From contig NZ_BONV01000018.1 of assembly GCF_016862895.1 (NCBI RefSeq), positions 1 to 64,000 of the forward strand: a stretch of DNA of 64,000 bases, given 5' to 3'. Shown one piece after another: positions 1 to 64,000 of the stretch. A program made the position numbers and the translations under genes. This DNA comes from Planotetraspora kaengkrachanensis. Its GTDB lineage: Bacteria; Actinomycetota; Actinomycetes; Streptosporangiales; Streptosporangiaceae. Numbering within the stretch: the stretch's first letter is position 1; every line of letters starts with the position of its first letter. The notes beneath the pieces were generated by a model, which was not told the DNA's origin, did no database searches, and worked only from the letters and a program-made list of their open reading frames with translations.

Positions 1-48
1 ACACCAGCCGGAACACCAGCCGGAACACTGGCCGAAACACCGGCCGGA
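1..48. repeat. 12-bp tandem repeat, four units
   Basis: Four consecutive 12-bp units of the form acaccagccgga begin at the first base of the window; units 3 and 4 carry two and one substitutions. Because the unit is a multiple of three, all forward frames stay open through it and would encode a four-residue repeat (TPAG in frame 1). The array probably continues to the left of the window. Confidence 0.8.
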
Positions 49-108
49 ACGCGGGAGGGCCCATCAACCACCCCACGCGAACATGATCCCCACTCCGGGA
101 GAGGCTGA
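1..108 (+). CDS. C-terminal tail of an upstream gene cut by the window edge (tentative)
   Basis: Frame 1 is open from the first base to a TGA at 106-108 and encodes TPAG-type repeats followed by a Pro/Arg/Ser-rich tail. Low-complexity C-terminal tails of this type are common in actinobacterial proteins, and a preceding plus-strand gene would fit the spacing to the next gene. Because the repeat keeps the other forward frames open too, the frame choice is an inference. Function cannot be told. Confidence 0.25.
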   Translation, partial: TPAGTPAGTLAETPAGTREGPSTTPREHDPHSGRG

Positions 109-206
109 GCTGACACAGCCAGGGATGACGGCTGCCCAAGATTCACGTGCACATATGGTTCCGCTCGTAGATAATCCAGAACGGGACTAGTCGGTATGCT
201 GGGGAC

Positions 207-695
207 ATGACCGCCATGACACCCGCACGCACCGAGCCGGACCTGTCGTTCCTCCTCAACCACACCGGCCACGTCCTGCGCACCCAGATGGCGGAGGCGC
301 TCGCTGAGATCGGGCTGACGGCACGGATGCACTGCGTGCTGGTGCACGCCCTCGAACAGGAGCGGACGCAGATCCAGCTCGCCGAGATCGGCGACATGGA
401 CAAGACCACGATGGTCGTCACCGTCGACGCCCTGGAGAAGGCGGGGCTCGCCGAGCGCCGCCCGTCGAGCACGGACCGCAGAGCCCGGATCATCGCGGTC
501 ACCGAGAAGGGGGCGCAGGTCGCGAGGCAGAGCCAGGAGATCGCCGACGGCGTTCATCGGGCGGCCCTGGCCTCGCTGCCGGACGACGAGCGCGAGGTGC
601 TGATCCGGGCCATGAATCGCCTGGTTAACGGGCATCTGGCCACTCCCGCCGAGACCCCGCAGGGGATCCGGCGGGCACGGCAGCGCGCCAAGTAG
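207..695 (+). CDS. MarR-family transcriptional regulator
   Basis: A 162-residue winged-helix protein of normal MarR length. Residues about 25-60 form the first dimerisation helices, the recognition region follows (IQLAEIGDMDKTTMVVTVDALEKAG is interrupted here as IQLAEIGDMDKTT ... VDALEKAGLAERRPS), and the wing carries the typical DRRARIIAVTEKG stretch. MarR proteins are dimeric repressors released by small ligands or oxidation. The start at 207 has a ggggac ribosome site just upstream; an in-frame ATG at 216 is an alternative. A TATGCT box at about 195-200 lies so close that the transcript may have a very short leader. Its target is not evident; the gene cut by the left window edge is one candidate. 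Confidence 0.88.
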   Translation: MTAMTPARTEPDLSFLLNHTGHVLRTQMAEALAEIGLTARMHCVLVHALEQERTQIQLAEIGDMDKTTMVVTVDALEKAGLAERRPSSTDRRARIIAVTEKGAQVARQSQEIADGVHRAALASLPDDEREVLIRAMNRLVNGHLATPAETPQGIRRARQRAK

Positions 696-790
696 GGCCG
701 CACGCGGTCGAGTACGGGTCTCAACGGAGGCCCCTCGGCGGCACGCGAGCGTGAACCGATCCGAGCACATTCATCCCGCCTCAGTCCGGG

Positions 791-817
791 CTAGTAAAAG
801 TGATATCACTTTGCTAG
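791..817. promoter_or_regulatory. 27-bp near-perfect palindrome upstream of the SPFH operon
   Basis: The core aaagtgatatcacttt (797-812) is a perfect 16-bp palindrome and ctag sits at both outer ends, giving a 27-bp element with one mismatched pair class. It is AT-rich in a GC-rich background and 45 bp ahead of the SPFH start. A 14-bp direct repeat (gattcgcgatRgac) follows at 817-830 and 834-847. This is a likely operator; the ribbon-helix-helix protein of the same operon is the obvious candidate binder (inference). Confidence 0.7.
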
Positions 818-861
818 ATTCGCGATAGACCTCGATTCGCGATGGACACAGAGGAGGAGCC

Positions 862-1788
862 ATGACAGATACGGACGTCGCCGTCGACATGCCCACCCCA
901 CGGACCGGCGAGCGGCCGGCACGGGCGGCCTCAGGCTGGTCGATGCTGGTGCTGGCCCTTGTGGGCCTGCTGGCCTCAGCAGCAGCCATCGCGCTGGGAA
1001 TCGTCCTGGCGGTCCAGGGCAGCGGCGGCGCGGGCGTGGCCCTGATCCTCGCCGGAACGCTGCTCCTCCTGGCGGCCGCCACCGTCCTCACCGGACTCAC
1101 CGCGGTCGCGCCCGGGGAGGCCCGCGTGATCCAGTTGCTCGGGCGCTACAAGGGCACGGTCCGCGACCCCGGCCTGCGGTTCGTCGTCCCGTTCACCCAG
1201 AAGCGGCGCGTCTCGACCCGGATCCGCAATCACGAAACCGACATCACCAAGGTCAACGACGCCGACGGCAACCCGATCGAGATGGCCGCGGTGGTGGTGT
1301 GGCAGGTCGAGGACACGGCGAAGGCGGTCTTCGAAGTCGACGACTTCGTGGAGTTCGTCGCCTTCCAGACGGAGACCGCGGTGCGCCACATCGCGGGCAG
1401 CTACCCCTACGACGCGCACGACGACATGCTCTCCCTACGGCAGAACGCCGACGAGATCACCGGCCGGCTGTCGGCCGAGATCCAGGCGCGGGTGGCGTCG
1501 GCCGGAGTCAAGGTCATCGAGTCGCGCATCACCCGCCTCGCGTACGCCCCCGAGATCGCACAGGCGATGTTGCGCCGGCAGCAGGCCGGAGCGGTCGTCG
1601 CGGCCCGCCAGCGGATCGTGGACGGCGCCGTCGGCATGGTCGAGGCCGCCCTGTCCCGCCTCGACGAGCACAACGTGATCGAACTGGACGAGGAGCGCAA
1701 GGCCACGATGGTCAGCAACCTGCTGGTCGTCCTGTGCGGTGATCGCGACGTGCAGCCCGTGGTCAACACCGGCTCCCTCTACCAGTAA
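862..1788 (+). CDS. SPFH/Band 7 domain membrane protein
   Basis: A 308-residue stomatin/prohibitin-like protein. Two hydrophobic segments (about 27-52 and 58-80) form an N-terminal membrane anchor, followed by the SPFH domain (about 83-270) with the [20 protein letters not shown] signature, the [11 protein letters not shown] turn and the alternating heptad-like region around residues 190-255. Such proteins oligomerise on the inner face of the membrane and organise microdomains. A GAGGAGG ribosome site precedes the ATG. The next gene starts 2 nt after the stop, so it heads an operon with the RHH and GPP34 genes, presumably controlled from the 791-817 palindrome. Confidence 0.9.
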
Positions 1789-1790
1789 CC

Positions 1791-2060
1791 GTGGCGACCG
1801 AACGCAAGAGCATCCTGCTCCGGCTGGATCCCGCGGTGCACGACGCGCTGGCCCGGTGGGCCGGCGACGAACTGCGCAGCACCAACGCACAGATCGAGTT
1901 CCTGCTCCGCCGCGCGCTGTCCGAGGCGGGACGACTCCCCGGCGGCGCGGGACGCATCCCCCGGCGCGGGCGGCCCCCCAAGACATCCGCCCAGGCGGAG
2001 ACCATGTCCGCAGAAGGCACGACGGCGTCCGAGACCGGAGCGCCGCCCGACGACGACTGA
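1791..2060 (+). CDS. Ribbon-helix-helix (Arc-type) DNA-binding protein with AT-hook-like tail
   Basis: An 89-residue protein starting with GTG. Residues 5-45 match the Arc/MetJ ribbon-helix-helix fold: a short beta strand (KSILLRLDP) followed by two helices ending FLLRRALSEAG. The remaining half is a Pro/Gly/Ala-rich tail containing RRGRPPK (about residues 58-64), which resembles an AT-hook minor-groove binding motif. It sits 2 nt after the SPFH gene and 14 nt before GPP34. RHH proteins of this size normally bind palindromes as dimers of dimers and often autoregulate, so the palindrome at 791-817 is the likely site (inference). Confidence 0.82.
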   Translation: MATERKSILLRLDPAVHDALARWAGDELRSTNAQIEFLLRRALSEAGRLPGGAGRIPRRGRPPKTSAQAETMSAEGTTASETGAPPDDD

Positions 2061-2074
2061 GAGAAGGCAGTCCC

Positions 2075-2719
2075 GTGGACACTCCCGGTTCCCTGGCCGC
2101 GCAGCTCTACCTCCTCAACTACGACGCACGCAAGGAGCGGGTGGTGACGCCCATGCGGTTCCCCTACCTGCTCCGTGCGGCGGCGCTCACCGATCTGCTC
2201 CTCAGCGGGCGGATCGCCGACGACAAGGGCAAGGTGCGGGTCGTACGTGAGGACGGACTCGCCGATCCGGTCCTGGACGGCCTGCTGCGCCAGATCGCCG
2301 AGTCGCGGCCCCGGTCGTGGCAGCACTGGATCAGCAAGGATCACCATGCGACGGTCCGGGCGGTCCGCGACGAACTGGAGACCGAGCGGTGGGTCCGAGT
2401 CGAACTGAACCGGCCGTTTCTGATCTTCAGCAGGAGCTTCGTCCGGGTGCGGGACACGCGTGTGGTCAAGCGGCTCGCGGCACGGGTCTCCGCCGCTCTG
2501 ACCGATCCGCTGTCCCGCGTGGACGAGCGGGACGCCGCCCTCGTCGCGCTGGCGGCCGCGGGCGAGGTCGGCACGGTGCTCCCCCGAGCGAAGCGACGTG
2601 CGTACAAGCAGCGCATCACCCAGCTCACCGACCGGGGTGGTCCGGCGACGCCGGCGCTGCGCAAGGTCATCCGGCAGCTCCACGCGACGACCGCCGCCGT
2701 CGCCGGGGGTGGCGGCTGA
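2075..2719 (+). CDS. GPP34 (GOLPH3-like) family protein
   Basis: A 214-residue protein starting at GTG 2075 with GAGAAGG upstream. The family features are the N-terminal LYLLNYD block, the RAAALTDLLLSGRI helix at about residues 36-49, a beta-hairpin region around 115-130 (FLIFSRSFVRVRD) and a helical C-terminal half ending in a Gly run. In eukaryotes GOLPH3 binds phosphatidylinositol-4-phosphate on Golgi membranes; bacterial members are common in actinomycetes but poorly understood. Co-transcription with an SPFH protein suggests a membrane-associated role (inference). No signal peptide or membrane segment is seen. Confidence 0.85.
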   Translation: MDTPGSLAAQLYLLNYDARKERVVTPMRFPYLLRAAALTDLLLSGRIADDKGKVRVVREDGLADPVLDGLLRQIAESRPRSWQHWISKDHHATVRAVRDELETERWVRVELNRPFLIFSRSFVRVRDTRVVKRLAARVSAALTDPLSRVDERDAALVALAAAGEVGTVLPRAKRRAYKQRITQLTDRGGPATPALRKVIRQLHATTAAVAGGGG

Positions 2720-2853
2720 ACACGTCAAGGGGCACGTCCATGGGGGTACGTGCGCGAGAGCGAGGGGTTTCTGGTCTTTCATCCCTTTGCCGACGGGTCA
2801 CTAAATTTGTCCTGGACCCGCAAGCAGGATGACCGGCCTCGGGGGAGGTCATC

Positions 2854-3567
2854 ATGAGCGTCAACGGCCAGAAGGTCGCGGTCATCACCGGCGCCTCGCA
2901 GGGCATCGGAGCCGGCCTGGTCACCGCCTACCGCCACCTCGGTTTCGCCGTCGTCGCGACCTCGCGCACCATCCCCCCCTCTGACGACGCCTCCGTCGTC
3001 ACCGTCCCGGGCGACCTCACCGATCCCACGACCGCGCAGCGCGTCATCGACGCCGGCGTCGAGCTGTTCGGCCGCATCGACACCCTGGTCAACAACGCCG
3101 GGGTGTTCGTGAGCAGGCCCTTCACCGACTACACCGAGGCGGACTTCGCCTTGTTCACCGGCGTGAACCTCGCCGGGTTCTTCCACATCACCCGGCGCGC
3201 CATTCCGCACATGCTCACCCAGGGCGCCGGCCACGTCGTCACCATCACCACCAGCCTGGTCGACCACGCGGAATCGAAGTTGCCGTCCGCTCTGGCCTCG
3301 CTGACCAAGGGCGGCCTGCAGTCCGTCACGAAGTCTCTGGCCATCGAGTACGCCGCCCGCGGCATCCGCGTCAACGCCGTATCACCTGGCCACATCAAGA
3401 CGCCCCTGACCCCCGCGGAGTCGTACGGCATGCTCGCCGCCCTGCTCCCGGTCGGCCGAATGGGAGAGGTGGGCGACATCGTCGACGCGGTGATCTATTT
3501 GGAGACCGCCCCGTTCGTCACCGGCGAGATCCTGCACGTCGACGGCGGCATGAGCGCCGGTCACTGA
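2854..3567 (+). CDS. SDR-family oxidoreductase lacking the catalytic tyrosine
   Basis: A 237-residue short-chain dehydrogenase/reductase. The cofactor motif TGASQGIG is at about residues 13-20 and the NNAG motif at 80-83. The usual YxxxK active site appears as ALASLTKGG: Lys152 is present but the residue four before it is Ala148 instead of Tyr. The remainder (RVNAVSPGHIKTP, VTGEILHVDGG) is classical. The protein may therefore be catalytically impaired, use a different mechanism or act as a binding protein. GGGGGAGG precedes the ATG. Transcribed alone, 135 bp after the GPP34 gene. Confidence 0.88.
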   Translation: MSVNGQKVAVITGASQGIGAGLVTAYRHLGFAVVATSRTIPPSDDASVVTVPGDLTDPTTAQRVIDAGVELFGRIDTLVNNAGVFVSRPFTDYTEADFALFTGVNLAGFFHITRRAIPHMLTQGAGHVVTITTSLVDHAESKLPSALASLTKGGLQSVTKSLAIEYAARGIRVNAVSPGHIKTPLTPAESYGMLAALLPVGRMGEVGDIVDAVIYLETAPFVTGEILHVDGGMSAGH

Positions 3568-3610
3568 ACCGCCGCTCCACTTCAGGGGAATTGAGAGTCA
3601 TCATGCGTAC

Positions 3611-4099
3611 ATGGCTGATGACGGAACCTTGACGTGGACCAGTAAGAGCTTCGGTTTTGGATTCATGACAGGGTGCGGATGTTTCCCCGTCGCCATGATC
3701 CTCTGCATGATCTTGAGCCTGGTCACCCCGCTGGGGAGTACGTGGCTGTTCGTCGTCCTGGCACTCATGATGGTCATCGGTGCCGTGATCGGCGTCGTGG
3801 GCGAACGGACGGAGGTGCACACGGCCGAGTTCACCCGCAGACAGGTTCGCCTCGTGAGCAAGACCGTCACCCGCACCGTGGACGTCGCCGACCTGTCCTC
3901 GTTGACGGTGGAGCACTCCGGCGACGTCGATGACGGCTACGACGAGACGACATTAGGAGTGATCTGGCCGGGCGGGACCGAGAAGGTCCGCGGCGTTCAT
4001 GATCCGGCACTGGCCTCGTCCCTCACCGAACTGCTCGGACCCGGAGTCGCGGTCGAGGAGAAGTGGGAGGAACTGCGCCCGTCGCTCGGCACCGCCTGA
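3611..4099 (+). CDS. Small membrane protein of unknown function
   Basis: A 162-residue protein with two adjacent hydrophobic segments at about residues 22-41 and 43-64, then a roughly 95-residue soluble domain rich in Thr, Val and Asp (RQVRLVSKTVTRTVDVADLSS) that looks like mixed alpha/beta. I do not recognise a family. It follows the SDR gene by 43 nt in the same direction, so it may be co-transcribed. The start at 3611 keeps the hydrophobic hairpin near the N-terminus; the ribosome site (GAGAG) is distant, so the start is uncertain. Confidence 0.6.
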   Translation: MADDGTLTWTSKSFGFGFMTGCGCFPVAMILCMILSLVTPLGSTWLFVVLALMMVIGAVIGVVGERTEVHTAEFTRRQVRLVSKTVTRTVDVADLSSLTVEHSGDVDDGYDETTLGVIWPGGTEKVRGVHDPALASSLTELLGPGVAVEEKWEELRPSLGTA

Positions 4100-4138
4100 T
4101 CAGGAACCGGTTCAGCGGGAGCGGTCGGTTCGCCGGCG

Positions 4139-5098
4139 TCAGGCGCCCTTACGCCGGTCGGCGTCGGCGATCATGTCGAGGGACAGACGCCAGAGCCGTA
4201 CGGCGGCGCCGGGGTCGACGGCGTACGACGCGAACCCGCGACGCAGTCCAGGGGCGTGCGGGGCCGCTTCCTCGCAGTCCTCGAAGTACCGCCCGGTCAC
4301 GCCTTCGACGAGAGGCGAGGCGGCAAGGAGGGTCGAGGTGGCCGCCCCCTGGGAGATGTCCTTGACCGACACGCCGTCACTGGATCCGGGCTCGAACGAC
4401 GCGGGCGGCGTGGACATGTGCCGCGACAGTCCGGTGCCCCAGATCCGGCCGGGGTTGAGCGCGTTGACCACGATGCCGTCCTCGGCCCAGCGCCTGGCGG
4501 CTTCGACGGCGAACAGGATGTTCGCGGTCTTGGACTGGCTGTAGGCCTTCCATTCGTCGTACGGGTTCTCCTCGAAGTTGGGGTCGTCCCAGATGACGTC
4601 CCCGTTGATGTGGCCCACGGAGCTCACGACGACGACGCGAGCATGACCGGCGGCCGCGAGGGCGTCGTGCAGTCCCAGGGCGAGGGCGAAGTGACCGAGG
4701 TGGTTGGTGGCGAACTGCATCTCCCATCCCTCGGCGGTGCGCCGCTCGGGGACGGCCATGACGCCGGCGTTGGCGACCAGGATGTCGAGCGGGCCCCGCC
4801 ATGAGGCGACGAAGGCGTCGATCGAGTCGCGGACCGACAGGTCGAGGTACGCGGCGCGCACGCGGGCGTCGCCCGTGGACGCCACGATGTCGGCGGCGGC
4901 CTTCTCGCCTGCGGCGACGTCGCGGACCGCCAGGGTGACATCGGCGCCGGCCTTGGCGAGCGCCCGCGCGGTCTCCACTCCGATTCCCGACGACGCTCCG
5001 GTCACGACTGCCTGCTTACCGAACAGATCGACGCCCTCGACGGTCTCCTCGGCCGTCGTTGCGGGCCCGAACGGGGTCGTGACGCGTGGTGTGTTCAT
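4139..5098 (-). CDS. SDR-family oxidoreductase, retinol-dehydrogenase-like
   Basis: A 319-residue short-chain dehydrogenase. Cofactor motif TGASSGIG at about residues 34-41, NAG motif (VANAGVM) near 110, catalytic Ser in VVVSSVGH and YSQSK as the YxxxK pair. The length and the insertion around IWDDPNFEENPYDEWKAY match the retinol dehydrogenase/WW-domain-oxidoreductase-like subgroup that reduces carbonyl compounds with NADP. It is divergently transcribed from the TetR gene, and the inverted repeat at 5125-5168 lies right in front of it, so it is very probably the target of that regulator. Confidence 0.9.
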   Translation of the reverse strand: MNTPRVTTPFGPATTAEETVEGVDLFGKQAVVTGASSGIGVETARALAKAGADVTLAVRDVAAGEKAAADIVASTGDARVRAAYLDLSVRDSIDAFVASWRGPLDILVANAGVMAVPERRTAEGWEMQFATNHLGHFALALGLHDALAAAGHARVVVVSSVGHINGDVIWDDPNFEENPYDEWKAYSQSKTANILFAVEAARRWAEDGIVVNALNPGRIWGTGLSRHMSTPPASFEPGSSDGVSVKDISQGAATSTLLAASPLVEGVTGRYFEDCEEAAPHAPGLRRGFASYAVDPGAAVRLWRLSLDMIADADRRKGA

Positions 5099-5124
5099 GC
5101 TGACGTCCTTCTCATACGATTAAT

Positions 5125-5168
5125 CGGAGCCGGGTCCGGTTAGCTCAACATAACCGGACCCGGCTCCG
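5125..5168. promoter_or_regulatory. Inverted repeat with 18-bp perfect arms: TetR operator
   Basis: The arm cggagccgggtccggtta (5125-5142) is exactly repeated in inverse orientation at 5151-5168 with an 8-nt spacer. Each arm with its flank is itself a near-palindrome of about 20 bp, so the element looks like two TetR operators back to back. It lies in the 105-bp gap between the divergent SDR and TetR genes and could control both. Confidence 0.85.
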
Positions 5169-5203
5169 GTTGCAACGCGGGGTGGACCCGCGGAAAGGGA
5201 TCA

Positions 5204-5767
5204 ATGGACACGACGGACCCCAGACAGCCCCGCGCCGACGCCCGGGCCAACCGGGAACGGCTCCTCGACGTCGCGACCCGAGCGTTCGCACGCGAAGGCC
5301 CCGGCGCCTCGCTGAAGGCCATCGCGAAGGAGGCCGGCGTGGGGATCGGCACGCTGTACCGGCACTTCCCCACCCGCGAGGCCCTCATCGAGTCCGCGCA
5401 CGCGAGTGAGCTCGCGCGCGTCTGCGATTCCGCGAATGAGTTGCACGGCACGCTCCCCGCGGACGAGGCGTTGCGCGCCTGGCTGGGACGGTGGGTGGAC
5501 TACCTGACCGCCAAGCACGGCCTCGCGCAGGCGTTGCGCTCCACGACGGCGACCGACACGATCGCCTTCCCCGGCGCCAGGGCCCGCGCGCTCGCCGCCG
5601 TGAACCTGCTCCTCGATGCCGGGGTGCGGGACGGAGTGCTCCGGCAGGGCGTCGAGCCGCTCGACGTGCTGGTGGCGGCCAACGGCGCCGCCATGGCGGC
5701 CCTGGACCCCGACCAGGTCGGACGTCTCCTCGACTACCTGATGGACGCGTTCCGCGCCCGTGGATAG
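5204..5767 (+). CDS. TetR-family transcriptional regulator
   Basis: A 187-residue regulator. The N-terminal TetR helix-turn-helix spans residues about 12-58 (RERLLDVATRAFAREG, LKAIAKEAGVGIGTLYRHFPTREALI). The C-terminal helical ligand domain matches the common TetR_C form, ending DQVGRLLDYLMDAF. A GGAAAGGG ribosome site precedes the ATG. It faces away from the SDR gene, with the 18-bp-arm inverted repeat between, the usual layout of a repressor controlling its neighbour and itself. The inducer cannot be deduced. Confidence 0.92.
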   Translation: MDTTDPRQPRADARANRERLLDVATRAFAREGPGASLKAIAKEAGVGIGTLYRHFPTREALIESAHASELARVCDSANELHGTLPADEALRAWLGRWVDYLTAKHGLAQALRSTTATDTIAFPGARARALAAVNLLLDAGVRDGVLRQGVEPLDVLVAANGAAMAALDPDQVGRLLDYLMDAFRARG

Positions 5768-5863
5768 GCGGCGGCACATCTCCGACGTGTCCACCGAACG
5801 GTGGACAACCCGTTCCACCGGTCGTTGGTGCCGCGGAAGCCGTACCGACACGACGCTTGAGGC

Positions 5864-6706
5864 ATGACGACAGCGGTGAGAGTGCGCGGCCTGACCAAGA
5901 GGTACGGCGACGTGCAGGCGGTCGGGGGCATCGACCTCGACATCAACGCGGGCGAGGTGTTCGCGATCCTCGGCCCCAACGGGGCGGGCAAGTCCACCAC
6001 GGTGGAGATCATGGAGGGGTACCGGACCAGGGACGCCGGGGAGGTCAGCGTCCTGGGGATCGACCCGGGCAGGCCGACGCGGGAGTGGCGTTCCCGGATC
6101 GGCGTGGTGTTGCAGACGGCGGACGACGTGGCCGAGGCGACCGTGCGGGAGACCGTGCGGCAGTTCGCGGGCTACTACCCCAACGCCAAGGACCCGGACG
6201 AGGTGATCGAGCAGGTCGGCCTGACCGACAAGGCCGGCACGCGGATCCGCCGGCTCTCCGGCGGCCAGCGGCGCCGGGTGGACGTGGCGCTGGGGGTGAT
6301 CGGCGGTCCCGACCTGCTCTTCTTGGACGAGCCGACCACCGGTTTCGACCCGGAGGCGCGCAGGCAGTTCTGGCGGCTGATCGAGAGCATGGCCCACCAG
6401 GGGACCACGATCGTGCTGACCACGCACTACCTGGACGAGGCTGAGGCGCTGGCCGACCGGGTGGCCGTGGTCTCCGGCGGCCGCATCGTGGCAGAGGGCG
6501 ACCCCGCGACCCTGGGAGGCCGGGCGACCGCCAAGGCCAGGGTGGGCTGGGCGGAGGAGGGCGGGCACCGGTCGCATGAGACCGACACCCCGACCAGGAC
6601 CGTGCTCGAACTGGCCGGCCGTTTCGACGGCGAGGTTCCCGAGCTGACCGTGACCCGCCCCTCGCTGGAGGACGTCTACCTCCAGCTCATCGAGACCCCG
6701 TCCTGA
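5864..6706 (+). CDS. ABC transporter ATP-binding protein (DrrA-like exporter)
   Basis: A 280-residue ABC ATPase: Walker A GPNGAGKST at 38-46, signature LSGGQ at 131-135, Walker B LLFLDE at 151-156 and an H-loop in VLTTHYLDEAEAL. The roughly 60-residue C-terminal extension ending LEDVYLQLI is typical of DrrA/CcmA-type drug or lipid exporters. It lies 36 nt before the ABC-2 permease and 0.9 kb before a histidine kinase, so it is likely the energising half of an exporter controlled by the linked two-component system. Confidence 0.93.
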   Translation: MTTAVRVRGLTKRYGDVQAVGGIDLDINAGEVFAILGPNGAGKSTTVEIMEGYRTRDAGEVSVLGIDPGRPTREWRSRIGVVLQTADDVAEATVRETVRQFAGYYPNAKDPDEVIEQVGLTDKAGTRIRRLSGGQRRRVDVALGVIGGPDLLFLDEPTTGFDPEARRQFWRLIESMAHQGTTIVLTTHYLDEAEALADRVAVVSGGRIVAEGDPATLGGRATAKARVGWAEEGGHRSHETDTPTRTVLELAGRFDGEVPELTVTRPSLEDVYLQLIETPS

Positions 6707-6742
6707 CCGGCTCCCGCCCTCCCTCCCCGAGGTGATCACCCC

Positions 6743-7582
6743 ATGACCCAGACCGTCACCCGAGCCCCCGCACCGCCTCTCGACCGGCCCCCCTCAGCGA
6801 TTCGGCTGGGGCTGTCGCGGGCGGCGTTCGAGACCAGGCTGTTCTTCCGCGAGCGGGACGCCGTCATCTTCACCTTCTCGTTCCCGATCGTCCTGCTGCT
6901 GATCTTCGGTTCGATCTTCGCCGACGAGCTGGAGGGGACGGGCCTCAACGTCTCCCAGCTCTACGTCGCCGGCCTGCTCGGTTCGGCCGCGATGACGGGG
7001 TTCCAGAACCTCGGCATCGGCATCGCGATGGACCGCGACGACGGCACGCTCAAGCGACTGCTGGGCACCCCGCTGCCGCGCAGTTCGTACTTCGTCGGCA
7101 GGGCGCTCAACACGCTGTTCGTCTCCTTCTGCCAGGTGGTGATCCTGCTCGTCATCGGCGTGGCCCTGTTCGGCCTGGAGTTGCCGTCCGAGCCGTCCAC
7201 CTGGGTGACCTTCGTCTGGGTGTTCGTGCTCGGCGTGCTCGGCTCGTCGCTGCTCGGCATCGCCGTCAGCAGCCTGCCGCGGTCGGGCAGGAGCGCGAGC
7301 GCGGTGATCACCATGCCGTTCGTGGTGCTGCAGTTCATCTCCGGGGTGTACATCCCCGTGACCCAGCTCCCGTCATGGCTGGTGAACATCGCCTCGGTGT
7401 TCCCGCTCAAGTGGATGTGCCAGGGATTCCGCTCGGTCTTCCTCGGTGACGCCGGCGCCACGCTCGAGCTCGCCCGGTCCTACGAGCTCGACCGGGTCGC
7501 GCTGGTGCTGGGCGCCTGGGTGGTCGGAGGGCTGCTGTTGTGCCTGACGACGTTCCGCTGGAAGAGCCGCCGCGACGGGTGA
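6743..7582 (+). CDS. ABC-2 type transporter permease
   Basis: A 279-residue integral membrane protein with six hydrophobic segments, beginning with a cytoplasmic arm and the FSFPIVLLLIFGSIF helix, and the ABC-2 signature region around FVVLQFISGVYIPVTQLPSWL. It pairs with the preceding ATPase as a DrrB-like exporter half. GAGG lies ahead of the ATG. The substrate is unknown; related exporters move drugs, lipids or peptides. The next gene, a sensor kinase, starts about 60 nt later, which suggests one transcription unit. Confidence 0.92.
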   Translation: MTQTVTRAPAPPLDRPPSAIRLGLSRAAFETRLFFRERDAVIFTFSFPIVLLLIFGSIFADELEGTGLNVSQLYVAGLLGSAAMTGFQNLGIGIAMDRDDGTLKRLLGTPLPRSSYFVGRALNTLFVSFCQVVILLVIGVALFGLELPSEPSTWVTFVWVFVLGVLGSSLLGIAVSSLPRSGRSASAVITMPFVVLQFISGVYIPVTQLPSWLVNIASVFPLKWMCQGFRSVFLGDAGATLELARSYELDRVALVLGAWVVGGLLLCLTTFRWKSRRDG

Positions 7583-7640
7583 CCCGGGCATTCGCCGCAT
7601 GACCGGAACGGGACGAGAGGGGCGCGGGGAAGGTGACAGA

Positions 7641-8825
7641 GTGATCGTCGTGAGATTTCGCGACATTCCCCCACCGGCTCAGCACGCCTTCATGCGCCTG
7701 AACGGATGGGAGTTGCTCTATCTCGTCGCCTTCCTGACCGCCCTCTTCTTCGTGCTCTCCGACGACGCGCTCGGTACGGCCCAGCGGACGGCCGGAACCG
7801 TTCTGCTCGTCGCATGCCTCGCGGCGTACGTGCGCCTCGGACGGCGGGCCGTCGGCGTGGGGTACCGGTCGTGGGAGGGCAGGACCTACGTCGTCCTGCT
7901 GATCGTGCTGTTCACCCCGGTGGCCATCATGTCGCCGTACACGAGGTTCGTCCTTTTCGCCTTGTGTTCGCAGTGTTACATGATGATCCCGAAGAACCAG
8001 GCGCGGATCGCAGTGATCATCTTCAATGTGGCCCCGGGACTGAAGTTCCTCTTCGTCCCGCCCTCGCGGGACGAGCTGACGGCGTTCCTGGGGGTGACGC
8101 TCATCGTCCTCGCCTTCGCGCTGACCTTCGGCCCCTGGATCGTCGACATCATCGGCCAGAGCCGGGAGCGGGCCTCGCTCATCCGGGAACTGGAGGCCAG
8201 GCGCGCCGAGGTGGACAGGCTGTCGGCGGAGCGCGGGGCCCTGGCCGAGCGCGAACGGCTGGCGGGGGAGATCCACGACACCCTCGCCCAAGGGTTCACC
8301 AGCATCATCATGCTGCTGCAGCAGCCCGACTCCCGGCGGATCGAGCTGGCCGTACAGACCGCGCGTGAGAACCTGGCCGAGGCGCGCGCGCTGATCACCG
8401 AGCTGGGCCCGGCGCCGCTGTCGAGCGCCACCCTCGCCGAGGCGCTCGCGCGGATCACCGCACAGTTCGGTGAGGAGCTTTCCGTGTCCGTCGCCTTCGA
8501 GGTCCGGGGCGAGTCCAGGGCGACCCCCACCAAGGTCGACGTCGTCCTGCTGCGCGCGGCGCAGGAGGCACTGGCCAACGTGCGCAAGCACGCCCGGGCC
8601 GGCGCCGTCACGGTGACGCTCGAATACACACCGGAGACGGCCGTGCTGACCCTCCGCGACGACGGCGTCGGCCTGGATCCCTCCACCGCCGAGGGATACG
8701 GCCTGCGCGGCATGCGCGCCCGGGTCGAGCAGGTGGGCGGTGCCCTCACACTGACCAGTCCGCCGGAGGGGGGCACGGTCCTTTCCGCCGTCGTCCCCAC
8801 GGACCGGCTCGAGCAGGGAGCGTGA
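7641..8825 (+). CDS. Two-component sensor histidine kinase, NarL/DesK type
   Basis: About 394 residues from the preferred GTG at 7641, which has GGGAAGG at good spacing; an in-frame ATG at 7599 lacks a ribosome site. Six hydrophobic segments fill the first 170 residues, followed by a coiled coil (REL...RRAEVDRLSAERGALAERERLA split here), the phospho-acceptor His in AGEIHDTLAQG, and the HATPase domain with N-box QEALANVRKHARA and G-box YGLRGMRARVEQVGG. It overlaps the response regulator by 4 nt (GTGA). Located behind an ABC-2 exporter, it probably senses an envelope signal controlling that exporter. Confidence 0.92.
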   Translation: MIVVRFRDIPPPAQHAFMRLNGWELLYLVAFLTALFFVLSDDALGTAQRTAGTVLLVACLAAYVRLGRRAVGVGYRSWEGRTYVVLLIVLFTPVAIMSPYTRFVLFALCSQCYMMIPKNQARIAVIIFNVAPGLKFLFVPPSRDELTAFLGVTLIVLAFALTFGPWIVDIIGQSRERASLIRELEARRAEVDRLSAERGALAERERLAGEIHDTLAQGFTSIIMLLQQPDSRRIELAVQTARENLAEARALITELGPAPLSSATLAEALARITAQFGEELSVSVAFEVRGESRATPTKVDVVLLRAAQEALANVRKHARAGAVTVTLEYTPETAVLTLRDDGVGLDPSTAEGYGLRGMRARVEQVGGALTLTSPPEGGTVLSAVVPTDRLEQGA

Positions 8826-9466
8826 CGGTGCTACGACTGATGATCGTCGACGACCATCCCGTGGTCCGCGAGGGCCTGCGGGGAATGCTGGAGGCCGACC
8901 CCGGGGTCACCGTCGTGGGGGAGGCGTCGTCGGGGGACGAGGCGGTGGTGCGCGCCGCGGAGCTGCGCCCCGACGTGATCCTGATGGACCTGCGCATGCC
9001 GAACGGGGACGGGGTGAGCGCGACCGCGGGCATCCTCGCCGCCCGGCCGGAGAGCAGGGTGATCGTGCTGACCACCTACGAGACCGACCAGGACATCGTC
9101 CGGGCGGTCGAGGCCGGAGCCACCGGATACCTGCTGAAGGACACCTCCCGAGGCGACCTGCTGGCCGCGATCTTCTCCGCGGCGCGCGGCGAGACCGTGC
9201 TGTCGCCGGCCGTGGCGACCCGGCTGGTCACCCGGATGAGGGCGCCCGCGGCCGAGTCGCTGTCGCCGCGCGAGGCCGAGGTGCTCTCGCTGGTGGCCGA
9301 GGGGCTGACCAACGCGGAGATCGGAAAGACGCTGTTCATCAGCGAAGCCACGGTCAAGACCCATCTGCTGCGGGCGTTCGGCAAGCTCGGCGTGTCCGAC
9401 CGCACCGCCGCCGTCACCGCGGCCCTCGACCGGGGGTTCATCAGCCGGCAGAACCGGTCTTCGTGA
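8822..9466 (+). CDS. NarL/FixJ-type response regulator
   Basis: A 214-residue regulator starting with GTG inside the kinase stop. Receiver domain residues 1-120 with the acidic pair at 10-11, phospho-acceptor Asp56 (VILMDLRMP) and the conserved Thr and Lys (VLTTYE, LLKDTSR). LuxR-type helix-turn-helix at about 148-205 (LSPREAEVLSLVAEGLTNAEI). Coupled to the preceding kinase; the four genes from 5864 to 9466 look like an exporter with its own two-component control. Confidence 0.94.
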   Translation: MTVLRLMIVDDHPVVREGLRGMLEADPGVTVVGEASSGDEAVVRAAELRPDVILMDLRMPNGDGVSATAGILAARPESRVIVLTTYETDQDIVRAVEAGATGYLLKDTSRGDLLAAIFSAARGETVLSPAVATRLVTRMRAPAAESLSPREAEVLSLVAEGLTNAEIGKTLFISEATVKTHLLRAFGKLGVSDRTAAVTAALDRGFISRQNRSS

Positions 9467-9511
9467 CTCCGGGATACGAACACGGCACCGGCCGCCGGGG
9501 CCGTCCGTCCG

Positions 9512-10171
9512 TCACCACGTGCCGGCGTCACCCGGGAAGTCGATCCGCATGACCACCCGCCGGGTGGTGGGGCGGCCGACCTCCTTGAACCCGGCCTCCT
9601 CGAAGACCTGGCGGGCGCCCACGTGCATTTCACCCCAGGTGATGACCTTTCCCGGCGGAGCGGTCATCGGATAGGCCTCGATCGCCCTGGCCCCCCGCTC
9701 GCGGGCGAAGTCGATCGCGGCCCGGGCGAGAGGATAGGTGAGGCCGCGGCCGCGGTGTCCCTTCCTGACCACGAAGCAGGTCACCGCCCAGACTCCGTCG
9801 TCGTCCTTGTCCTCGTCCCTGCCGGTCCACGGAACGCGACTGGTGCGCAACTTGGGGTACGCCGTGCGGGGCTCGACCGCGACCCACCCGGCGGGTTCGT
9901 CGCCGACGTAGGCCACGAGCCCGCTGGTGGCCGGCGCGTCCGGGTCGCCGCAGGCGGTCTGCGCCCGGAGCATCGCGGTCCGCTCCTCCTGCGTGGAGTC
10001 GCGCCATATCCAGCCGGCGACCTTGAACCGCTGGCACTGGCATCGGCCCGCGTCCGTGGTGCCGAAGATCGCGGCGATGTCCTCCCACGACGCCTCGTTG
10101 GCGGGGACGACGGTCAGCCGCTCGGCCGGGATCGGTGACGGCTCGTCGGCTGTGATGTCCAGGTCGGTCAT
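9512..10171 (-). CDS. GNAT-family N-acetyltransferase
   Basis: A roughly 219-residue acetyltransferase. The acetyl-CoA binding loop is RKGHRGRGLTYPLARAA, followed by the helix and strand ARERGARAIEAYPM. An unusual CQCQRFK stretch near residue 45 gives two closely spaced cysteines, a feature of a GNAT subgroup common in actinomycetes. Starts at 10171 or 10180 are both possible and neither has a clear ribosome site, which may mean a leaderless transcript. It is divergent from the WYL regulator. The substrate is unknown. Confidence 0.85.
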   Translation of the reverse strand: MTDLDITADEPSPIPAERLTVVPANEASWEDIAAIFGTTDAGRCQCQRFKVAGWIWRDSTQEERTAMLRAQTACGDPDAPATSGLVAYVGDEPAGWVAVEPRTAYPKLRTSRVPWTGRDEDKDDDGVWAVTCFVVRKGHRGRGLTYPLARAAIDFARERGARAIEAYPMTAPPGKVITWGEMHVGARQVFEEAGFKEVGRPTTRRVVMRIDFPGDAGTW

Positions 10172-10227
10172 GGTCCGCATGTTAGGTTCCGTTCCGGATG
10201 TTCTGCTTCCGGAATGCGAGGGATGCC

Positions 10228-11193
10228 GTGAACTCCGACACGAGCCCCACGGCACGGGCGCTCCTGGCCCTGGAGCTGGTCCAGGGCAGCCCGGGCATCA
10301 CCGCGGACCGGCTGGCCGACAAGCTCGGCGTCTCGGAGCGGGCCACCCGGAGGTACGTGGGCATCCTCCGTGAGGCCGGCATCCCGATCGAGTCCGTCCG
10401 CGGGCCCTACGGCGGTTACCGCGTGGGTCGTGGGCTACGGCTTCCTCCCCTGATGTTCAGTGCCGTCGAGGCCCTCGGCCTGGTCATGGCCGTGCTCGAC
10501 GGCCACCACGACCCGCGCGATCCCACCGATCCCGTGGGCAGCGCCCTCGGCAAGCTCGTGCGGGCGCTCCCCGAGCCGGTGGCCGCCCAGGCCGAGGCCG
10601 TACGCCGGGCCACGGCGCCCGCGCCCGACCGCGCCGCGGCCCGGCCGGATCCCGAGACCACGACCACCCTCGTGCAGGCCTGCTCGAACCGGCGACGGGT
10701 CCGCCTCGGCTACCGCTCAGAGGCAGGGTCGGAGTGGTCCGGCGAGGTCGACCCGTGGGCGGTCGTGGTCCGTCACGGCCGGTGGTACCTGCTGTGCTGG
10801 TCCCACACCGCCGACGCCCGCCGGGCCTACCGGATCGATCGGGTCCGCGAGGTGGAGGTGCTCGACGAGGCCTTCAGCCCGCCCGCCGACCTCGATCCGA
10901 TCGCCACGCTGGAGGAGCACCTCGCCGTCGGGTGGGAGTACGAGGCCGAGGTCGTCATCGACGCACCCGTCGACGTCCTCACGCGGTGCCTCCCCCGCGC
11001 CCTCGGACGGCTGGAGCCGCTCGATGCCGTGAGCACCCGCCTGGTCGGCAGCACCGGCAACCCGTGGTGGTACGCCCAGCAACTCGCGGCGATCCCGGCG
11101 TCCTACCGGATCGTGGGAGGTCCCGAGCTCCGAGAGACGGCACGCGTCGTCGCGCAGCGGCTGATGACGGCGAGCGAGAACGCGAGCTCCTGA
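10228..11193 (+). CDS. WYL-domain (YafY/DeoR-like) transcriptional regulator
   Basis: About 321 residues from GTG 10228, which has GCGAGGG upstream; an in-frame ATG at 10198 is an alternative. The N-terminal helix-turn-helix (ITADRLADKLGVSERATRRYVGIL) is followed by the WYL domain with RWYLLCW near residue 190 and a C-terminal WCX extension. WYL regulators bind nucleic-acid or nucleotide-like ligands. The intergenic region with the divergent GNAT gene carries two ttccgga boxes (about 10191-10214), possible binding sites. Confidence 0.9.
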   Translation: MNSDTSPTARALLALELVQGSPGITADRLADKLGVSERATRRYVGILREAGIPIESVRGPYGGYRVGRGLRLPPLMFSAVEALGLVMAVLDGHHDPRDPTDPVGSALGKLVRALPEPVAAQAEAVRRATAPAPDRAAARPDPETTTTLVQACSNRRRVRLGYRSEAGSEWSGEVDPWAVVVRHGRWYLLCWSHTADARRAYRIDRVREVEVLDEAFSPPADLDPIATLEEHLAVGWEYEAEVVIDAPVDVLTRCLPRALGRLEPLDAVSTRLVGSTGNPWWYAQQLAAIPASYRIVGGPELRETARVVAQRLMTASENASS

Positions 11194-11303
11194 CCTCGTA
11201 CGCGTCTACAGGCTCAGCTGGACCATACGGAGCAATATGGAGGTTGTCGGACCGTCAGCATGGAAGAACATGTGCATGATCACGAAAAGCGAAAGCGCAG
11301 GTC

Positions 11304-11696
11304 ATGGATGACAACGCCGAATCCGTGCATGATCACGGCAGGAGCCCGGAACAGGCGGCCGTGCGAGCTCTCCTTGACGCCGACCGCGAGCGGACCCTGG
11401 CGCGGATCGAATCGCTGACCCGCGACTGGGAGGCCATCGTCCAGTCGTCCCAACTGGTGGCCACCGACGACGAGCACGACCCGGAGGGGTCGACCACCGC
11501 CTTCGAGCGCGCCCATGTCCAGTCCCTGCTCGACCAGGGAAAAAGCCACCTCGCCGCGCTGGACGCGGCTCTGGATCGGCTCCGCGAAGGAACGTACGGA
11601 GTGTGCGAGGGATGTGGACGCCCCATCGCCGCCGAACGCCTGAAGGTCCGCCCGGCGGCGACGACCTGCATCGACTGCGCCGCCACCCGGCGCTGA
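11304..11696 (+). CDS. TraR/DksA-type C4 zinc-finger protein
   Basis: A 130-residue protein. Residues about 15-85 are predicted helical coiled coil, followed by a C4 zinc finger CEGC ... CIDC with a 17-residue loop near residues 100-124. DksA/TraR proteins insert the coiled coil into the RNA polymerase secondary channel. The tip acidic pair of classical DksA is not evident here, so a polymerase role is only inferred from the fold. Similar small proteins are frequent in actinomycetes. A 13-bp direct repeat (gtgcatgatcacg) occurs at 11272-11284 upstream and again inside the coding start at 11325-11337. Confidence 0.85.
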   Translation: MDDNAESVHDHGRSPEQAAVRALLDADRERTLARIESLTRDWEAIVQSSQLVATDDEHDPEGSTTAFERAHVQSLLDQGKSHLAALDAALDRLREGTYGVCEGCGRPIAAERLKVRPAATTCIDCAATRR

Positions 11697-11743
11697 CGAC
11701 GGCGCGCCTTCGACTCCCCACCATTCATTCACCTGGAGCCCTG

Positions 11744-11977
11744 ATGCATGACTTCCCGCCCCCGGGCAAGGACGGCGACGCCCTTCTGTTCAGCGAGGTC
11801 ACCTACGCTGGTACGGCGAGACCGGATGGACATGAGAGCCCCAATCGCTACGACCTGGGCTTGTTCTTCACTCGGGGTCCTCGGCGAAGGCCGACATCTC
11901 GGCGGCCGACCAGTCCAGCCTGCCGCTGCGCAGATCGTCCACCACCGACCGAAGCCACTCCAGTTCAGCCGTCATGA
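11744..11977 (+). CDS. Possible truncated ORF converging on padR (tentative)
   Basis: An ATG at 11744 has CTGGAG upstream and opens a 77-codon frame. The first 45 residues (MHDFPPPGKDGDALLFSEVT and onward) look like ordinary protein, but the rest is Pro/Arg-rich and antiparallel to the 3' end of the PadR gene, as expected for run-through into an unrelated frame. It could be the 5' remnant of a gene truncated at about 11870. No family recognised. Confidence 0.25.
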   Translation: MHDFPPPGKDGDALLFSEVTYAGTARPDGHESPNRYDLGLFFTRGPRRRPTSRRPTSPACRCADRPPPTEATPVQPS

Positions 11978-12470
11978 CGACGCGCAGATACTCGGCTTCG
12001 AGCATGGCGATACGGGGGAGGCCCTGCCCGGCCTCGGCGCTGAGCTCGGCGTCCAGCGTGGCCGACGCCTCCTCGAGCGTTCTCACGCGCCGCTCGAGGG
12101 CGTCGCCTATCTCCGGCGGCGTGAGCATCAGCAGGTGGGACAGCGCCGCGGGGAACTCGGGGAACTCCTCCTTGGGCGTCGCCAGCATGTCAACCAGCCA
12201 TTCGCGGGCCACGGTGCGTCCCGTTTCGGTGATCCCGTACACCGTCCTCTCCGGATACGCCTGATCTCGCTCCGTCTCCCGCACCTTGACCAGGCCGGTC
12301 GCGGTGAGGCGGTCGATCGTCCGGTAGAGGCTCGTCCGCTGGCCCACGTTGACCACCTTGTCCTTGCCCCATTGCTTGATCAGCCGCTGGATGCCGTACG
12401 GATGCAGCGGTTTGTACTGCAACAGGGCCAGGACGGTCAGTGCGAGCGGTGAACTACGAGGAGTGGTCAT
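11868..12470 (-). CDS. PadR-family transcriptional regulator
   Basis: A 200-residue PadR protein: winged helix in residues 5-90 (LTVLALLQYKPLHPYGIQRLI, wing around ERTVYGITETG split here from the recognition helix) and a C-terminal helical dimerisation domain. PadR repressors respond to phenolic or drug-like ligands. Divergent from the alpha/beta hydrolase gene, with two palindromic boxes in the gap (12480-12528). The same box occurs upstream of the gene at 16194, suggesting a small regulon. Confidence 0.92.
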   Translation of the reverse strand: MTTPRSSPLALTVLALLQYKPLHPYGIQRLIKQWGKDKVVNVGQRTSLYRTIDRLTATGLVKVRETERDQAYPERTVYGITETGRTVAREWLVDMLATPKEEFPEFPAALSHLLMLTPPEIGDALERRVRTLEEASATLDAELSAEAGQGLPRIAMLEAEYLRVVMTAELEWLRSVVDDLRSGRLDWSAAEMSAFAEDPE

Positions 12471-12479
12471 GGCTCGATA

Positions 12480-12528
12480 CTAGCGTCAGTGCCACTAGTT
12501 GACTAACCAATAGTGTCAGTGACACTAT
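12480..12528. promoter_or_regulatory. Double palindromic PadR operator
   Basis: A perfect palindrome with 9-bp arms around one central base (atagtgtca g tgacactat) spans 12510-12528; a degenerate second copy (ctagcgtca g tgccactag) spans 12480-12498, 30 bp apart centre to centre. Placement between divergent padR and the hydrolase gene indicates control of both. The core tagtg-N7-cacta also occurs at 16170-16186. Confidence 0.82.
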
Positions 12529-12567
12529 CTAGGTGTCGGCTAACAGTGACTGCGAAGGGTGCAGGCG

Positions 12568-13476
12568 ATGACCACTCACGAACAGCTTCAGACAGCGGAA
12601 CCGGCCACGAATTTCGTCACCTCCGCTGACGGCACCCGCATCGCGTATCTCTCCGTCGGGCACGGCCCGGGCATCGTGCTGCTGCACGGCTCCATGGAGA
12701 CGGCCGGAGATCACCTGGCCATGGCCGCGGCGTTGGCCGACTCGTTCACCGTCCACCTGCCCGACCGTCGCGGTCGCGGGCAGAGCGGGCCGTACGGCGA
12801 CGACTACAGCGTGCGGAAGGAAGTGGACGACCTCGAGGCGGTGCTGAACGAGACGGGCGCCCACTTCGTCTTCGGCGTGAGCGCGAGCGGCGTCGCCGTG
12901 CTCGAGGCGGCACGCGTTCTGCCGGCGATCCACAAGGTCGTCGTCTACGAGCCGGCGCTGCTGCTGGAGGACGTGCCCCAGTTGACCGGATGGGTCGACC
13001 GCTTCGATCGGGAGATGGCCGACGGCAGGGTGGAGGCCGCGCTGGTGACGAGCATGCTCGGACTTCGGCTCGGTCCTCCGATCATGAACGTCACGCCGCG
13101 CAGGTTCCTGACCTGGGTGACCGGCCTGCTGCTGAAGAGCGAGGCCAAGAACGCGAAGCCGGGTGAGGCGACCATGCGGACGCTCGCCCCGACTCTGCAC
13201 TACGAAGGCGTGCTGCTCGCCGAGATGGCCGACGATGCGGACAGGTTCGCCGACATCCGGGCCGAGGTGCTCCTGCTCGGCGGAAGCAAGGGGCTGCCCT
13301 TCCTCAAGCCCGCGCTGTCCCGCCTGGAGAAGATCATTCCTCACGTCGAACGGGTCGAGTTCCCCGGGCTCACGCACGAAGCGCCGGGAGATGTCAGCAA
13401 GCGGAACACCGGGGGCCGTCCGGAGGTCGTGGCGGCCGAGCTGAGGCGCTTCTTCACCTCGGCGGCCAAGGGCTGA
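12568..13476 (+). CDS. Alpha/beta hydrolase
   Basis: A 302-residue alpha/beta-hydrolase-fold protein. The oxyanion region GIVLLHGSME is near residue 35, the nucleophile elbow GVSASG near 105 with Ser as nucleophile, and a C-terminal His in FPGLTHEAPG. The cap region differs from well-known esterases, so the substrate is unknown. The start at 12568 follows GAAGGG; a GTG at 12559 is in frame. Likely regulated by the divergent PadR through the 12480-12528 operator. A strong hairpin follows the stop. Confidence 0.9.
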   Translation: MTTHEQLQTAEPATNFVTSADGTRIAYLSVGHGPGIVLLHGSMETAGDHLAMAAALADSFTVHLPDRRGRGQSGPYGDDYSVRKEVDDLEAVLNETGAHFVFGVSASGVAVLEAARVLPAIHKVVVYEPALLLEDVPQLTGWVDRFDREMADGRVEAALVTSMLGLRLGPPIMNVTPRRFLTWVTGLLLKSEAKNAKPGEATMRTLAPTLHYEGVLLAEMADDADRFADIRAEVLLLGGSKGLPFLKPALSRLEKIIPHVERVEFPGLTHEAPGDVSKRNTGGRPEVVAAELRRFFTSAAKG

Positions 13477-13527
13477 GGGGTGGGCTGAGGGGTGGCGGCC
13501 CGGCCGCGTGATCTCCCGAGTGCGCGA

Positions 13528-13559
13528 ACGCCCCGTTTCTCCACTGAGAAACGGGGCGT
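13528..13559. terminator. Strong hairpin terminator
   Basis: Perfect 14-bp arms (13528-13541 and 13546-13559) with a 4-nt loop lie between the convergent hydrolase and membrane-protein genes. There is no U-tract on the plus strand, so it is probably a bidirectional hairpin terminator. Confidence 0.8.
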
Positions 13560-13577
13560 CCTGCCTGGTTGAGCCGG

Positions 13578-14009
13578 TCAGCGCACCTTGGGGAAGGCGC
13601 CGCGCAGGCTGGATCCGTTGACGATGAAAGCGGTCGGAGCAAGGACGAGGGCACCTGCGATCTGCATCGCGACGAACCACGGCGGGAGGGCGCCGGGGAT
13701 CAAGTCGATGGCGATGATCGCGATCGGCGCGACGACCGAGATTATGCGCACGCGCAGAAAGGCCGATCGTGATCCCCGTGCGGCGAGGCCGGTCAGCCAG
13801 TAGGTCACCACGGCGCTCGCGAGCATTCCGCCTGTTCGGCCCCACATGAACGAAGTCAGCTCTCTCCCGGCGACCGAGAGAACGACGTCCACGATGAGGA
13901 CGGCGAAGCTGAGCGCGCCGTATACCGCGACGAGGGTCTTCACCGTGCCGAAGCCTCGTTCGGTGCGCGAGTGGGTGGCCGCGGTCGTGGCGTGGACGGT
14001 GGTTTCCAT
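13578..14009 (-). CDS. Four-helix membrane protein, unknown function
   Basis: A 143-residue protein with about four hydrophobic segments (near residues 25-47, 54-76, 86-105 and 107-130) and no soluble domain. The ATG at 14009 is preceded by GAGGGAG. It is divergent from the histidine kinase at 14234 and may be a small membrane partner of that system, but no family is recognised. Confidence 0.72.
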   Translation of the reverse strand: METTVHATTAATHSRTERGFGTVKTLVAVYGALSFAVLIVDVVLSVAGRELTSFMWGRTGGMLASAVVTYWLTGLAARGSRSAFLRVRIISVVAPIAIIAIDLIPGALPPWFVAMQIAGALVLAPTAFIVNGSSLRGAFPKVR

Positions 14010-14233
14010 GGCTCTTGCTCCCTCGTACGTCTGATGTGATCTCGACGTTAGAAAGCGCACAGATCGCGCGGTATGGGCCTGGACGTACGAGCGGGTGGGG
14101 CTGGACCCACTTCGAAGTCTTTACGGGGGACATCGAGCTCTGCCCGGTGCACAGTGGAACCCGCCAAGACATATCGCCCAGATCAATGCATTGCGTGCGC
14201 CTGGTCCGGGTCGTGAAGTGAGAAGGAAGAGTC

Positions 14234-15496
14234 ATGCGAAAACTGGCGTCGTGGGCGGCGAGCGCGTGGGTCGGGTTCGGGCGGGCCTGCGTTGTGACGG
14301 CCGTCAGCATGCTGGTCCCGGCCGTGTGGGCCGCCGCCGTGGCACTGTGGATCTGGTGGGGCGCGAACCCGTGGTCGTGGATCGCGCCGTTCGTCTGGGC
14401 GTGCATCGGCACGTTCGCCCTGTCCCGCCCGGTGTGCCGGATGGTCCGCTCCCTCGTCGCGAAGTGGACGGGCACCGTCATCCCCGCCGGATATCGGCAG
14501 GCCGAGCCGGTGACACAGCTGTCCACCGGGTACTGGTGGAACGGCTTCAGCTACGAGCGCACCCGCCGCGACGCCCTCATGGACCAGAGAATGCGGATCC
14601 GGTGGAAGGATCCCGCCGTCTGGCGTGATCTGCGGTTCGCGGTGATCGCACCGATCACCATGGGCGTGACCGCGGCCATCCCGCCGGCGGGCGTCGCGGC
14701 GGCGGTTCTCGCACTCACTCAGCCGGCGTTCTCCGTGCGCCTTGTCGGGCTGCTCGGCCTGGTCGTGGCCGTCGCCGGCGCGCCGTACGCCTGGAGGGTC
14801 GTCGAGCCGGTGGCCGTCCGGTTCCTGCGCGCCTCGGCCGAGATGGCGCTGGCGGACCGGGTGGACGAGCTGACGGCCCAGCGCGCGGACACGACGGTCG
14901 CGCAGGCCGCCGAGATCCGCCGGATCGAGCGGGACCTGCACGACGGCGCGCAGGCACGGCTGGTCGCGCTGGGGCTCTCGTTGGCCACGGTGGAGAAGCT
15001 GATGGAGTCCGACCCCGACCAGGCCAAGGCGCTGCTGCGGGACGCGCGAGCGGGCGCCGCCACGTCACTGACCGAGCTCCGCGACCTGGTCAGGGGAATC
15101 AACCCGCCGGTGCTGACCGAGCGAGGGCTCGTCGACGCCGTACGCGCTCTCGCCCTGGACAGCCCGCTCGAAGCCGCTGTCAGCGCCGACGTTCAGCTAC
15201 GCCTGGACCCGCCGATCGAGTCCGCCGTGTACTTCGGAGTCGCCGAACTGATGACCAATGCGGTCAAGCACGCCCACGCGGCCCGGGCGCGGATCTCCAT
15301 CGCCCAGGACAGGGATGGCACCGGCATCGTCGTCGACGTCGAAGACGACGGCCGGGGCGGGGCCGGCGTGCGAGACGGCGGTGGACTCGCGGGGCTACGC
15401 CGTCGCCTGGCGGTCTTCGACGGCACCGTGGAGATCACCAGTCCGGTGGGCGGCCCGACGCAGGTGAGGATGGTGATCCCGTGCGCATCGTTGTAG
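14234..15496 (+). CDS. Two-component sensor histidine kinase
   Basis: A 420-residue kinase with two hydrophobic pairs (about 18-62 and 140-190), then the HisKA_3 region with IERDLHDGAQARLVALG and an HATPase domain (N-box VAELMTNAVKHAHA, G-box GGGLAGLRRRLAVFDG). The sequence between the membrane pairs carries a WWNGFSYERTRRDALMDQR loop of sensor type. GAGAAGGA precedes the ATG. It overlaps the response regulator by 16 nt, indicating translational coupling. The ligand is unknown. Confidence 0.93.
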   Translation: MRKLASWAASAWVGFGRACVVTAVSMLVPAVWAAAVALWIWWGANPWSWIAPFVWACIGTFALSRPVCRMVRSLVAKWTGTVIPAGYRQAEPVTQLSTGYWWNGFSYERTRRDALMDQRMRIRWKDPAVWRDLRFAVIAPITMGVTAAIPPAGVAAAVLALTQPAFSVRLVGLLGLVVAVAGAPYAWRVVEPVAVRFLRASAEMALADRVDELTAQRADTTVAQAAEIRRIERDLHDGAQARLVALGLSLATVEKLMESDPDQAKALLRDARAGAATSLTELRDLVRGINPPVLTERGLVDAVRALALDSPLEAAVSADVQLRLDPPIESAVYFGVAELMTNAVKHAHAARARISIAQDRDGTGIVVDVEDDGRGGAGVRDGGGLAGLRRRLAVFDGTVEITSPVGGPTQVRMVIPCASL

Positions 15497-16128
15497 CCGA
15501 AGACCTCTACCTCCTGCGTGACGGGATGGTCCGCCTCATCGAGGCGTACGGGCACCAGGTGGTGGCGACGGCGACCACCGGGCCGGAGACGCTCGACGCG
15601 TTGCTGACATGGCGGCCGGATGTGTCCGTCGTCGACGTCCGCATGCCGCCGACCCAGTCGGACGAGGGCCTGCGAGCGGCGCTGGCCGCCCGCGGACAGG
15701 TGCCCGGAATGCCGATCCTGATCCTTTCTCAGCACGTCGAACAGCTGTATGCCCGTGAGCTCCTGGCCGACGGCGCCGGCGGGATCGGCTATTTCCTCAA
15801 AGAGAGCGTGTTCGACGCCGACCAGTTCATCGACGCCCTGGAACGCGTCGCCGCCGGCGGGACCGCCATGGACCCCGCCGTCATCGCCAAACTGCTGTCC
15901 AGCGGGTCCTCGAACCGCCGACTCGGACGGCTCACAGAACGCGAACACTCCGTGCTCGGCCTCATGGCCGAGGGAATGTCCAATCAGGCCATCGGCCGGC
16001 GCCTCTTCCTCAGTGAAAGCGCCGTCAGCAAGTACACGACCTCGATGTTCGGCAAGCTCGGCATCACCGACGACGACGACAGCAATCGTCGCGTCCTCGC
16101 CGTCCTCGCCTATCTGAACGAGCCCTGA
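15481..16128 (+). CDS. LuxR-type response regulator
   Basis: A 215-residue regulator starting at GTG 15481 inside the kinase gene. Receiver domain with phospho-acceptor Asp52 (VSVVDVRMPP) and the Lys in YFLKESVFD; LuxR helix-turn-helix at about 150-205 (LTEREHSVLGLMAEGMSNQAI). The family normally has a SEATVK-like recognition helix; here it is SESAVSKYTTSMF, a common variant. Partner of the preceding kinase. Confidence 0.93.
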   Translation: MRIVVAEDLYLLRDGMVRLIEAYGHQVVATATTGPETLDALLTWRPDVSVVDVRMPPTQSDEGLRAALAARGQVPGMPILILSQHVEQLYARELLADGAGGIGYFLKESVFDADQFIDALERVAAGGTAMDPAVIAKLLSSGSSNRRLGRLTEREHSVLGLMAEGMSNQAIGRRLFLSESAVSKYTTSMFGKLGITDDDDSNRRVLAVLAYLNEP

Positions 16129-16169
16129 CGTGCTCGCACTGGTTTCCTTGAAAGTAGTTGCATAGACAC

Positions 16170-16186
16170 TAGTGCGTGTGGCACTA
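16170..16186. promoter_or_regulatory. PadR-type operator half-site pair
   Basis: tagtgcgtgtggcacta has the same tagtg-N7-cacta outline as the palindrome at 12511-12527 next to padR, and lies 8 bp before the start of the following gene. Binding here would block transcription of that gene (inference). Confidence 0.6.
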
Positions 16187-16193
16187 TTCAGTC

Positions 16194-16664
16194 ATGACAC
16201 TTCTTGAGCACGCCACCGCCGAGACCGTTCGCATCCACGCCGACCACACCGTGACCAAGCACCTGGGGAACTGGACGACCGCGCGCACCTTCCAGGTACG
16301 CGCCCGTCGCGGCTCGGCCGTCGTCGACCTGCGCTCGCCGAAGATCGCCGAAGGTGACATCGAGCTGAACGTGGACATCGACCACGCCATGGTCAAGCTG
16401 CTCCTGCCCGCCGACGCCACCGTCGACCAGTGGGGCGTCCAGTGGACCGGCACCGGCAAGGTCAAGGACGGCGAGGCGCCCACCGCACAGGGCGGCCGGC
16501 GGGTGCGGATCACCGGACGGGTGAGCGGCGGAGAGATCCGGATCCAGCGTGGCGGCATGGCGACGCTGTCCGCCATGTTCTCCCGGGCCTACCTGGAGGA
16601 TCTCAAGCGGGCTCACCGCGATGGCGCCATGCCGACCGTGGACGACCCCACCCGCGACGCCTGA
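16194..16664 (+). CDS. Conserved hypothetical protein (DUF1707/DUF4097-like beta-rich)
   Basis: A 156-residue protein. Residues about 10-120 alternate short strands with polar turns (VVDLRSPKIAEGDIELNVDI, VRITGRVSGGEIRIQRGG), suggesting a beta-helix or auto-transported adhesin-like repeat of the DUF4097 kind, but I cannot assign a family firmly. The ATG at 16194 avoids overlap with the upstream palindrome; no clear ribosome site exists, so the message may be leaderless. It appears to belong to the PadR regulon by its operator. Confidence 0.65.
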   Translation: MTLLEHATAETVRIHADHTVTKHLGNWTTARTFQVRARRGSAVVDLRSPKIAEGDIELNVDIDHAMVKLLLPADATVDQWGVQWTGTGKVKDGEAPTAQGGRRVRITGRVSGGEIRIQRGGMATLSAMFSRAYLEDLKRAHRDGAMPTVDDPTRDA

Positions 16665-16793
16665 TCACTCAGCGGCGGAACCGCAGTCCGTAGCGTCGTC
16701 CTGCGAGGACGGGGCTGAACAGGACGCTGGAAGGTTCACGCCACGGCTCCAAGCTGCTCCTGCGGCCGCCGAACGGGCGGCCCAGCAGGAGAA

Positions 16794-17804
16794 GTGGACG
16801 AGCACACCATGAGCATGAACACACGTCCGGTCGGCGGCCAGGGTCTGGTGACGTCGGTCGAGGGCCTCGGCACGATGGGCATGACCGCGATGTACGGCAC
16901 GCCGGACGTCGCGGAGGCGGTCGCCACCGTGCACCGGGCCATCGAGCTCGGCGTGACAATGTTCGACACCGCGGACATGTACGGCCCGTTCAGCGGCGAG
17001 GAACTGCTCGGGCGGGCGGTGCCGGCCCACCGCGGCCAGGTCATCGTGGCCACCAAGGGAGGTGGCGTGACCCTCGACGAGACGGGGAAGATCGTCGGCG
17101 GTCCCAACGGCCGCCCCGACTATCTGCGTCGTTCCGTCGAAGGATCACTCCGCCGTCTGGGCACGGACCACATCGATCTGTACTACCTGCACAGGGTCGA
17201 CCCGAATGTGCCGATCGAGGAGTCCTTCGGCGCCCTGGGAGAGCTGGTCGCCGAAGGAAAGGTGGGTTATCTGGGGATCAGTGAGGCGTCGGCGGAGAGC
17301 ATCCGCGCAGCGCACGCCACCGCGCCGCTCTCCGCGGTGCAGACGGAGTACTCGCTGTTCACCCGCACGGTGGAATCCAACGGTGTCCTGGACGTCGCTC
17401 GAGAGCTGGGCATCGGGTTCGTGGCCTACTCGCCCCTGGGACGCGGGATCCTCACCGGTGGTCTGCGATCGGTGGAGGAGTTGCCGGAACACGACTTCCG
17501 CCGTACGGCCCCGCGGTTCTCGGGAGAGAACCTGCGGCACAACCTGCAGCTGGTCGACAGGGTCCGGACGATCGCCGACAATCGAGGTATCGCGCCTGGT
17601 CGATTGGCGCTGGCGTGGGTGCTGGCGCAGGGCGTGACCGCGATCCCCGGCACCAAGCGCCGGGTCTACCTGGAAGACAACGTCGCCGCGGCAGACCTCG
17701 TGCTGGACGCCGAGACGCTTGCGGCGCTCGACGAAGCGGTGCCCGCCGGTGCCGTGGCGGGCGAGCGCTACACGCCGATCGCGATGAGCGCAGTCCAGGA
17801 GTGA
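16794..17804 (+). CDS. Aldo/keto reductase
   Basis: A protein of up to 336 residues with the AKR (beta/alpha)8 barrel. The catalytic tetrad is visible: Asp and Tyr in MFDTADMYGP, Lys in VIVATKGGG and His in LYYLHRVDP. The C-terminal NADPH site has ALAWVLAQG and IPGTKRRVYLEDN. AKRs reduce aldehydes and ketones with NADPH. The start is uncertain: GTG 16794 has AGGAG very close, ATG 16809 and 16815 are in frame without good spacing. The XRE-MmyB regulator starts 7 nt after the stop. Confidence 0.9.
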   Translation: MDEHTMSMNTRPVGGQGLVTSVEGLGTMGMTAMYGTPDVAEAVATVHRAIELGVTMFDTADMYGPFSGEELLGRAVPAHRGQVIVATKGGGVTLDETGKIVGGPNGRPDYLRRSVEGSLRRLGTDHIDLYYLHRVDPNVPIEESFGALGELVAEGKVGYLGISEASAESIRAAHATAPLSAVQTEYSLFTRTVESNGVLDVARELGIGFVAYSPLGRGILTGGLRSVEELPEHDFRRTAPRFSGENLRHNLQLVDRVRTIADNRGIAPGRLALAWVLAQGVTAIPGTKRRVYLEDNVAAADLVLDAETLAALDEAVPAGAVAGERYTPIAMSAVQE

Positions 17805-17811
17805 GTGCACG

Positions 17812-18651
17812 GTGAAGCACGGCGACGTTGGCGGATTCCTCAGGGCGCGTCGTGAAGCGCTGCGGCCGGCGGACGTCGGGCTCGTGCCCGGCGGCCGCAG
17901 GCGGACGCCCGGCCTGCGCCGCTCGGAGGTCGCGCTGCTGGCCGAGGTGTCCGTCGACTACTACGAACGGCTTGAGCAGTCCCGCAACGCCAGGCCCTCC
18001 GAGGCGCTGGTGGCGAGCCTGGCGCGGGCGTTGCGACTGTCGGTGGACGAGCGCGACTATCTCTATGAGCTGGCGGGCTATCCACCGCCCCGGACGGGCG
18101 CGACCGGCGGCTACGTCGACCCGGCGATGATGTTCCTGCTCGACGCGCTGACCACGGTGCCCGCGCACATCGTCGACGACCTGACCACGGTGCTCGCGCA
18201 GAACCGGCTCAGCCGTGCGCTCGTGGGTCCATGGGCGCACGGCGACGATCGCCTGGGAAACGTGACCTGGCGCTGGTTCACCGACCCGGCGTCGCGTGCC
18301 CTCAATGTGCCCGCGGAACACGAGGCGATCGGACGGGGCTACGTGGCGGACCTGCGCGCAGCCAGCGCTCACCGTGTTCAGGACGCCGTCAGCGGTCGGC
18401 TCATCGCCGACCTCGTCGACGCCAGCGAGGAGTTCTCCCGCTACTGGGACGACATGGAGGTCATCCCTCTACGGTCCACGCGCAAGAAGTTGATCCACCC
18501 GCATGCCGGGCAGTTGGACGTGCAGTGCGATTTCGTGCTCAGCTCCACCACCGGACACCGCTTGGTGATCTTCCGGCCGCAACCCGGCTCGGCCACCGCG
18601 GAGAATTTCGAGTTTCTGGACGTCCTGGGCCACCAGTCCTTCGAAGCCTGA
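17812..18651 (+). CDS. XRE-family regulator with MmyB-like ligand domain
   Basis: A 279-residue protein starting with GTG. N-terminal helix-turn-helix at about 8-80 (FLRARREALRP, RTPGLRRSEVALLAEVS, YYERLEQSRNARPS), then the MmyB-like C-terminal domain typical of actinobacterial regulators of methylenomycin-type and oxidoreductase genes. In this family the regulator is often next to the SDR or AKR gene it controls, here the AKR 7 nt upstream. The ligand is unknown. Confidence 0.92.
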   Translation: MKHGDVGGFLRARREALRPADVGLVPGGRRRTPGLRRSEVALLAEVSVDYYERLEQSRNARPSEALVASLARALRLSVDERDYLYELAGYPPPRTGATGGYVDPAMMFLLDALTTVPAHIVDDLTTVLAQNRLSRALVGPWAHGDDRLGNVTWRWFTDPASRALNVPAEHEAIGRGYVADLRAASAHRVQDAVSGRLIADLVDASEEFSRYWDDMEVIPLRSTRKKLIHPHAGQLDVQCDFVLSSTTGHRLVIFRPQPGSATAENFEFLDVLGHQSFEA

Positions 18652-18692
18652 TCGCAGTCGCCGTTGACCGCACCGCGGAGCGAATGAAAATC

Positions 18693-18730
18693 AAGCCCAG
18701 GCCGGGAAACGCCCACCCCGACCTGGGCTT
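18693..18730 (+). terminator. Intrinsic terminator
   Basis: A hairpin with arms aagcccagg/cctgggctt plus a cgg/ccg extension is followed by tcgttcg. The same gcccagg...cctgggcttt type of hairpin follows the tRNA-Ala at 49341-49367 and its relic at about 46971-47010. Confidence 0.78.
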
Positions 18731-18800
18731 TCGTTCGTCGCCGTTGCGACTTCACTTTTGCCTGGTGATACGAAGCCGACGGCTGGTCACAATTCGCTCA

Positions 18801-19009
18801 TTAGACACGTAAAACGTATTTCACCCCAAGGCCAGGTAGATCATAATTGTGGACCGGTTCACACGTAGATCTCCATCCGGAGCCGGTCTCGACCGCCAGC
18901 CTTGTGTCGGGCCAGGCACCGGAACCCCGTCTCGCGCACAACTTGGCCGAGAACGACGAGGAACAACCGCAGCGGACACGTCGGCTGCGGCGATCATGAA
19001 GGACAGTGC
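18801..19009 (+). promoter_or_regulatory. Promoter and 5' leader of the RCC1 gene, shared with its paralogue
   Basis: The gap 18652-19009 holds the terminator above and then a leader conserved with 44693-44822: acacgtaaa..cg.at, tagatcat..gtgga, gacgaggaacaaccgcagcg, and a hairpin ccgcagc/gctgcgg (18967-18990) ending 20 nt before the start codon. The arrangement suggests a shared promoter and a 5'-UTR hairpin near the ribosome site. Confidence 0.55.
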
Positions 19010-21004
19010 ATGAGTGGTCTGATGGCTGAGGCTCTGCCCGGCTCTGACTCCGCGGAGGCCGCGGGTGGGCGATTGAGAGGTCGGGGACGGGGCGCTCGGG
19101 TGCGTGCCCTGGCGGTGAGTTTGGCGCTATTCGTGAGCGCTCCCGTTGTGGCGCTGACTACGGCGGTGCCTGCAGCGGCCGTCGGCGACACCTCGCGCGT
19201 GTACGCGTGGGGGGACAATTATGTTGGGCAGTTGGGCATCGGATCGGCGGCCAACTCGCCGTCTCCGGTCGCTGTGCAGCACGCTTTCGGCCAGGTGACC
19301 CAGATCGCCGCCGGCGACGACCACAGCCTGGCGGTACGCACGGATGGCACCGTGTGGGCGTGGGGCGACAACACGAACGGCGAATTGGGCGACGGGGGGT
19401 TCGCGGCGCCTAGCTCAGTGCCCGTGCAGGTGTCTGGCCTGACGGGCATCGTGCAGGTTGCGGCGGGCAACGCCCTCAGCCTGGCATTGCGCTCGGACGG
19501 CACCGTGTGGGCGTGGGGCAACAACGGCCATGGGCAGCTCGGTGACGGCACCACCACCACCCGCCGTACCCCCGTGAAGGTGGCCGGGTTGACCGGGGTT
19601 ACCCAGATCGCCGCCGCCGGCTTCCACAGCCTGGCGTTGCGCTCGGACGGCACCGTGAGGGCATGGGGCTGGAACTTCGCCGGGCAACTCGGTGACGGCA
19701 CCACCACCCAACGCCGTACCCCAGGCGCGGTCAGCGGCCTGACCAAAGTTACCCAGGTTGCGGCCGGCTATGGCCACAGTCTCGCACTGCGCTCGGATGG
19801 CACAGCGTGGGCCTGGGGAAACAACGAGGTCGGGGAGCTCGGTGACGGCACCACCACCACCCGCCGTACCCCCGTGAAGGTGGCCGGGTTAACCGGGGTT
19901 ACCCAGATTGACGCCGGCGATTCCCACAGCCTGGCGTTGCGCTCGGACGGCACCGTGCGGGCCTGGGGCAACAACGCCTCCGGGCAACTCGGTGACGGCA
20001 CCATCACCAATCGCCACACCCCGGTCACCGCGTCAGGACTGACTAATGTCGCCCAGGTCAGCGCGGGCAACTACGACAGTTTCGCACTCCGCTCCGACGG
20101 CACCGTGCGGGCCTGGGGCTACAACGACTTCAGGCAGCTCGGTGACGGCACCACCACCCAACGGCACAGGCCGGTCGCCGTGCGTGGGCTCAGTTCGGCG
20201 ACGCAGATCTCGGCCGGGTTCTGGCACACGCTGGCGAAGGTGGGGCCGCCGAAGGTGACGGCCAAGGCGGCGATCAGCGGCTCTCGTATCGTCGGAGACA
20301 AGCTGACCTGCAAGGCCGCCTTCCTCGCCGCCTCCTCCGTGCGGTACAGCTGGTCACGGGACGCCGCCCCGATCTCGGGCGCGACCGCGTCCACCTACAC
20401 ACCGGTGACGGCCGACGCCGGCCACAAGGTCACCTGCACCGTTTTCGGCAACAACACCTATGGCACCACCAGCACCTCAACGAGCACCAACCCGTACGCG
20501 CGGTTCACCACGGGCACCCCGCCGGTCGCGCAAACCGGTAAGTACTTCATTTACCGATTCACGGCGACCGGGTACTCCGCGGCGAAGGTCACTCTGGTCT
20601 CCGGGACGCTCCCTTCGGGCATGAAGCTGGCCCCCGGCGGCACGCTGTCCGGAACCCCCACCAAGGACGGCACCTACACCTTCACCCTGCAGGCAACAGG
20701 CGGCACCGCCCCCACCGCCCGAGGCACCAAGACCATCGTCGTCCACGCCCCGGCGAAGTTCACCTCCGTCACCACACCGGTGGCGTACGCGGGCAAGTAC
20801 TACATCTTCCGATTCCCGACGACCGGGTCACCAGCACCGACGGTCACCCGCGCCTCCGGGACGCTTCCCCCGGGCCTGAAACTGGCCACCGGCGGCACCC
20901 TGTCCGGAACACCCACACGCAAGGGCACCTACAAGTTCACCCTGAAGGCGACCAACGGCGTCGGCACCCCCGCCACGGCCGTAAAGAGCGTCACCGTCCG
21001 TTGA
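19010..21004 (+). CDS. Secreted RCC1-repeat seven-bladed propeller with Ig-like domains
   Basis: 664 residues from ATG 19010, which has GAAGGAC upstream. A twin-Arg-like, Arg-rich N-terminus and hydrophobic stretch (about residues 27-55, ending AVPAAA) form a signal peptide. Seven RCC1 repeats of about 50 residues follow (each with AWG.N..GQLGDG and AG..HSLALRSDGT), enough for one closed seven-bladed propeller. Then an Ig-like segment (about 415-500) and two putative-Ig (He_PIG) repeats with LPPGLKLATGGTLSGTPT. The protein is probably exported and binds cell-surface or extracellular ligands. Its closest match in the window is the protein at 44823. Confidence 0.92.
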   Translation: MSGLMAEALPGSDSAEAAGGRLRGRGRGARVRALAVSLALFVSAPVVALTTAVPAAAVGDTSRVYAWGDNYVGQLGIGSAANSPSPVAVQHAFGQVTQIAAGDDHSLAVRTDGTVWAWGDNTNGELGDGGFAAPSSVPVQVSGLTGIVQVAAGNALSLALRSDGTVWAWGNNGHGQLGDGTTTTRRTPVKVAGLTGVTQIAAAGFHSLALRSDGTVRAWGWNFAGQLGDGTTTQRRTPGAVSGLTKVTQVAAGYGHSLALRSDGTAWAWGNNEVGELGDGTTTTRRTPVKVAGLTGVTQIDAGDSHSLALRSDGTVRAWGNNASGQLGDGTITNRHTPVTASGLTNVAQVSAGNYDSFALRSDGTVRAWGYNDFRQLGDGTTTQRHRPVAVRGLSSATQISAGFWHTLAKVGPPKVTAKAAISGSRIVGDKLTCKAAFLAASSVRYSWSRDAAPISGATASTYTPVTADAGHKVTCTVFGNNTYGTTSTSTSTNPYARFTTGTPPVAQTGKYFIYRFTATGYSAAKVTLVSGTLPSGMKLAPGGTLSGTPTKDGTYTFTLQATGGTAPTARGTKTIVVHAPAKFTSVTTPVAYAGKYYIFRFPTTGSPAPTVTRASGTLPPGLKLATGGTLSGTPTRKGTYKFTLKATNGVGTPATAVKSVTVR

Positions 21005-21013
21005 TCAGCATGA

Positions 21014-21048
21014 TCCCAGGGAATCGGCACACCACCGATTCCCCGGGA
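21014..21048 (+). terminator. Hairpin terminator after the RCC1 gene
   Basis: Arms of 14 bp (21014-21027 and 21035-21048, one mismatch) and a cacacca loop follow the stop codon. The same hairpin with the same loop follows the paralogue at 46874-46908. Confidence 0.8.
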
Positions 21049-21123
21049 CACTTCCCGATCAAGAAGCCGGGCTCGGCACGACGCGGACGAGCACGGTAAT
21101 AGCCGCAGGAAACGGGATAGCCA

Positions 21124-22266
21124 GTGTCTGATATCCATCCATCGCCTTTTGCTGATCCGCAGCGGCTTGGAGACGAGTCGGACGCCGCCCCCGTGGATGC
21201 GGGCATGCCGCCTTCTGGCCGGATGCGGCGCTGGCCCCTGGCTGCGGTCGTCGTCATCGGTCTCACCGTTGCGGCCTGTCTGGTGATTCCCGTTTGGTTG
21301 CGAGGGCCGGCACCTTCATTCCGGCAGATCGGCCGGCCGTTCATTGGCCGCAGCGGCCTCATCGATGCCGTTGCGGTCGGACAACTGGACGGCAGGACGA
21401 TCGCGGTCTCAGGCGGAGGAGTCAACGACGAGGGCCCGCTGCAGGTCTGGGATCTGACCGTGGGTAAGCCGCTCGGCCCTCCGCTCGGCGCGCACGACGC
21501 CACGGTCCTCTCGGTGGCGTTGGGGGAGCTGAACGGCAGGACGATCGCGGCCTCCAGTACGGGTGACGGCCTCGTGCGGATCTGGGATCTGGCCACAGGC
21601 GAAAGGCTCGGTGACCCGCTCATCGGTACCGGCGTGCCGGTGGCGGTCGGTCAGCTGAACGGCAAGACCATCGCGGTCTCCCCACGTGACGGAAACGTGG
21701 AGCTGTGGGATCTGGCCGCCGCCAAGCGAATCGGCAACCCTCTCATCGGCCACACCGGTCAGGTCTACTCAGTGGCGATCGGGCAACTGAGCGGCAAGAC
21801 CATCGCGGTCTCGGGCGGTCACGACGGGACGGTCCGAATGTGGGATCTGGCCGCAGGCAAGGAGCTCGGCGACCCCTTGGTCGGCCACAAGGGTTACGTC
21901 TTCTCGGTGGCGATCGGGCAGTTGGACGGTAGGACCATCGCGGTCTCCGGCGGAAAAGACGGCACGGTCCGAGTGTGGGATCTGACCACAGGCGAACAGC
22001 TCGGCAGCCCGCTCACCGGCCACACCGGCGACGTCTTCTCGGTGGCGATCGGGCAGTTGGACGGCAGGACCATCGCGGTCTCCGGCGGAAAGGACAGCAC
22101 GGTCCGAGTGTGGGATCTGACCACAGGCGAACAGCTCGGCGACCCAATCACCGGCCACACCGACCTGGTCCACTCGGTCGCGGTCGGGCAACTGAACGGC
22201 AGGACCATCGCGGTCTCCGGCGGTTGGGATGACACCGTCCGGGTGTGGGACCTGGGCGCGCGGTAG
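21124..22266 (+). CDS. Membrane-anchored WD40-repeat seven-bladed propeller
   Basis: A 380-residue protein starting with GTG. A 36-residue cytoplasmic Pro/Asp-rich arm, one membrane segment (about 37-59), then seven WD40-like repeats of about 43 residues, each with SVAIGQLDGRTIAVSGG and TVRVWDLTTGEQLG, forming a complete propeller outside the membrane. Repeats 5 and 6 are almost identical in DNA (126-bp period), pointing to recent duplication or conversion. It lies 120 bp after the RCC1 gene and in the same direction; functional pairing of two extracytoplasmic propellers is an inference. Confidence 0.9.
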   Translation: MSDIHPSPFADPQRLGDESDAAPVDAGMPPSGRMRRWPLAAVVVIGLTVAACLVIPVWLRGPAPSFRQIGRPFIGRSGLIDAVAVGQLDGRTIAVSGGGVNDEGPLQVWDLTVGKPLGPPLGAHDATVLSVALGELNGRTIAASSTGDGLVRIWDLATGERLGDPLIGTGVPVAVGQLNGKTIAVSPRDGNVELWDLAAAKRIGNPLIGHTGQVYSVAIGQLSGKTIAVSGGHDGTVRMWDLAAGKELGDPLVGHKGYVFSVAIGQLDGRTIAVSGGKDGTVRVWDLTTGEQLGSPLTGHTGDVFSVAIGQLDGRTIAVSGGKDSTVRVWDLTTGEQLGDPITGHTDLVHSVAVGQLNGRTIAVSGGWDDTVRVWDLGAR

Positions 22267-22359
22267 CGCACATCTCCCCGCCTCAGGCCCATCGCGACTC
22301 GCACGGCAAACGTCACCGCGGTCGGTAGTTCACCCGTTGCATGTTCGGAGGGGGACGGA

Positions 22360-23031
22360 GTGGATTGGTCCCGTCAGATGCTGCTGTTCGGCTGCGACAT
22401 GGACGTGCGTGCCACCGCCGGAATCGTGGGTCGAGCCTTGGGCATGCGGCTGGAGGAACTGCGAAATGATCAGCTGGGTGTCGCCTTCGATGCCGAGGAC
22501 CCGGCTGGGGGCTTCATCTTCGTCAGCGAAAATACGCGACGTTTTGATGAATCGGATGAAGAGCACCACCGCGTGGACGCATCAAGGCCGGAAGAGCCGA
22601 CCAGGGTGTACGTCCACGCGACAAGCCGAGCGGACGCCATCGTCGCCGCGCTGACCGACGCCGGACTTCGTCTCCACGACCGAGCTCCGTGGCCTCCGGC
22701 CGATGAGCAGTTGGCGGACGCGGCGTGGAAGCGCCTTCTTCTTGACCTACGGGACCGGGGTTGGGAGGTCACGTTGACCGGACCCGCCGCTCCGCTCCAG
22801 CTTGAAGGCAGGCTCCCTTCTGGACAGTCGTTCTTCTATCACTGCCGGTATGACACCTGTTCGCTCGGTATCGGTGGCGAGGACCCCGTCAGCCGGCCCG
22901 ATTGGGAGGGCGAACAGGTAGTCGATGGCGGTGAGTACGCGGCGAGCTACATCGAGCCCGACAACGCGGTTCGGATCCTCCTGGCCCTTCACGCCGACTG
23001 GAAACTCGACTTCGGCAACAGTCGCCGGTGA
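22360..23031 (+). CDS. Hypothetical protein
   Basis: A 223-residue protein starting with GTG after GGAGGGGG. No signal peptide or membrane segment. The sequence is acidic and mixed alpha/beta; a CRYDTCSLGIGGEDP stretch near residue 170 has two cysteines, and the end contains repeated Glu/Asp/Trp (DADWKLDFGN). I do not recognise the family. It precedes a dihydrofolate-reductase-like relic with a 4-nt overlap. Confidence 0.68.
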   Translation: MDWSRQMLLFGCDMDVRATAGIVGRALGMRLEELRNDQLGVAFDAEDPAGGFIFVSENTRRFDESDEEHHRVDASRPEEPTRVYVHATSRADAIVAALTDAGLRLHDRAPWPPADEQLADAAWKRLLLDLRDRGWEVTLTGPAAPLQLEGRLPSGQSFFYHCRYDTCSLGIGGEDPVSRPDWEGEQVVDGGEYAASYIEPDNAVRILLALHADWKLDFGNSRR

Positions 23032-23498
23032 TCGCGCAGCGACCTGAACTGTCACTTTCGGGATCGCAGGGATCAGGCCTTGTCCGGGCGCGGCGAAAGC
23101 AGGCTCCCGCCGTCTCGTGCGGCTTCTACGGAGGCGCCTTTCGCGGGCCGTTCTTCGTGCTGCGCCACGATCCGCCGGCGCAGCCTCCTGTCGTGACGGG
23201 TGTGACCGGACAGTTCCTCGACATGGACATCGAGGAGGCGGTGACGCTCGCCAAGAAGGCGGCCGACGGTGCGAACGTCGTCGTCCTCGGCGCGAACGTC
23301 GCCCGGCAGTGCCTCGAGGCCGGGCTTCTCGACGAGATCATCGTGCATGTCGCTCCGGTCCTCGTCGGGTGGGGCGTTCGCCTCTTCGACAACGCCGGCG
23401 GCGCTCCGATCAGACTCGACGTGATCTCCTCTCACCAGGAGGGCGAGACCACGGTGCTGCACTACGCGGTGCGCCGGACACCAGAGGACCGGCGGTAA
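23028..23498 (+). pseudogene. N-terminally truncated dihydrofolate reductase/RibD-C family gene
   Basis: From about 23130 the frame encodes the second half of a RibD-C/DHFR-like protein: YGGAFRGPFFVLRHDPP, the NADPH-binding GANVVVLGANVARQCLEAG and the C-terminal LLDEIIVHVAPVLVGWGVRLF. The first about 80 residues, including the MGKIVVSLMVSLDGF-type start and substrate strand, are absent; the sequence before 23130 does not look like this family. It is most likely a relic. The frame can still be translated from ATG-like starts near 23028. Confidence 0.75.
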
Positions 23499-23533
23499 AG
23501 GATTCCGTCGGGTCGCCGAACGGGGAGAACAGA

Positions 23534-23555
23534 CCGGTCAGGAATCGAGAAGCGC
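23534..23555. promoter_or_regulatory. 22-bp box upstream of the VOC gene, repeated at the end of araC
   Basis: ccggtcaggaatcgagaagcgc here matches 24767-24788 (one mismatch) inside the 3' end of the AraC-family gene. The copy here lies 32 bp before the VOC start codon. A regulator gene carrying a copy of its own target box is a plausible autoregulatory arrangement (inference). Confidence 0.5.
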
Positions 23556-23586
23556 AAGTCACAGGCTCGCACATAGCGTCATCGCC

Positions 23587-24213
23587 ATGACTTCCATCGA
23601 ATCCGTCACCATCGAGGCGGCCGACCTCGCCGCCGCCGGCCAGTTCTACACCGCCGCCTTCGGTCTGGACACACAGGTGCGCCTGCGGGCCTCGGAGACG
23701 CCGACGACCGGCTTCCGCGCGTTCACCATGTCGCTGACGGTGTCCCAGCCGGCCAACGTCAACGCCCTCATCGACGCCGCCCTCGACGCCGGCGCCTCGT
23801 CCCTGAAGCCCGTCACGAAGTCGCTCTGGGGCTACGGTGGCGTCGTACAGGCTCCGGACGGGACGATCTGGAAGGTCGCGACCTCGGCGAAGAAGGACAC
23901 CGGTCCGGCCACCCGCCAGTTCGACGACATCGTGCTCCTGCTGGGAGTCGCGGACGTGGCCGTGAGCAAGAAGTTCTACGTCGACCACGGCCTCACCGTG
24001 GCGAAGAGCTTCGGCCGCAAATACGTCGAGTTCGCCACCGGGTCGAGTCCCGTCAAGCTGGCGCTCTACGGGCGCAAGGCCCTCGCCAAGGACGCCGGTG
24101 TCACCCCCGACGGCACCGGATCGCACCGACTCGTGATCGCTAGTGATGCCGCGCCCTTCACCGACCCGGACGGTTTCGCGTGGGAGACCGCATCGGAGAC
24201 GGCATCGCTTTGA
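23587..24213 (+). CDS. VOC-superfamily (glyoxalase-like) protein
   Basis: A 208-residue protein with two tandem beta-alpha-beta-beta-beta units (about 3-100 and 118-200), the vicinal oxygen chelate fold. Classical metal ligands are not all identifiable, so it may be a binding protein or an oxygenase. It is followed by an AraC-family gene in the same direction; VOC/AraC pairs are common in actinomycetes and the AraC protein usually regulates the VOC gene. The 22-bp box sits just upstream. Confidence 0.85.
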   Translation: MTSIESVTIEAADLAAAGQFYTAAFGLDTQVRLRASETPTTGFRAFTMSLTVSQPANVNALIDAALDAGASSLKPVTKSLWGYGGVVQAPDGTIWKVATSAKKDTGPATRQFDDIVLLLGVADVAVSKKFYVDHGLTVAKSFGRKYVEFATGSSPVKLALYGRKALAKDAGVTPDGTGSHRLVIASDAAPFTDPDGFAWETASETASL

Positions 24214-24331
24214 GCCGGGGCACGACCCGGGTGGCACGACCACGCCACCGTCTTGCGCGCCCGCCCCGGCCTCTGCCCGACCGCAGGCTCGGCATCGCAG
24301 CGGCTCCTTCGGCAGGCACTCGCGGACATCG

Positions 24332-24814
24332 ATGAAAAGAGTTCCTCTCATGTGTCACCCCTCGTTGAGCCATGCACTCGCCACGGCGCATCACCTGCGC
24401 GATCTTGCGCTGCTGCGGCGCGTCCGTGACCGGATCGACCGGGAGTATGTGCAGCCGCTGGACGTCGAGGCGCTCGCCCGTGGCGTGAACATGTCGGCCG
24501 GGCACCTGAGCCGGCAGTTCAAGCTCGCGTACGGCGAGTCGCCGTACACCTATCTGATGACGCGGCGCATCGAGCGGGCGATGGCGCTGCTGCGCCGCGG
24601 TGACCTCAGCGTCACCGAGGTCTGCTTCGCGGTCGGCTGCTCGTCACTGGGCACGTTCAGCTCCCGCTTCACCGAACTGGTCGGCATGCCGCCCAGCGTC
24701 TACCGGGACCAGGAGGCGCACACGACGGACGGGATGCCCGCCTGCGTGGCGAAACAGGTGACCAGGCCGGTCAGGAATCGACAAGCGCGGGTCGCGGAGC
24801 CGCAACCGGCCTGA
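24332..24814 (+). CDS. AraC-family transcriptional regulator
   Basis: A 160-residue protein from ATG 24332 (24350 also possible). Residues about 25-125 form the two AraC helix-turn-helix motifs (LDVEALARGVNMSAGHLSRQF and LSVTEVCFAVGCSSLGTFSSRF are each written here within 21 residues of context), with no N-terminal ligand domain, so it is a short one-domain type. The tail ends VRNRQARVAEPQPA and its DNA carries a copy (24767-24788) of the 22-bp box found ahead of the VOC gene. Confidence 0.88.
   Translation: MKRVPLMCHPSLSHALATAHHLRDLALLRRVRDRIDREYVQPLDVEALARGVNMSAGHLSRQFKLAYGESPYTYLMTRRIERAMALLRRGDLSVTEVCFAVGCSSLGTFSSRFTELVGMPPSVYRDQEAHTTDGMPACVAKQVTRPVRNRQARVAEPQPA
24767..24788. repeat. Second copy of the 22-bp box within the araC 3' end
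   Basis: See the upstream copy at 23534-23555; 21 of 22 positions agree. It lies in coding DNA (residues PVRNRQA region) near the stop of the AraC gene. Confidence 0.6.
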
Positions 24815-24878
24815 CCGCTCTTGCGGGCGTGCCGCCCAGTCGTCAGATGAGGTGACCCTCGTGCGCCCAGGTATGGGA

Positions 24879-25148
24879 TCAGCGTGCAAGCCCCGTGAGT
24901 AGTGCATGCCATGTGGCCCGCGCTTCACATAAAGAGGCGCGATGGGTCTCCAGGCTCAGAGACCGGCCTTCGTGCGTGCGAGTGAGAAATGCCTGCCCGC
25001 CTGAACTGCACAGCTCATAGATAACGTCCTGGCAGTCGCAGGTCCACGCAATCACGCGTCGCCGGGAATCACCCGGCGGCCGAATCCAGGCCAGCCGTTT
25101 GTAGTCGAGCTGTACCGGAGCGACATGCGGTGCCAGGCAGGAAGTCAC
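24879..25148 (-). CDS. Small hypothetical protein coupled to an RsbW-like ATPase
   Basis: An 89-residue protein whose ATG overlaps the TGA of the upstream ATPase gene by 4 nt (25145-25148), so translation is coupled. It contains WTCDCQDVIYELC (three cysteines within about 13 residues) and a C-terminal helix of ATWHALLTGLAR. No family recognised. Position and coupling suggest it partners or modifies the ATPase, for instance as a metal- or redox-sensing partner (inference). Confidence 0.6.
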   Translation of the reverse strand: MTSCLAPHVAPVQLDYKRLAWIRPPGDSRRRVIAWTCDCQDVIYELCSSGGQAFLTRTHEGRSLSLETHRASLCEARATWHALLTGLAR

Positions 25149-25573
25149 GCGCGCGGTGGCCCTGACTGGATGGGCAGCAGTGCCCAGACGGTGCGCCCTC
25201 CCTCGTCGCCGTAGACGCCCCAGGATGCGGTGAGTTCGGAGACCAGGCGCAGACCCCGCCCGTTCATCTCCTCATCAGCGGCTTTCTGCACCTGCGGGCA
25301 CGAGGGGCCGCCTTCGTCGAGCACTGCGAGCAGCAAGAGCTCGTCTCCTGCTTCCACCGTCACTTGGAACCGGCCGCCGGCCTCCCCACTGGATGAGTGC
25401 CGGATGGCGTTGGTGGCCAACTCGGACGCGACGAGTTCAGCGATGTCTGTGGAGACGCCCTCTCCCAGGAATCCATTTACAAAGCGGCGCACCTCACGGA
25501 CCTGATTCCGTTTTCCGGGGAAGGTGCCGCGCCATCGCTGGGTACCTTCCGCGCATTTGGGGGGTCGGAGCAT
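25145..25573 (-). CDS. RsbW-like ATP-binding protein (anti-sigma kinase family)
   Basis: About 142 residues from ATG 25573, which follows GAGGGA; an ATG at 25621 is in frame without a ribosome site. The GHKL ATPase features are an N-box ELVASELATNAIRHS (near residue 60) and a G-box MNGRGLRLVSEL (near residue 120). Family members phosphorylate anti-anti-sigma factors or bind sigma factors. A small protein is coupled downstream. The upstream gap has AGTACT repeats and a divergent monooxygenase/XRE operon. Confidence 0.85.
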   Translation of the reverse strand: MLRPPKCAEGTQRWRGTFPGKRNQVREVRRFVNGFLGEGVSTDIAELVASELATNAIRHSSSGEAGGRFQVTVEAGDELLLLAVLDEGGPSCPQVQKAADEEMNGRGLRLVSELTASWGVYGDEGGRTVWALLPIQSGPPRA

Positions 25574-25631
25574 GTCGGCGTCCCTCACGTTCGTGCAGGT
25601 TGAAGCCCTGACATTCACCATCGATACTTAA

Positions 25632-25693
25632 AGTACTGGCATGGTATTCTAACTACAAGCCACTTCGAGTACTTGCGCCGCACAATAAGTACT
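25632..25693. promoter_or_regulatory. Three AGTACT boxes in the divergent gap
   Basis: The palindromic hexamer agtact occurs at 25632-25637, 25668-25673 and 25688-25693 (centre spacing 36 and 20 bp). In a GC-rich background this clustering is unusual. The boxes lie between the ATPase gene and the monooxygenase/XRE operon, so they could bind the XRE protein. Confidence 0.45.
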
Positions 25694-25745
25694 GATCTCG
25701 TAGTGACGTTGGCGACACCAGACCCGCCGGGCCGAGGAGGAGCAT

Positions 25746-26054
25746 ATGTTCGGACTAGTTGTCCGATTTACCTGCAAAAACGAAGAAAGCGCAGCAGCTT
25801 TCGATCGGCTCGTCAGTGAAACGATCGCCAAGATCCGCACGGACGAGCCCGGCACGATCGTCTACGCCTCCCACCTCGTCGACGGCCAACCGCTCCAGCG
25901 GATCTTCTACGAGCTGTATCAGGACCGCGCCGCTTTCGACGCCCACGAACAGACCGACCACACCAAGCACTTCCTGGCGGCCCGTGGTGAACTGCTCATC
26001 TCCACCGATGTTGACTGGCTGCAACATCAGGACGGGAAAGGCACCACGCCGTGA
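25746..26054 (+). CDS. Antibiotic-biosynthesis-monooxygenase (ABM) domain protein
   Basis: A 102-residue single-domain protein of the dimeric ferredoxin-like ABM fold: strand FGLVVRFTCK at the start, a central FYELYQDRAAFDAHEQTDHT block and a final strand. Members include quinone-forming monooxygenases and heme-degrading enzymes; the specific function cannot be told. It overlaps the XRE gene by 4 nt (GTGA) and follows an agtact-rich promoter. Confidence 0.85.
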   Translation: MFGLVVRFTCKNEESAAAFDRLVSETIAKIRTDEPGTIVYASHLVDGQPLQRIFYELYQDRAAFDAHEQTDHTKHFLAARGELLISTDVDWLQHQDGKGTTP

Positions 26055-27253
26055 GCACCGAATACCAGCGAGCTCTTGGACGGCGCATCGCCCAAGAGCG
26101 CAAACGGCGCGGCCTGTCCCAGGTCGAGCTTGCCCGCCTCATCAACCGCTCCGTGGCTTGGGTTTCCCAGGTGGAACGCGGAGTACGCAAAGTCGACCGT
26201 ATGTCGGTGTTGGAGAAGGTCGCCGAATCACTCGAGATCCCGCTGTCGGAGCTCGCCGCAGAGGCGCCGGTCTTCGTCGCCGCAACTGAAGAGGTTCCTG
26301 GCACGGCGGGGCTGCGGCTGATCCTGTCCAGGGCGCACTCTTTGCAGGCGATGTTTCACCACGTCCCAGTCCCGCCCGTAGAGGAGATCAGGCCACAGGT
26401 GGACCAGGCGTGGCATCTGACGCACGAAAGCCGATACATCGAACTGGCCGACCTGCTGCGCGGTTTGGTCCCCACCTTAGAGAGCGCCGTGCGCTCGGCA
26501 GCAGCCGACCGGCAGCCGGAACTGTTCGAGCTGCTAGCCACCACCTATCAAGCTTGCTCGGCCGCCCTCGCCAAGCTGGGTGAGCCTGATGCGGCCTGGA
26601 TCGCGGCCGATCGGGCGATCATCGCCGCCGAGCGGGCCGGTGACCCCTTGCTGATGGCTGCCGGGACGTTCCGGCTGGGTTTCGTCTTCCTGGGAGCCCA
26701 TCGCTTCGACCAGGCGGAGGAGACCGCCCGCACCGCTGCCGAGGCGCTGTGGTTCATGGCGGAAGAGAACAAGCCGGAGGCCATGTCCCTGTGGGGTGGC
26801 CTGACCCTGCAACGCGCGATCGCCGCCTCCCGGCTCAACCAGGCCGACACCGCCTACCAGCACCTCGCCAAGGCTCGTGACATCGCCGCCACACTCGGCG
26901 AGGGCCGGAACGACTACAACACCGAGTTCGGTCCTGCCAACGTCGCGCTGCACGAAGTGGCTGTGGCGGTGGAGGTGGGCGATGCCGGCCACGCGTTGCG
27001 CGTCGGTACGACCGTGGACACCTCCATGCTGTCCAGCGAACGCCGAGCCCGACTGAACATCGATCTCGCACGGGCGCACGCTCAGCGCCGTCAGATCGAC
27101 GAGGCCACCGCCGTACTCCTGGAAGCCGAGGCGATCACGCCCGAGCAGATCCGCAACCACCGGATCGTCAACCAGCTCGTCTCGGCCCTGCTGGCCATGC
27201 GACATCCGCCCTCTGCGGAGTTGCGTGGACTAGCCGAACGAGTGGGCGCGTAG
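26051..27253 (+). CDS. XRE-family regulator with TPR-like C-terminal domain
   Basis: A 400-residue protein starting with GTG overlapping the ABM stop. N-terminal XRE helix-turn-helix (residues about 8-65: RRIAQERKRRGLSQVELARL, WVSQVERGVRKVD). The remainder is alpha-helical with TPR-like pairs (for example RFGLVFLGAHRFDQAEETAR-like units near residues 210-240 and 250-290). Such regulators sense small peptides or metabolites through the TPR domain. It probably regulates its own operon with the ABM gene. Confidence 0.88.
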   Translation: MSTEYQRALGRRIAQERKRRGLSQVELARLINRSVAWVSQVERGVRKVDRMSVLEKVAESLEIPLSELAAEAPVFVAATEEVPGTAGLRLILSRAHSLQAMFHHVPVPPVEEIRPQVDQAWHLTHESRYIELADLLRGLVPTLESAVRSAAADRQPELFELLATTYQACSAALAKLGEPDAAWIAADRAIIAAERAGDPLLMAAGTFRLGFVFLGAHRFDQAEETARTAAEALWFMAEENKPEAMSLWGGLTLQRAIAASRLNQADTAYQHLAKARDIAATLGEGRNDYNTEFGPANVALHEVAVAVEVGDAGHALRVGTTVDTSMLSSERRARLNIDLARAHAQRRQIDEATAVLLEAEAITPEQIRNHRIVNQLVSALLAMRHPPSAELRGLAERVGA

Positions 27254-27296
27254 AAAAAATACGTGATGTACCCAGCGCTTGGCGGGTCCGCGTCCA

Positions 27297-27420
27297 ACTA
27301 GACCTCGCTCGAAGCCTCGCAGTTCGCGGGTTCCTCGCCATGGTCAACTCCGCCTCGCCCCAACTGCTGTCACATCGATGCACTGACCATTTGCCGGCCG
27401 CGAGGACCCCAGTCGGCGCT
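27297..27420. repeat. Dispersed repeat, copy 1
   Basis: This stretch resembles 41777-41913. Shared blocks include aactag at the left end, tggtcaactccgcctcg, gtcacatcgatgcactgacca and agtcggcgc at the right end. It contains no gene and has no terminal inverted repeats that I can see. The rest of the 27254-27657 gap shows nothing further until the paired boxes at 27589. Confidence 0.55.
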
Positions 27421-27588
27421 TAGCCTGCCGTGTCGTCCCGCTGCTGACGCACACCGCTCGGCGATAACCGTGTGTGTAGTGAGTTCTTCGCTCTGCTCGT
27501 GAGGTAGGTAGAGGCTGATGCCGTGTGCTCAAGTGAGGCGAAGTTGTCGAATTCGTCCGCCGCAGACGCGTCTCAAGCCGGAGCGACT

Positions 27589-27633
27589 ACTTTCCCGTGA
27601 GGAAAGTGCATGGTAGTTTCCTCATAGGAAAGT
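27589..27633. promoter_or_regulatory. Two 19-bp operator palindromes
   Basis: actttcc-N5-ggaaagt (27589-27607, perfect 7-bp arms) and agtttcc-N5-ggaaagt (27615-27633, arms with one mismatch) are 26 bp apart centre to centre, 25 bp before the first gene of a membrane-protein/winged-helix pair. The winged-helix protein is the likely binder. Confidence 0.75.
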
Positions 27634-27657
27634 AGTCCTGCCGACCTGGGATGGCCC

Positions 27658-28131
27658 ATGAACCCTCACGACGTCCAGTCCTCGCTCGACGACATCCGCC
27701 GCTTCCAGGACACGACTCGCAAGGAGATCGTCCGCCAGAGGTTCGCCCGTCCCTACGTCCTGCTCGCAGCCCTCGGACTCTTCATCGGGTTGGCCTCCAT
27801 CGACCTCCAGAGCCCTTGGCGCACCGCCACCCTGTTGCTCGGATTCGGCCTGTTCGCGGGCGTGGGGATCGTGCAGGAGCACCGCGCCGTCGTCCACAGA
27901 AAGCCCGCAGGCCCGGAGTGGCTGTTCTGGGGGGGAATGTCGGCTGGGCTCATGCTGCTGTTCGGCATTTTCCGGATCGCCGCCTGGGCGTGGTTCGCTC
28001 TCCCGGCGCAGGGGTTGTCGTCGCAGGGCACGCTCGCCGCCGCGGCGACGGCTGCGACGTATGTCGCGCTGACGCCCCTGGCCCGCCGGATCCTCCAGAA
28101 GATCACGCGGCGCGACGGAGCACGCGTCTGA
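27658..28131 (+). CDS. Small membrane protein, partner of winged-helix regulator
   Basis: A 157-residue protein with four hydrophobic segments (about 33-50, 55-72, 85-107 and 118-140). The N-terminus is cytoplasmic and charged. Its stop overlaps the start of the next gene (TGATG), so it is translated together with the regulator. This pairing of a four-helix membrane protein with a small winged-helix repressor is common in actinomycetes; the function is unknown. Confidence 0.75.
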   Translation: MNPHDVQSSLDDIRRFQDTTRKEIVRQRFARPYVLLAALGLFIGLASIDLQSPWRTATLLLGFGLFAGVGIVQEHRAVVHRKPAGPEWLFWGGMSAGLMLLFGIFRIAAWAWFALPAQGLSSQGTLAAAATAATYVALTPLARRILQKITRRDGARV

Positions 28132-28463
28132 TGGACCCCTACTTCGACGAGTTCCTCCACGTCCCGGCGCGGCTGTCGATCGTCGCCCTGCTGGCGCCGG
28201 CCGACTGGGTGGACTTCGGCTTCCTGCGGGACTCGATCGGCACCACCGATTCGGCGCTGTCCAAGCAGCTTTCCGCTCTGTCCGAGGCCGGCTACGTCAC
28301 GGTGCGGAAGGACCAGCAAAGCCGGGCACGGCGTACCTCCGTACAGCTCACCCCGCAAGGCCGGCACGCGTTCCAGCGGCACGCGGCGGCGCTGGAACGG
28401 ATCGTCGCGGTCGCCGGCACCTCGGGCAGGTCCACAGCGCACCCCGACGACAGTGGCCCATGA
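28131..28463 (+). CDS. Winged-helix transcriptional regulator (HTH_34/MarR-like)
   Basis: A 110-residue winged-helix protein: helices RLSIVALLAPADWVDFGFLRD and TTDSALSKQLSALSEAGYV, wing RARRTSVQLTPQGRHAF. It overlaps the upstream membrane protein by 1 nt. It most likely binds the two palindromes at 27589-27633 and represses its own operon. No ligand domain is visible; the membrane protein could transmit the signal. Confidence 0.86.
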   Translation: MDPYFDEFLHVPARLSIVALLAPADWVDFGFLRDSIGTTDSALSKQLSALSEAGYVTVRKDQQSRARRTSVQLTPQGRHAFQRHAAALERIVAVAGTSGRSTAHPDDSGP

Positions 28464-28565
28464 ATCGCTGTTCAGAACGTCAACGCAAAAAATCTTGATG
28501 TGGGCCTGTAGTGGAGGGCCTCTCCCGTTCGTCATCCGTCTGACGAACGCGAGAGGAGAACACTC

Positions 28566-29069
28566 ATGGACATGGTCACCGGTGCGCAGGTAGCGGTCGC
28601 CCTGCCCGTCCCGCTTCCACGCGAACGGATGTGGGACCTGATCACCGCGGTCGACCGGATCGGCGAGTGGAGCCCGGAGACCACGGGCGGCCACTGGTCT
28701 GACGATGCCCGGGTCCCGGCTCCGGGTGCCAGGTTCGTCGGCCACAACCGGTTCCCCAACGGATTTGAAAGTACGGTGACCTGCGTGGTCACTGAAGCGG
28801 AACGGCCGGGCACGTTCGCCTGGACGGTTCTGGACGACGCCGGCCTGGCCGGCTCGACCTGGCGCTATGAGCTGCATGAGGGGGACGAACCGGGGAGCAC
28901 CCTCGTCTGGCACTCGTTCACCCACGGCCCCGGCGCCAGCGGCGCCCGCGAGGGTGCCGAGGCCAACCCACGGACGCTCAACAGCCGTCTGGTGACCCTG
29001 TGCCGGAACATGACAACCACCATCGCCGCGATGGCCGCCGCCGAATTCACGACAGGAGCAGCCCGATGA
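28566..29069 (+). CDS. SRPBCC-family protein
   Basis: A 167-residue protein of the polyketide cyclase/START-like fold: opening strand VAVALPVPLPRERMWDLIT, central GHNRFPNGFESTVTCVV and the C-terminal long helix LVTLCRNMTTTIAAMAAAEF. The family binds hydrophobic ligands. GAGAGGAG precedes the ATG. It overlaps the YciI gene by 4 nt and lies upstream of an ECF42-type sigma factor, so it belongs to that operon. Confidence 0.87.
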   Translation: MDMVTGAQVAVALPVPLPRERMWDLITAVDRIGEWSPETTGGHWSDDARVPAPGARFVGHNRFPNGFESTVTCVVTEAERPGTFAWTVLDDAGLAGSTWRYELHEGDEPGSTLVWHSFTHGPGASGAREGAEANPRTLNSRLVTLCRNMTTTIAAMAAAEFTTGAAR

Positions 29070-29407
29070 AGTACCTCATGCTGGTGTGCACCGACCCGAA
29101 CTACACGCCCGGCCAGGACGACGGCGCCCCGGACGTGGAGGACTGGGTCGAGGAGATGGACGGCAAGGGGATCCGCCTGATGGGCAACCGCACCCGACCG
29201 GCGAGCGACGCGACCACCGTTCGCGTCCGCAACCGTGAGGTGCTGCTGACCGACGGTCCGTACGCGGAGACCAAGGACCAGATAGCCGGCTTCGACATCC
29301 TCGAGTGCGCCGACCTCGACGAGGCCATCGACGTCGCGTCCAAACACCCGATGGCATGGGCCGGGATGATCGAACTGCGTCCGTTCTGGCCGGACGACGA
29401 AGACTAA
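29066..29407 (+). CDS. YciI-family (DGPF-domain) protein
   Basis: A 113-residue protein with the DGPF-type signature LLTDGPYAETKDQIAGF and the ferredoxin-like fold of the YCII family. DGPF proteins are the constant neighbours of ECF42 sigma factors in actinomycetes. Its ATG overlaps the preceding stop (ATGA). Its role in the response is unknown; it may be an enzyme or ligand-binding effector. Confidence 0.9.
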   Translation: MKYLMLVCTDPNYTPGQDDGAPDVEDWVEEMDGKGIRLMGNRTRPASDATTVRVRNREVLLTDGPYAETKDQIAGFDILECADLDEAIDVASKHPMAWAGMIELRPFWPDDED

Positions 29408-29428
29408 CGGCCAAGACGGACGACGCTG

Positions 29429-30646
29429 GTGACGGCTCAGGTGAAGGACCGGATCGCCGGGATCTACGCCGACGGGTGGAGCCGGATCGTGGCCACCATG
29501 ATCCGGTTCACCGGCGGCGACTGGGACCTGGCCGAGGAGTGTGCGCAGGACGCGTTCACGAAGGCACTCCAAAGGTGGCCGGAATCTGGAGTCCCGGACC
29601 AGCCACTGGCGTGGCTGACCACCACGGCCCGCCATCGCGCGATCGACCGGATGCGTCGCGCGTCCAACGAGGCGGCGAAGCTACGGGAGGTGGCCGCGAT
29701 GGACCTGGAGCCGCCGCCCTACCTGAGCGACGGGGAGATCCCCGACGAGCGTTTGGAGCTCATGTTCACCTGCTGCCATCCGTCGCTGAATCTCGATGCC
29801 CAGGTGGCGTTGACGCTGCGGAGCCTGGTGGGCATGAGCACCGCCGAGATCGCGCGTGCGTTCCTGGTGCCGGAACGCACCATGGGCCAACGCATCTTCC
29901 GGGCCAAGCAGAAGGTCGCTCACGCGGGCATCCCCTTTCGGGTGCCGCCCGGGCATCTGCTGCCAGACCGGCTCCCCGCCGTACTCCACGTGGTCTATCT
30001 GCTGTTCAACGAAGGTTACGGAGATCCGCAGAAGGCCCGGCTGTGCCGGGAAGCCATCCGCCTTGCGCGGGTGGTGACGAAGTTGATGCCCGACGAGCCC
30101 GAAGCCCAGGGCCTGCTCGCGCTGATGTTGCTGCACGATGCCCGGCGGCCGGCGCGCGTGGATCCGGCCGGCGATCTGGTCACCCTGGACGAGCAGGACC
30201 GCACGTTGTGGGATCAGGCGCAGATCGCTGAGGGCGCCACGATCTGCGAACGAGCACTACGCCAGGGCCGCGCCGGGCCGTTCCAACTCCAGGCGGCCAT
30301 CGCGGCGTGCCACGCGACCGCACCTGTCGCGGCCCAGACGGACTGGCCGCAAATCGTCGGACTGTACGCGCACCTCGCGCGCATCGCACCGAGCCCGATC
30401 GTGGAGCTGAACCGTGCCGTGGCGATCGGCATGGTCAGCGGTCCCGAGGCGGCGCTGCGACTGGTCGAGACGATCGCCGAGTCCGGTCAGCTCAACGACT
30501 ACTACCTGTTGCACGCCACACGCGCCGACCTGCTGCGACGCGCCGGCCGTGCGGAGGATGCGGCCGATCACTACCGCTCGGCGCTCGACCTCGCGCCCTC
30601 CGAAGCGGAACGTCGTTTTCTGCGCAACCGGCTTCGGCCGCACTGA
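29429..30646 (+). CDS. ECF-type sigma factor, ECF42-like
   Basis: A 405-residue sigma factor, much longer than ordinary ECFs. Region 2 (about 10-85: WDLAEECAQDAFTKALQRWP), region 4 (about 110-165: LTLRSLVGMSTAEIARAFLV) and a roughly 220-residue C-terminal TPR-like extension with ALNRAV-like motifs (IVELNRAVAIG). No anti-sigma gene is adjacent; in ECF42 the C-terminal extension is thought to control activity. Starts at GTG 29429, 21 nt after the YciI gene. Confidence 0.9.
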   Translation: MTAQVKDRIAGIYADGWSRIVATMIRFTGGDWDLAEECAQDAFTKALQRWPESGVPDQPLAWLTTTARHRAIDRMRRASNEAAKLREVAAMDLEPPPYLSDGEIPDERLELMFTCCHPSLNLDAQVALTLRSLVGMSTAEIARAFLVPERTMGQRIFRAKQKVAHAGIPFRVPPGHLLPDRLPAVLHVVYLLFNEGYGDPQKARLCREAIRLARVVTKLMPDEPEAQGLLALMLLHDARRPARVDPAGDLVTLDEQDRTLWDQAQIAEGATICERALRQGRAGPFQLQAAIAACHATAPVAAQTDWPQIVGLYAHLARIAPSPIVELNRAVAIGMVSGPEAALRLVETIAESGQLNDYYLLHATRADLLRRAGRAEDAADHYRSALDLAPSEAERRFLRNRLRPH

Positions 30647-30652
30647 CGAGGC

Positions 30653-31141
30653 TCATCCCGCGGTCGGCGCTGGTCTGGACGGTTGCGCCGGGGCGTCGAG
30701 CACGGTGTGCAGCAACCGGTTGAGCGTGACGTCGTCGCCGGGCGCCAGCCCGACAGCCTGGGCGTCGATTCCGGCGACCACCGGCCAGGCGAGGCCGAGC
30801 AGCGCGTGCCCCGCGTCGGTGAGCTGCATCCCCGAGCGCCGTCCACGGCCCTCCGGGCCGGTTCGGTGGAGCAGCCCTCGGTCGATCATCGCGGTGACCG
30901 CGTCGCGCGCGCTCTGCGGGCGGATCTGGAGCGCCCGAGCGAGCTCGGACTGGTTCATGCCGGGCCGGGCACCCAGGTAGGCCAGCACCCCGAACTGCAC
31001 CGGCGTCAGCCCATGGCCGGCCAGGCGGTCCGTGACCATCCGCTCCACCCGCCGGCCGACGCGGATCACGGTCCAGACGAGTATGTCGTCGATGTCACCC
31101 TCGCTGGGCGCTGGTCGTCGGTCGAACGCTGAGTCCGGCAC
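30653..31141 (-). CDS. MarR-family transcriptional regulator
   Basis: A 162-residue MarR protein from GTG 31141, which follows GAGAGGA. Recognition region MNQSELARALQIRPQSARDA and wing RRSGMQLTDAGHAL. The stop lies 6 nt from the convergent sigma-factor gene stop. Two palindromes upstream (31166-31203) are its likely operator. The target may be itself or the divergent carboxylesterase at 31406. Confidence 0.87.
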   Translation of the reverse strand: MPDSAFDRRPAPSEGDIDDILVWTVIRVGRRVERMVTDRLAGHGLTPVQFGVLAYLGARPGMNQSELARALQIRPQSARDAVTAMIDRGLLHRTGPEGRGRRSGMQLTDAGHALLGLAWPVVAGIDAQAVGLAPGDDVTLNRLLHTVLDAPAQPSRPAPTAG

Positions 31142-31165
31142 GGCACTCCTCTCACCTTGCAGAAA

Positions 31166-31203
31166 CAGGTACCTGCATCTTACAGTTACAGGTACCTGTA
31201 ACT
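31166..31203. promoter_or_regulatory. MarR operator: two caggtacctg palindromes
   Basis: caggtacctg occurs at 31166-31175 and again in agttacaggtacctgtaact (31184-31203), a perfect 20-bp palindrome. Both lie in the divergent gap upstream of marR. Confidence 0.82.
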
Positions 31204-31405
31204 CGGCTGTCGCCTCGTCGCCACACAAGGACTGATCGCACCGGCCGCGAGGCCGTCGTCCTCGGGCGTGGCGGACCAGGCCCGAGGCCGGCGGCCACCG
31301 GTGGCGACTCGACTCACACGCGCCGGGCCCTTGCGCAGTCGCCGCCGGCACCGGGCTCCATGCCGGCGATGCCGGAAACGAAAGACGGATTGGATCTGAC
31401 CAGAA

Positions 31406-33004
31406 TTGAGAAGACTCGCGAGGACTCTCTTGGCGACAGTCGGCATCGGTTTGTGCCTCACGGCTGGAACAGCCTGTGCCGCCGAGCAGCCGGCGCCATC
31501 GGCAGAGCTGCGGATCGACAGCGGGCCGCTGCGGGGAACCGACCAAGGCGATATGCGTGCCTACCTCGGCATCCCCTATGCGGCGCCACCCGTCGGGAAC
31601 CTCCGCTGGAAACCGCCCCAGCGGCCCCAGCCATGGGCGACGACGTTGGATGCGACGAAGTACGGCGACTATTGCCCGCAGAACGCGGATCTCGGTGTGT
31701 TCGGACGGCCAGGCGGAGCCGAAGACTGCCTCAACCTCAATGTCTTCGTGAGCAAGAAGGCGTCACAAAGCAGGAAGCAGCTGCCCGTGCTCGTGTGGAT
31801 TCACGGCGGATCCATGTGGGTGGGGGCGAACCGCGACTACGACGCACGCAAGCTTGCCGTGGACGGCGAGACCGTCGTGGTGACCATCAACTACCGCCTG
31901 GGTCTGCTCGGCTACTTCGCCCATCCGTCACTCGATGACGAAGGACACCCGTTCGCCAACTACGGGCTGATGGATCAGCAACTCGCCCTGGACTGGGTGC
32001 AGCGCAACATCGCAGCCTTCGGCGGCGATCCCGGCGACGTCACGATTGCCGGCGAGTCGTCAGGCGGCGCCAACGTGCTCGCTCACGTCGTGTCGCCGCA
32101 GTCGGCGGGAAAGTTCCAACACGCGATCGCCATGAGCGGCGCCGTGATCGCGACGAGGTTCCCGGCCTTCGCGGCACCGAGACCACTCGACTTCGCGGAG
32201 CAGAAAGGAACTGATTTCGCGAAGGCGGCCGGTTGTGAGAACGGCGGCGCGGAGTGCCTGCGCAACCTCCCTCTAAACAAGGTCCTCGCGCTGCAGACTC
32301 CCTACCTGCACAAGCAGGTCATCATCGACGGCGACATCATTCCCATGCACCCGAGCGAATCCCTGAAATCCGGGAAGTTCAACCGGGTCACCTTGATCAA
32401 TGGAAATACCCGTGACGAGGGGTCCTTCTTCGCGGCGTTCCCCGAGAACGTGAGCGGCGCGCCACTCCCCGCCGAGGATTACCCCCGCAGGCTGGCGGCA
32501 TTGATCGGAAGCCCGACCCTGACGCAAAAGGTCCTGAAGGAGTATCCGCTCGACGAGTACGGCAACCCCAGCGAGGCATTCAGCGCGGCCATGACCGACA
32601 TGGCCTTCGCCTGCCCCGGACGGGCGATCAACCGATGGGTCTACGACAAAACCCCTACCTACGCCTATGAATTCGCCGACCGGACGGCACCGTCCTATCT
32701 GGAACCCACGACGTTCGCGATGGGGGCGGCTCACACGTTCGAGCTCGCATACCTCTTCCCTGGATTCCACGGCGGAGCCGGTGAACCCGTCGAACTGAAT
32801 CAGCTCCAGGCCAAGCTCTCCGCGAAAATGGTGGACTACTGGTCCACGGCGGGATTCACAGGCGAACGGGAAGCAGAATGGCCGCGGTACACGCCAGAAC
32901 AGGACGACTACATGTCCCTGACGCTTCCTGAGCCCCGGATGACATCGAAAAGTTTTGCCGACGTCCATAACTGTGGCTTCTGGGACAAGACCGGGATCTA
33001 CTGA
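31406..33004 (+). CDS. Secreted type-B carboxylesterase
   Basis: A 532-residue carboxylesterase. The signal peptide is residues 1-25 (MRRLARTLLATVGIGLCLTA onward). The type-B core shows GIPYAAPPVGNLRWKPP, EDCLNLNVF, the oxyanion GGSMWVG and the nucleophile elbow AGESSGG, with a C-terminal His in AAHTFELAYLF. The only start after the upstream in-frame stop (TGA 31397-31399) that keeps the signal peptide is TTG 31406. The enzyme would hydrolyse esters outside the cell; substrate unknown. It is divergent from the MarR gene. Confidence 0.9.
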   Translation: MRRLARTLLATVGIGLCLTAGTACAAEQPAPSAELRIDSGPLRGTDQGDMRAYLGIPYAAPPVGNLRWKPPQRPQPWATTLDATKYGDYCPQNADLGVFGRPGGAEDCLNLNVFVSKKASQSRKQLPVLVWIHGGSMWVGANRDYDARKLAVDGETVVVTINYRLGLLGYFAHPSLDDEGHPFANYGLMDQQLALDWVQRNIAAFGGDPGDVTIAGESSGGANVLAHVVSPQSAGKFQHAIAMSGAVIATRFPAFAAPRPLDFAEQKGTDFAKAAGCENGGAECLRNLPLNKVLALQTPYLHKQVIIDGDIIPMHPSESLKSGKFNRVTLINGNTRDEGSFFAAFPENVSGAPLPAEDYPRRLAALIGSPTLTQKVLKEYPLDEYGNPSEAFSAAMTDMAFACPGRAINRWVYDKTPTYAYEFADRTAPSYLEPTTFAMGAAHTFELAYLFPGFHGGAGEPVELNQLQAKLSAKMVDYWSTAGFTGEREAEWPRYTPEQDDYMSLTLPEPRMTSKSFADVHNCGFWDKTGIY

Positions 33005-33628
33005 TCAGTTCATGCCCCTGGCCAGCGGGGCGCGCCAGCCGTACCGCATGGCGAGAATGCGGAACGCGAAAGCGAGCACGGCCGAGGACAGTGTGGCGAC
33101 GAACCCTCGCACGTCCAGCGCGTACAGCACGGCCATGGCGGTCGAGCCGAGCATCGCGGGCACGGCGTAAAGCTGGCGGTCGTAGAGCAGGGTCGGCCTC
33201 TCGCCGGACAGGATGTCGCGGATGACGCCGCCGCCGACCGCCGTACAGACCCCGAGGAACACGGCGTGCAGCGGCGCGAGGCCGTAATAGAGGGCCTTGG
33301 CGGTCCCGACCGCGCAGAACAGGCCGAGGCCCGCCGCGTCGAAGACCAGCACCCCGGGCATGGCCCGCTCGACCTGCGGATGCCAGAAGAAGGCGATCAC
33401 GGTGGCCGCGACCGGCACGAGGAGGTATCCCGCATCCCGGAAGGCGGCGGGCTGCACGCCGATGAACAGGTCACGTATGACGCCGCCGCCGACGGAGGTG
33501 AAGAACGCGAGCACCGCCATGCCGATCACGTCGAATTTCTTGCGCGCGCCCTGCAACGCTCCGGACAGGGCGAACACGAAGATTCCGGCAAGGTCTAGCA
33601 CGGGTGTCACAGCAGTGCAGTCTCCCAT
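33005..33628 (-). CDS. TRIC-like cation channel (UPF0126) membrane protein
   Basis: A 207-residue membrane protein with seven hydrophobic segments and the internal repeat of the trimeric intracellular cation channel family: GGGVIRDLFIG in the first half and GGGVIRDILSG in the second. The ATG at 33628 is chosen so that the first membrane helix (VLDLAGIFVFALSGAL) starts soon after. Prokaryotic TRIC channels conduct K+/Na+. Its stop abuts the esterase stop (convergent). Confidence 0.9.
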   Translation of the reverse strand: MGDCTAVTPVLDLAGIFVFALSGALQGARKKFDVIGMAVLAFFTSVGGGVIRDLFIGVQPAAFRDAGYLLVPVAATVIAFFWHPQVERAMPGVLVFDAAGLGLFCAVGTAKALYYGLAPLHAVFLGVCTAVGGGVIRDILSGERPTLLYDRQLYAVPAMLGSTAMAVLYALDVRGFVATLSSAVLAFAFRILAMRYGWRAPLARGMN

Positions 33629-33729
33629 GAACCCCGCGAGCTGGGCCGACTGCCCCTTAGCGCCCAGATGCGGATCAACCGAGCGGAAACGCAATCGGCC
33701 TGGTCATGTTCCGCATATTCGAGCCGGTC

Positions 33730-34614
33730 ATGGTCAGTTATGGTGACCGCATGAGCCCACCGCCGGGTCGCCGAAACTGGCGGCTCGAGGGTGCCATCGG
33801 CCGATTTTCTCGCCTGATCGAGCGTGCCCGATCTGGCGCGCCTGTCGGAGGCGTGCGTGGGCGCCCGGCCGTCCTCGTCGAAGTGATTGTTCTGCTGCTC
33901 GGGTTTCTGCTCTTCACGCGCTTTCACGCCGCAGCCGGCAAGGACGTCGTATCTGCCACGGCCAACGCTCTTGCCCTGCAGTCCGTGGAACGCGCCCTCC
34001 ACCTGGACATCGAGCAGATGGCGAACGAGTGGCTCACCGAACATCCGGCCCTGATCGGACCGGCGGTGTACTACTACCGCCTGTACTACGTCGTGCTCGT
34101 CGGTGTGCTGCTGTGGGTTTTCGCCCGGCACGCCGATGTCTACATCAAGGTCCGCCGGACCCTTCTCGCGATGATCGCCCTCGTTCTGCTGGTCTTCTGG
34201 ACGCTGCCCATGTCGCCCCCGCGGTTCGCCCTGCCGGGCGTCGTCGACATCGTCGCTGAACACGACATCCTGGGGAGTCATGCGTCAGGGGGGACCGGGA
34301 GCGGCCAGAATCTCTACTCGGCCATGCCCAGTCTGCACGTGGGATGGTCGGCGTGGTGCGCGTACGCCGTGTGGTCCGCCCTCCGGACCTCCCACCCGCG
34401 AGCGGCGCTGTCGGCCTGGGTCTTCCCGCTCGTCATGGCGGCAAATGTGCTCGTCACAGGGAACCACTACGTGCTCGACATCGTCGGAAGCGGCGTGTTG
34501 CTCGCCGTCTCCATCGCTGCCGCATCAGTGTGGGGCCGCCTCGCCGTACGCCGGCGGGATGCGAGATCTGGCATTCGCCCCCTCGACCGCACGCTCAGCG
34601 GTCCTGGGCGCTGA
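33730..34614 (+). CDS. PAP2-superfamily membrane phosphatase
   Basis: A protein of up to 302 residues; ATG at 33706, 33730 and 33751 are in frame. Six hydrophobic segments and the PAP2 signature: SAMPSLHVGWS (the conserved Ser-His pair) and GNHYVLDIVGS. The N-terminal half is the longer AUR1/inositol-phosphoceramide-synthase-like type. Substrates are typically phospholipid or polyprenyl phosphates. Divergent from the TRIC gene. Confidence 0.87.
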   Translation: MVSYGDRMSPPPGRRNWRLEGAIGRFSRLIERARSGAPVGGVRGRPAVLVEVIVLLLGFLLFTRFHAAAGKDVVSATANALALQSVERALHLDIEQMANEWLTEHPALIGPAVYYYRLYYVVLVGVLLWVFARHADVYIKVRRTLLAMIALVLLVFWTLPMSPPRFALPGVVDIVAEHDILGSHASGGTGSGQNLYSAMPSLHVGWSAWCAYAVWSALRTSHPRAALSAWVFPLVMAANVLVTGNHYVLDIVGSGVLLAVSIAAASVWGRLAVRRRDARSGIRPLDRTLSGPGR

Positions 34615-34725
34615 GCCCTTTCACCACGGCGTCGAGGGCGCGGGCCAGCGGCTGGGCATCGCCGCGCAGGTGGGACAGCCTCTCGGCCGGGACAGCGGGA
34701 TCGTCAGGTGAATGGTGCGGCCGAG

Positions 34726-35976
34726 TTACTCGGTACCCGCGATAGCGCTGCGGCGCTCGATGAAGACGACGTCGCGCCAGCGGTCGTGGTGGCGGCCGAT
34801 GCGTTGGCGCGTGCCGACGGTGCGGAATCCGGCCTTCTCGTGGAGGCGCAGACTCGCGGTGTTCTCGGGGAAGATCCCAGATTGGATAATCCAGATGCCT
34901 GCGCTCTCGGTGGACTGAACAAGGGCATTCAGAAGCGCGCCACCGATCCCGCGACCCCCGTGATCGGGGTGAACGTAGACAGAGTGCTCGACCACTCCGG
35001 CGTAGACGCATCGGTCGGAGACGGCACTGACAGCGACCCAGCCGAGTACCTGCCCGGTGGACACCTCGACGGCGACGTGCCGGTGACGGGGAAGCTTGGC
35101 GCGGTCGAACGCCCCCCACGTGGGGACGGTGGTCTCGAAGCTGGCATCGCCGCTGTCGAGTCCGGCTTGGTAGATGTCGAGCACCTGCCTCGCGTCATCG
35201 GCGCTCATTGGGCGGATGAGAGTCCCGGGTGGTGCGGTCGGCTTGGTCGCCTGGATGATCGCCGAGTACAGGCCTTCGGTTGCGGCCTGGGTGCGCGTGA
35301 TCGTGTAGGTGGTGAACCCCGCTGCGGCCAGCAGCGCGCGATATTCGGTTTCTGTAAGGGTGCCGACCGTGCAGCCGACGTGGTGTTCGGCGTCGGCGCG
35401 GTGTACGGGGTCGAGTCCGTCGTCGGCGATGACGTCGCTGATGCCGAGTCTGCCGCCGGGTTTGAGGACGCGGAAGGCTTCGGCCAGGACACGGGGTTTG
35501 TCGGCGGACAGGTTGATCACACAGTTGGAAATGATCACGTCGACGCCGGCATCGGGAAGCGGGATGTCCTCGATGTGCCCGTATAGGAACTCGACGTTGG
35601 TCACCCCGGCTTCGGCGGCGTTCGCCCTGGCGAGGGTGATCATGTCGGGTGTGGCGTCCAGGCCGTAGGCCTTGCCGGCGGGGCCGACTCTGCGCGCCGA
35701 GAGCAGGACGTCGATACCTCCACCTGACCCGAGATCGAGGACGGTTTCCCCTGGCTGGAGGTCGGCGACGGCGACGGGGTTGCCGCATCCCAGGCTGGCG
35801 CGGACGGCTCCCTCGGGGAGTTCCCCAGTGTCGCCGTAGGCGGCGGCCCCGAATCCGCCGTCGTTGAACCGCTGTGGTTCGCAGTCGACGATCTGGAGTT
35901 GGGCGTGGGCGGCGCGGGCGAGCCGGCCGTAGCGTTCGACGATGCGTGCTCGGACCTTGTCGGCGTCTTCAGGCAT
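34726..35976 (-). CDS. arsM: ArsM arsenite methyltransferase fused to a GNAT acetyltransferase
   Basis: A 416-residue two-domain protein from ATG 35976 with GGAGG upstream. Residues about 1-250 are ArsM: SAM motif VLDLGSGGGIDVLL, GHIEDIPLPD, the cysteine in SLGCGNPVAV, ISNCVINLS and VGCTVGTLTE (three As-binding Cys positions typical of ArsM). Residues about 265-416 are a GNAT domain (SVYVHPDHGGRGIGGALL) like the ArsN/phosphinothricin acetyltransferase group. ArsM methylates As(III); ArsN-like proteins are reported to acetylate organoarsenicals. The fusion would couple methylation and detoxification of its products (inference). It follows an ArsR gene by 11 nt. Confidence 0.9.
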   Translation of the reverse strand: MPEDADKVRARIVERYGRLARAAHAQLQIVDCEPQRFNDGGFGAAAYGDTGELPEGAVRASLGCGNPVAVADLQPGETVLDLGSGGGIDVLLSARRVGPAGKAYGLDATPDMITLARANAAEAGVTNVEFLYGHIEDIPLPDAGVDVIISNCVINLSADKPRVLAEAFRVLKPGGRLGISDVIADDGLDPVHRADAEHHVGCTVGTLTETEYRALLAAAGFTTYTITRTQAATEGLYSAIIQATKPTAPPGTLIRPMSADDARQVLDIYQAGLDSGDASFETTVPTWGAFDRAKLPRHRHVAVEVSTGQVLGWVAVSAVSDRCVYAGVVEHSVYVHPDHGGRGIGGALLNALVQSTESAGIWIIQSGIFPENTASLRLHEKAGFRTVGTRQRIGRHHDRWRDVVFIERRSAIAGTE

Positions 35977-35987
35977 GTGTCCTCCGG

Positions 35988-36323
35988 TCAACACGCGCAG
36001 CCTGGCGAGGGGACGGGACGGCCCATGACCACGTCGGCGGCCGTGGGGAAGGCCCCGATGCACGCCTTGTTGATCTCATACAGGCTGGACGTGCCGCGAC
36101 GCTCGACCAGGACGAATCCCACCTCGGCCAACACCTTCAAATGCGCGGAAACGGTCGACTGCCCGACGTCGACCGCCTCGACGATCTCCTTGACCGACAT
36201 GGGCGCCTGGCGGCGGGCCAACAGGGTGACGATCTGGATGCGCGTGGCATCGGCCAGGGCCTTGAACCAGGAGGCGTACTCCATGGCTGTGGTCCGGTCG
36301 AGTGGTCCTGTTCCCTCATTCAT
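35988..36323 (-). CDS. arsR: ArsR-family regulator (upstream of arsM-GNAT)
   Basis: A 111-residue ArsR/SmtB winged-helix protein: YASWFKALADATRIQIVTLL, recognition helix VGQSTVSAHLKVL, wing VERRGTSSLYEIN. It lacks the CxC at the recognition-helix start but ends in GCAC, giving C-terminal cysteines as a possible As(III) site. The ATG lies inside a near-perfect palindrome (36319-36347) and no ribosome site precedes it, so the transcript may be leaderless; an internal ATG at codon 14 is an alternative. Co-transcribed with arsM-GNAT. Confidence 0.9.
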   Translation of the reverse strand: MNEGTGPLDRTTAMEYASWFKALADATRIQIVTLLARRQAPMSVKEIVEAVDVGQSTVSAHLKVLAEVGFVLVERRGTSSLYEINKACIGAFPTAADVVMGRPVPSPGCAC

Positions 36324-36347
36324 CGTTAATCGACGATAAACGATGAA
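36319..36347. promoter_or_regulatory. ArsR operator overlapping the start codon
   Basis: 29-bp element with perfect 9-bp outer arms ttcatcgtt/aacgatgaa and nearly symmetrical inner bases. The start codon of the ArsR gene (36321-36323) lies within the left arm. Typical size and AT content for an ArsR site. Confidence 0.82.
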
Positions 36348-36438
36348 TCAGCTTCGGGGAAGGGCTCGACTGATTGCCTTCACCGACCTGATCCGTTGCC
36401 AGGCCGGTGGTGGTCTTCTTCGTGGCGATGCGTAGATG

Positions 36439-36651
36439 TCAGTAGGCGGGGACGAGTTGGGCGAGGAGTTCCGTGACCCGCTTGTCGATCTCGTCGCGGA
36501 TCGGGCGGACCTGGTCGACCGGCTTGCCGGCGGGGTCGTCGAGTGCCCAGTCCAGGTACCGCTTGCCGGGGAAGATCGGGCAGGCGTCTCCGCATCCCAT
36601 GGTGATGACGACGTCGGCGGCCTGGACCGCTTCGGTGGTCAGGGGCTCGGG
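36439..36651 (-). pseudogene. arsC: 3' half of arsenate reductase (arsC-type), 5' deleted
   Basis: In the frame ending at TGA 36441-36439, the sequence encodes about 70 residues of a low-molecular-weight-phosphatase-type arsenate reductase: LTTEAVQAADVVITMGCGDA, CPIFPGKRYLDWAL and DQVRPIRDEIDKRV. The catalytic loop (CVHNAGRSQ-type P-loop) and everything before it are missing because the DNA joins directly to aquaporin sequence at about 36652. There is no start codon of its own. Confidence 0.85.
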
Positions 36652-36652
36652 G

Positions 36653-36886
36653 AACTAGGGACACCACGGGGTTGAGGTGCGCCCCGGAGACCGGACCGAT
36701 CAACACGATGATGACCGGCAGGGCGGCGGCCGTGGCCGCGCTGTTGGCGAGCAGTTGCACACCGACGTCAGGCGACAGGTGCGCGGCCATGATTTCGGAC
36801 CCGACCACGACTGCGACCAGCAGGCCCGTGCCGAGAGACTCGGCGAAAGCACGCCGGAGAAGGCTGGGAGCCTCGCCCGTGCTCAT
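36653..36886 (-). pseudogene. 5' part of an aquaporin (MIP/aqpS-type) gene, truncated
   Basis: From ATG 36886 the frame encodes 78 residues of a MIP channel: RAFAESLGTGLLVAVVVGSE as first helix and the first NPA-type loop GPVSGAHLNPVVSL. After NPVVSLV the DNA switches to arsenate-reductase sequence in another frame, so the protein would continue as about 90 unrelated residues to a stop at 36380. In related operons ArsR-aquaporin-ArsC are adjacent, with the channel exporting As(III). Start overlaps the ArsR stop by 4 nt (ATGA). Confidence 0.85.
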
Positions 36887-37272
36887 GCCGGAGTGGCGGC
36901 CAGAGCGGACGCGGGGCTGAGCAGCGCGGACATCCGGGCCAGGACGCTCGGGTTGATCCAGTAGTAGGCCCAGGTGCCCCGGCGTTCGGAGTCGATGAGT
37001 CCGGCCTGCTTGAGCACCTTCAGGTGGTGGCTGATCGTCGGTGCGGTCAGGTCGAAAGCGACGGTCAGATCGCACACGCACGCCTCGCCACCCTCATGGC
37101 AGGCGATCAACGACAGCAGGCGCAGCCGTACCGGGTCGGCGATCGCCTTGAACAGCGGAGCAAGCTCCGTCGCCTCGGCCTCGTCCAGCGGTTCACAGAC
37201 CAAGGGCGCGCAGCACGCCTCGGCTGATACCTGAACGCCCACGTCCACGATCGGCAACTCTTGCTTCGGCAT
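36883..37272 (-). CDS. arsR: ArsR-family As(III)-responsive regulator
   Basis: A 129-residue ArsR with an N-terminal Cys-rich arm (EACCAPLVCEPLD) and the classical ACVCDLTVAFDLTAPTISHH, where CVCDL at the start of the recognition helix is the type-1 As(III) site. The ATG at 37272 leaves no ribosome site, so leaderless translation is possible; an upstream in-frame extension to 37308 is unlikely. It formerly headed an arsR-aquaporin-arsC operon that is now broken. Divergent from the 51-residue protein/ArsI operon. Confidence 0.9.
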   Translation of the reverse strand: MPKQELPIVDVGVQVSAEACCAPLVCEPLDEAEATELAPLFKAIADPVRLRLLSLIACHEGGEACVCDLTVAFDLTAPTISHHLKVLKQAGLIDSERRGTWAYYWINPSVLARMSALLSPASALAATPA

Positions 37273-37273
37273 G

Positions 37274-37291
37274 TCTCTAATTTGACAGAGA
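37274..37291. promoter_or_regulatory. Inverted repeat in front of arsR2
   Basis: tctct-N8-agaga (5-bp arms) directly abuts the arsR start codon, in an AT-rich stretch continuing with atctatatac. It could bind ArsR and affect both the arsR side and the divergent arsI operon. Confidence 0.5.
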
Positions 37292-37378
37292 TCTATATAC
37301 GAGTGCAAGCTGACCCCAGTGCGCTACTTAGACGCTTATCAAATCAGGAGTTGCGCGGCCCATCGAATTTCTGCCCTG

Positions 37379-37534
37379 ATGCGCAGGACCACCGGCAAGG
37401 CCGGTCGGGTTCGCGGTGCAGTGACCTTCAACGAAGCCACCGGTGAAGTCTGCGACGGCGCCTGCCGCAGTGACGCCCGGCTCGATCGGGCCCGCACGTT
37501 CGCCATCTCGGCCACCCTCGGCTACCGCCGTTGA
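37379..37534 (+). CDS. Small conserved protein upstream of arsI
   Basis: A 51-residue protein from ATG 37379, below the usual gene-calling size. Core: GAVTFNEATGEVCDGACRSD followed by ARLDRART and an Arg-rich end. Two Cys five residues apart (VCDGAC) could bind metal or As(III). Similar short proteins seem to occur beside arsI-type genes in actinomycetes (recollection, not checked). No good ribosome site is seen, so the start is uncertain; ArsI begins 43 nt later. Confidence 0.5.
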   Translation: MRRTTGKAGRVRGAVTFNEATGEVCDGACRSDARLDRARTFAISATLGYRR

Positions 37535-37576
37535 CCTGGCCCACCCACCGACCCGCAGCCCTTCAGGAGGAACGCC

Positions 37577-38032
37577 ATGTCCCGTGTTCAGCTCGCCCTC
37601 CGTGTCGCCGACCTGGAAGGCTCCGTGGCCTTCTACTCCAAGTTGTTCGGCGTCGAGCCGGCCAAGCGCCGGCCCGGTTACGCCAACTTCGCCATCACCG
37701 AGCCTCCGCTGAAGCTCGTGCTTCTCGAAGGAGAGGGCGACGAGCCGACCCGGATGGATCACCTCGGCGTCGAGGTCGAGGACGCCGGTCAGGTCACCGC
37801 CGCGACTGAACGGCTCAAGCAGGCCGGGCTGGCGACCTTCGAAGAGAACGACACCACCTGCTGTTACGCCGTACAGGACAAGGTGTGGGTCACCGGCCCG
37901 GGCAGCGAGCCGTGGGAGGTCTACGTGGTCAAGGCAGACGCCGACAGCCTGTCCAAGGAAACCGGCTCCGTCTGCTGCGCCACATCGGACACCACCGACC
38001 AGGTGCCCACCGCCGCGTCGTCCTGCTGCTGA
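37577..38032 (+). CDS. arsI: ArsI/CadI-type VOC protein (C-As lyase)
   Basis: A 151-residue VOC protein. Gln5, His62 and Glu114 fall at the spacing I recall for the metal ligands of ArsI, and the vicinal pair Cys95-Cys96 (DTTCCYAVQDKVWV) is the substrate site. The C-terminus is Cys-rich (CCATS and SSCC). ArsI cleaves the carbon-arsenic bond of trivalent organoarsenicals with Fe(II) and O2. Following AGGAGG, it is the last gene of the divergent side of the arsenic locus. Confidence 0.9.
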   Translation: MSRVQLALRVADLEGSVAFYSKLFGVEPAKRRPGYANFAITEPPLKLVLLEGEGDEPTRMDHLGVEVEDAGQVTAATERLKQAGLATFEENDTTCCYAVQDKVWVTGPGSEPWEVYVVKADADSLSKETGSVCCATSDTTDQVPTAASSCC

Positions 38033-38120
38033 CAGGTAGCGTCCGGCGATCGCCCGTTCCCGCGAGTGATCGCCGGACGGCACAGCCGGCGCCCCAGAGT
38101 CGTGTTTCCTCGCCGGTTCG

Positions 38121-38270
38121 GCGTCCAGCACCCAGCAGACCGGCGGCACCGTCGAAAGCAAGAACGAGAACTTCACCGGCGTCGTCGCCACGACCGACAC
38201 GAACGAGATCCGCAAGAAGCCGGCCGACATCGACACCCTCGTACAACAGGCCGCTGGACACCACGGCTGA
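38121..38270 (+). pseudogene. C-terminal relic of a YVTN propeller gene
   Basis: The frame ending at TGA 38268-38270 encodes SKNENFTGVVAT, IRKKPADIDTLVQQ and HHG, matching the unusual C-terminal tail of the YVTN protein ending at 43311 (SKNENFTGVVATGG, VRKKLAGIDSFVQQ, QHG). Only the last 50 or so codons remain; the propeller part is missing, and a deletion of about 10 residues precedes the end. It is the debris of a second copy of that gene. Confidence 0.75.
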
Positions 38271-38332
38271 CGACGTCAGGCATCGATCGTCCTCGAGCGC
38301 CCCGACCGCTACCCTCGCAGCGCCGTAATCAG

Positions 38333-38351
38333 TGTGCTACGTCGTAGCACA
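38333..38351. promoter_or_regulatory. Palindromic operator of the toxin-antitoxin pair
   Basis: tgtgctacg t cgtagcaca is a perfect palindrome with 9-bp arms, 28 bp before the antitoxin start. Typical of antitoxin autoregulation. Confidence 0.78.
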
Positions 38352-38379
38352 TGATGGCACGCGGCCGTATCCTTAAGGA

Positions 38380-38700
38380 GTGAGTACTCCCGAACCGGAC
38401 CCCTCGCACCAGATCTCCCAGCGCGACCTCCGCAACCGATCAGCCGAGATCATGGACGGCTTGGAAAGGGGCGAGCGATACGCCGTGACGCGCAACGGCC
38501 ACCACATCGGCGACCTCGTCCCCATCCGCCGGCGGCGCCGAGCCGTCTCTCGGGCGGAGTTCGCCGCTGTTTCCCGAGGGATGCCTCTGCTGGACGATCG
38601 GAAGTATCGCGAAGACATGGATCGCCACGTCAACGACGATCTCTACGACCCTTATGACCGCGCATACGGCAGGGGCGAGTTCACGCAGGACGAGGAATGA
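38380..38700 (+). CDS. Phd/YefM-family antitoxin
   Basis: A 106-residue protein starting with GTG 38380. N-terminal Phd/YefM fold: ISQRDLRNRSAEIMDGLERG and RYAVTRNGHHIGDLVPI, which binds DNA, followed by an acidic, Arg-rich flexible C-terminal half that wraps the toxin. It overlaps the PIN toxin gene by 4 nt. The palindrome upstream is its likely operator. Confidence 0.93.
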   Translation: MSTPEPDPSHQISQRDLRNRSAEIMDGLERGERYAVTRNGHHIGDLVPIRRRRRAVSRAEFAAVSRGMPLLDDRKYREDMDRHVNDDLYDPYDRAYGRGEFTQDEE

Positions 38701-39107
38701 CCCACCGTCACGGACTGCTCGACACCAACATCCTCATCCTGCGCGCAGCCATCGATCCCGATGAACTACCCGACGAGATGATGATCAGCGCCATCACCAC
38801 CGCCGAACTGTCCGTCGGCGTGCTGGCAGCCACTGGACCACAGGAACTCGCCCAGCGGATGAAGATCCTTCAGGCCGTCGAGGCCGAGTTCGATCCCCTG
38901 CCCTTCGACGACACCGCCGCGCGCGAGTACGGCCAACTCTGGACCGCTGTCATCGCCTCAGGCCGCAAACCTCGTCCCCGAACAGCAGACCTGATGATCG
39001 CCTGCGTGGCCATCGCCAACCGGCTGCCTCTGTATACCTGCAACCCGAAGGACTTCAAGGGCCTCGACCACCTGCTCTCAGTGGTCCCTGTGACCCGCCC
39101 GCGATGA
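38697..39107 (+). CDS. vapC: VapC-type PIN-domain ribonuclease toxin
   Basis: A 136-residue PIN protein. Acidic active-site residues: Asp9 in LLDTNILI, Glu in TTAELSVG, Asp in RTADLMIACVA and Asp in CNPKDFKG. VapC toxins cleave tRNA or rRNA at specific positions. It overlaps the antitoxin by 4 nt (ATGA), a standard type II pair. Located in accessory DNA near the tRNA-Ala islands. Confidence 0.94.
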   Translation: MTHRHGLLDTNILILRAAIDPDELPDEMMISAITTAELSVGVLAATGPQELAQRMKILQAVEAEFDPLPFDDTAAREYGQLWTAVIASGRKPRPRTADLMIACVAIANRLPLYTCNPKDFKGLDHLLSVVPVTRPR

Positions 39108-39290
39108 GGCATCACGTGCCAAATGCCGCCTCCGGCCAACGTCGGCAACTCGCCGGCCTCTCCTGACCTGCTGGTGTACAGGGAGTGCCTTTGTGGGCTG
39201 CTTCGTCTGGCACGCCTGTGGCACGTGCTGGTGGCAGACCCTACGTCGTGCTCGTAGTCGTCGCGCATGCAGGCGGGTGAGGCTCCCGCG

Positions 39291-40031
39291 TCAGGCCGGG
39301 GCGAGGACGCAGAACTCGTTACCTTCCGCGTCGGCCAGAACGGTCCACGGGACGTCGCCCTGGCCTACGTCGGCGGGCGTCGCGCCGAGGGCCTTCAGCC
39401 GGGCCACCTCCGCCGCTTGATCGTCACCGGGGTACGGCAGCAGGTCAAGATGGATGCGGTCTGGCGTGGTCTTCACGTCGGGCGTGCGGAGGAACTCCAG
39501 ATACGGCCCGACACCCTTGGCGGAGCGCAGCCGCGCATGATCGTCGCTCACCTCGTGCAGGGTCCAGTCCATCGCCTCACCCCAGAACCTGGCCATGGCC
39601 CGCGGGTCAGTGCAGTCGACGACCACCGCGGCGATCGGTCCGGTGTCCCGGTAGATCTCCCGAGGCTCCAGCACGCAGAACTCGTTTCCCTCCGGGTCGG
39701 CCAGGACCGTCCATGGCACGTCACCCTGGCCCACGTCGGCAGGCGTCGCACCGAGCTCCTTCAGGCGCGCGACCAACTCCGCCTGGTGGGCCGCAGAGGT
39801 GGTGGCGAGATCGAGGTGCACACGGTTCTTCGTTGTTGTCTTGAGTTCAGGGACGGGAACGACGTCGATGCCGACGGCGACCGGGTGCGGCCAAACGAAG
39901 CCGCCGAGGGGTCCAACGTAGGTGGTCACGCCCGGTCGGAAAACACTCCAGCCGAGCGCCTCCGCCCAGAACCGGCCGACCGCCAAGCCATCAAGAGCCT
40001 TGAAGTTCACCTGAACAAGTCGAAGGGCCAC
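39291..40031 (-). CDS. Two-domain VOC (glyoxalase-like) protein
   Basis: A 246-residue protein from GTG 40031. Two homologous halves each with the VOC signature ADVGQGDVPWTVLADPEGNEF (split as ADVGQGDVPWTVLAD then PEGNEF) and a FWGEAM/FWAEAL helix; His and Glu ligands in VHLDL/IHLDL and GNEFCVL are visible in both. Tandem-VOC proteins include fosfomycin/bleomycin-type binding proteins and dioxygenases; function here unknown. The GTG is preferred over upstream in-frame codons lacking a ribosome site. Confidence 0.85.
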   Translation of the reverse strand: MALRLVQVNFKALDGLAVGRFWAEALGWSVFRPGVTTYVGPLGGFVWPHPVAVGIDVVPVPELKTTTKNRVHLDLATTSAAHQAELVARLKELGATPADVGQGDVPWTVLADPEGNEFCVLEPREIYRDTGPIAAVVVDCTDPRAMARFWGEAMDWTLHEVSDDHARLRSAKGVGPYLEFLRTPDVKTTPDRIHLDLLPYPGDDQAAEVARLKALGATPADVGQGDVPWTVLADAEGNEFCVLAPA

Positions 40032-40121
40032 GCCGCCGATTCTGACATCCTCGGTCCCGCACGTTTCCCTTTGTCCTGATCTCTCGTCTGCTGTCGACCC
40101 ACCCGTGACGCCGCCCTCGTC

Positions 40122-40283
40122 ATGTTTCCGCTCATTCGAGCCGGGGCCAGGGCCCACCCCTTAGGACTCCTCCTCGAAGAGGAAGCCATCGGGTTCCTCT
40201 ACAAGGCCGGAGCAGCGGTATTCATCGACGAGTACGGATACGACGATGAAGATGGGACCGACGATCCGTCTTCGGAGAGCTGA
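40122..40283 (+). CDS. Short acidic ORF (tentative)
   Basis: ATG 40122 opens 53 codons ending at TGA 40281-40283. The C-terminal half is strongly acidic (VFIDEYGYDDEDGTDDPSSE within residues 33-52). It lies in the gap between two minus-strand genes and is too short to identify; it may be a fragment. Confidence 0.3.
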   Translation: MFPLIRAGARAHPLGLLLEEEAIGFLYKAGAAVFIDEYGYDDEDGTDDPSSES

Positions 40284-40313
40284 CGGCACAAAGCCCCGCC
40301 CTACGCGTGATCA

Positions 40314-40895
40314 TTACTGGCCTATGCGTCCGTCGATCCGCTCGCGCAACAGGTCGGCGTGACCCATGTGACGGCCGTACTCCCAGATCGTTCCGACCAG
40401 CACGTCGCGCAGCGACATCTGCCCTCCGCCGCTGCCATGCTGATTCAAGAGATCGTCGCCGGTGACGTCGAGACTGGGCGCCTCGGCAACGAACCGCGTG
40501 GCGAAGTCCACCTCCGCACGCCATGCGTCCCATGCCTCCGCGACCACCCCGGGGTCGGGGACCGCGCCATCGAAATCGCCGTCACGGTCGGTGTCGGAGG
40601 TGAACAGCCGGGGCACGTCCTGTCCCGCCATCAGCACCCGGAACGTCGCACGCTCCACCTCGGCCAGGTGTCGCACGAGCCCCAGGAGCGACATCGTCGA
40701 CGGCTCGACGGAACGCCGCGCCATCGCCTCCGCGTCAAGACCTGCGCATTTCATCTCCAGCGTGAGACGTGCACAGCGCAGGGCTTCGACCAGCGTCGTG
40801 CGCTCGTCGCCCAACGTGGGTCCGTTCTCACGCGGGTCGTCGTCAGACGGCTTGCCGTCCGCGGTGAACATATCGGCTCGTCGGGTCGTCGCCAT
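40314..40895 (-). CDS. DinB-family (DUF664) protein
   Basis: A 193-residue protein from ATG 40895. The DinB fold has His ligands in HLAEVERATF and in YGRHMGHADLLRERIDG (the HxxxH-type end). Members bind metal ions and include mycothiol-dependent transferases, which suits an actinomycete; the substrate is unknown. The N-terminal 22 residues in the longer frame look non-native, which supports 40895. Confidence 0.86.
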   Translation of the reverse strand: MATTRRADMFTADGKPSDDDPRENGPTLGDERTTLVEALRCARLTLEMKCAGLDAEAMARRSVEPSTMSLLGLVRHLAEVERATFRVLMAGQDVPRLFTSDTDRDGDFDGAVPDPGVVAEAWDAWRAEVDFATRFVAEAPSLDVTGDDLLNQHGSGGGQMSLRDVLVGTIWEYGRHMGHADLLRERIDGRIGQ

Positions 40896-41007
40896 GGCCG
40901 CAATCATTGGCGACGCGCATGACGGCCGGCAACTGATTAACGAACCTGCACTCATGGTCAACGGGTTCGGGTATTTCGCTGCTGTATGAGATCGAAAAGG
41001 CCACTAA

Positions 41008-41053
41008 CCCCTGTTGACCGCCCTTAATGGCCCGCTAATGGGCCGACAATCAC
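41008..41053. repeat. Integrase-arm-like repeat, orphan copy
   Basis: This about 46-bp block (ctgttgaccgcccttaatgg ... gctaatgggccgacaatcac) is nearly the same as 43628-43674 and 47126-47172, each of which lies about 70 bp beside a partial tRNA-Ala. Here there is no tRNA piece. The tandem taatggc boxes inside look like arm-type integrase binding sites. It may mark the end of another inserted element. Confidence 0.6.
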
Positions 41054-41161
41054 ATCCGGACCTGCATGGATAGGAGAGGCCAACCGTTTCCGTCCCCAGA
41101 AGTTCGGTAGAGCCAGGATGCGTACGACCGCGAACCTGGATGAGCACATGGCCGCCGCGGG

Positions 41162-41740
41162 CTATGTCACCTCGAACCCGGCAAGCGAGATCTTCTCCAG
41201 TGCGGGCTCATCGAAGGTGACGCCGAACAGCTCACGCATCGCGTCGTCCCCGAGGCTCGTCGCCTCGTACGGGTCTGGCTCGCCATCGCCGTCCAGGTAC
41301 GGAGCCTCGAAGGGGAGCGGATCGCCGACGAGTTCGGACACTCCGTCGCTGCCGGAGGCGCTGAACGAGCGCCGCAAGGTGCCGTCACCGTCCCAGATCG
41401 CGTACGCGAACCAGTCGCCGCCGCTGTGCGTTGCGACCAGGTAGGTCGTCCGGCCCGCGGCCTCGTCCAGGAAGCGCTGGTCAAGCTCGGACGGCTCGGT
41501 GAGGAATGCCTCCTCGGTGCACACAATGGTGAGGCCCGGCAGGCACGTCGCATATACCTGGCCGTCCTCGGGTGAGGACTGGAGGAGCAAGGTGCCGTCG
41601 CCGATCTCACTGATCCGCCGCCCGGGATGCAGTCGCCGGACGAGCGTGCGGGTCGCCTCCCTGTCAAGGGTCGGCGCGGCACGCAGAATGGGACGCGGGT
41701 CGCCCTCGACATACAGCAGCATCCAGGCTTTGGCACCCAT
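41162..41740 (-). CDS. DUF6928 family protein
   Basis: A 192-residue protein from ATG 41740 (MGAKAWMLLYVEGDPRPILR). The family is an actinobacterial set of unknown function with conserved LVATHSGGDWFAYAIWD and GDPLPFEAPYLDGDGEPD blocks, seen here. No membrane segment or signal peptide is present. It is followed on the left by the orphan arm repeat and sits in accessory DNA. Confidence 0.82.
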   Translation of the reverse strand: MGAKAWMLLYVEGDPRPILRAAPTLDREATRTLVRRLHPGRRISEIGDGTLLLQSSPEDGQVYATCLPGLTIVCTEEAFLTEPSELDQRFLDEAAGRTTYLVATHSGGDWFAYAIWDGDGTLRRSFSASGSDGVSELVGDPLPFEAPYLDGDGEPDPYEATSLGDDAMRELFGVTFDEPALEKISLAGFEVT

Positions 41741-41776
41741 TGGGGCTCCTCTCCCGTGCAACGTCCAGCCGCCGAC

Positions 41777-41913
41777 AAACTAGCCTCACCCTGCGATGCA
41801 GCCGTCGACGGGTCCCTAGCCGTGGTCAACTCCGCCTCGGCCCAAGCTGACCCAACTGCCGTCACATCGATGCACTGACCAGTTACCGGCCACAAGGACA
41901 CAAGTCGGCGCGT
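41777..41913. repeat. Dispersed repeat, copy 2
   Basis: Second copy of the repeat at 27297-27420. Shared blocks: aactag at the left end, gtggtcaactccgcctcg, gtcacatcgatgcactgacca and aagtcggcgc. Copy 2 is about 13 bp longer in the middle. Confidence 0.55.
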
Positions 41914-41985
41914 CTGCTCCCAATGCGCAATGCCGTGCAGGCATAAAACCAGGCCTGTCATCCTCGATCGACTTGGGAGGTCCGC

Positions 41986-43311
41986 ATGCTTGCGCGTTGG
42001 AAGAGAAATATGGCGCAGAATCGTTGTCCGGAGCTGCCCAGCGGGCGCCATGAGCGCGGACGGCGATTCCGAAGCCGGCCATTGGTGACCGCGGCCGCCA
42101 TCGCGATCGGGCTGGCGCCACTGGCAGCAGTAACCGGGCCCGCTCTGGCCGAACAGAAGCCCGTCCCGGGAGAATTCGCCTACGTCAACAACAACGGCAA
42201 CAGCACCGTGTCGCGGCTCAACACCACGACCAACACCATCGTCGCCACCATCCCCCTCCCTCCCAAGGCCAATACGATCGGGTCGGAGGTCACGCCGAAC
42301 GGTGCCTTCTACTACGTGGCCAACGCCGGCCTCGACAACGTCATGAAGATCGACACCGTGACCAACAGAATCGTCGCCGTCATCCAACTCCCCGACAAGG
42401 CCGCTCCCAACGGAGTGGGGATCACGCCGGACAGCCGCTTCATCTACGTCACCAACAAGGGCGGCAACTCCGTCACGAAGATCGACGTGGCCACCAACGC
42501 CATCCTCGCCACCATCCCCGTCGGGACCGCTCCCGAGTCAGTGGCGGTCACGCCGAACGGCGCCTTCGCCTACGTCTCCAACAGCGGCAGCGACAACGTC
42601 ACGAAGATCAGAGTCTCCGATAACGCCATCCTCGCCACCATCCCCGTCGGGAGCGCTCCTCGGGGGGTGAAGATCACGCCGAACGGCGCCTTCGTCTACA
42701 TCGCCAACAACGGCAAGGGCATGGTCGGCAACGGCACCGTTTCGAAGATCAGCACCGCGGACGACACGGTCATCACCATCCCCCTCGGGACGACCGGTCC
42801 GACCTGGTTGTCGATCACGCTGGACAGCGCCTTCACCTACGTCACCAACAACGGCAGCAACAACGTCACGAAGATCAGAGTCTCCGACAACACCGTCGAC
42901 GCCACCATCCCCGTCGGGATGGGTCCCAGGGGGATGTGGATCAACACCAGCGGCACCCAGATCTACGTGGCCAATCACGACAGCGACTCGGTGTCGGTGA
43001 TCAATGTCGCCAACAACGGCATCGACGCGACCATCAAGTTCCCCGACGGGGCCGGTCCCGAGGGAGTGGCGTTCGGGCGCCACCCCGTGCCCGTGAAGGT
43101 GAAGGCGACCACGACTCAGAGCTCAAGCTCCGGCGACATCGTGAGGAGTAAGAACGAGAACTTCACCGGCGTCGTCGCCACAGGGGGCAATGGGGACAAG
43201 GTCCGCAAGAAGCTGGCCGGCATCGACTCCTTCGTGCAGCAGGTGAAGCAACGCCATCTCAATAACCCTGCCCTCATCAAGCATCTGATGGGCGCCGGGC
43301 AACACGGCTGA
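41986..43311 (+). CDS. Secreted YVTN-repeat seven-bladed propeller protein
   Basis: A 441-residue protein with a GGGAGG ribosome site. A signal peptide (about residues 30-55, ending GPALA) is followed by seven blades of about 42 residues, each with the YVTN-type core (FAYVNNNG, FYYVANAG, FIYVTNKG, FAYVSNSG, FVYIANNG, FTYVTNNG, QIYVANHD), a complete propeller. The C-terminal roughly 70 residues (SKNENFTGVVATGG onward) form a lysine-rich tail unlike the blades; a relic of the same tail occurs at 38121-38270. YVTN proteins are surface-exposed binding proteins; no partner is evident here. Confidence 0.9.
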   Translation: MLARWKRNMAQNRCPELPSGRHERGRRFRSRPLVTAAAIAIGLAPLAAVTGPALAEQKPVPGEFAYVNNNGNSTVSRLNTTTNTIVATIPLPPKANTIGSEVTPNGAFYYVANAGLDNVMKIDTVTNRIVAVIQLPDKAAPNGVGITPDSRFIYVTNKGGNSVTKIDVATNAILATIPVGTAPESVAVTPNGAFAYVSNSGSDNVTKIRVSDNAILATIPVGSAPRGVKITPNGAFVYIANNGKGMVGNGTVSKISTADDTVITIPLGTTGPTWLSITLDSAFTYVTNNGSNNVTKIRVSDNTVDATIPVGMGPRGMWINTSGTQIYVANHDSDSVSVINVANNGIDATIKFPDGAGPEGVAFGRHPVPVKVKATTTQSSSSGDIVRSKNENFTGVVATGGNGDKVRKKLAGIDSFVQQVKQRHLNNPALIKHLMGAGQHG

Positions 43312-43337
43312 CGCCGTCAGGCACGCACCATCACCAA

Positions 43338-43374
43338 GCGCCCCCTGACCTCTTCGAGGGAAGGGGGCGCCCTT
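43338..43374 (+). terminator. Intrinsic terminator of the YVTN gene
   Basis: A 9-bp gcgccccct/agggggcgc stem (43338-43346 and 43362-43370) followed by ccttttc lies 27 bp after the stop. Confidence 0.85.
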
Positions 43375-43480
43375 TTCGCATCTGCCGTGTGTGGACGACC
43401 GGTGGCCGATCCCGATCGAACTCGGCTCTTTCGGTCTCCTGAGCGCACGGGTGGAGGCCGAGAAGTGCTAATGGCACGAA

Positions 43481-43512
43481 AGCCCCGTTTCTTGATCAGA
43501 AACGGGCGTTTT
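43481..43512. terminator. Hairpin beside the tRNA-Ala relic
   Basis: cccgtttct/agaaacggg (43484-43492 and 43498-43506) with a T-run at 43509-43512; on the minus strand the hairpin lies just past the tRNA relic's 3' end, where a tRNA terminator would be. Confidence 0.6.
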
Positions 43513-43518
43513 ACCAGG

Positions 43519-43560
43519 TGGAGCCTAGGAGATTCGAACTCCTGACATCCTGCTTGCAAA
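43519..43560 (-). pseudogene. Partial tRNA-Ala (3' part), attachment-site scar A
   Basis: These 42 nt are identical to positions 32-73 of the intact tRNA-Ala at 49376-49448 (anticodon loop to discriminator). The 5' half is replaced by tcggccgg... on the right. This is the expected attL/attR product of a tRNA-integrating element. Element side is to the right (43561 onward). Confidence 0.9.
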
Positions 43561-43627
43561 TCGGCCGGATCATCTGAGGAAACGGCCGCGACCTGGGCGA
43601 GGGGCAGTCCGCGAGCGACCATGACTA

Positions 43628-43674
43628 CCCCCTGTTGACCGCCCTTAATGGCCCGCTAATGGCCCGACGATCAC
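43628..43674. repeat. Integrase-arm-like repeat beside scar A
   Basis: About 47 bp with two taatggc boxes, repeated at 47126-47172 and 41008-41053. It lies about 70 bp inside the element from the tRNA relic, where integrase arm sites are expected. The intervening 43561-43627 also matches 47059-47125 in long blocks (ggaaacggccgcgacctggg). Confidence 0.7.
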
Positions 43675-43825
43675 GCTCACAAGCTGAGGCGGGGTGCCGT
43701 AGCGCCGGCCCCGGCCACCTGGTCCGCCCGGCAGGGCAGGGGTGCGCTCTCGCACCCTCCTCTACAGCCCACCCGCGACGTTGCGGCCCCAGAGCCACGA
43801 TGCCCTGGCCAGCCGCTCCCGCGGC

Positions 43826-44401
43826 TCAGGGGTGGAGCTTCTTTCCTTCAGCCAGCATCGCCACGTACTTCTCGATCCGGCGCGCCCTGGTCTCGGTCTT
43901 CTTGACATCCTGGATCCGATAGAGGATCGCGTAGCGATTTTGCCGGTCCAGCTTTTCGAAGAACTCTGCCGCAGCCGGATTGGCCGCCAGCGCCGCCACC
44001 AGGTCGTCCGGCACCGAGGCCGTCCGTGCACCGTCGTAGGCGGCCTCCCAGCGTCCGCTCGCCTTGGCACGCTCAACCTCGGCTAGCCCCGCTGGCCGCA
44101 TCCGGCCCTGCTCGATCAGGGCTACTGTTTTATCCCGGTTGACCTTGGACCACTTGCTGTTCGGCCTGCGCGGGGTGAACCGCTGCAGCCAGTACAGGTC
44201 GTCGTACTTGCCCTTCTGCCCGTCGATCCAGCCATAACAGAGCGCCACATCGAGGGCCTGGGCGTAGTCCAAGGCCACGATGCCGGGGCCCTTCTTCCGC
44301 AGCTTGAGCCAGACACCTGCGGAGATCGCGTGGTGCTCGCTAAGCCAGGTCTCGAATGCCTCGGCAGATTCAAACGAGACGATCTCCAAATCCTCGGCCA
44401 T
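43826..44401 (-). CDS. YdeI/OmpD-associated family protein
   Basis: A 191-residue protein of the YdeI/OmdA-like family: WLSEHHAISAGVWLKLRKKG, ALDVALCYGWIDGQK, FTPRRPNSKWSKVNRDK and the C-terminal LAANPAAAEFFEKLDRQNRY helix. Members are linked to stress and to resistance to peptide antibiotics or bacteriocins in other bacteria; the mechanism is unclear. It lies inside the first island at tRNA-Ala. Confidence 0.87.
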   Translation of the reverse strand: MAEDLEIVSFESAEAFETWLSEHHAISAGVWLKLRKKGPGIVALDYAQALDVALCYGWIDGQKGKYDDLYWLQRFTPRRPNSKWSKVNRDKTVALIEQGRMRPAGLAEVERAKASGRWEAAYDGARTASVPDDLVAALAANPAAAEFFEKLDRQNRYAILYRIQDVKKTETRARRIEKYVAMLAEGKKLHP

Positions 44402-44566
44402 CCGTCGCCGTCACCCCTCCCCGTCTGCAGCCTGCTGAGAGTACCTGAGGTCGGCGGAGAGACTTTGGGCTGGAGCTTGCCATGGGGCGAGAGATCATGG
44501 CCCGCTGGCCCGCGAGCGAATCGGGCTGGCTTCTCGCCTGCCCGCATAGCCCGATCTGGGGCCATT

Positions 44567-44683
44567 ATGCGCTGGGTCGACGTCGTGAAGGACATGGGCA
44601 TGCCGGGCCTGCACTTCCCGAAGCTCTGCGAACACCTCGCGGCGACGAATTCACCGTCACTGCGCCACAAAACCGACGATTAG
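44567..44683 (+). pseudogene. Tyrosine-recombinase fragment (relic)
   Basis: In one frame the DNA encodes RWVDVVKDMGMPGLHF, the block directly before the HDLRHT catalytic motif of actinobacterial tyrosine integrases, then a damaged PKLCEHLAAT where HDLRHTGNTLAAT would be expected, and a stop at 44681. Upstream and downstream parts are missing. Short match, so tentative. Confidence 0.4.
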
Positions 44684-44692
44684 TCGTAATTT

Positions 44693-44822
44693 GCCTACAC
44701 GTCACGTAAACCGCATATCGGTTCTAGGCGTGATAGATCATGGGTGGACGGCCGGTCCAGTGACGACGAGGACGAACCGCAGCGAACACCCATAGCTGCG
44801 TCGATCATGAGGGGTACATCGC
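44693..44822 (+). promoter_or_regulatory. Promoter and 5' leader of the second RCC1 gene
   Basis: Same blocks as 18801-19009: acgtaaa..cgcat, tagatcat..gtgga, gacgaggacgaaccgcagcg, a cgcagc/gctgcg hairpin (44778-44800) and gatcatga..gg just before the start codon. The stretch 44402-44566 contains nothing else I recognise. Confidence 0.55.
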
Positions 44823-46865
44823 ATGGCTGGTCTGATGGCTGGGGCTTCGCCCGGCTCTGTTCCCGCGGAGACGGTGGGCGGGCGATGGAGAAGGCACAGG
44901 GCCCGTGGTCGGGGGCGTGCTTTAGCGGCCGGTCTTGTGCTGGCCGTGAGCGCTCCCGCAGTGTCGGTCCTCGGGCCGGCAGGCCCGGCGGCGGCCTCCA
45001 GCGGCACCTCGACCGCGTACGCGTGGGGTTATAACTTCTGGGGGCAGGTGGGCGCAGGGTCTTCGGAGGAGGACACGTCCTCCCCGGTGGCTGTGTCCGG
45101 ACTGAGCCAGGTGGCGCAGGTCAGCGCCGGTGACTACCACAGCCTCGCGGTGCGCACGGATGGCACCGTGTGGGCCTGGGGCGACAACACCAACGGGCAG
45201 TTGGGCAACGGGACGACGTCGTACAGTTCGGTACCCGTGCCTGCGCAGGTGCCTGGATTGACCGGCGTCGTGCAGGTCGCTGCGGGCAACCAGCACAGCC
45301 TTGCGTTGCGCTCGGATGGCACCGTGTGGGCCTGGGGCTCCAACGGCTTCGGACAGCTCGGTGACGGCAGCAAAACCTGGAGTCGTAGTACCCCGGTGAA
45401 GGTGGCCGGGTTGACCGGGGTGACCCAGATCTCCGCCGGTTACTACCACAGTCTCGCGTTGCGCTCAGATGGCACCGTGTGGGCCTGGGGCGATAACCAT
45501 TCGGGGCAGCTCGGTGACGGGACCGAAACCGAGCGCGCCACCCCGGTGAAGGTGGCCGGGTTGACCGGGGTGACCCAGGTTGCCGCCGGCGTTGGCCACA
45601 GCCTTGCGGTGCGCACGAACGGCACTGTGGTGGGGTGGGGCTCCGACAGCGTCGGGCAACTCGGCGATGGCAGCGCCGGCGTCAACCTGGAGCGGCACAC
45701 CCCGGTGGCGGTCAAGGGCCTGACCAAGGTGATCAAGGTCGACGCCGGCGATGCCCACAGTCTCGCGGTTCGCTCGGACGGCACGGTGGCGGCCTGGGGC
45801 TATAACTACTACAGGCAGCTCGGTGACGGCACCACCACCAACCGCACCACCCCGATCACTGTGCCAGGGCTGACCAACGTCGCCCAGGTCAGCGCGGGCA
45901 GTTACGACAGTGCCGCGCTCCGCTCGAACGGCACCGTGGCGGCGTGGGGATTCAACTACCTCGGCCACGCGCAGCTCGAAGACGGCACCCCCGTCACCCA
46001 GCCGGATGACAGGCAGTGGAGATCCCCGGTCTACGTGCCCGGGCTGATCTCGGTCACCCAGATCTCGACCGGGAGCTCCCACACACTGGTGAAGGTCGGC
46101 CCGCCGGCGCTGACAGGCAAGGCGTCGATCACCGGCACCGGCGCCGTCGGCACCAAGCTGACCTGCAAGGCGTCCTTCCTCGCCGCCACCTCGGTCAAAT
46201 ACAGCTGGATGCGGGACACGACCACGATTTCCGGCGCGACCACCGCCACCTACACGCCGGTGACCGGCGACGCCGCACACAAGGTGACCTGCAAGGCCAC
46301 TGGCACCAACAGCCGGGGCAGCACCGACACCTCGGCGAGCATCAGCGGCTACGTCCCGGCGAAGTTCGCCAGTGGCACTCCGCCGGTCGCGCAGACCGCT
46401 AAGTACTTCATCTACAGGTTCGCGGCCACCGGGACCCCCACACCGAAGGTCACCCGCGCCTCCGGCACCCTCCCGCCCGGTCTGAAGCTGGCCCCCGGCG
46501 GCACCCTGTCCGGAACCCCCACCAAGGGCGGCACGTACACCTTCACCCTGCAGGCGACCGGCGGCATCGGCACCCCCACCAAGGCCACCAAGACCGTCGT
46601 CGTCCGCGCCCCCGCGAAGTTCACCACGGCCACCACACCGGTGGCGCACGCGGGCAAGTACTACATCTACAAATTCCCGACAACCGGATACCCCGTGCCG
46701 AAGGTCACCCGCGCCTCCGGCACACTCCCGCCCGGCCTGAAACTCGCCACCGGCGGCACCCTGTCCGGAAAGCCCACCCGCAAGGGCACCTACAAGTTCA
46801 CCCTCAAGGCGACCAACGGCGTCGGCACCCCAGCCACAGCCACCAAGACCGTCGTCGTTCGCTGA
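44823..46865 (+). CDS. Secreted RCC1-repeat seven-bladed propeller with Ig-like domains (paralogue)
   Basis: A 680-residue paralogue of the protein at 19010: Arg-rich signal peptide (about residues 20-58, ending GPAAAS), seven RCC1 blades (WAWG.N..GQLGDG and SAG..HSLALRSDGT), an Ig-like segment and two He_PIG repeats with LPPGLKLATGGTLSGKPT at the end. The first repeat has an extra acidic insertion (GSSEEDTSSP). GAGGGG precedes the start. It sits in an island beside tRNA-Ala while its paralogue is in a different context 25 kb away, so one copy was probably carried in by the element (inference). Confidence 0.92.
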   Translation: MAGLMAGASPGSVPAETVGGRWRRHRARGRGRALAAGLVLAVSAPAVSVLGPAGPAAASSGTSTAYAWGYNFWGQVGAGSSEEDTSSPVAVSGLSQVAQVSAGDYHSLAVRTDGTVWAWGDNTNGQLGNGTTSYSSVPVPAQVPGLTGVVQVAAGNQHSLALRSDGTVWAWGSNGFGQLGDGSKTWSRSTPVKVAGLTGVTQISAGYYHSLALRSDGTVWAWGDNHSGQLGDGTETERATPVKVAGLTGVTQVAAGVGHSLAVRTNGTVVGWGSDSVGQLGDGSAGVNLERHTPVAVKGLTKVIKVDAGDAHSLAVRSDGTVAAWGYNYYRQLGDGTTTNRTTPITVPGLTNVAQVSAGSYDSAALRSNGTVAAWGFNYLGHAQLEDGTPVTQPDDRQWRSPVYVPGLISVTQISTGSSHTLVKVGPPALTGKASITGTGAVGTKLTCKASFLAATSVKYSWMRDTTTISGATTATYTPVTGDAAHKVTCKATGTNSRGSTDTSASISGYVPAKFASGTPPVAQTAKYFIYRFAATGTPTPKVTRASGTLPPGLKLAPGGTLSGTPTKGGTYTFTLQATGGIGTPTKATKTVVVRAPAKFTTATTPVAHAGKYYIYKFPTTGYPVPKVTRASGTLPPGLKLATGGTLSGKPTRKGTYKFTLKATNGVGTPATATKTVVVR

Positions 46866-46873
46866 TCACATGA

Positions 46874-46908
46874 TCCCGGGGAATCGGCACACCACCGACT
46901 CCCCGGGA
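46874..46908 (+). terminator. Hairpin terminator after the second RCC1 gene
   Basis: 14-bp arms (46874-46887 and 46895-46908) with the same cacacca loop as at 21014-21048. Confidence 0.8.
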
Positions 46909-47016
46909 CACCCAAACAGAAGATCACAACGGAACAGACGCACAGCGGGCCCGAAAGCCGAATAACGATCAAAGCCCAGGTCGGGAAAGTAACCCTGACC
47001 TGGGCTTTCGTATGGG

Positions 47017-47058
47017 TGGAGCCTAGGAGATTCGAACTCCTGACATCCTGCTTGCAAA
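47017..47058 (-). pseudogene. Partial tRNA-Ala (3' part), attachment-site scar B
   Basis: Another 42-nt copy of tRNA-Ala positions 32-73. On its left, the tRNA's downstream hairpin (aagcccagg ... cctgggctttcgtatggg, about 46971-47016) is also duplicated as in the intact locus at 49341-49375, so the duplication is longer than at scar A. Element side is to the right. Confidence 0.9.
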
Positions 47059-47125
47059 TCGGTCTGCTCTTCAGGGGAAACGGCCGCGACCTGGGCGACA
47101 AGCAGTCCACGAGTGACTGTGAGTG

Positions 47126-47180
47126 CCCCCTGTTGACCGCCCTTAATGGCACGCTAATGGCACGGCGATCACGCTCACGA
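47126..47180. repeat. Integrase-arm-like repeat beside scar B
   Basis: Third copy of the arm repeat; here the two boxes read taatggcac, giving a cleaner 11-bp direct repeat (ttaatggcac/ctaatggcac). Confidence 0.7.
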
Positions 47181-47320
47181 CCTGCAGCAGCCGGCCATGC
47201 ACGGCCCGTCCCCTGGTCTGCGCCCGTCCTCCTCGTAGCTGCCGATCCCCAGGACGGGACCGCCGTGTCAAGGGTCAGCGAAGCTGATCGCGGAGCGACG
47301 CCGCAGGCGCCCCCGGGCTC

Positions 47321-47395
47321 GTGTTGACCGCCTGGACGCTGGGGCTGGGCGCGCTGGCGGTCGCCGCCTACCGGCGCGCTAGCGTTACGGCCTGA
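47321..47395 (+). pseudogene. C-terminal fragment of a membrane transporter gene
   Basis: The frame ending at TGA 47393-47395 encodes LTAWTLGLGALAVAAYRRA, the last membrane helix and tail of an ABC-2-type permease (AYRR is a frequent end). The TGA overlaps the ATG of the histidine kinase (TGATG), so the remnant kept the translational coupling after its 5' part was lost at the element boundary. Inference from a short stretch. Confidence 0.55.
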
Positions 47396-48516
47396 TGAAC
47401 CGACTTTTCCGGGGCGACGTCGAAGGCCCCGAGCTGCTGCAACGGGCCTTCTGGATGTCGTTCGGACTGCTGTTCCTGACCCCGGTCGGGGTGGCGGTGG
47501 CCCATTACGAGGGAACGCGGCGCTGGCTGGGCTTGGCGGCCATGGTGGTGTTCGCGCTGGCGTACTACGCGGCGGCGTTCGTGCGGTGGAGATGGGACGA
47601 CCCGTTCACGGTGCCGTCGGTGACGGTGCTGGGGACGTTCGCGCTGCTGGCGGCGGGGCTGCCACCGCTGTTCGGGCTCGACTGGCTGGGTCTGCCGATC
47701 TACCTGGCATTCGTGCTGGCGATGTCGCTGCCGCTGCGGTGGGCCCCGTTCGGGGTGCTGGGGTCGATGGCCGTGATAGCCGGGGACGGGGTGCTGGTCG
47801 GCGCCCCGGCCCCGATGATCGGCGGGTTCGCGCTGGTGCTACTGGCGTTCGGGATGATGATGGTCGCGCTCCGGCACTCGCGGACGCTGGTGGTGCAGCT
47901 GCGCGAGGCGCGCGGCGAGGTCGCCCGGCTCGCCGCCGCCGACGAGCGGCTGCGCATCGCCCGCGACCTGCACGACCTGCTCGGCCACAGCATGTCGCTG
48001 ATCGTGCTGAAGAGCGAGCTGGCGCGGCGGCTGGCCGACCGGGACCTGGTCCGCGCCGTCACCGAGATCGGCGACATCGAGTCGGTGGCGCGGTCCTCGC
48101 TGGCGGACGTGCGCGAGGCGATCTCCGGCTACCGGCGGCGTGACCTGGGCGAGGAACTGGACGGCGCGCGGGCGGTCCTGTCGGCGGCCGGGGTAGACAC
48201 GACGGTGCGGATGGCGGGCGCGCCCCTGCCGGAGGCGGCCGACGGCGTGTTCGGCTGGGCGGTGCGCGAGTCGGTCACCAACCTTGTCCGCCACGCACGC
48301 GCTTCCCGCTGCGTCATCGAGGTGGGACGCGACGGCGACGAGGCGGTGCTGGAGGTCCGCGACAACGGCCGGGCCAAGGGGAAGCACGTTCCGGGCAACG
48401 GCCTGAACGGCCTGTCCGAGCGCGTCGCGGCCGAGGGCGGCACGATGGAGTCCGGCCCGCTGCCGGGCGGCGGCTTCCGGGTCGCGGTCCGCGTTCCCGT
48501 AGGGTCTGCCTCATGA
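47395..48516 (+). CDS. Two-component sensor histidine kinase, DesK-like
   Basis: A 373-residue kinase. Five to six hydrophobic segments fill the first 155 residues, then a coiled coil, the phospho-acceptor region LRIARDLHDLLGHSMSLIVL, N-box RESVTNLVRHARA and G-box GNGLNGLSERVAAEGG. It overlaps the response regulator by 4 nt (ATGA). Its former upstream partner, a transporter, survives only as a C-terminal scrap. It lies between scar B and the intact tRNA-Ala. Confidence 0.92.
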   Translation: MNRLFRGDVEGPELLQRAFWMSFGLLFLTPVGVAVAHYEGTRRWLGLAAMVVFALAYYAAAFVRWRWDDPFTVPSVTVLGTFALLAAGLPPLFGLDWLGLPIYLAFVLAMSLPLRWAPFGVLGSMAVIAGDGVLVGAPAPMIGGFALVLLAFGMMMVALRHSRTLVVQLREARGEVARLAAADERLRIARDLHDLLGHSMSLIVLKSELARRLADRDLVRAVTEIGDIESVARSSLADVREAISGYRRRDLGEELDGARAVLSAAGVDTTVRMAGAPLPEAADGVFGWAVRESVTNLVRHARASRCVIEVGRDGDEAVLEVRDNGRAKGKHVPGNGLNGLSERVAAEGGTMESGPLPGGGFRVAVRVPVGSAS

Positions 48517-49157
48517 TCAGGGTCATGCTGGCGGAAGACCAGAACATAGTGCGGGGCGCGCTGGCGGCATTGCTCGGGCTGGAGGAGGACCTGGAGGTCG
48601 TCGCGGAGGCGGCGGGCGGCGACGAGGCGGTCGTCGCCGCCGAACGGGTGCGGCCCGACGTGGCGTTGCTGGACATCGAGATGCCCGGCAAGGACGGGCT
48701 GACCGCCACCGCCGAAATCCGGGCGGCGGTGCCCGGGTGCCGGGTGATGATCCTGACGACGTTCGGGCGGCCGGGCTACCTGCGGCGGGCCATGGAGGCG
48801 GGCGCGTCGGCGTTCCTGATCAAGGACGGACCGGCGCAGGAACTGGCGGCGACGATCCGGCGGGTCGTAGCCGGGGAGCGCGTCATCGACCCGGGGCTGG
48901 CGGCGGCCGCATTGAGCGCCGGACCCAACCCGCTGTCGCCGCGCGAACGGGACGTACTGGCGGCCGGGGCGGACGGGTCCACGATCGCCGACATCGCGGC
49001 CAGGCTCCACCTGTCGGAGGGGACCGTCCGCAACTACCTGTCGTCGGCGATCAACAAGGTCGGCGTACGCAACCGCATCGAGGCCGCCAAGGCGGCCGAG
49101 CGGAACGGATGGTTGTATACGCCATGCAACACGCTCGCGGCCAGCGCAGGGGCGTGA
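48513..49157 (+). CDS. NarL-type response regulator with integrase-derived C-terminus
   Basis: A 214-residue regulator: receiver domain with phospho-acceptor Asp54 (VALLDIEMP), and a LuxR helix-turn-helix (LSPRERDVLAAGADGSTIAD, SEGTVRNYLSSAINKVG). Members normally stop shortly after the EAAKAAERNGWL helix; here translation runs on with YTPCNTLAASAGA, which matches the NTLAASAGA block of tyrosine integrases, and stops at TGA 49155. The same frame continues after the stop as integrase (TRELLARMGHSS). So the native stop was lost by fusion to an integrase gene. Confidence 0.88.
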   Translation: MIRVMLAEDQNIVRGALAALLGLEEDLEVVAEAAGGDEAVVAAERVRPDVALLDIEMPGKDGLTATAEIRAAVPGCRVMILTTFGRPGYLRRAMEAGASAFLIKDGPAQELAATIRRVVAGERVIDPGLAAAALSAGPNPLSPRERDVLAAGADGSTIADIAARLHLSEGTVRNYLSSAINKVGVRNRIEAAKAAERNGWLYTPCNTLAASAGA

Positions 49158-49385
49158 ACGCGGGAACTGCTGGCGCGGATGGGTCACTCCAGCACGCGCG
49201 CCGCACTGATCTATCAACACTCGACGGACGCGCGACAGCGGGCCTCTGCGCAGAAGCTGAACGACGTAGCCCGAGGCGTCCTCGGCGAGATCATCGGGCA
49301 CACAACGGGCACGAAACCCCGAACAGCCCTACAGAAATCAAAAGCCCAGGCCGTTGACCTGGGCTTTCGTATGGGTGGAGCCTAG
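49158..49385 (+). pseudogene. C-terminal relic of a tyrosine integrase
   Basis: In the same frame as the response regulator, after its TGA, the DNA encodes TRELLARMGHSSTRAALIYQH: the HxxR-type motif MGHSSTRA and the catalytic Tyr (ALIYQH) of a tRNA-site integrase, then DARQRASAQKLNDVA and a tail that runs through the tRNA terminator and ends TAG in the tRNA 3' end. All upstream catalytic residues (Arg, Lys, HxxR first part) are missing, so it cannot act. Its position directly against tRNA-Ala is that of an integrated element's int gene. Confidence 0.85.
49341..49367. terminator. tRNA-Ala terminator
   Basis: A 10-bp stem aaagcccagg/cctgggcttt with a 7-nt loop lies immediately downstream of the tRNA on the minus strand; its U-tract on that strand is short. 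It also lies within the integrase relic. Confidence 0.75.
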
Positions 49386-49448
49386 GAGATTCGAACTCCT
49401 GACATCCTGCTTGCAAAGCAGGCGCTCTGCCAGCTGAGCTAAGGCCCC
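49376..49448 (-). tRNA. tRNA-Ala (anticodon TGC)
   Basis: 73 nt. The 7-bp acceptor stem includes the G3-U70 pair that identifies alanine tRNAs; D-loop AGCTCAGCTGGCAGAGC (within 20 nt), anticodon stem CCTGC/GCAGG around TTTGCAA, T-arm GAGTTCGAATCTC, discriminator A73. No CCA is encoded. Both partial copies to the left match its 3' 42 nt. It is the integration site of the accessory elements. Confidence 0.97.
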
Positions 49449-49594
49449 GAAAACAGTGCACTGACCTGGAACAACGCCACCCATGCCGCGAGTGTTCCGG
49501 ATGCACACCGTAGCAACAGCCCGGCCCTCGCGCCACTCGGCCGCGTCTGCCGCCGCGGAATGCGGTGGTTCCCCTGCGTGCCGCCGGTCAGGCG

Positions 49595-50308
49595 TCAGGC
49601 GGAGGTGACGATCTCGTTCGCGCCGACCTCGCTGCTGAGGACCAGCGAGGGGAAATCGGCGATCGAGTCGATGATGTGGGTCGCGCCGGCGCTGACCAGG
49701 CGGGCCCGGCTGTGGCCACCGGTCATCACTCCCGCGACGATCGAGGCGCCGGCCCGGCGCCCGCAGAGCATGTCGCTCTCAGAGTCTCCGGCCACGGCCA
49801 CCTCCCTGACGTCCTCGATCCCGGCTCGCAGGCCCGCCGTCAACACCAGGTCGGGATAGGGCCGTCCTCGCCCGGCGTCCTGCGGGCACAGCGCGAGATC
49901 GAGCTTGTCCGCCCACACGAGCGTGCTCAGCACCCGGCTGAGCGTGGACCGGCTGAAACCGGTGATGAGGGCGATCTTCACGCCCGCGGCGCGCAGCTTC
50001 TCCAGTGCCTCGACGGTTCCGGGCAGGGGAACCAGCCCGCTCCGGTCGATGGCCCCTTCATACGCGCGCTCGAACGTCAGGTTCGCGGCCCGGGCCTGGG
50101 CTTCGTTGTCCGGGAAGATCCCGTGGAAGACATCGATCTTCGGGCAGCCCCGGGACCGGTGCACATGCACCATGGCACGCGCGTATGCACTGGTCCCGGG
50201 AACGATGCCCTGTGTGGCGATCGCCTCGGCGAACGTCCGTTCCACCATGGCGATGTCACCGATCGTGGTTCCCGCAAGATCGAGGCAGGCCAGTTTCACG
50301 GGTGCCAT
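49595..50308 (-). CDS. HAD-superfamily hydrolase, phosphonatase-like
   Basis: A 237-residue HAD protein from ATG 50308. Motif I is LACLDLAGTTIGD with the catalytic Asp pair, motif II VKIALITGF(S), motif III with a conserved basic residue near GRGRPYPDLVL, motif IV VAVAGDSESDM. The DxAGT form of motif I and the helical cap resemble phosphonoacetaldehyde hydrolase and related phosphonatase-like enzymes. Substrate unknown. Confidence 0.85.
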   Translation of the reverse strand: MAPVKLACLDLAGTTIGDIAMVERTFAEAIATQGIVPGTSAYARAMVHVHRSRGCPKIDVFHGIFPDNEAQARAANLTFERAYEGAIDRSGLVPLPGTVEALEKLRAAGVKIALITGFSRSTLSRVLSTLVWADKLDLALCPQDAGRGRPYPDLVLTAGLRAGIEDVREVAVAGDSESDMLCGRRAGASIVAGVMTGGHSRARLVSAGATHIIDSIADFPSLVLSSEVGANEIVTSA

Positions 50309-50347
50309 TCCCGGACCCTTCCCACGATCAAGACCCATCTCGGGTTA

Positions 50348-50467
50348 TCAGTTCTCGCTACCTGTCGCCTCGGTCCACAGGTCGAGCTCGGCGCGGTTAG
50401 TCTGCACCTTGCGCCAGACCAGCAGCCCCCCGAGAGCGACCAGCGCGAGAACGAGCAGCTTCTTCAC
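50348..50467 (-). CDS. DLW-39 family small protein
   Basis: A 39-residue protein from GTG 50467 with AGTGGGG upstream. One N-terminal hydrophobic segment (KKLLVLALVALGGLLVW), then a charged tail with the diagnostic ELDLW. The 39-residue length and DLW motif match the actinobacterial DLW-39 family, whose genes are usually close to gyrA and tRNA-Ala/Ile genes; here tRNA-Ala is 0.9 kb away. Function unknown; membrane-associated by the helix. Confidence 0.8.
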   Translation of the reverse strand: MKKLLVLALVALGGLLVWRKVQTNRAELDLWTEATGSEN

Positions 50468-50489
50468 GGTGTGACCCCACTTCTCAACG

Positions 50490-50510
50490 GTCTCACCTGC
50501 CGGGTGAGAC
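50490..50510. promoter_or_regulatory. Inverted repeat upstream of DLW-39
   Basis: gtctcacc-N5-ggtgagac, 8-bp perfect arms, 23 bp ahead of the DLW-39 start. A second near-palindrome (gcatgccgtacggcgtgc, 50618-50635) lies further up. No gene is visible in 50511-50793. Confidence 0.5.
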
Positions 50511-50793
50511 AACGCCCGGTTCTACGGTTCTCTGCAGCCTAGCAAGGGTTCGGCGCGTGACCCTGATTGCTTGAGAATCGGTTGCACCAGATCGATAATT
50601 AACGACCCGCCCGCCGGGCATGCCGTACGGCGTGCGCGACCGGTAGGTGAATCATGACTGCCCAGGTCACACCTTCATTAACCCTCGCGGCGCCCCGCCG
50701 CCGAGCGGTTGTGAGGGCCTGGTTTCGGATGACACGCCACCGCTCCGCCGTGAGCATAAGGCCGTCCGGGCCGGCGAAAAGGCTCCGGCGGCT

Positions 50794-51189
50794 TCAGGGA
50801 AGCTTCGTGCAAAGCCGCAAGGTCGTGCCGTGTGGCCCCGTCCTCACCTCCCGTCTGGCCAGTCGGTTCATCAGCCACAGTCCACGCCCGCCGAAGTCGA
50901 ACCGGGTCGACGGATAGTCGCGGTCAAGGGCTTGGGCGGGGATGCCGGGCCCCCCGTCGGACACTTCACAGATCAGCAGACCCGAATCGACCCACATGGC
51001 GATCCCGCGCGGCGGCAGGCCGTGCCGTACCGCGTTGGTCAGGGCTTCATGGACGGCCAGCACGAAGTCCTCCAGCGCGGCGCCTCCGAGCCCGGCGTCG
51101 CGCGCGGACTCCGTGACGAGATGCCGCACCCTGGTGATCGAACCCAGTTCGAACTCCAAGGTGAGCAGGCTGCTCACCAACGTCATCAT
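50794..51189 (-). CDS. RsbW-like ATP-binding protein
   Basis: A 131-residue GHKL ATPase domain: N-box FVLAVHEALTNAVRHGLP (near residue 45) and G-box FGGRGLWLMNRLA (near residue 100). Such proteins are anti-sigma or regulatory kinases. It lies downstream, in the same direction, of an Scr1-type XRE regulator and a DUF397 gene, a typical WhiJ-like set. Confidence 0.88.
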   Translation of the reverse strand: MMTLVSSLLTLEFELGSITRVRHLVTESARDAGLGGAALEDFVLAVHEALTNAVRHGLPPRGIAMWVDSGLLICEVSDGGPGIPAQALDRDYPSTRFDFGGRGLWLMNRLARREVRTGPHGTTLRLCTKLP

Positions 51190-51331
51190 CGCCTTCCGCT
51201 TTCACACAGTGGCAACTCTCCCCTTACCACCGATGCACGACTGACACATCTCATTCGCCGGCCGGGTGCTCTCCCCGGCGTGACAAAGCCGTGGCCGACG
51301 AGGCCACGGGGGACGGCGGGACGCGGCGGGC

Positions 51332-52237
51332 TCAGAGGTCCACTGAGATCTCGTGAAGGATGCGGCGGGAGTCCGTCGCCGGCCCGGCGGTGATGCAGAG
51401 GCGTTCCATGACCGCGAGATAGTGGTCGACGTCGTCGCGTTTGTCTAGATAGACCGCGCTGGTGAGCTGTTCGAGGTAGACGACGTCGGGGAGGTCGCGG
51501 TCGGCGAAGCGCACGATGCTGAAAGGTCCCCCCGCGGCCGCGTGACCGCCGGCGCTGAACGGAACCACCTGCAGGGTGACCTCGGGCCTGGCCACCAGGT
51601 CCAGGAGGCGGGCGATCTGCCCCCGCATGACGGCCGGGCCGCCGGGCGAGCGCCGCAGGACCGACTCGTCGACGACCGCCCAGACGTGCGGCGGGTTCGG
51701 GCCGGTGAGCACCCGCTGGCGGGCCATCCGGAACTCGACGCGTCGCTCGACGTCCTCCGGACGGGCGTCGGGGTGTCCGAGCCGGATCACCGATCGCGCG
51801 TAGTCCTCGGTCTGCAGCAGTCCGGGTACGAACTGGACCTCGTAGTTCCTGATCCCGGTGGCCGCCTGCTCGAGGCCGACGTACATCTCGAACCACGAGG
51901 GGACGATGTCGCCGTAGTTGTGCCACCAGCCGGGGACGCCGGCCTCGGACACGAGGGTCAGCATGGCGGCCCGTTCGGCCTCGTCGGCCACGCCGTACAG
52001 GGTGAGCAGGTCCGCGACGTCGCGCCCTCGGACGCTCACGCGGCCCAGCTCCATTCGGCTGATCTTGGAATGTGAGGCGCGGATGGCGTGCCCGGCCTCT
52101 TCGAGCGTGATGTTCCTGCTCTCACGCAGGCGGCGCAGCTGGGTGCCCAGGAGGATCCGCAGGACCGTGGACGTTCGAGGTGGTGCGGTGGGGGTGCGCG
52201 GGTGTGGCTGTGCGCCCTCCGTCGGGGCCGTAGTCAT
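51332..52237 (-). CDS. Scr1-type XRE regulator with DUF5753 ligand domain
   Basis: A 301-residue protein. XRE helix-turn-helix (residues about 30-90: LGTQLRRLRESRNITLEEAG, HSKISRMELGRVSVR) and the DUF5753 sensing domain (YVGLEQAATGIRNYEVQFVP, GLLQTEDYARSVIR). Scr1/WhiJ proteins in Streptomyces regulate development and antibiotic production and act with DUF397 (AbaA/BldB-like) partners; one is adjacent here. The intergenic 52238-52316 lies between them. Confidence 0.92.
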   Translation of the reverse strand: MTTAPTEGAQPHPRTPTAPPRTSTVLRILLGTQLRRLRESRNITLEEAGHAIRASHSKISRMELGRVSVRGRDVADLLTLYGVADEAERAAMLTLVSEAGVPGWWHNYGDIVPSWFEMYVGLEQAATGIRNYEVQFVPGLLQTEDYARSVIRLGHPDARPEDVERRVEFRMARQRVLTGPNPPHVWAVVDESVLRRSPGGPAVMRGQIARLLDLVARPEVTLQVVPFSAGGHAAAGGPFSIVRFADRDLPDVVYLEQLTSAVYLDKRDDVDHYLAVMERLCITAGPATDSRRILHEISVDL

Positions 52238-52316
52238 TCCAGGTCCTTTTGGGCCGCTCCAATGATTTACGCCTCGTTAACGATACCGGCGCGGCCCTTT
52301 TTGGCAAGCCGTAATG

Positions 52317-52556
52317 CTAGTCCTCGATGAAATCGTCGAAATCGCCATTTTCAACGGAGTGCGCGAAGGCAACAAAGTCGTCGCGCGTGTAAACGAGAAC
52401 GGGCCCCGCCGCGTCTCGTGAATTCCTGACGGCCAGCCTCCCGTCGGGGAGTTCGGCGATCTCCACGCAGTTGCCGTCGGGGTTGCTGTGACTGCTCTTG
52501 CGCCAGACGAGGCCGGGCAGGCTCGACGCGTTCATTCCGTTGCGGATCTCCGTCAT
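52317..52556 (-). CDS. DUF397 domain protein (WhiJ-partner type)
   Basis: A 79-residue protein from ATG 52556 with GGAGGTGAGG upstream. The DUF397 core is LVWRKSSHSNPDGNCVEIA, LAVRNSRDAAGP and DDFVAFAHSV, followed by an acidic end. DUF397 proteins partner Scr1-like regulators (the downstream gene). It is divergent from the ATPase gene at 52715. Confidence 0.92.
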   Translation of the reverse strand: MTEIRNGMNASSLPGLVWRKSSHSNPDGNCVEIAELPDGRLAVRNSRDAAGPVLVYTRDDFVAFAHSVENGDFDDFIED

Positions 52557-52714
52557 CGGGGACCTCACCTCCGGTTCACCGGTCAGGATACGGCTCGATG
52601 CCCCGGCAACGGCCTGCACGTGCATCCGCACTTGCACAAGGACCTCAAAAGGGAGCATTATTACTAACCGCTTCATCTCATCACATACCTCACAGGGACC
52701 GCACAGAGCTCTCG

Positions 52715-53281
52715 ATGACTGGCTTTCGGACGGACGGCGCCTCCCTCGTGGAAGCGGACGGCGACGCCTGGGAACGGTGGTCCGACCTCGCCGACCAGGC
52801 GTTTCCGATCGGCCGTGCATGGCCGTGGGAAGCCGTGGAGCGGGACGGCGGGCAGCGTGAGCTGGAGGTCGCGGCGCACGAATGCCACCGCGACATCACC
52901 GCCGCCCGTGCGGCGCGGCACTTCACGACGGGCATGTTGCGGACCTGGGCCATGCCGGACATCGTCGACGACGCCTCATTGGCGGTCAGCGAACTCGTGG
53001 CCAACGCCGTCGGCCACGGTCTGCGCCGGCCGACCTCCGAGCCCCACCCCGTACGGCTGTACCTCTTCCGGTCGCGTCATTCGGTGGTGTGCATGGTCAC
53101 CGATCCGAGCAACGACCCGCCGATCCTGCGCGCCCCCGACCACGTCGCGGAGAACGGCCGGGGTCTCCAGCTGATCGCCTCCGTGAGCCACCGATGGGGG
53201 TGGACGCCGCTGCGCCCTCTGGGCAAGGCGGTCTGGGCGGGTTTCATCGACAGGACCATTCGCCGGCCGTCCTGCCGCTGA
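52715..53281 (+). CDS. RsbW-like ATP-binding protein
   Basis: A 188-residue protein from ATG 52715. The GHKL ATPase lies in residues about 60-185: N-box LAVSELVANAVGHGL and G-box ENGRGLQLIASVSHRW. The N-terminal 55 residues (MTGFRTDGASLVEADGDAWE) differ from ordinary RsbW and look like an added segment. Divergent from DUF397, the third ATPase of this kind in the window. Confidence 0.87.
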   Translation: MTGFRTDGASLVEADGDAWERWSDLADQAFPIGRAWPWEAVERDGGQRELEVAAHECHRDITAARAARHFTTGMLRTWAMPDIVDDASLAVSELVANAVGHGLRRPTSEPHPVRLYLFRSRHSVVCMVTDPSNDPPILRAPDHVAENGRGLQLIASVSHRWGWTPLRPLGKAVWAGFIDRTIRRPSCR

Positions 53282-53402
53282 CGGAAAACGCCGGGAAAAC
53301 ATTTCCGGGGTCTCGGAAACAGAATTCGAATTTCCATTCCCGAGGACGCCTGCCCATTCGGCGGAAATCTCTTCCGCGCCCGAAGCCCCCGCTGGAAAGC
53401 CG

Positions 53403-53792
53403 TTGACGCGACGGCTCGACCGCCGGCTCGGGCGAATGTCACCGAAGGCCCGCACTCCCCGGCCGGGATTCACGACTGAACCCGACGACATCCGGGTGAT
53501 GTCCGGGTGGTTGCGATCCTGGCAGGTCGAGGTGCCGACCGGGGGCGTCGACATGGGTCACGACATGCCGGGGATGATCTCCAAGACGCAGATCCTTGCA
53601 CTCGAGGGCAGGTCAGGCGCCGACTTCGACCGGTTGTGGCTCTCGGTCCTGGCCAAGCACCTGGACGCCGGCGTCGCGATGGCCGAGAAGGTCGCCGGCT
53701 CAGGCGCACACCAGGGGACCAAGGATCTGGCCGAGAAGATCGTCACAACGCGGCGAGCCCAGATCGAGCAGATCGTCGACCGCCTTCCCTAG
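53403..53792 (+). pseudogene. DUF305-family gene relic
   Basis: A 129-codon frame. From residue about 30 it matches the second half of DUF305 proteins (DIRVMSGWLRSWQVEVP, DMGHDMPGMIS, DLAEKIVTTRRAQIEQI). The signal peptide and first metal-binding helix of the family are missing, and the usual HHxxAxxMA motif is degraded to KHLDAGVAMA. No good start codon: the frame is preceded by a TTG at 53403. Probably non-functional. Confidence 0.65.
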
Positions 53793-53793
53793 G

Positions 53794-55617
53794 TCAGCCG
53801 AGGGTTCGGTCGAGATTGAAGGCCGCACTGATCAGCGCGAGATGCGTGAACGCCTGGGGGAAGTTGCCGAGTTGCTCCCCCGTGTGCCCGATCTGCTCCG
53901 CGTACAGCCCCAGGTGGTTGGCGTAGGTCAGCATCTTCTCGAACGCCAGCCTGGCCTCGTCGAGCTGCCCCGCACGCGTCAGGGCCTCGACGTACCAGAA
54001 CGAGCAGATGGAGAAGGTCCCCTCGTCGCCCCGCAGGCCGTCCGGGCTGGCCTCGGGGTCATAGCGGTAGACCAGCGAGTCGGAGACCAGTTGCCTGCCC
54101 AGCGCGTCCAGTGTGGACAGCCACTTGGGATCGGTCGGTGAGACGAACATGGTCAACGGCATCATGAGGACGGCCGCGTCGAGCACGTCCTCGTCGTAGT
54201 GCTGGACGAACGCCTTCATGGTGGGGCACCAGCCGCGTCGCATGATCTGCCGGTAAACGGCGTCGCGGGCCTCGCGCCAGCGCTCGAGCTCGGCGGGCAG
54301 CCCCCGCCGCAGGGCCATCCTGATGGCGCGCTCGATCGCGACCCAGCACATCAGCCGGGAGTAGACGAAGTTCTTGCGGCCGCCGCGGGTCTCCCAGATG
54401 CCCTCGTCCGGCCGATCCCAGTTCTCGCAGACCCAGTCGACGATCACGCACACCTGGTCCCATCGGTCGCTGGAGATGGGCCGTCCCCACTTGTCGTAGA
54501 GGTAGATGGAGTCGATGAGCGCTCCGTAGATGTCGAGTTGGAGCTGGTCGACGGCGCCGTTCCCGGTTCTGACCGGACCCGAGCCCTGGTATCCCTCGAG
54601 ATGCCCGAGCTCACGTTCCGGCAGGTCCCGCCGTCCGTCGATGCCGTACATGATCTGCAGGGGGCCTACGGTGCCCGCGTCGCACAACGTGACGTTGGTG
54701 GCGAGGAAGTCGATGAAGGCCTCCGCTTCACTGACGAATCCCAGCCTGAGCAGCGAGTACACGCAGAACGCGGCATCGCGGATCCACACGTAGCGGTAGT
54801 CCCAGTTGCGCTCCCCGCCGATCCGCTCCGGCAGGCTGGTGGTGGGGGCGGCGACGATTCCCCCGGTCGGGGCGTAGGTGAGCAGCTTCAGCGTCAGGGC
54901 GGAACGGTGGACCATCTCCCGCCACCGGCCGCGATAGCGGGACGAGGACAACCAGTTCCGCCAGAACTTCACGGTCGCCGCGAACTGGTGCTCGGCCTCG
55001 GTGAGCGGACAGCCCTTCATCTCGACGTCTTCGCAGACACGGTCGAGCGCGAAGACGGCCGACTCGCCCTCGATGAGCTTGAACTCCGACCACACGTCCG
55101 TGCCGTCACTCTCCATGGGCACGCTGGTGGTCAGCGCGAGGCTGAGCGAGGGCGCCTCGAACACCGCCCGATGGCCGTCGACGGACAACGTGTGCGGCTC
55201 GGTGCCGTAGGCGAACCGGGGGGCGACCCGCGCCCGGAAGGGCAGCGAGCCCCGCACGCACAGGACGCGCCGGATCAGGCGGTGCCTGTCCACCTCGCGC
55301 GATTCGTCCTCGACGGGCATGAAGTCCTGGATCTCCCCCACCCCGTCGGGGGCGTAGAAGCGGGTGATCAGGACATTCGTGTCGGGGAAGTAGAACTGCT
55401 TCGTCCGTGACGGCACGCAGGCGGCCAGTTCGAACGACCCCCCGCGGTCGGCGTCGAGGATCGACCCGAACACGCTCGGGGCGTCGAAGCGCGGGCAGCA
55501 GTACCAGTCGATCGTGCCGTTGGTGCCGACCAGCGCCACAGTACGAAGGTCGCCGATCAGCCCGTGATCGGCGATGGGCAGGTAGCGGGAGCCCGTAGGT
55601 GGTCCGGATTGCGTCAT
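53794..55617 (-). CDS. Glycoside hydrolase family 15 (glucoamylase/trehalase-like)
   Basis: A 607-residue GH15 protein. An N-terminal beta-sandwich ([40 protein letters not shown]) precedes the (alpha/alpha)6 barrel, with the family signature [20 protein letters not shown] and the C-terminal [16 protein letters not shown] that carries the catalytic base. No signal peptide is seen, so it is likely cytoplasmic, like the actinobacterial glucoamylase/trehalase-type enzymes that act on trehalose or maltose. GAGGG precedes ATG 55617. Confidence 0.92.
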
Positions 55618-55721
55618 ATCGGCCCTCTTGTCACCGAATTCCTTTCACGCTATTGCGCGTGCGCGGTCCTCCAGGTCTGCCCCGGACCAAGCAGAGGCCA
55701 GCATTTCCCCAACCCGGACGC

Positions 55722-56678
55722 TCAGGCGCCGCCCGGCAGCACGGAGAGCGCACGACCGGCCGCCTCGCGGAGGGCGACGACACTGCGATGGAGGCCGGCT
55801 CGCTCGTCGGGCGTCATGGAGGGCTCGTACATCTGCTGCACCCCGCCGGCCCCCAGAACGCTGACCAGCGAGAGCGTGGTCTCGTACGGCGGGTAGTAGG
55901 CCGCCACCGGCAACACGGCCCGCTCGTCGCGCAACACCGCCTCGGCCAGGAGCGCGGACACGACGCCGATGCCGTACTGGCTGGCCCCGGTCCCTTCGAT
56001 GATCGTGATGTTGGCGTAGCGGATGTCGTCCTCGATCTCCTGCCGCACCTGGTCGACCGGCTCTCCGCATCGGGCCAGCAGGTCGAGGACGGGAGCGCCG
56101 CCCACCGAAGCGGACGACCACAGGAGCACCTCCGAGGTCCCGTGCTCGCCCACCACCATGGCCTGGACGTCTCTGGGCCTGACCCGCAGACGATCGGCGA
56201 GGTGGACGCGGAAGCGCAGGCTGTCGATCAGCGTCCCGGTGGAAAAGACCCGGTCGTGCCCGGCCAGGCGCCGGGTGAGGACGGCCAGTGGGTCGGGCGG
56301 ATCTGTCACCACCATCAGCACCGCCTCCGGCGCCGCGGCGACGACCTGGGGCACGATGTCGGCGTAGACCTCGGCGTTCGCCCCGATCAGCCGCAACCGG
56401 CCCTCAGGGTCGGAGCGGTCGGCGGCGCCTCCGGTCTTCTCGTTCAGGCCGGCCGTGATGATCACCATCGCGGCTCCGGCCAGATCTGTGTAGCCGCCCG
56501 CGCGTACCTCCACTGTCGGGGACAGCGGCGTCGCGTAACGCATGTCGGCCGCCACACCCGCCGCCCGCCGGGAGTCGAGGTCGATCAGAACGATCTCCCG
56601 GCACATCCCGCCCCGCTCGATCAGGGAGAGCGTCGTCGCGGCTCCGACCGCGCCCACCCCCACCACGCCGACCTTCAC
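55722..56678 (-). CDS. Lactate/malate dehydrogenase family protein
   Basis: A 318-residue NAD-dependent 2-hydroxyacid dehydrogenase from GTG 56678. Rossmann GVGAVGAATT, catalytic His in VVGEHGTSEV, substrate Arg region DSLRFRVHLADRL. The loop that discriminates lactate from malate is unusual (AGLNEKTGGAADRSDPEGR) and the usual NPVD appears as DPPDPLA, so the substrate is uncertain. Divergent from the pyruvate-oxidase-like gene, suggesting a lactate to pyruvate to acetate route (inference). Confidence 0.85.
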   Translation of the reverse strand: MKVGVVGVGAVGAATTLSLIERGGMCREIVLIDLDSRRAAGVAADMRYATPLSPTVEVRAGGYTDLAGAAMVIITAGLNEKTGGAADRSDPEGRLRLIGANAEVYADIVPQVVAAAPEAVLMVVTDPPDPLAVLTRRLAGHDRVFSTGTLIDSLRFRVHLADRLRVRPRDVQAMVVGEHGTSEVLLWSSASVGGAPVLDLLARCGEPVDQVRQEIEDDIRYANITIIEGTGASQYGIGVVSALLAEAVLRDERAVLPVAAYYPPYETTLSLVSVLGAGGVQQMYEPSMTPDERAGLHRSVVALREAAGRALSVLPGGA

Positions 56679-56836
56679 ATCCCACCCCCGGATCCCCGAC
56701 ACCATCGGACGTGCCCGGCGAAGGGGAGGCCGGCCGCGGCGGGTCGGCAGATTTTGACCACCTCTGACATGCGGAAACCAGAAAATGGGACACTCGGATG
56801 AGAAAGGCGACAATACGGGAGGCAGGGGGCGCTGCC

Positions 56837-58579
56837 ATGGCCAGACGCACGGTCGCCGACCAGTTCGTGGAGATCCTGCTCGCAGCCGGCGTCCGGCGAA
56901 TGTACGGGGTCGTGGGGGACAGCCTCAACCCCGTCGTGGACGCGGTCCGCCGCCACGACGACATCCAATGGGTACACGTCCGCCACGAGGAGGCCGGCGC
57001 GTTCGCCGCGGGCGCGGAGGCCCAGCTCACCGGACGGCCTGCCGCGTGCGCCGGAAGCTGCGGCCCCGGCAACGTCCATCTGATCAACGGCCTCTACGAC
57101 GCGCACCGCAGCATGGCCCCGGTGATCGCGCTCGCCGCCCAGGTGCCGAGCACCGAGATCGGCACCTCCTACTTCCAGGAGACCACCCCCTGCCTCTACT
57201 TCCGTGAGTGCAGCTACTACTGCGCGACGGTCTCACGCCCCGAGCAGATGCCACGGGTGGCCCAGACCGCGATCCAGGAGGCGATCGGCCGGGACGGCGT
57301 CGCCGTCGTCGTGCTGCCCGGCGACGTGGCCGACCAGCAGGCCACCGCAACCTACCTGGAGCATCCGTACCGTCTCGAACAGCAGCCGACCGCCCGGCCG
57401 TCGGACGCCGTGCTGGAGGAGTTGGCCGAGATGGTCGACCGGGCCAGGCGGATCACCCTGTTCTGCGGCCGCGGCGTCGCCGAGGCCCACGACGACGTGG
57501 TGGCCCTCGCCGCACGGCTCAAGGCCCCCATCGGATTCGCGCTCCGGGGTAAGGACTGGATCGCGTACGACAATCCGTACGAGGTGGGCATGTCGGGGCT
57601 GCTGGGCTACGGCGCCTGCTACGACGCGATGCACGAGTGCGACCTGCTGATCCTGCTGGGCACGGACTTCCCCTACGTGCAGTTCATGCCGTCCGAGCCG
57701 AAGGTCGTGCAGGTCGACGTCCGCAGGGAGCGTCTCGGCCGCCGGTCCAAGCTGGATCTCGGCGTGTGGGGCGACGCGGGGGAGACGGTCCGCGCGCTGC
57801 TTCCGCGGGTCGCGGAGAAGTCCGACTCCTCCTTCCTCGACCGGATGCTCCGCCGCCACGGGGAACTCGTCGGCCGGCTGCGGACGTACGCCGAGGAGGT
57901 GAGCGACCACCGTCCGATCCATCCGGAGCACGTGGCGTCCACACTCGACCGGTTCGCCACCGACGACGCCGTCTTCACCGTCGACACCGGCATGTCCACC
58001 GTCTGGGCCGCCCGCCTGATCAACGCGACCGGACGGCGGCGCCTGCTCGGCTCCTTCGTCCACGGCTCGATGGCGAACGCGCTGCCCCAGGCGATCGGCG
58101 CGCAGGTCGCGTATCCGGATCGGCAGGTCGTCGCCCTGTGCGGGGACGGCGGCTTCGCCATGACGATGGGCGACTTCCTCACCCTGCTGCAGTACGACCT
58201 GCCGGTGAAGGTGGTCATCTTCAACAACGGCTCCCTCGGCATGGTCGCCCTGGAGATGCTCGTCGCCGGCTATCCGCCGTACCAGACCGGGCTCAAGAAC
58301 CCGGACTTCGCCGCCATGGCCCGCGCGGCGGGGGTGCAGGGCATCCGCATCGAGGACCCCGCCGACGTACGGCCGGGCCTGCGTGAGGCGTTGACGACCG
58401 AAGGGCCGGTCCTCGTCGACGTGCTCACCGATCCCAACGCCCTGTCGATGCCGCCCAAGATCAAGGGGGAGCAGGTCAGGGGGTTCGCGCTCGCGATGAC
58501 GAGGCTGGTGCTGGCCGGGGAGGCCGACGAGGTCGTGAACATGGCGCGCAGCAACCTGCGCAACCTTCCCCGGCCCTGA
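56837..58579 (+). CDS. Thiamine-diphosphate enzyme, pyruvate oxidase/dehydrogenase (quinone)-like
   Basis: A 580-residue protein from ATG 56837 (GGGAGG upstream). Three TPP-enzyme domains: the N-terminal PYR domain with the catalytic Glu in HVRHEEAGAFAAG, a central FAD/ADP-binding region, and the PP domain with GDGGFAMTMGDFLTLLQYDL ... FNNGSLG (the GDG ... NN cofactor motif). Length and motif set fit PoxB/pyruvate oxidase rather than acetolactate synthase, since the second active-site region lacks acetolactate-type residues. Divergent from LDH. Confidence 0.88.
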   Translation: MARRTVADQFVEILLAAGVRRMYGVVGDSLNPVVDAVRRHDDIQWVHVRHEEAGAFAAGAEAQLTGRPAACAGSCGPGNVHLINGLYDAHRSMAPVIALAAQVPSTEIGTSYFQETTPCLYFRECSYYCATVSRPEQMPRVAQTAIQEAIGRDGVAVVVLPGDVADQQATATYLEHPYRLEQQPTARPSDAVLEELAEMVDRARRITLFCGRGVAEAHDDVVALAARLKAPIGFALRGKDWIAYDNPYEVGMSGLLGYGACYDAMHECDLLILLGTDFPYVQFMPSEPKVVQVDVRRERLGRRSKLDLGVWGDAGETVRALLPRVAEKSDSSFLDRMLRRHGELVGRLRTYAEEVSDHRPIHPEHVASTLDRFATDDAVFTVDTGMSTVWAARLINATGRRRLLGSFVHGSMANALPQAIGAQVAYPDRQVVALCGDGGFAMTMGDFLTLLQYDLPVKVVIFNNGSLGMVALEMLVAGYPPYQTGLKNPDFAAMARAAGVQGIRIEDPADVRPGLREALTTEGPVLVDVLTDPNALSMPPKIKGEQVRGFALAMTRLVLAGEADEVVNMARSNLRNLPRP

Positions 58580-58636
58580 CCACGGGGCCGTCTCGACCGG
58601 CTGTTCCCGCTGCCGGGGCGCACCCCGGAAGCGGTG

Positions 58637-59581
58637 TCAGCCGAGGCGCGGGGCGATCTCGTCGAGCTCGGCGAGCGCCCGCTCGTCCGGGACCCACGAG
58701 CCGGCGGCGGCGTTCGCCTTGATCTGCTCGGGCTTCGTCGCACCCGCGATCACCGACGCCACCGCGGGCTGGGCGAGGAGGCCGCCGATCGCGACGTCGA
58801 GCAGACTGACGCCCTGTCGCTCGGCGAACGTCTCCAGCGCCTCGACGACGTCGAACCGGGCGTCGGTGAGGTACTCGGGGCGATCGGCCAGGCGGGTGCC
58901 CTCCGGCCTGTTCTGGTCGCGGCGGTACTTGCCGGTGAGCATGCCGTTGGCCAGGGGGAAGTACGGGAGCAGGCCGATGCCGTGATGGACCAGCGCGGGA
59001 CTGAGCTCACGCTCCACGCCGCGGTTCAGGAGGCTGTACTCGTTCTGCGCGCTGATGAAGCGCTCGTGCCCTTCGGTGCGGGCGATCCACTCGGCCTCGG
59101 TCACCTGCCAGCCGGCGAAGTTCGAGGAGCCCACGTATCGCACCTTGCCCTCACGGACCAGGTCGGACAACGTCGAGAGCGTCTCCTCCAGCGGCGTCGA
59201 CAGGTCCGGCCGGTGCAGCTGGTAGAGGTCGATCCAGTCGGTCTGCAGGCGGCGGAGCGACCGCTCGACGGCCTTCCTGATGTACCGCCGGGAGCCCCTG
59301 GCCCCCCAGTCCGGACCGTTGGCGCCGCCGGTGTCCCAACCGAACTTCGTGGCCAGCACCACCTCGTCGCGGCGCCCCTTCAGCACCTCGCCCAGGAGCG
59401 TTTCGGACTCGCCGTAGCTGTCGGCCGTGTCGATGAGGGTGACTCCGACCTCGAACGCGGCGTCTACGACCGCCCTCGTCGCGTCGAGGTCGATCCTGCG
59501 GCCGAAATTGTTGGCGCCGAGCCCGACGGCCGAGACTACGAGCCCCGAGTCCCCAAGCCGCCGGTAGGTCATGTCCGCCAT
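58637..59581 (-). CDS. Aldo/keto reductase
   Basis: A 314-residue AKR from ATG 59581 with GAGAGTG upstream. Catalytic residues Asp and Tyr in LIDTADSYGE, Lys in VVLATKFGWD and His in LYQLHRPD. GEVLKGRRDEVVLATK and FRFDVVEALE-type segments match the AKR11/13-like group of actinomycetes. Divergent from nothing; it is followed on the left by the TPP gene's end (convergent). Confidence 0.92.
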   Translation of the reverse strand: MADMTYRRLGDSGLVVSAVGLGANNFGRRIDLDATRAVVDAAFEVGVTLIDTADSYGESETLLGEVLKGRRDEVVLATKFGWDTGGANGPDWGARGSRRYIRKAVERSLRRLQTDWIDLYQLHRPDLSTPLEETLSTLSDLVREGKVRYVGSSNFAGWQVTEAEWIARTEGHERFISAQNEYSLLNRGVERELSPALVHHGIGLLPYFPLANGMLTGKYRRDQNRPEGTRLADRPEYLTDARFDVVEALETFAERQGVSLLDVAIGGLLAQPAVASVIAGATKPEQIKANAAAGSWVPDERALAELDEIAPRLG

Positions 59582-59618
59582 GTCACTCTCTTTTCTTGAG
59601 TAATCCACACCACATGAG

Positions 59619-60482
59619 TCAGCGTCGTTCACGCCGGACCAATTCCACTACGGCGGCGATGTCGGCCTCGGCCCACCCCAGCTCCGCCGCCTCCTCGTAG
59701 ATCCGTTCGACGAGATGGGCGAGCGGCAGCATGACTCCGTGCTGTTCTGAGACCTCACGGGCGAGCCGTACGTCCTTGGCTCCGAGCCGCGTGGTGAACC
59801 ACCCCTCATGACCGCCGCCGACGATGTCGTCGAGCCGGTTGCGCAGGACGGGCGGCACGGTCGCCCAGGTGAAGAGCTGGTCGCGGATGGCCGCCATGTC
59901 GAAACCCGCGGCCTCCGCGGTGGCGACCACCTCGGACACCAGGACGACGTTCGCCATGAGCAGGTAGTTGTTGAGCAGTTTCAGGGTCACCGCGCATCCG
60001 GGATCTTCGCCGCAGTAGGACGAGGAGGCGAACACGTACCGCCAGATCGGCTCCAGCCGCTCGGCGGTGGCCTGGTCGCCGCCGAGCAGGACCCGGGCGT
60101 TTCCCAGTACGACGTCCAGCGGCCCGCCGAGAATGGGGGCGGCCACGAAGCGGCGCCGCGGCACGAGCTCGCGCAGCGCCCGCGAGGTGCCGGGGGAGAC
60201 CGTGCTGGTGTCGGCTACCAGCAGGTCGTCCTCGTCCTGGGCGGTGTCGACGAGCCGCGCCGCGACGTCGCGGACGGCCCTGTCGTCGGAGAGGGACAAC
60301 AGGACCGCGTCCGCCCCCTGCGCGGCCTCGGCCGGGGAGAACGCCTCAGTGGCCCCGTCCTGCACCACCTGCCCGGCCTGGCCCGGCGTACGGTTCCACA
60401 CGGTGACGGAGAAGTGCTGAGAGAGCAGGCGCTGTGCGAGCGCCCGGCCCATCCGGCCCATACCCAGCACTGCTATCCGCAT
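59619..60482 (-). CDS. NAD(P)-dependent beta-hydroxyacid dehydrogenase (HIBADH/imine reductase-like)
   Basis: A 287-residue protein from ATG 60482 with GGGAAAGGGGG upstream. Rossmann LGMGRMGRALAQRLL, a helical C-terminal domain, and the catalytic Lys/Asn in TLKLLNNYLLMA. ADTSTVSPGTSRAL (substrate loop) fits 3-hydroxyisobutyrate dehydrogenase-type enzymes, which also include imine reductases. Divergent from the double-Nudix gene; 37 nt from the AKR, probably one operon. Confidence 0.9.
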   Translation of the reverse strand: MRIAVLGMGRMGRALAQRLLSQHFSVTVWNRTPGQAGQVVQDGATEAFSPAEAAQGADAVLLSLSDDRAVRDVAARLVDTAQDEDDLLVADTSTVSPGTSRALRELVPRRRFVAAPILGGPLDVVLGNARVLLGGDQATAERLEPIWRYVFASSSYCGEDPGCAVTLKLLNNYLLMANVVLVSEVVATAEAAGFDMAAIRDQLFTWATVPPVLRNRLDDIVGGGHEGWFTTRLGAKDVRLAREVSEQHGVMLPLAHLVERIYEEAAELGWAEADIAAVVELVRRERR

Positions 60483-60561
60483 ATGTGACCCCCTTTCCCA
60501 ATTGTCGCTTTCCCTGCATCCAGGCGGACGGCAGGGTTGGACGTGCAGGAGGATGAGGCCC

Positions 60562-61899
60562 ATGCGACCTCTGCGGCACAGCGTCCGAGCGATCCTCTTC
60601 GACGGCGACGAGATCGTCCTCTTCAAGCGGATCCGCCCGGGGCGAGCGCCGTACTGGATCACGCCCGGCGGTGGAGTCGAGCCGTCCGACGCCACTTTGG
60701 AGGCGACCCTCCGTCGCGAGCTCGACGAGGAGCTCGGCGCGACGGCCGGGCCTGCGCTGCGCGTGTTCACGATCGTCGAGCAGGACAGGCTGACGACGGT
60801 GTACGCCTGCCGGCTCGTGCACATGGACCTCAGCCGGCGCAGCGGACCCGAGTTCCTCGATCCCGAGAAGGGCGTCCACGAGATCGTCCGGGTCCGTCCG
60901 GAGAAGATGCGGGGGCTCGATCTGATCCCGCCTGAGCTGGCGGACTTCATCGCCGACGGCGCCGCGACGCTGCCCGCGCTCCTGGCCGCCGCCGAGGCCC
61001 CCGGCAGGTACCGGCCGATCGTGGACGTCCACCTTCTGCTCTTCGACGAGGAGGGACGGGTGCTGCTCGGCCGCCGGCAGGGCACGGGATACGCCGACGG
61101 CGAATGGCAGGTGATGCCGTCGGGACACCTCGAGGAGGATGAGTCGATCATCGGCGCGGCCGCCCGGGAGGCGGCGGAGGAGCTCGGGATCGAGGTGTCG
61201 GGCCTGACCGTCGCCCATGTGGTGCATCACCGCAATCCCGGCGGGACGGCCCGGGTCGGAATGTTCCTGACGGCCCGTACGGTGCACGGCACCCCGACGA
61301 ACGCCGAGCCGCACAAGTGCGCGGAGCTCGCCTGGTTCCCGGTCGGCGACCTGCCGGAACGGACGGTCCCCTATGCGCGGGCCGGCATCGAGGCCGTCCG
61401 CGACTCGATCGGCTTCTCCCTGCACGGCTGGGAGCTCCCGACCATTCCGCAGCTCGAGGCCGAGGCCGTCCGAGCCGGCTTCGAGGAGCTGACCGTTTCC
61501 GTCATCGCGCATCGCGACGGTGACGTGCTCGTGGTGTCCGACGAGGAGACCGACCGGCTTCCGTCCATGGTCGCTCGGCACGGCCTGTGGGCGGCCGTTC
61601 ACCGCCTGACGGGGTCCGATCAGGTGCGGTTCGTCGGCGCTGACGACTACGTCTCGGTCGACGGCAGGCCCGGACGGCGGTTCGTCTTCGCCGCCGCGCT
61701 GCCCGCCGGCACCTCTGCACTCGACTTCGCCACGGTTTCACGTGAATCAACGGCATCTCCAGTCACAGAGGCACCATCCGCGAGCGCGGGTTCCGAACCT
61801 CCGGCTCGGCAGCGTCTGCTGCCCGCGCGAGCCGTCGACGCGAGCCGGCTGCCGCACGCCGAGCGCGCGTTGATCGCTCGATGGCTTGGCGAGGAGTGA
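60562..61899 (+). CDS. Double Nudix-hydrolase protein with C-terminal extension
   Basis: A 445-residue protein; ATG 60562 has CAGGAGG at good spacing, 60553 is too close. First Nudix-like domain about residues 5-130 with GGGVEPSDATLEATLRRE (Nudix box with one extra residue), second about 150-285 with a perfect GHLEEDESIIGAAAREAAEE box. The second is clearly catalytic, the first degenerate. A third region (about 300-445) resembles neither. Nudix enzymes clean up or hydrolyse nucleoside diphosphate derivatives. Confidence 0.88.
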   Translation: MRPLRHSVRAILFDGDEIVLFKRIRPGRAPYWITPGGGVEPSDATLEATLRRELDEELGATAGPALRVFTIVEQDRLTTVYACRLVHMDLSRRSGPEFLDPEKGVHEIVRVRPEKMRGLDLIPPELADFIADGAATLPALLAAAEAPGRYRPIVDVHLLLFDEEGRVLLGRRQGTGYADGEWQVMPSGHLEEDESIIGAAAREAAEELGIEVSGLTVAHVVHHRNPGGTARVGMFLTARTVHGTPTNAEPHKCAELAWFPVGDLPERTVPYARAGIEAVRDSIGFSLHGWELPTIPQLEAEAVRAGFEELTVSVIAHRDGDVLVVSDEETDRLPSMVARHGLWAAVHRLTGSDQVRFVGADDYVSVDGRPGRRFVFAAALPAGTSALDFATVSRESTASPVTEAPSASAGSEPPARQRLLPARAVDASRLPHAERALIARWLGEE

Positions 61900-61904
61900 C
61901 GAAG

Positions 61905-61967
61905 GTGGAACTGATCGCCCAGGGAAGGACCGCGGACGTCTACGCCCTCGACGACTCGCGCGTCTGA
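61905..61967 (+). pseudogene. 5' stub of a phosphotransferase-like gene
   Basis: GTG 61905, with GAGGAG upstream, opens 20 codons, VELIAQGRTADVYALDDSRV, then TGA. This resembles the first strands of APH/kinase-fold proteins (LIAxGRxADVY), where the frame would normally continue for about 250 residues. The sequence after it (to 62123) gives no convincing continuation, so it is probably a truncated stub. Short, so tentative. Confidence 0.4.
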
Positions 61968-62123
61968 CCCGCACATCACCGGGACGGAAGCGCAGAGGCT
62001 GCGGGCCATGGGGCCGCCGGTCCCGCCCGGCGGCCCTCCGGCCGCGGCCTGACCGGATCAGTGTGGAAAGCCGAGCACGACCGCATGCCGCCAGATCAGA
62101 GCGCGAAACGGCACGCGATCGCT

Positions 62124-62942
62124 TCAGGGCGCGAGGACGCGCGCGACCGCTTCCCGCAGTGACATCGCGGGACGGCCGAGCACCCGCGAAAGATCCTCCG
62201 TCCGGGTCTCCAGCGCACCGGCCCGGACCTGCGCGTGGAGCCAGGCGAGCGGGCCCGCGACGGCGTCCGGGGCCTCCCGGTAGGCGACGGCGGTGCCGGA
62301 CACCTCGGTCAGGGTCGCGGCGAGTTGCGGGTGAGTCCACAACGGCCCGGTGAGGTCATAGGCGCGCCCCACGTGGCCGTCCTCCGTGAGCACGTTCGCG
62401 GCCGCCTCCGCCAGATCGGCGCGGAACGCGGTGTTGATTCCGCGGCCTCCGGTGGCGCCCGTCAGCTCTCCCGCCGCCACGGCGGCCCGCAGTCCCTCGT
62501 TGATGAACGCCTCGCCGTAGAACGGGTTCCGCAACAGCGTGTACGGCAGGCCGCTGTCCACGATCGCTCTCTCGGTGGCGTGGTGCGCCTCGGCGACGCC
62601 GGAATCGCTTGTGTCCGCGCCGAGGACGCTGGTGTAGGCGATCGCGCCCACGCCGGCGTCGCCGGCCGCCTTCACGGCGGCGAGATGCTGGGGGACACGG
62701 CGGGCCGGGTCCAGCTCAGGTGAGGAGATCAGCAACAGCCGATCGGCCCCCTCGAAGGCGTCCCGCAGGCTCGCCAGGTCGTCGTAGTCGCCGCGTCGCA
62801 CCAGGATGCCGCGATCTGCCAGATCCGACGCACGACCGGGATCACGGACCGCCGCGACGATCCGGCCGGGGGAGACGCGAGCGAGAAGATGGCCGACGAC
62901 CAGCCGGCCGAGTGCGCCCGAGGCCGCGGACACAACGATCAT
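62124..62942 (-). CDS. NmrA/QorB-like NAD(P)-binding protein
   Basis: A 272-residue Rossmann-fold protein from ATG 62942. Cofactor loop VSAASGALGRLVV, strand AVRDPGRASDL, and a C-terminal part typical of the atypical SDR group (NmrA, QorB). No YxxxK motif in the usual place; members are quinone reductases or redox sensors. Transcribed away from the truncated stub on the other strand. Confidence 0.87.
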   Translation of the reverse strand: MIVVSAASGALGRLVVGHLLARVSPGRIVAAVRDPGRASDLADRGILVRRGDYDDLASLRDAFEGADRLLLISSPELDPARRVPQHLAAVKAAGDAGVGAIAYTSVLGADTSDSGVAEAHHATERAIVDSGLPYTLLRNPFYGEAFINEGLRAAVAAGELTGATGGRGINTAFRADLAEAAANVLTEDGHVGRAYDLTGPLWTHPQLAATLTEVSGTAVAYREAPDAVAGPLAWLHAQVRAGALETRTEDLSRVLGRPAMSLREAVARVLAP

Positions 62943-63247
62943 GGAGTCGTTCACGCGGCTCACCGTCGTACCGGCGAGGGGCCCGCGTCAACCGGATTTA
63001 CGCCGCCCACGTGCGCCTGGAATTCTCGTGCACCGATCCCTGCGTTTCCGCCAGAGGGGTTCTGAATATTTCCCCGAACGGTTGATCCGCGGACGAGCGC
63101 CATGGACAAAGAACGGGTAATCATCTGCGCCGCAGACCATTCGGCGGGGGACCGGCGCCCGATCGGAGGGTATGCAGGAGCACGTTACCCATGTCCACGC
63201 CGACAAGGCGACCACCAGCGAATGACGTGAGAGGCAGGTGCGCGACA

Positions 63248-63610
63248 ATGCGTCGTCATCGTGCGGGAAGTTCATCCGCCGGCGTGGTCGTCGCCGCACG
63301 GCTGTTGGCACTGACCACGGCCGCCCTCACGCTTTCCGGATTCGTCGCCACGCCACAGGCGAGCGCGAACGGAGGAAAGGCCCGCCAGGGGTCACGGGTG
63401 TCCTTCTTCCCGAACGAACACGGCCCGGTCTGGAACCACAACCACGGACGGCACAACCAGAACGCACCGGCCATCAACAGCCCGACCACCGTCACCGGCG
63501 TGCAGCAGGTATCGAGCGTCAGCGAGAACACCAACACCCAGTCCGGCTTCTGCAAGGCGGGGACCAAGTTCTGCAAGATCTCCCAGAAGCTCTTCTTCCG
63601 CCGCCGATGA
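63248..63610 (+). CDS. Small secreted protein, Ser/Asn-rich, four cysteines region
   Basis: A 120-residue protein from ATG 63248 (GAGGCAGG upstream). A signal peptide of about 38 residues (ending TPQASA) is followed by a basic, Gly/Lys/Asn-rich mature part with NSPTTVTGVQQVSS and two cysteines in FCKAGTKFCKISQ near the end. The spacing of the Cys pair and repeat of FCK suggest a disulfide-linked hairpin. I do not recognise a family. The 62964-63247 stretch upstream shows nothing else. Confidence 0.68.
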   Translation: MRRHRAGSSSAGVVVAARLLALTTAALTLSGFVATPQASANGGKARQGSRVSFFPNEHGPVWNHNHGRHNQNAPAINSPTTVTGVQQVSSVSENTNTQSGFCKAGTKFCKISQKLFFRRR

Positions 63611-63757
63611 AGGCGCCCATCGGGCTGGGACCGCATTCACCGGAGTGAATTGAATTTCCTGTCATTCTGCCGGCAATAATGCGGTAATAACGCGCGCATC
63701 CATCGCTGGAAACACGAGCGATCGCACGCCGCCACGTATGCTGACGACGGCTCCGGA

Positions 63758-63775
63758 CGGCAGGAATTCCTGCCG
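63758..63775. promoter_or_regulatory. Perfect 18-bp palindrome before the last gene
   Basis: cggcaggaattcctgccg is a perfect palindrome 27 bp before the start of the last (partial) secreted protein. It may be an operator or part of a promoter region. Confidence 0.6.
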
Positions 63776-63802
63776 GGACTCGGTCGATTCAGCGGGGGGA
63801 CG

Positions 63803-64000
63803 ATGATTTGCCAGCGGTACGGAAGGGCGTTCGGAAGAAAGACCGCCGCCGCGTACGTCGTCGCGGGTGTATCCGCCTCGGCTGTATTCATCGGCGCCAC
63901 GGCGCCTTTTCCCGCGATCGCGGCGGCCAAAGACCCCCGGCCGGCGCAGAAGACACAGGACCCCGGCCCCGAGGTCATGTCCGCCAAGAGTGCGAACGAA
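63803..64000 (+). CDS. Secreted protein, cut by the window end
   Basis: ATG 63803 with a GGGGGGA ribosome site opens a frame that is still open at 64000 (66 codons visible). A signal peptide (about residues 13-42, AYVVAGVSASAVFIGATAPF) is followed by a Pro/Lys/Gln-rich start of the mature protein. Function unknown; neighbour of another small secreted protein. Confidence 0.75.
   Translation, partial: MICQRYGRAFGRKTAAAYVVAGVSASAVFIGATAPFPAIAAAKDPRPAQKTQDPGPEVMSAKSANE

Follow-up and report, generated by a model that had tools for sequence, protein, structure and literature searches.

Probable site-specific accretion of AICEs and their decay into CIME-like modules at a tRNA-Ala(TGC) gene of Planotetraspora kaengkrachanensis

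Tycheposons of marine cyanobacteria are tRNA-anchored tyrosine-recombinase elements with cargo and remnants and in this respect resemble the locus described here, but their element genes are other than those found at it. The CIMEs of the ICESt1 family are reportedly att-bounded deletion remnants that are moved by tandem accretion, and they are said to use a protein gene as their target, unlike the tRNA-Ala gene considered here; to our knowledge, no hybrid arms of unrelated integrases have been described for them. In a Streptomyces population, AICEs were described by Choufa et al. (2022, PMC9513070) as accreting at tRNA-Arg together with defective AICEs; in their account of the array the integrases of the tandem elements differ (39-88% identity), one remnant lacks traB and cis-mobilisation is proposed. 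Tandem AICEs at tRNA-Lys in Frankia and at tRNA-Arg in S. avermitilis were presented by Ghinet et al. (2011, PMC3218068), according to whose description the Frankia pair, with integrases of one or two subfamilies, excises both singly and jointly. The ssrA islands of Dehalococcoides, as portrayed in PMC3146451, contain many tandem direct repeats of the 3' end of the RNA gene, and 15 islands without an integration module were suggested to be CIMEs.

In the window, i.e., the whole 64,000-nt stretch of the contig NZ_BONV01000018.1 that was analysed, the intact tRNA-Ala gene and its partial copies have the following positions:

49374..49448, minus strand, intact tRNA-Ala(TGC) gene (ARAGORN)
49376-49417, att core, the 3' half of tRNA-Ala(TGC), with exact core copies elsewhere in the window
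43519..43560, strand not given, core copy A, 42/42 to tRNA positions 32-73
47017..47058, strand not given, core copy B, 42/42 to tRNA positions 32-73

Both copies lie in tandem to the left of the intact gene, as a preliminary description had it, and besides these three places no match of at least 26/42 to the core was found on either strand of the window. A 141-nt query from the tRNA region had four matches in the strain's own genome, which were copy A, copy B, the intact tRNA and a sequence of 75% identity on another contig (C43), and with this query the copies did not recur at unrelated loci. The DNA to the right of each copy was correctly recognised as homologous; it forms a 170-nt family with 88% identity and with repeats near 43628 and 47126. 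Copy B shares a further 21 nt on its left with the intact site (63 nt in total), which had been attributed to a duplicated tRNA terminator. The additional shared sequence is real, but it is the end of a gamma element, i.e., part of a gamma-type arm with a hairpin that recurs to the left of cores in other genera, rather than the tRNA terminator.

Three arm families, alpha, beta and gamma, which were named from part of the cores, with every core subsequently scored by a script, meet at the locus:

18681..18737, plus strand, tentative gamma P-arm-like hairpin (E 3.3e-7, only the hairpin half matches)
27477..27553, plus strand, tentative beta-type P' arm remnant (E 1.5e-5)
40970..41005, plus strand, truncated beta-type P arm, profile positions 32-67 (E 2.2e-7)
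41003..41058, plus strand, truncated alpha-type P' arm, profile positions 64-119, without a core (E 4e-13)
43467..43518, plus strand, alpha-type P arm, right end of module 41003-43518 (E 3.7e-9)
43561..43685, plus strand, alpha-type P' arm, left end of module 43519-47016 (profile E 2.3e-36, the arm being one of the alpha profile's own input sequences)
46938..47015, plus strand, gamma-type P arm, right end of module 43519-47016 (E 1.4e-17, typed by hairpin and profile, as the repeat motif alone scores only 0.67)
47059..47185, plus strand, alpha-type P' arm, left end of module 47017-49375 (profile E 1.3e-37, the arm itself being among the sequences used to build the profile)
49291..49374, plus strand, gamma-type P arm, right end of module 47017-49375 (E 3.5e-15), which contains the supposed duplicated terminator

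The arm at 47059..47185 holds the repeats TTAATGGCACGCTAATGGC. Both full modules, 43519-47016 and 47017-49375, are hybrids with an alpha arm on the left and a gamma arm on the right. Such hybrid arms are unexpected for a simple CIME derived from one element. Module 41003-43518 has alpha arms at both ends but has lost its left core, and its right arm is 98% identical over 53 nt to the end of module 3 in genome G077. Near 41.0 kb (40970-41058), parts of a beta and an alpha arm abut without a recognisable core (40/42 to the arm repeat block for the alpha arm, 18/42 for the best core match there), and the best resampled control for the beta arm reached only E 0.12. This is a third junction from which the core is gone, and the tandem array is confirmed to be larger than first described, with at least three modules instead of two. 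The remnant at 27477..27553, for which the best controls were E 0.006 (host) and 0.12 (resampled), is possibly the left end of an old beta element that ended at 41005. The hairpin at 18681..18737 sits where colinearity with G022 stops; since hairpin-only matches also occur outside arrays, at 33845 in G022 (E 1e-10) and at 13614 in G104 (E 3e-5), such a match at 18.7 kb is weak when taken alone.

Between these arms, fragments of integrases lie among cargo genes:

41162..41761, minus strand, cargo, DUF6928 protein
41986..43311, plus strand, cargo, beta-propeller (Lactonase/YNCE-like) protein
43826..44401, minus strand, cargo, YdeI/OmpD-associated (OmdA) protein
44570..44662, plus strand, weak integrase fragment (41% over 34 residues, E 0.007)
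44823..46865, plus strand, cargo, RCC1-repeat protein with Ig-like domains
47395..48516, plus strand, cargo, histidine kinase (HisKA_3)
48513..49157, plus strand, cargo, LuxR-type response regulator, its 3' end fused to the integrase relic
49128..49319, plus strand, gamma-integrase C-terminal relic (64 residues, 64% identity, in-frame stop)

The integrase relic, which had been placed at 49158-49385, is present, but it starts earlier, at about 49128, and its first residues are the end of the response-regulator ORF. The weak fragment lies between the OmdA and RCC1 genes, and the module with the RCC1 gene is 94.8% identical to G104 over 2400 nt. As was proposed, the cargo has been retained with open frames and the mobility genes have decayed, with the integrase left in fragments only. 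When 17-50.5 kb of the window was searched with 11 proteins of the AICE of G138 and three integrases, no match to RepSA, TraB or Xis was obtained; the hits were limited to fragments of integrases and, near 25 kb, two homologues of accessory proteins. The alpha integrase likewise matched only five fragments in the strain's own genome, each of at most 98 aligned residues and one at a contig end, which leaves the present-day mobility of the window's modules unsupported, and this idea was dropped.

A complete relative, the search for which had been suggested, was found at the same tRNA-Ala in G138, where a domain-checked AICE (module 3) encodes FtsK/TraB, RepSA, an HTH_17 xis-like protein and an integrase, carries alpha arms on both ends and has all that defines a complete AICE. 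Over its first 296 nt, module 47017-49375 shares 91% identity with the left end of this AICE. Seven further modules in relatives carry an intact integrase. The gamma integrases, 51-53% identical to the alpha integrase, and a third type (~27% identity) adjoin the same core elsewhere or lie near it, and the two integrases that were scanned have Phage_integrase and SAM-like N-terminal domains; at least two and probably three integrase families have used the site. It is scarcely credible that the partial copies are merely duplicated tRNA genes or pseudogenes with no link to mobile elements: they are indeed partial and in tandem, but each has an integrase arm to its right and an arm of element type to its left, and integrase relics lie within the same modules. 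This reading was dropped, as G138 carries a complete AICE at this very place, which contradicts it.

The comparison with an empty locus produced a candidate in G058, which belongs to another genus than the window; within Planotetraspora itself no empty site was seen. Its flank is 93.5% identical over 108 nt to the flank left of the G005 core, up to the core (contig start), and 76.7% identical over 1289 nt to the flank left of the G325 core, ending 6 nt before it. The empty site is open to some doubt, since G325 has an extra core with an alpha arm (L147) about 17.7 kb to the left of the flank that matches G058, and one native flank alone would not account for this. Four genomes with a single core in view (G028, G142, G220 and G079) were rejected as empty sites, as an element-type or unclassified arm adjoins each tRNA. 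The same arrangement without element-like genes or an empty-site counterpart was not seen, and the earlier claim of at least two successive insertions at one tRNA is supported by these relatives, i.e., the AICE, the seven modules with an intact integrase and the candidate empty site.

The window does not contain a complete AICE, which would have int, xis, rep and an FtsK-type tra between att sites. Its modules have the ICE-related att bounds of CIMEs (42/42 cores and the end shared with the G138 AICE) and only fragments of recombination or transfer genes, but neither 43519-47016 nor 47017-49375 has both ends of one ICE family. Owing to these unmatched arm families and to the lost core of 41003-43518, we name the modules CIME-like only. 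As in an accretion island, they lie in tandem and are separated by copies of the tRNA 3' end. We consider it very probable that the locus arose by the site-specific accretion of AICEs, which decayed into CIME-like modules at tRNA-Ala(TGC). AICEs of several tyrosine-integrase families would recombine at the 3' half of the tRNA gene; each insertion would rebuild the tRNA at its right end and push the earlier ones leftward, each bounded by a 42-nt core copy. Later deletions within or across neighbours would then remove int, xis, rep and tra while cargo, cores and arms stay, giving CIME-like modules, several of which have hybrid left and right arms. The cores, arms, relics, complete same-site relative and a core-bounded small module in four genomes of two genera can be read from the sequences; from these we infer the order of the insertions, the origin of the hybrids through deletion, the horizontal movement of the small module and its passive co-mobilisation with a neighbouring AICE.

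Tandem arrays at tRNA-Ala occur across the family. By hand count, the core was matched in 132 of 338 genomes of the family, 80 of these at two or more places, and in 47 of 353 genomes outside it, two of them more than once. Some part of the host flank to the right of the tRNA in G022 was matched in 334/341 genomes. The module census comprised 80 modules from 44 loci (8 with an intact integrase, 32 untyped). All seven intact-integrase modules with both arms typed had matched arms, compared with 16 of the 41 typed modules without an intact integrase, the other 25 being hybrids (Fisher p 0.003; 7/7 versus 15 matched and 12 hybrid, p 0.036, when typed by the repeat motif alone; the rows are not independent in either test and the loci were partly picked for alpha arms).

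Some modules are miniature, i.e., cargo and arms of about 1 kb, sometimes with a toxin-antitoxin-like pair. An integrase-less, toxin-antitoxin-like BrnT-like/RHH module of 1.0 kb is present in two Planotetraspora and two Microtetraspora genomes (G022, G077, G138 and G038), with an identity of 93-98% that ends at the cores. Leaving aside the pair of Microtetraspora genomes, the module is 93.5-98.3% identical in the remaining five pairs and the host tRNA flank 78-85%. In five of the six pairs, its homology begins in the range from 2 nt ahead of the left core to 4 nt into it and stops 0-6 nt past the right core, and it occupies position 1, 3, 2 and 2 of the respective stretches. The module probably moved as a core-bounded unit, and its distribution suggests that an integrase-less one-kilobase leftover has reached another genus. 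For mobilisation in cis with a neighbouring ICE, such sharing of a related module between cores is no more than indirect evidence. At 1e-20, 70/338 genomes were matched by the module, many through the core and arm only.

It is conceivable, if rather unlikely, that such modules are independently mobile cassettes that were circularised and re-inserted singly by an integrase acting in trans, in the manner of integron cassettes, with the tRNA gene as the anchor. The core-bounded homology, the contrast with the host flank and the changing position would all fit, and 28 of 54 right-arm-typed (alpha, beta or gamma) modules without an intact integrase had no detectable integrase within 2.2 kb (25/51 with copies of the 1.0-kb module counted once), whereas ~6% would be expected if deletion ends were spread evenly over int; the decay of old integrase remnants, however, inflates the 28. 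The module itself has unmatched arms (alpha on the left and, judging by the hairpin, beta-like on the right), and one integrase acting by itself may therefore be unable to release it. In three of the four genomes an alpha right end is present further rightward, so that the module may have moved as part of a composite with an alpha AICE. Moreover, the G138-G038 pair, the two Microtetraspora (module 95.0%, flank 96.8%), fits descent, and its homology passes the unit through like arms. In the plasmid collection, the module matched a single chromosome-sized Nonomuraea record, and there only through core and arm (12% of the query); besides this arm the plasmid and phage collections gave only short tRNA-type matches.

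Ordinary homologous recombination between arms and cores, with no site-specific step, could also spread copies and arms, as these form 150-200 nt of high identity, which is long enough, and the island blocks are permuted in order between the window and G104. This origin is nonetheless improbable, because the small-module homology stops at the cores in five of six pairs, the intact elements have an int-next-to-att layout and matching arms, and the candidate empty-site junction falls at the core. A bolder extension of the accretion scheme, which we advance tentatively and regard as doubtful, is that the tRNA-Ala 3' half is a shared dock for several unrelated integrases and yields integrase-less modules of ~1 kb that would move between genera as core-bounded units via a resident AICE, like integron cassettes but without being integrons. 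An integron cassette array, which would have an IntI-type integrase and attC sites, was itself rejected: the two integrases that were scanned are of the Phage_integrase type, and the sites combine the 3' half of a tRNA with arm repeats.

Accretion at one tRNA is already known, and the miniature modules are the interesting part. Over long periods, one tRNA gene can gather the cargo of several conjugative elements that are unrelated to each other, and the natural series from a complete element to a one-kilobase module is a setting in which passive mobilisation is testable. If small modules do move alone or as composites, small genes, toxin-antitoxin pairs for example, could be passed between filamentous soil bacteria in a way that is easily overlooked because no integrase lies beside them. 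Compared with the Dehalococcoides islands, which in that account have a serine recombinase, a tmRNA target and reductive dehalogenase cargo (PMC3146451), the present locus differs in all three. The Frankia and S. avermitilis AICEs are described as complete (PMC3218068), while the window holds relics only. The Streptomyces system of Choufa et al. shares with the window tandem elements at one tRNA with direct repeats between them (PMC9513070); relative to the array portrayed there, the target here is tRNA-Ala, the pile occurs in many genera of a family, and many modules of ~1 kb carry no detected element genes and often have hybrid arms.

The preliminary description had reported two 42-nt copies of tRNA-Ala sequence, each followed by homologous DNA, and this arrangement proved to be real and far beyond chance. 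Both copies of the core, the 3' half of tRNA-Ala(TGC) that acts as the att site, match it at 42 of 42 positions versus fewer than 26 of 42 anywhere else in the window on both strands, the tRNA itself aside, and the DNA after copies A and B is 88% identical over 170 nt, core included. A 141-nt query around the tRNA gave four matches in the strain's own genome: the tRNA, copies A and B, and, at 75% identity, a place on contig C43. To the right of the tRNA, some part of the host flank (50356-51341) was matched in 334 of 341 family genomes, and this conserved flank is a handy locus marker in the fetched genomes.

Features of the tRNA-Ala locus in the window (arm ends, junction and remnants called with arm profiles)
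18681-18737: tentative gamma remnant, hairpin only (profile E 3.3e-7)
27477-27553: tentative beta remnant (profile E 1.5e-5)
40970-41058: junction without a core, beta right end directly against a truncated alpha left end
41003-43518: module, cargo DUF6928 and beta-propeller protein
43467-43518: alpha right end
43519-43560: core copy A, 42 nt, exact copy of the tRNA-Ala 3' half
beside core A: alpha left end
43519-47016: module, cargo OmdA protein and RCC1-repeat protein
44570-44662: weak integrase fragment in the preceding module (E 0.007)
46938-47015: gamma right end
47017-47058: core copy B, 42 nt, exact copy of the tRNA-Ala 3' half
beside core B: alpha left end
47017-49375: module, cargo histidine kinase and response regulator
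49291-49374: gamma right end, adjoining the tRNA
49374-49448, minus strand: intact tRNA-Ala(TGC)

The arm types were obtained from a survey of the sequence on both sides of 140 cores (at least 35/42 matches) from 62 loci in 58 genomes. Four families of arm repeats, for which we coined the names alpha (TTAATGGCCCGCTAATGGC), beta (TTGCTGTAC..CTGCTGTAC), gamma (ATCGGGCACGCGACGGGCAC) and delta (TAGTCACTCAGTTAGTCACTC) on part of that set, occur at the same core. Profiles were built from the typed arms and then run on the window; the best control matches had E 0.12 in 256 kb of resampled window sequence and E 0.006 in the window outside the island. Hairpin-only matches exist off the arrays in relatives (Planotetraspora silvatica at 33845, E 1e-10; the same-genus genome G104 at 13614, E 3e-5), and therefore matches that span only the hairpin are weak. 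What had been taken for a duplicated tRNA terminator at copy B is part of a gamma arm.

Between two cores, Microtetraspora fusca carries a 12.8-kb element with alpha arms at both ends, which is an actinomycete integrative and conjugative element (AICE) because it encodes FtsK/TraB, RepSA, a helix-turn-helix xis-like protein and a tyrosine integrase. An intact integrase was present in seven further modules; the whole-element domain check was made for M. fusca only. Gamma integrases, which are 51-53% identical to the alpha integrase, adjoin cores in three other genomes (G325, G012 and G015), and a third integrase type (~27%) lies near a core in Nonomuraea gerenzanensis.

When 11 proteins of the M. 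fusca AICE and three integrases were used as queries, RepSA, TraB and Xis had no match in the window at 17-50.5 kb; two accessory proteins of this element matched at 24.9-25.5 kb. The response-regulator ORF reads into an integrase relic (NTLAASAGA, a stop, then TRELLARMGHSS) that is part of a stretch of 64 residues aligning with the gamma integrase at 64% identity. In the own genome, the alpha integrase matched five fragments of up to 98 aligned residues (E <=1e-10), on contigs C43, C31, C15, C52 and C41; one of them lies at the end of its contig. Because the alpha arm, too, has weak matches on C52 and C31, the genome may hold further integration hotspots. RepSA had two matches there, both away from the tRNA-Ala island: a gene with a 514-residue open frame (C4:60723-62081), which may mark a separate AICE, and a partial match on C54.

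Arm types and integrases were compared across 80 modules between neighbouring cores at 44 loci. An intact integrase, defined as one whose match covers at least 85% of the query, was found in eight modules, and the arms matched in all seven of these in which both were typed. Both arms were typed in 41 of the 72 modules with no intact integrase, of which 16 were matching and 25 hybrid (left and right arms of different type). Some right arms in this set were typed via the hairpin; typing by the repeat motif only gave 7/7 matched with an intact integrase versus 15 matched and 12 hybrid without, with 46 untyped. The p values of the two comparisons (Fisher 0.003 and 0.036, respectively) are a guide only because the rows share ancestry and the selection of loci was partly based on alpha arms. 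Moreover, among 54 modules with an alpha, beta or gamma right arm and no intact integrase, 28 had no integrase remnant within 2.2 kb, a count that is inflated by the decay of old remnants, versus approximately 6% expected if deletion ends were evenly spread inside int; the remnant measured at most 70 residues in 14, 71-200 in seven and more in five. In locus L026 (reverse strand), a ~100-nt piece of module 3 (module positions ~2446-2558) recurs at ~70-93% identity in many modules of different arrays.

Alignment against an empty tRNA-Ala locus, which the preliminary description had proposed, yielded a candidate counterpart in another genus (G058); none was seen in the own genus, where the contig of G125 ends 2.35 kb from the tRNA. 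In G058, no second core was found within 18.9 kb to the left of the tRNA. Its flank is 93.5% identical to that left of a core in G005 over 108 nt that lie at the beginning of a contig and reach the core edge, and 76.7% identical to that in G325 over 1289 nt, stopping 6 nt short of the core. Because G325 has a further core with an alpha arm ~17.7 kb more to the left (L147), the candidate is not beyond doubt.

Colinearity with the window stops near 18.65 kb in P. silvatica and near 21.06 kb in G104, which places the left edge of the variable island at about 18.7 or 21.1 kb; its right end lies at 49.4 kb. At 18.7 kb, the colinear blocks are separated by 93 nt in the window versus 19 nt in G104. 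The island of the window runs from arsenic-type genes through a VapBC-like pair and a beta-propeller gene to RCC1, whereas in G104 the beta-propeller gene comes first, followed by the arsenic-type genes, the VapBC-like pair and RCC1. The VapBC-like block is next to the tRNA, after an RCC1-like stretch, in G125 and before such a stretch in G104 and P. silvatica. The Phd/PIN pair itself (38380-39107) also occurs in a 1088-bp att-bounded module of M. fusca and, whole or partial, in four of four same-genus relatives. The arsenic-type cluster (34681-38078; ArsR regulators, a methyltransferase-GNAT fusion, an aquaporin-like fragment and a glyoxalase-fold protein) is 86-87% identical to that of G104, in a different order. 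Near the left edge, 18771-21063 is homologous, by sequence match alone, to the RCC1 gene at 44777-46911, and each of the two has ~75% identity with the G104 counterpart of the other.

P. silvatica, P. thailandica, M. fusca and M. malaysiensis share a small module of 995-1004 bp. Its BrnT-like protein (E 0.002) falls short of the Pfam cut-off, and its ribbon-helix-helix protein is right at it.

Pairwise identity of the small module and of the host flank
P. silvatica and P. thailandica: small module 98.3%; host flank 85.0%
P. silvatica and M. fusca: small module 95.0%; host flank 78.7%
P. thailandica and M. fusca: small module 94.7%; host flank 80.0%
P. silvatica and M. malaysiensis: small module 93.7%; host flank 78.4%
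P. thailandica and M. malaysiensis: small module 93.5%; host flank 79.7%
M. fusca and M. malaysiensis: small module 95.0%; host flank 96.8%

The identity between the two Microtetraspora species fits descent, and their homology continues through like arms past the module. In the other five pairs, the left limit of colinear homology falls in the range from 2 nt before the left core to 4 nt into it, and the right limit 0-6 nt beyond the right core. Additionally, the 119-residue P. silvatica protein recurs unchanged in P. thailandica and M. fusca (100% identity). As its arms are alpha on the left and beta-like on the right, the module more likely moved together with an adjacent alpha element than by itself; in three of the four genomes, an alpha right end follows it on the right. 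The RCC1 module of the window and its flanks differ equally from those of G104 (94.8% identity each), and this module was therefore probably inherited vertically since the two split.

Of the 52 loci whose tRNA was in view, a partly selected sample, 40 had one or more further cores (31/42 or better) within the stretch fetched. A pattern census, which allowed up to three mismatches and misses genomes whose tRNA differs at more than three bases, matched the core in 132 of 338 family genomes (at two or more genome places in 80 and singly in 52; hand count) and in 47 of 353 genomes of the same class outside the family (more than once in two; hand count).

Among the top-ranked papers of a literature search that left most subscription journals outside, nothing was found on the tRNA-Ala locus or on arm-hybrid one-kilobase modules. 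Accretion in tandem at one tRNA is already known, and any novelty would possibly lie in the small modules. The window belongs to a known kind of array: the Streptomyces AICEs and remnants that accrete at one tRNA with different integrases (PMC9513070), the tandem AICEs of Frankia (PMC3218068) and the tandem islands without integration modules at ssrA of Dehalococcoides (PMC3146451).
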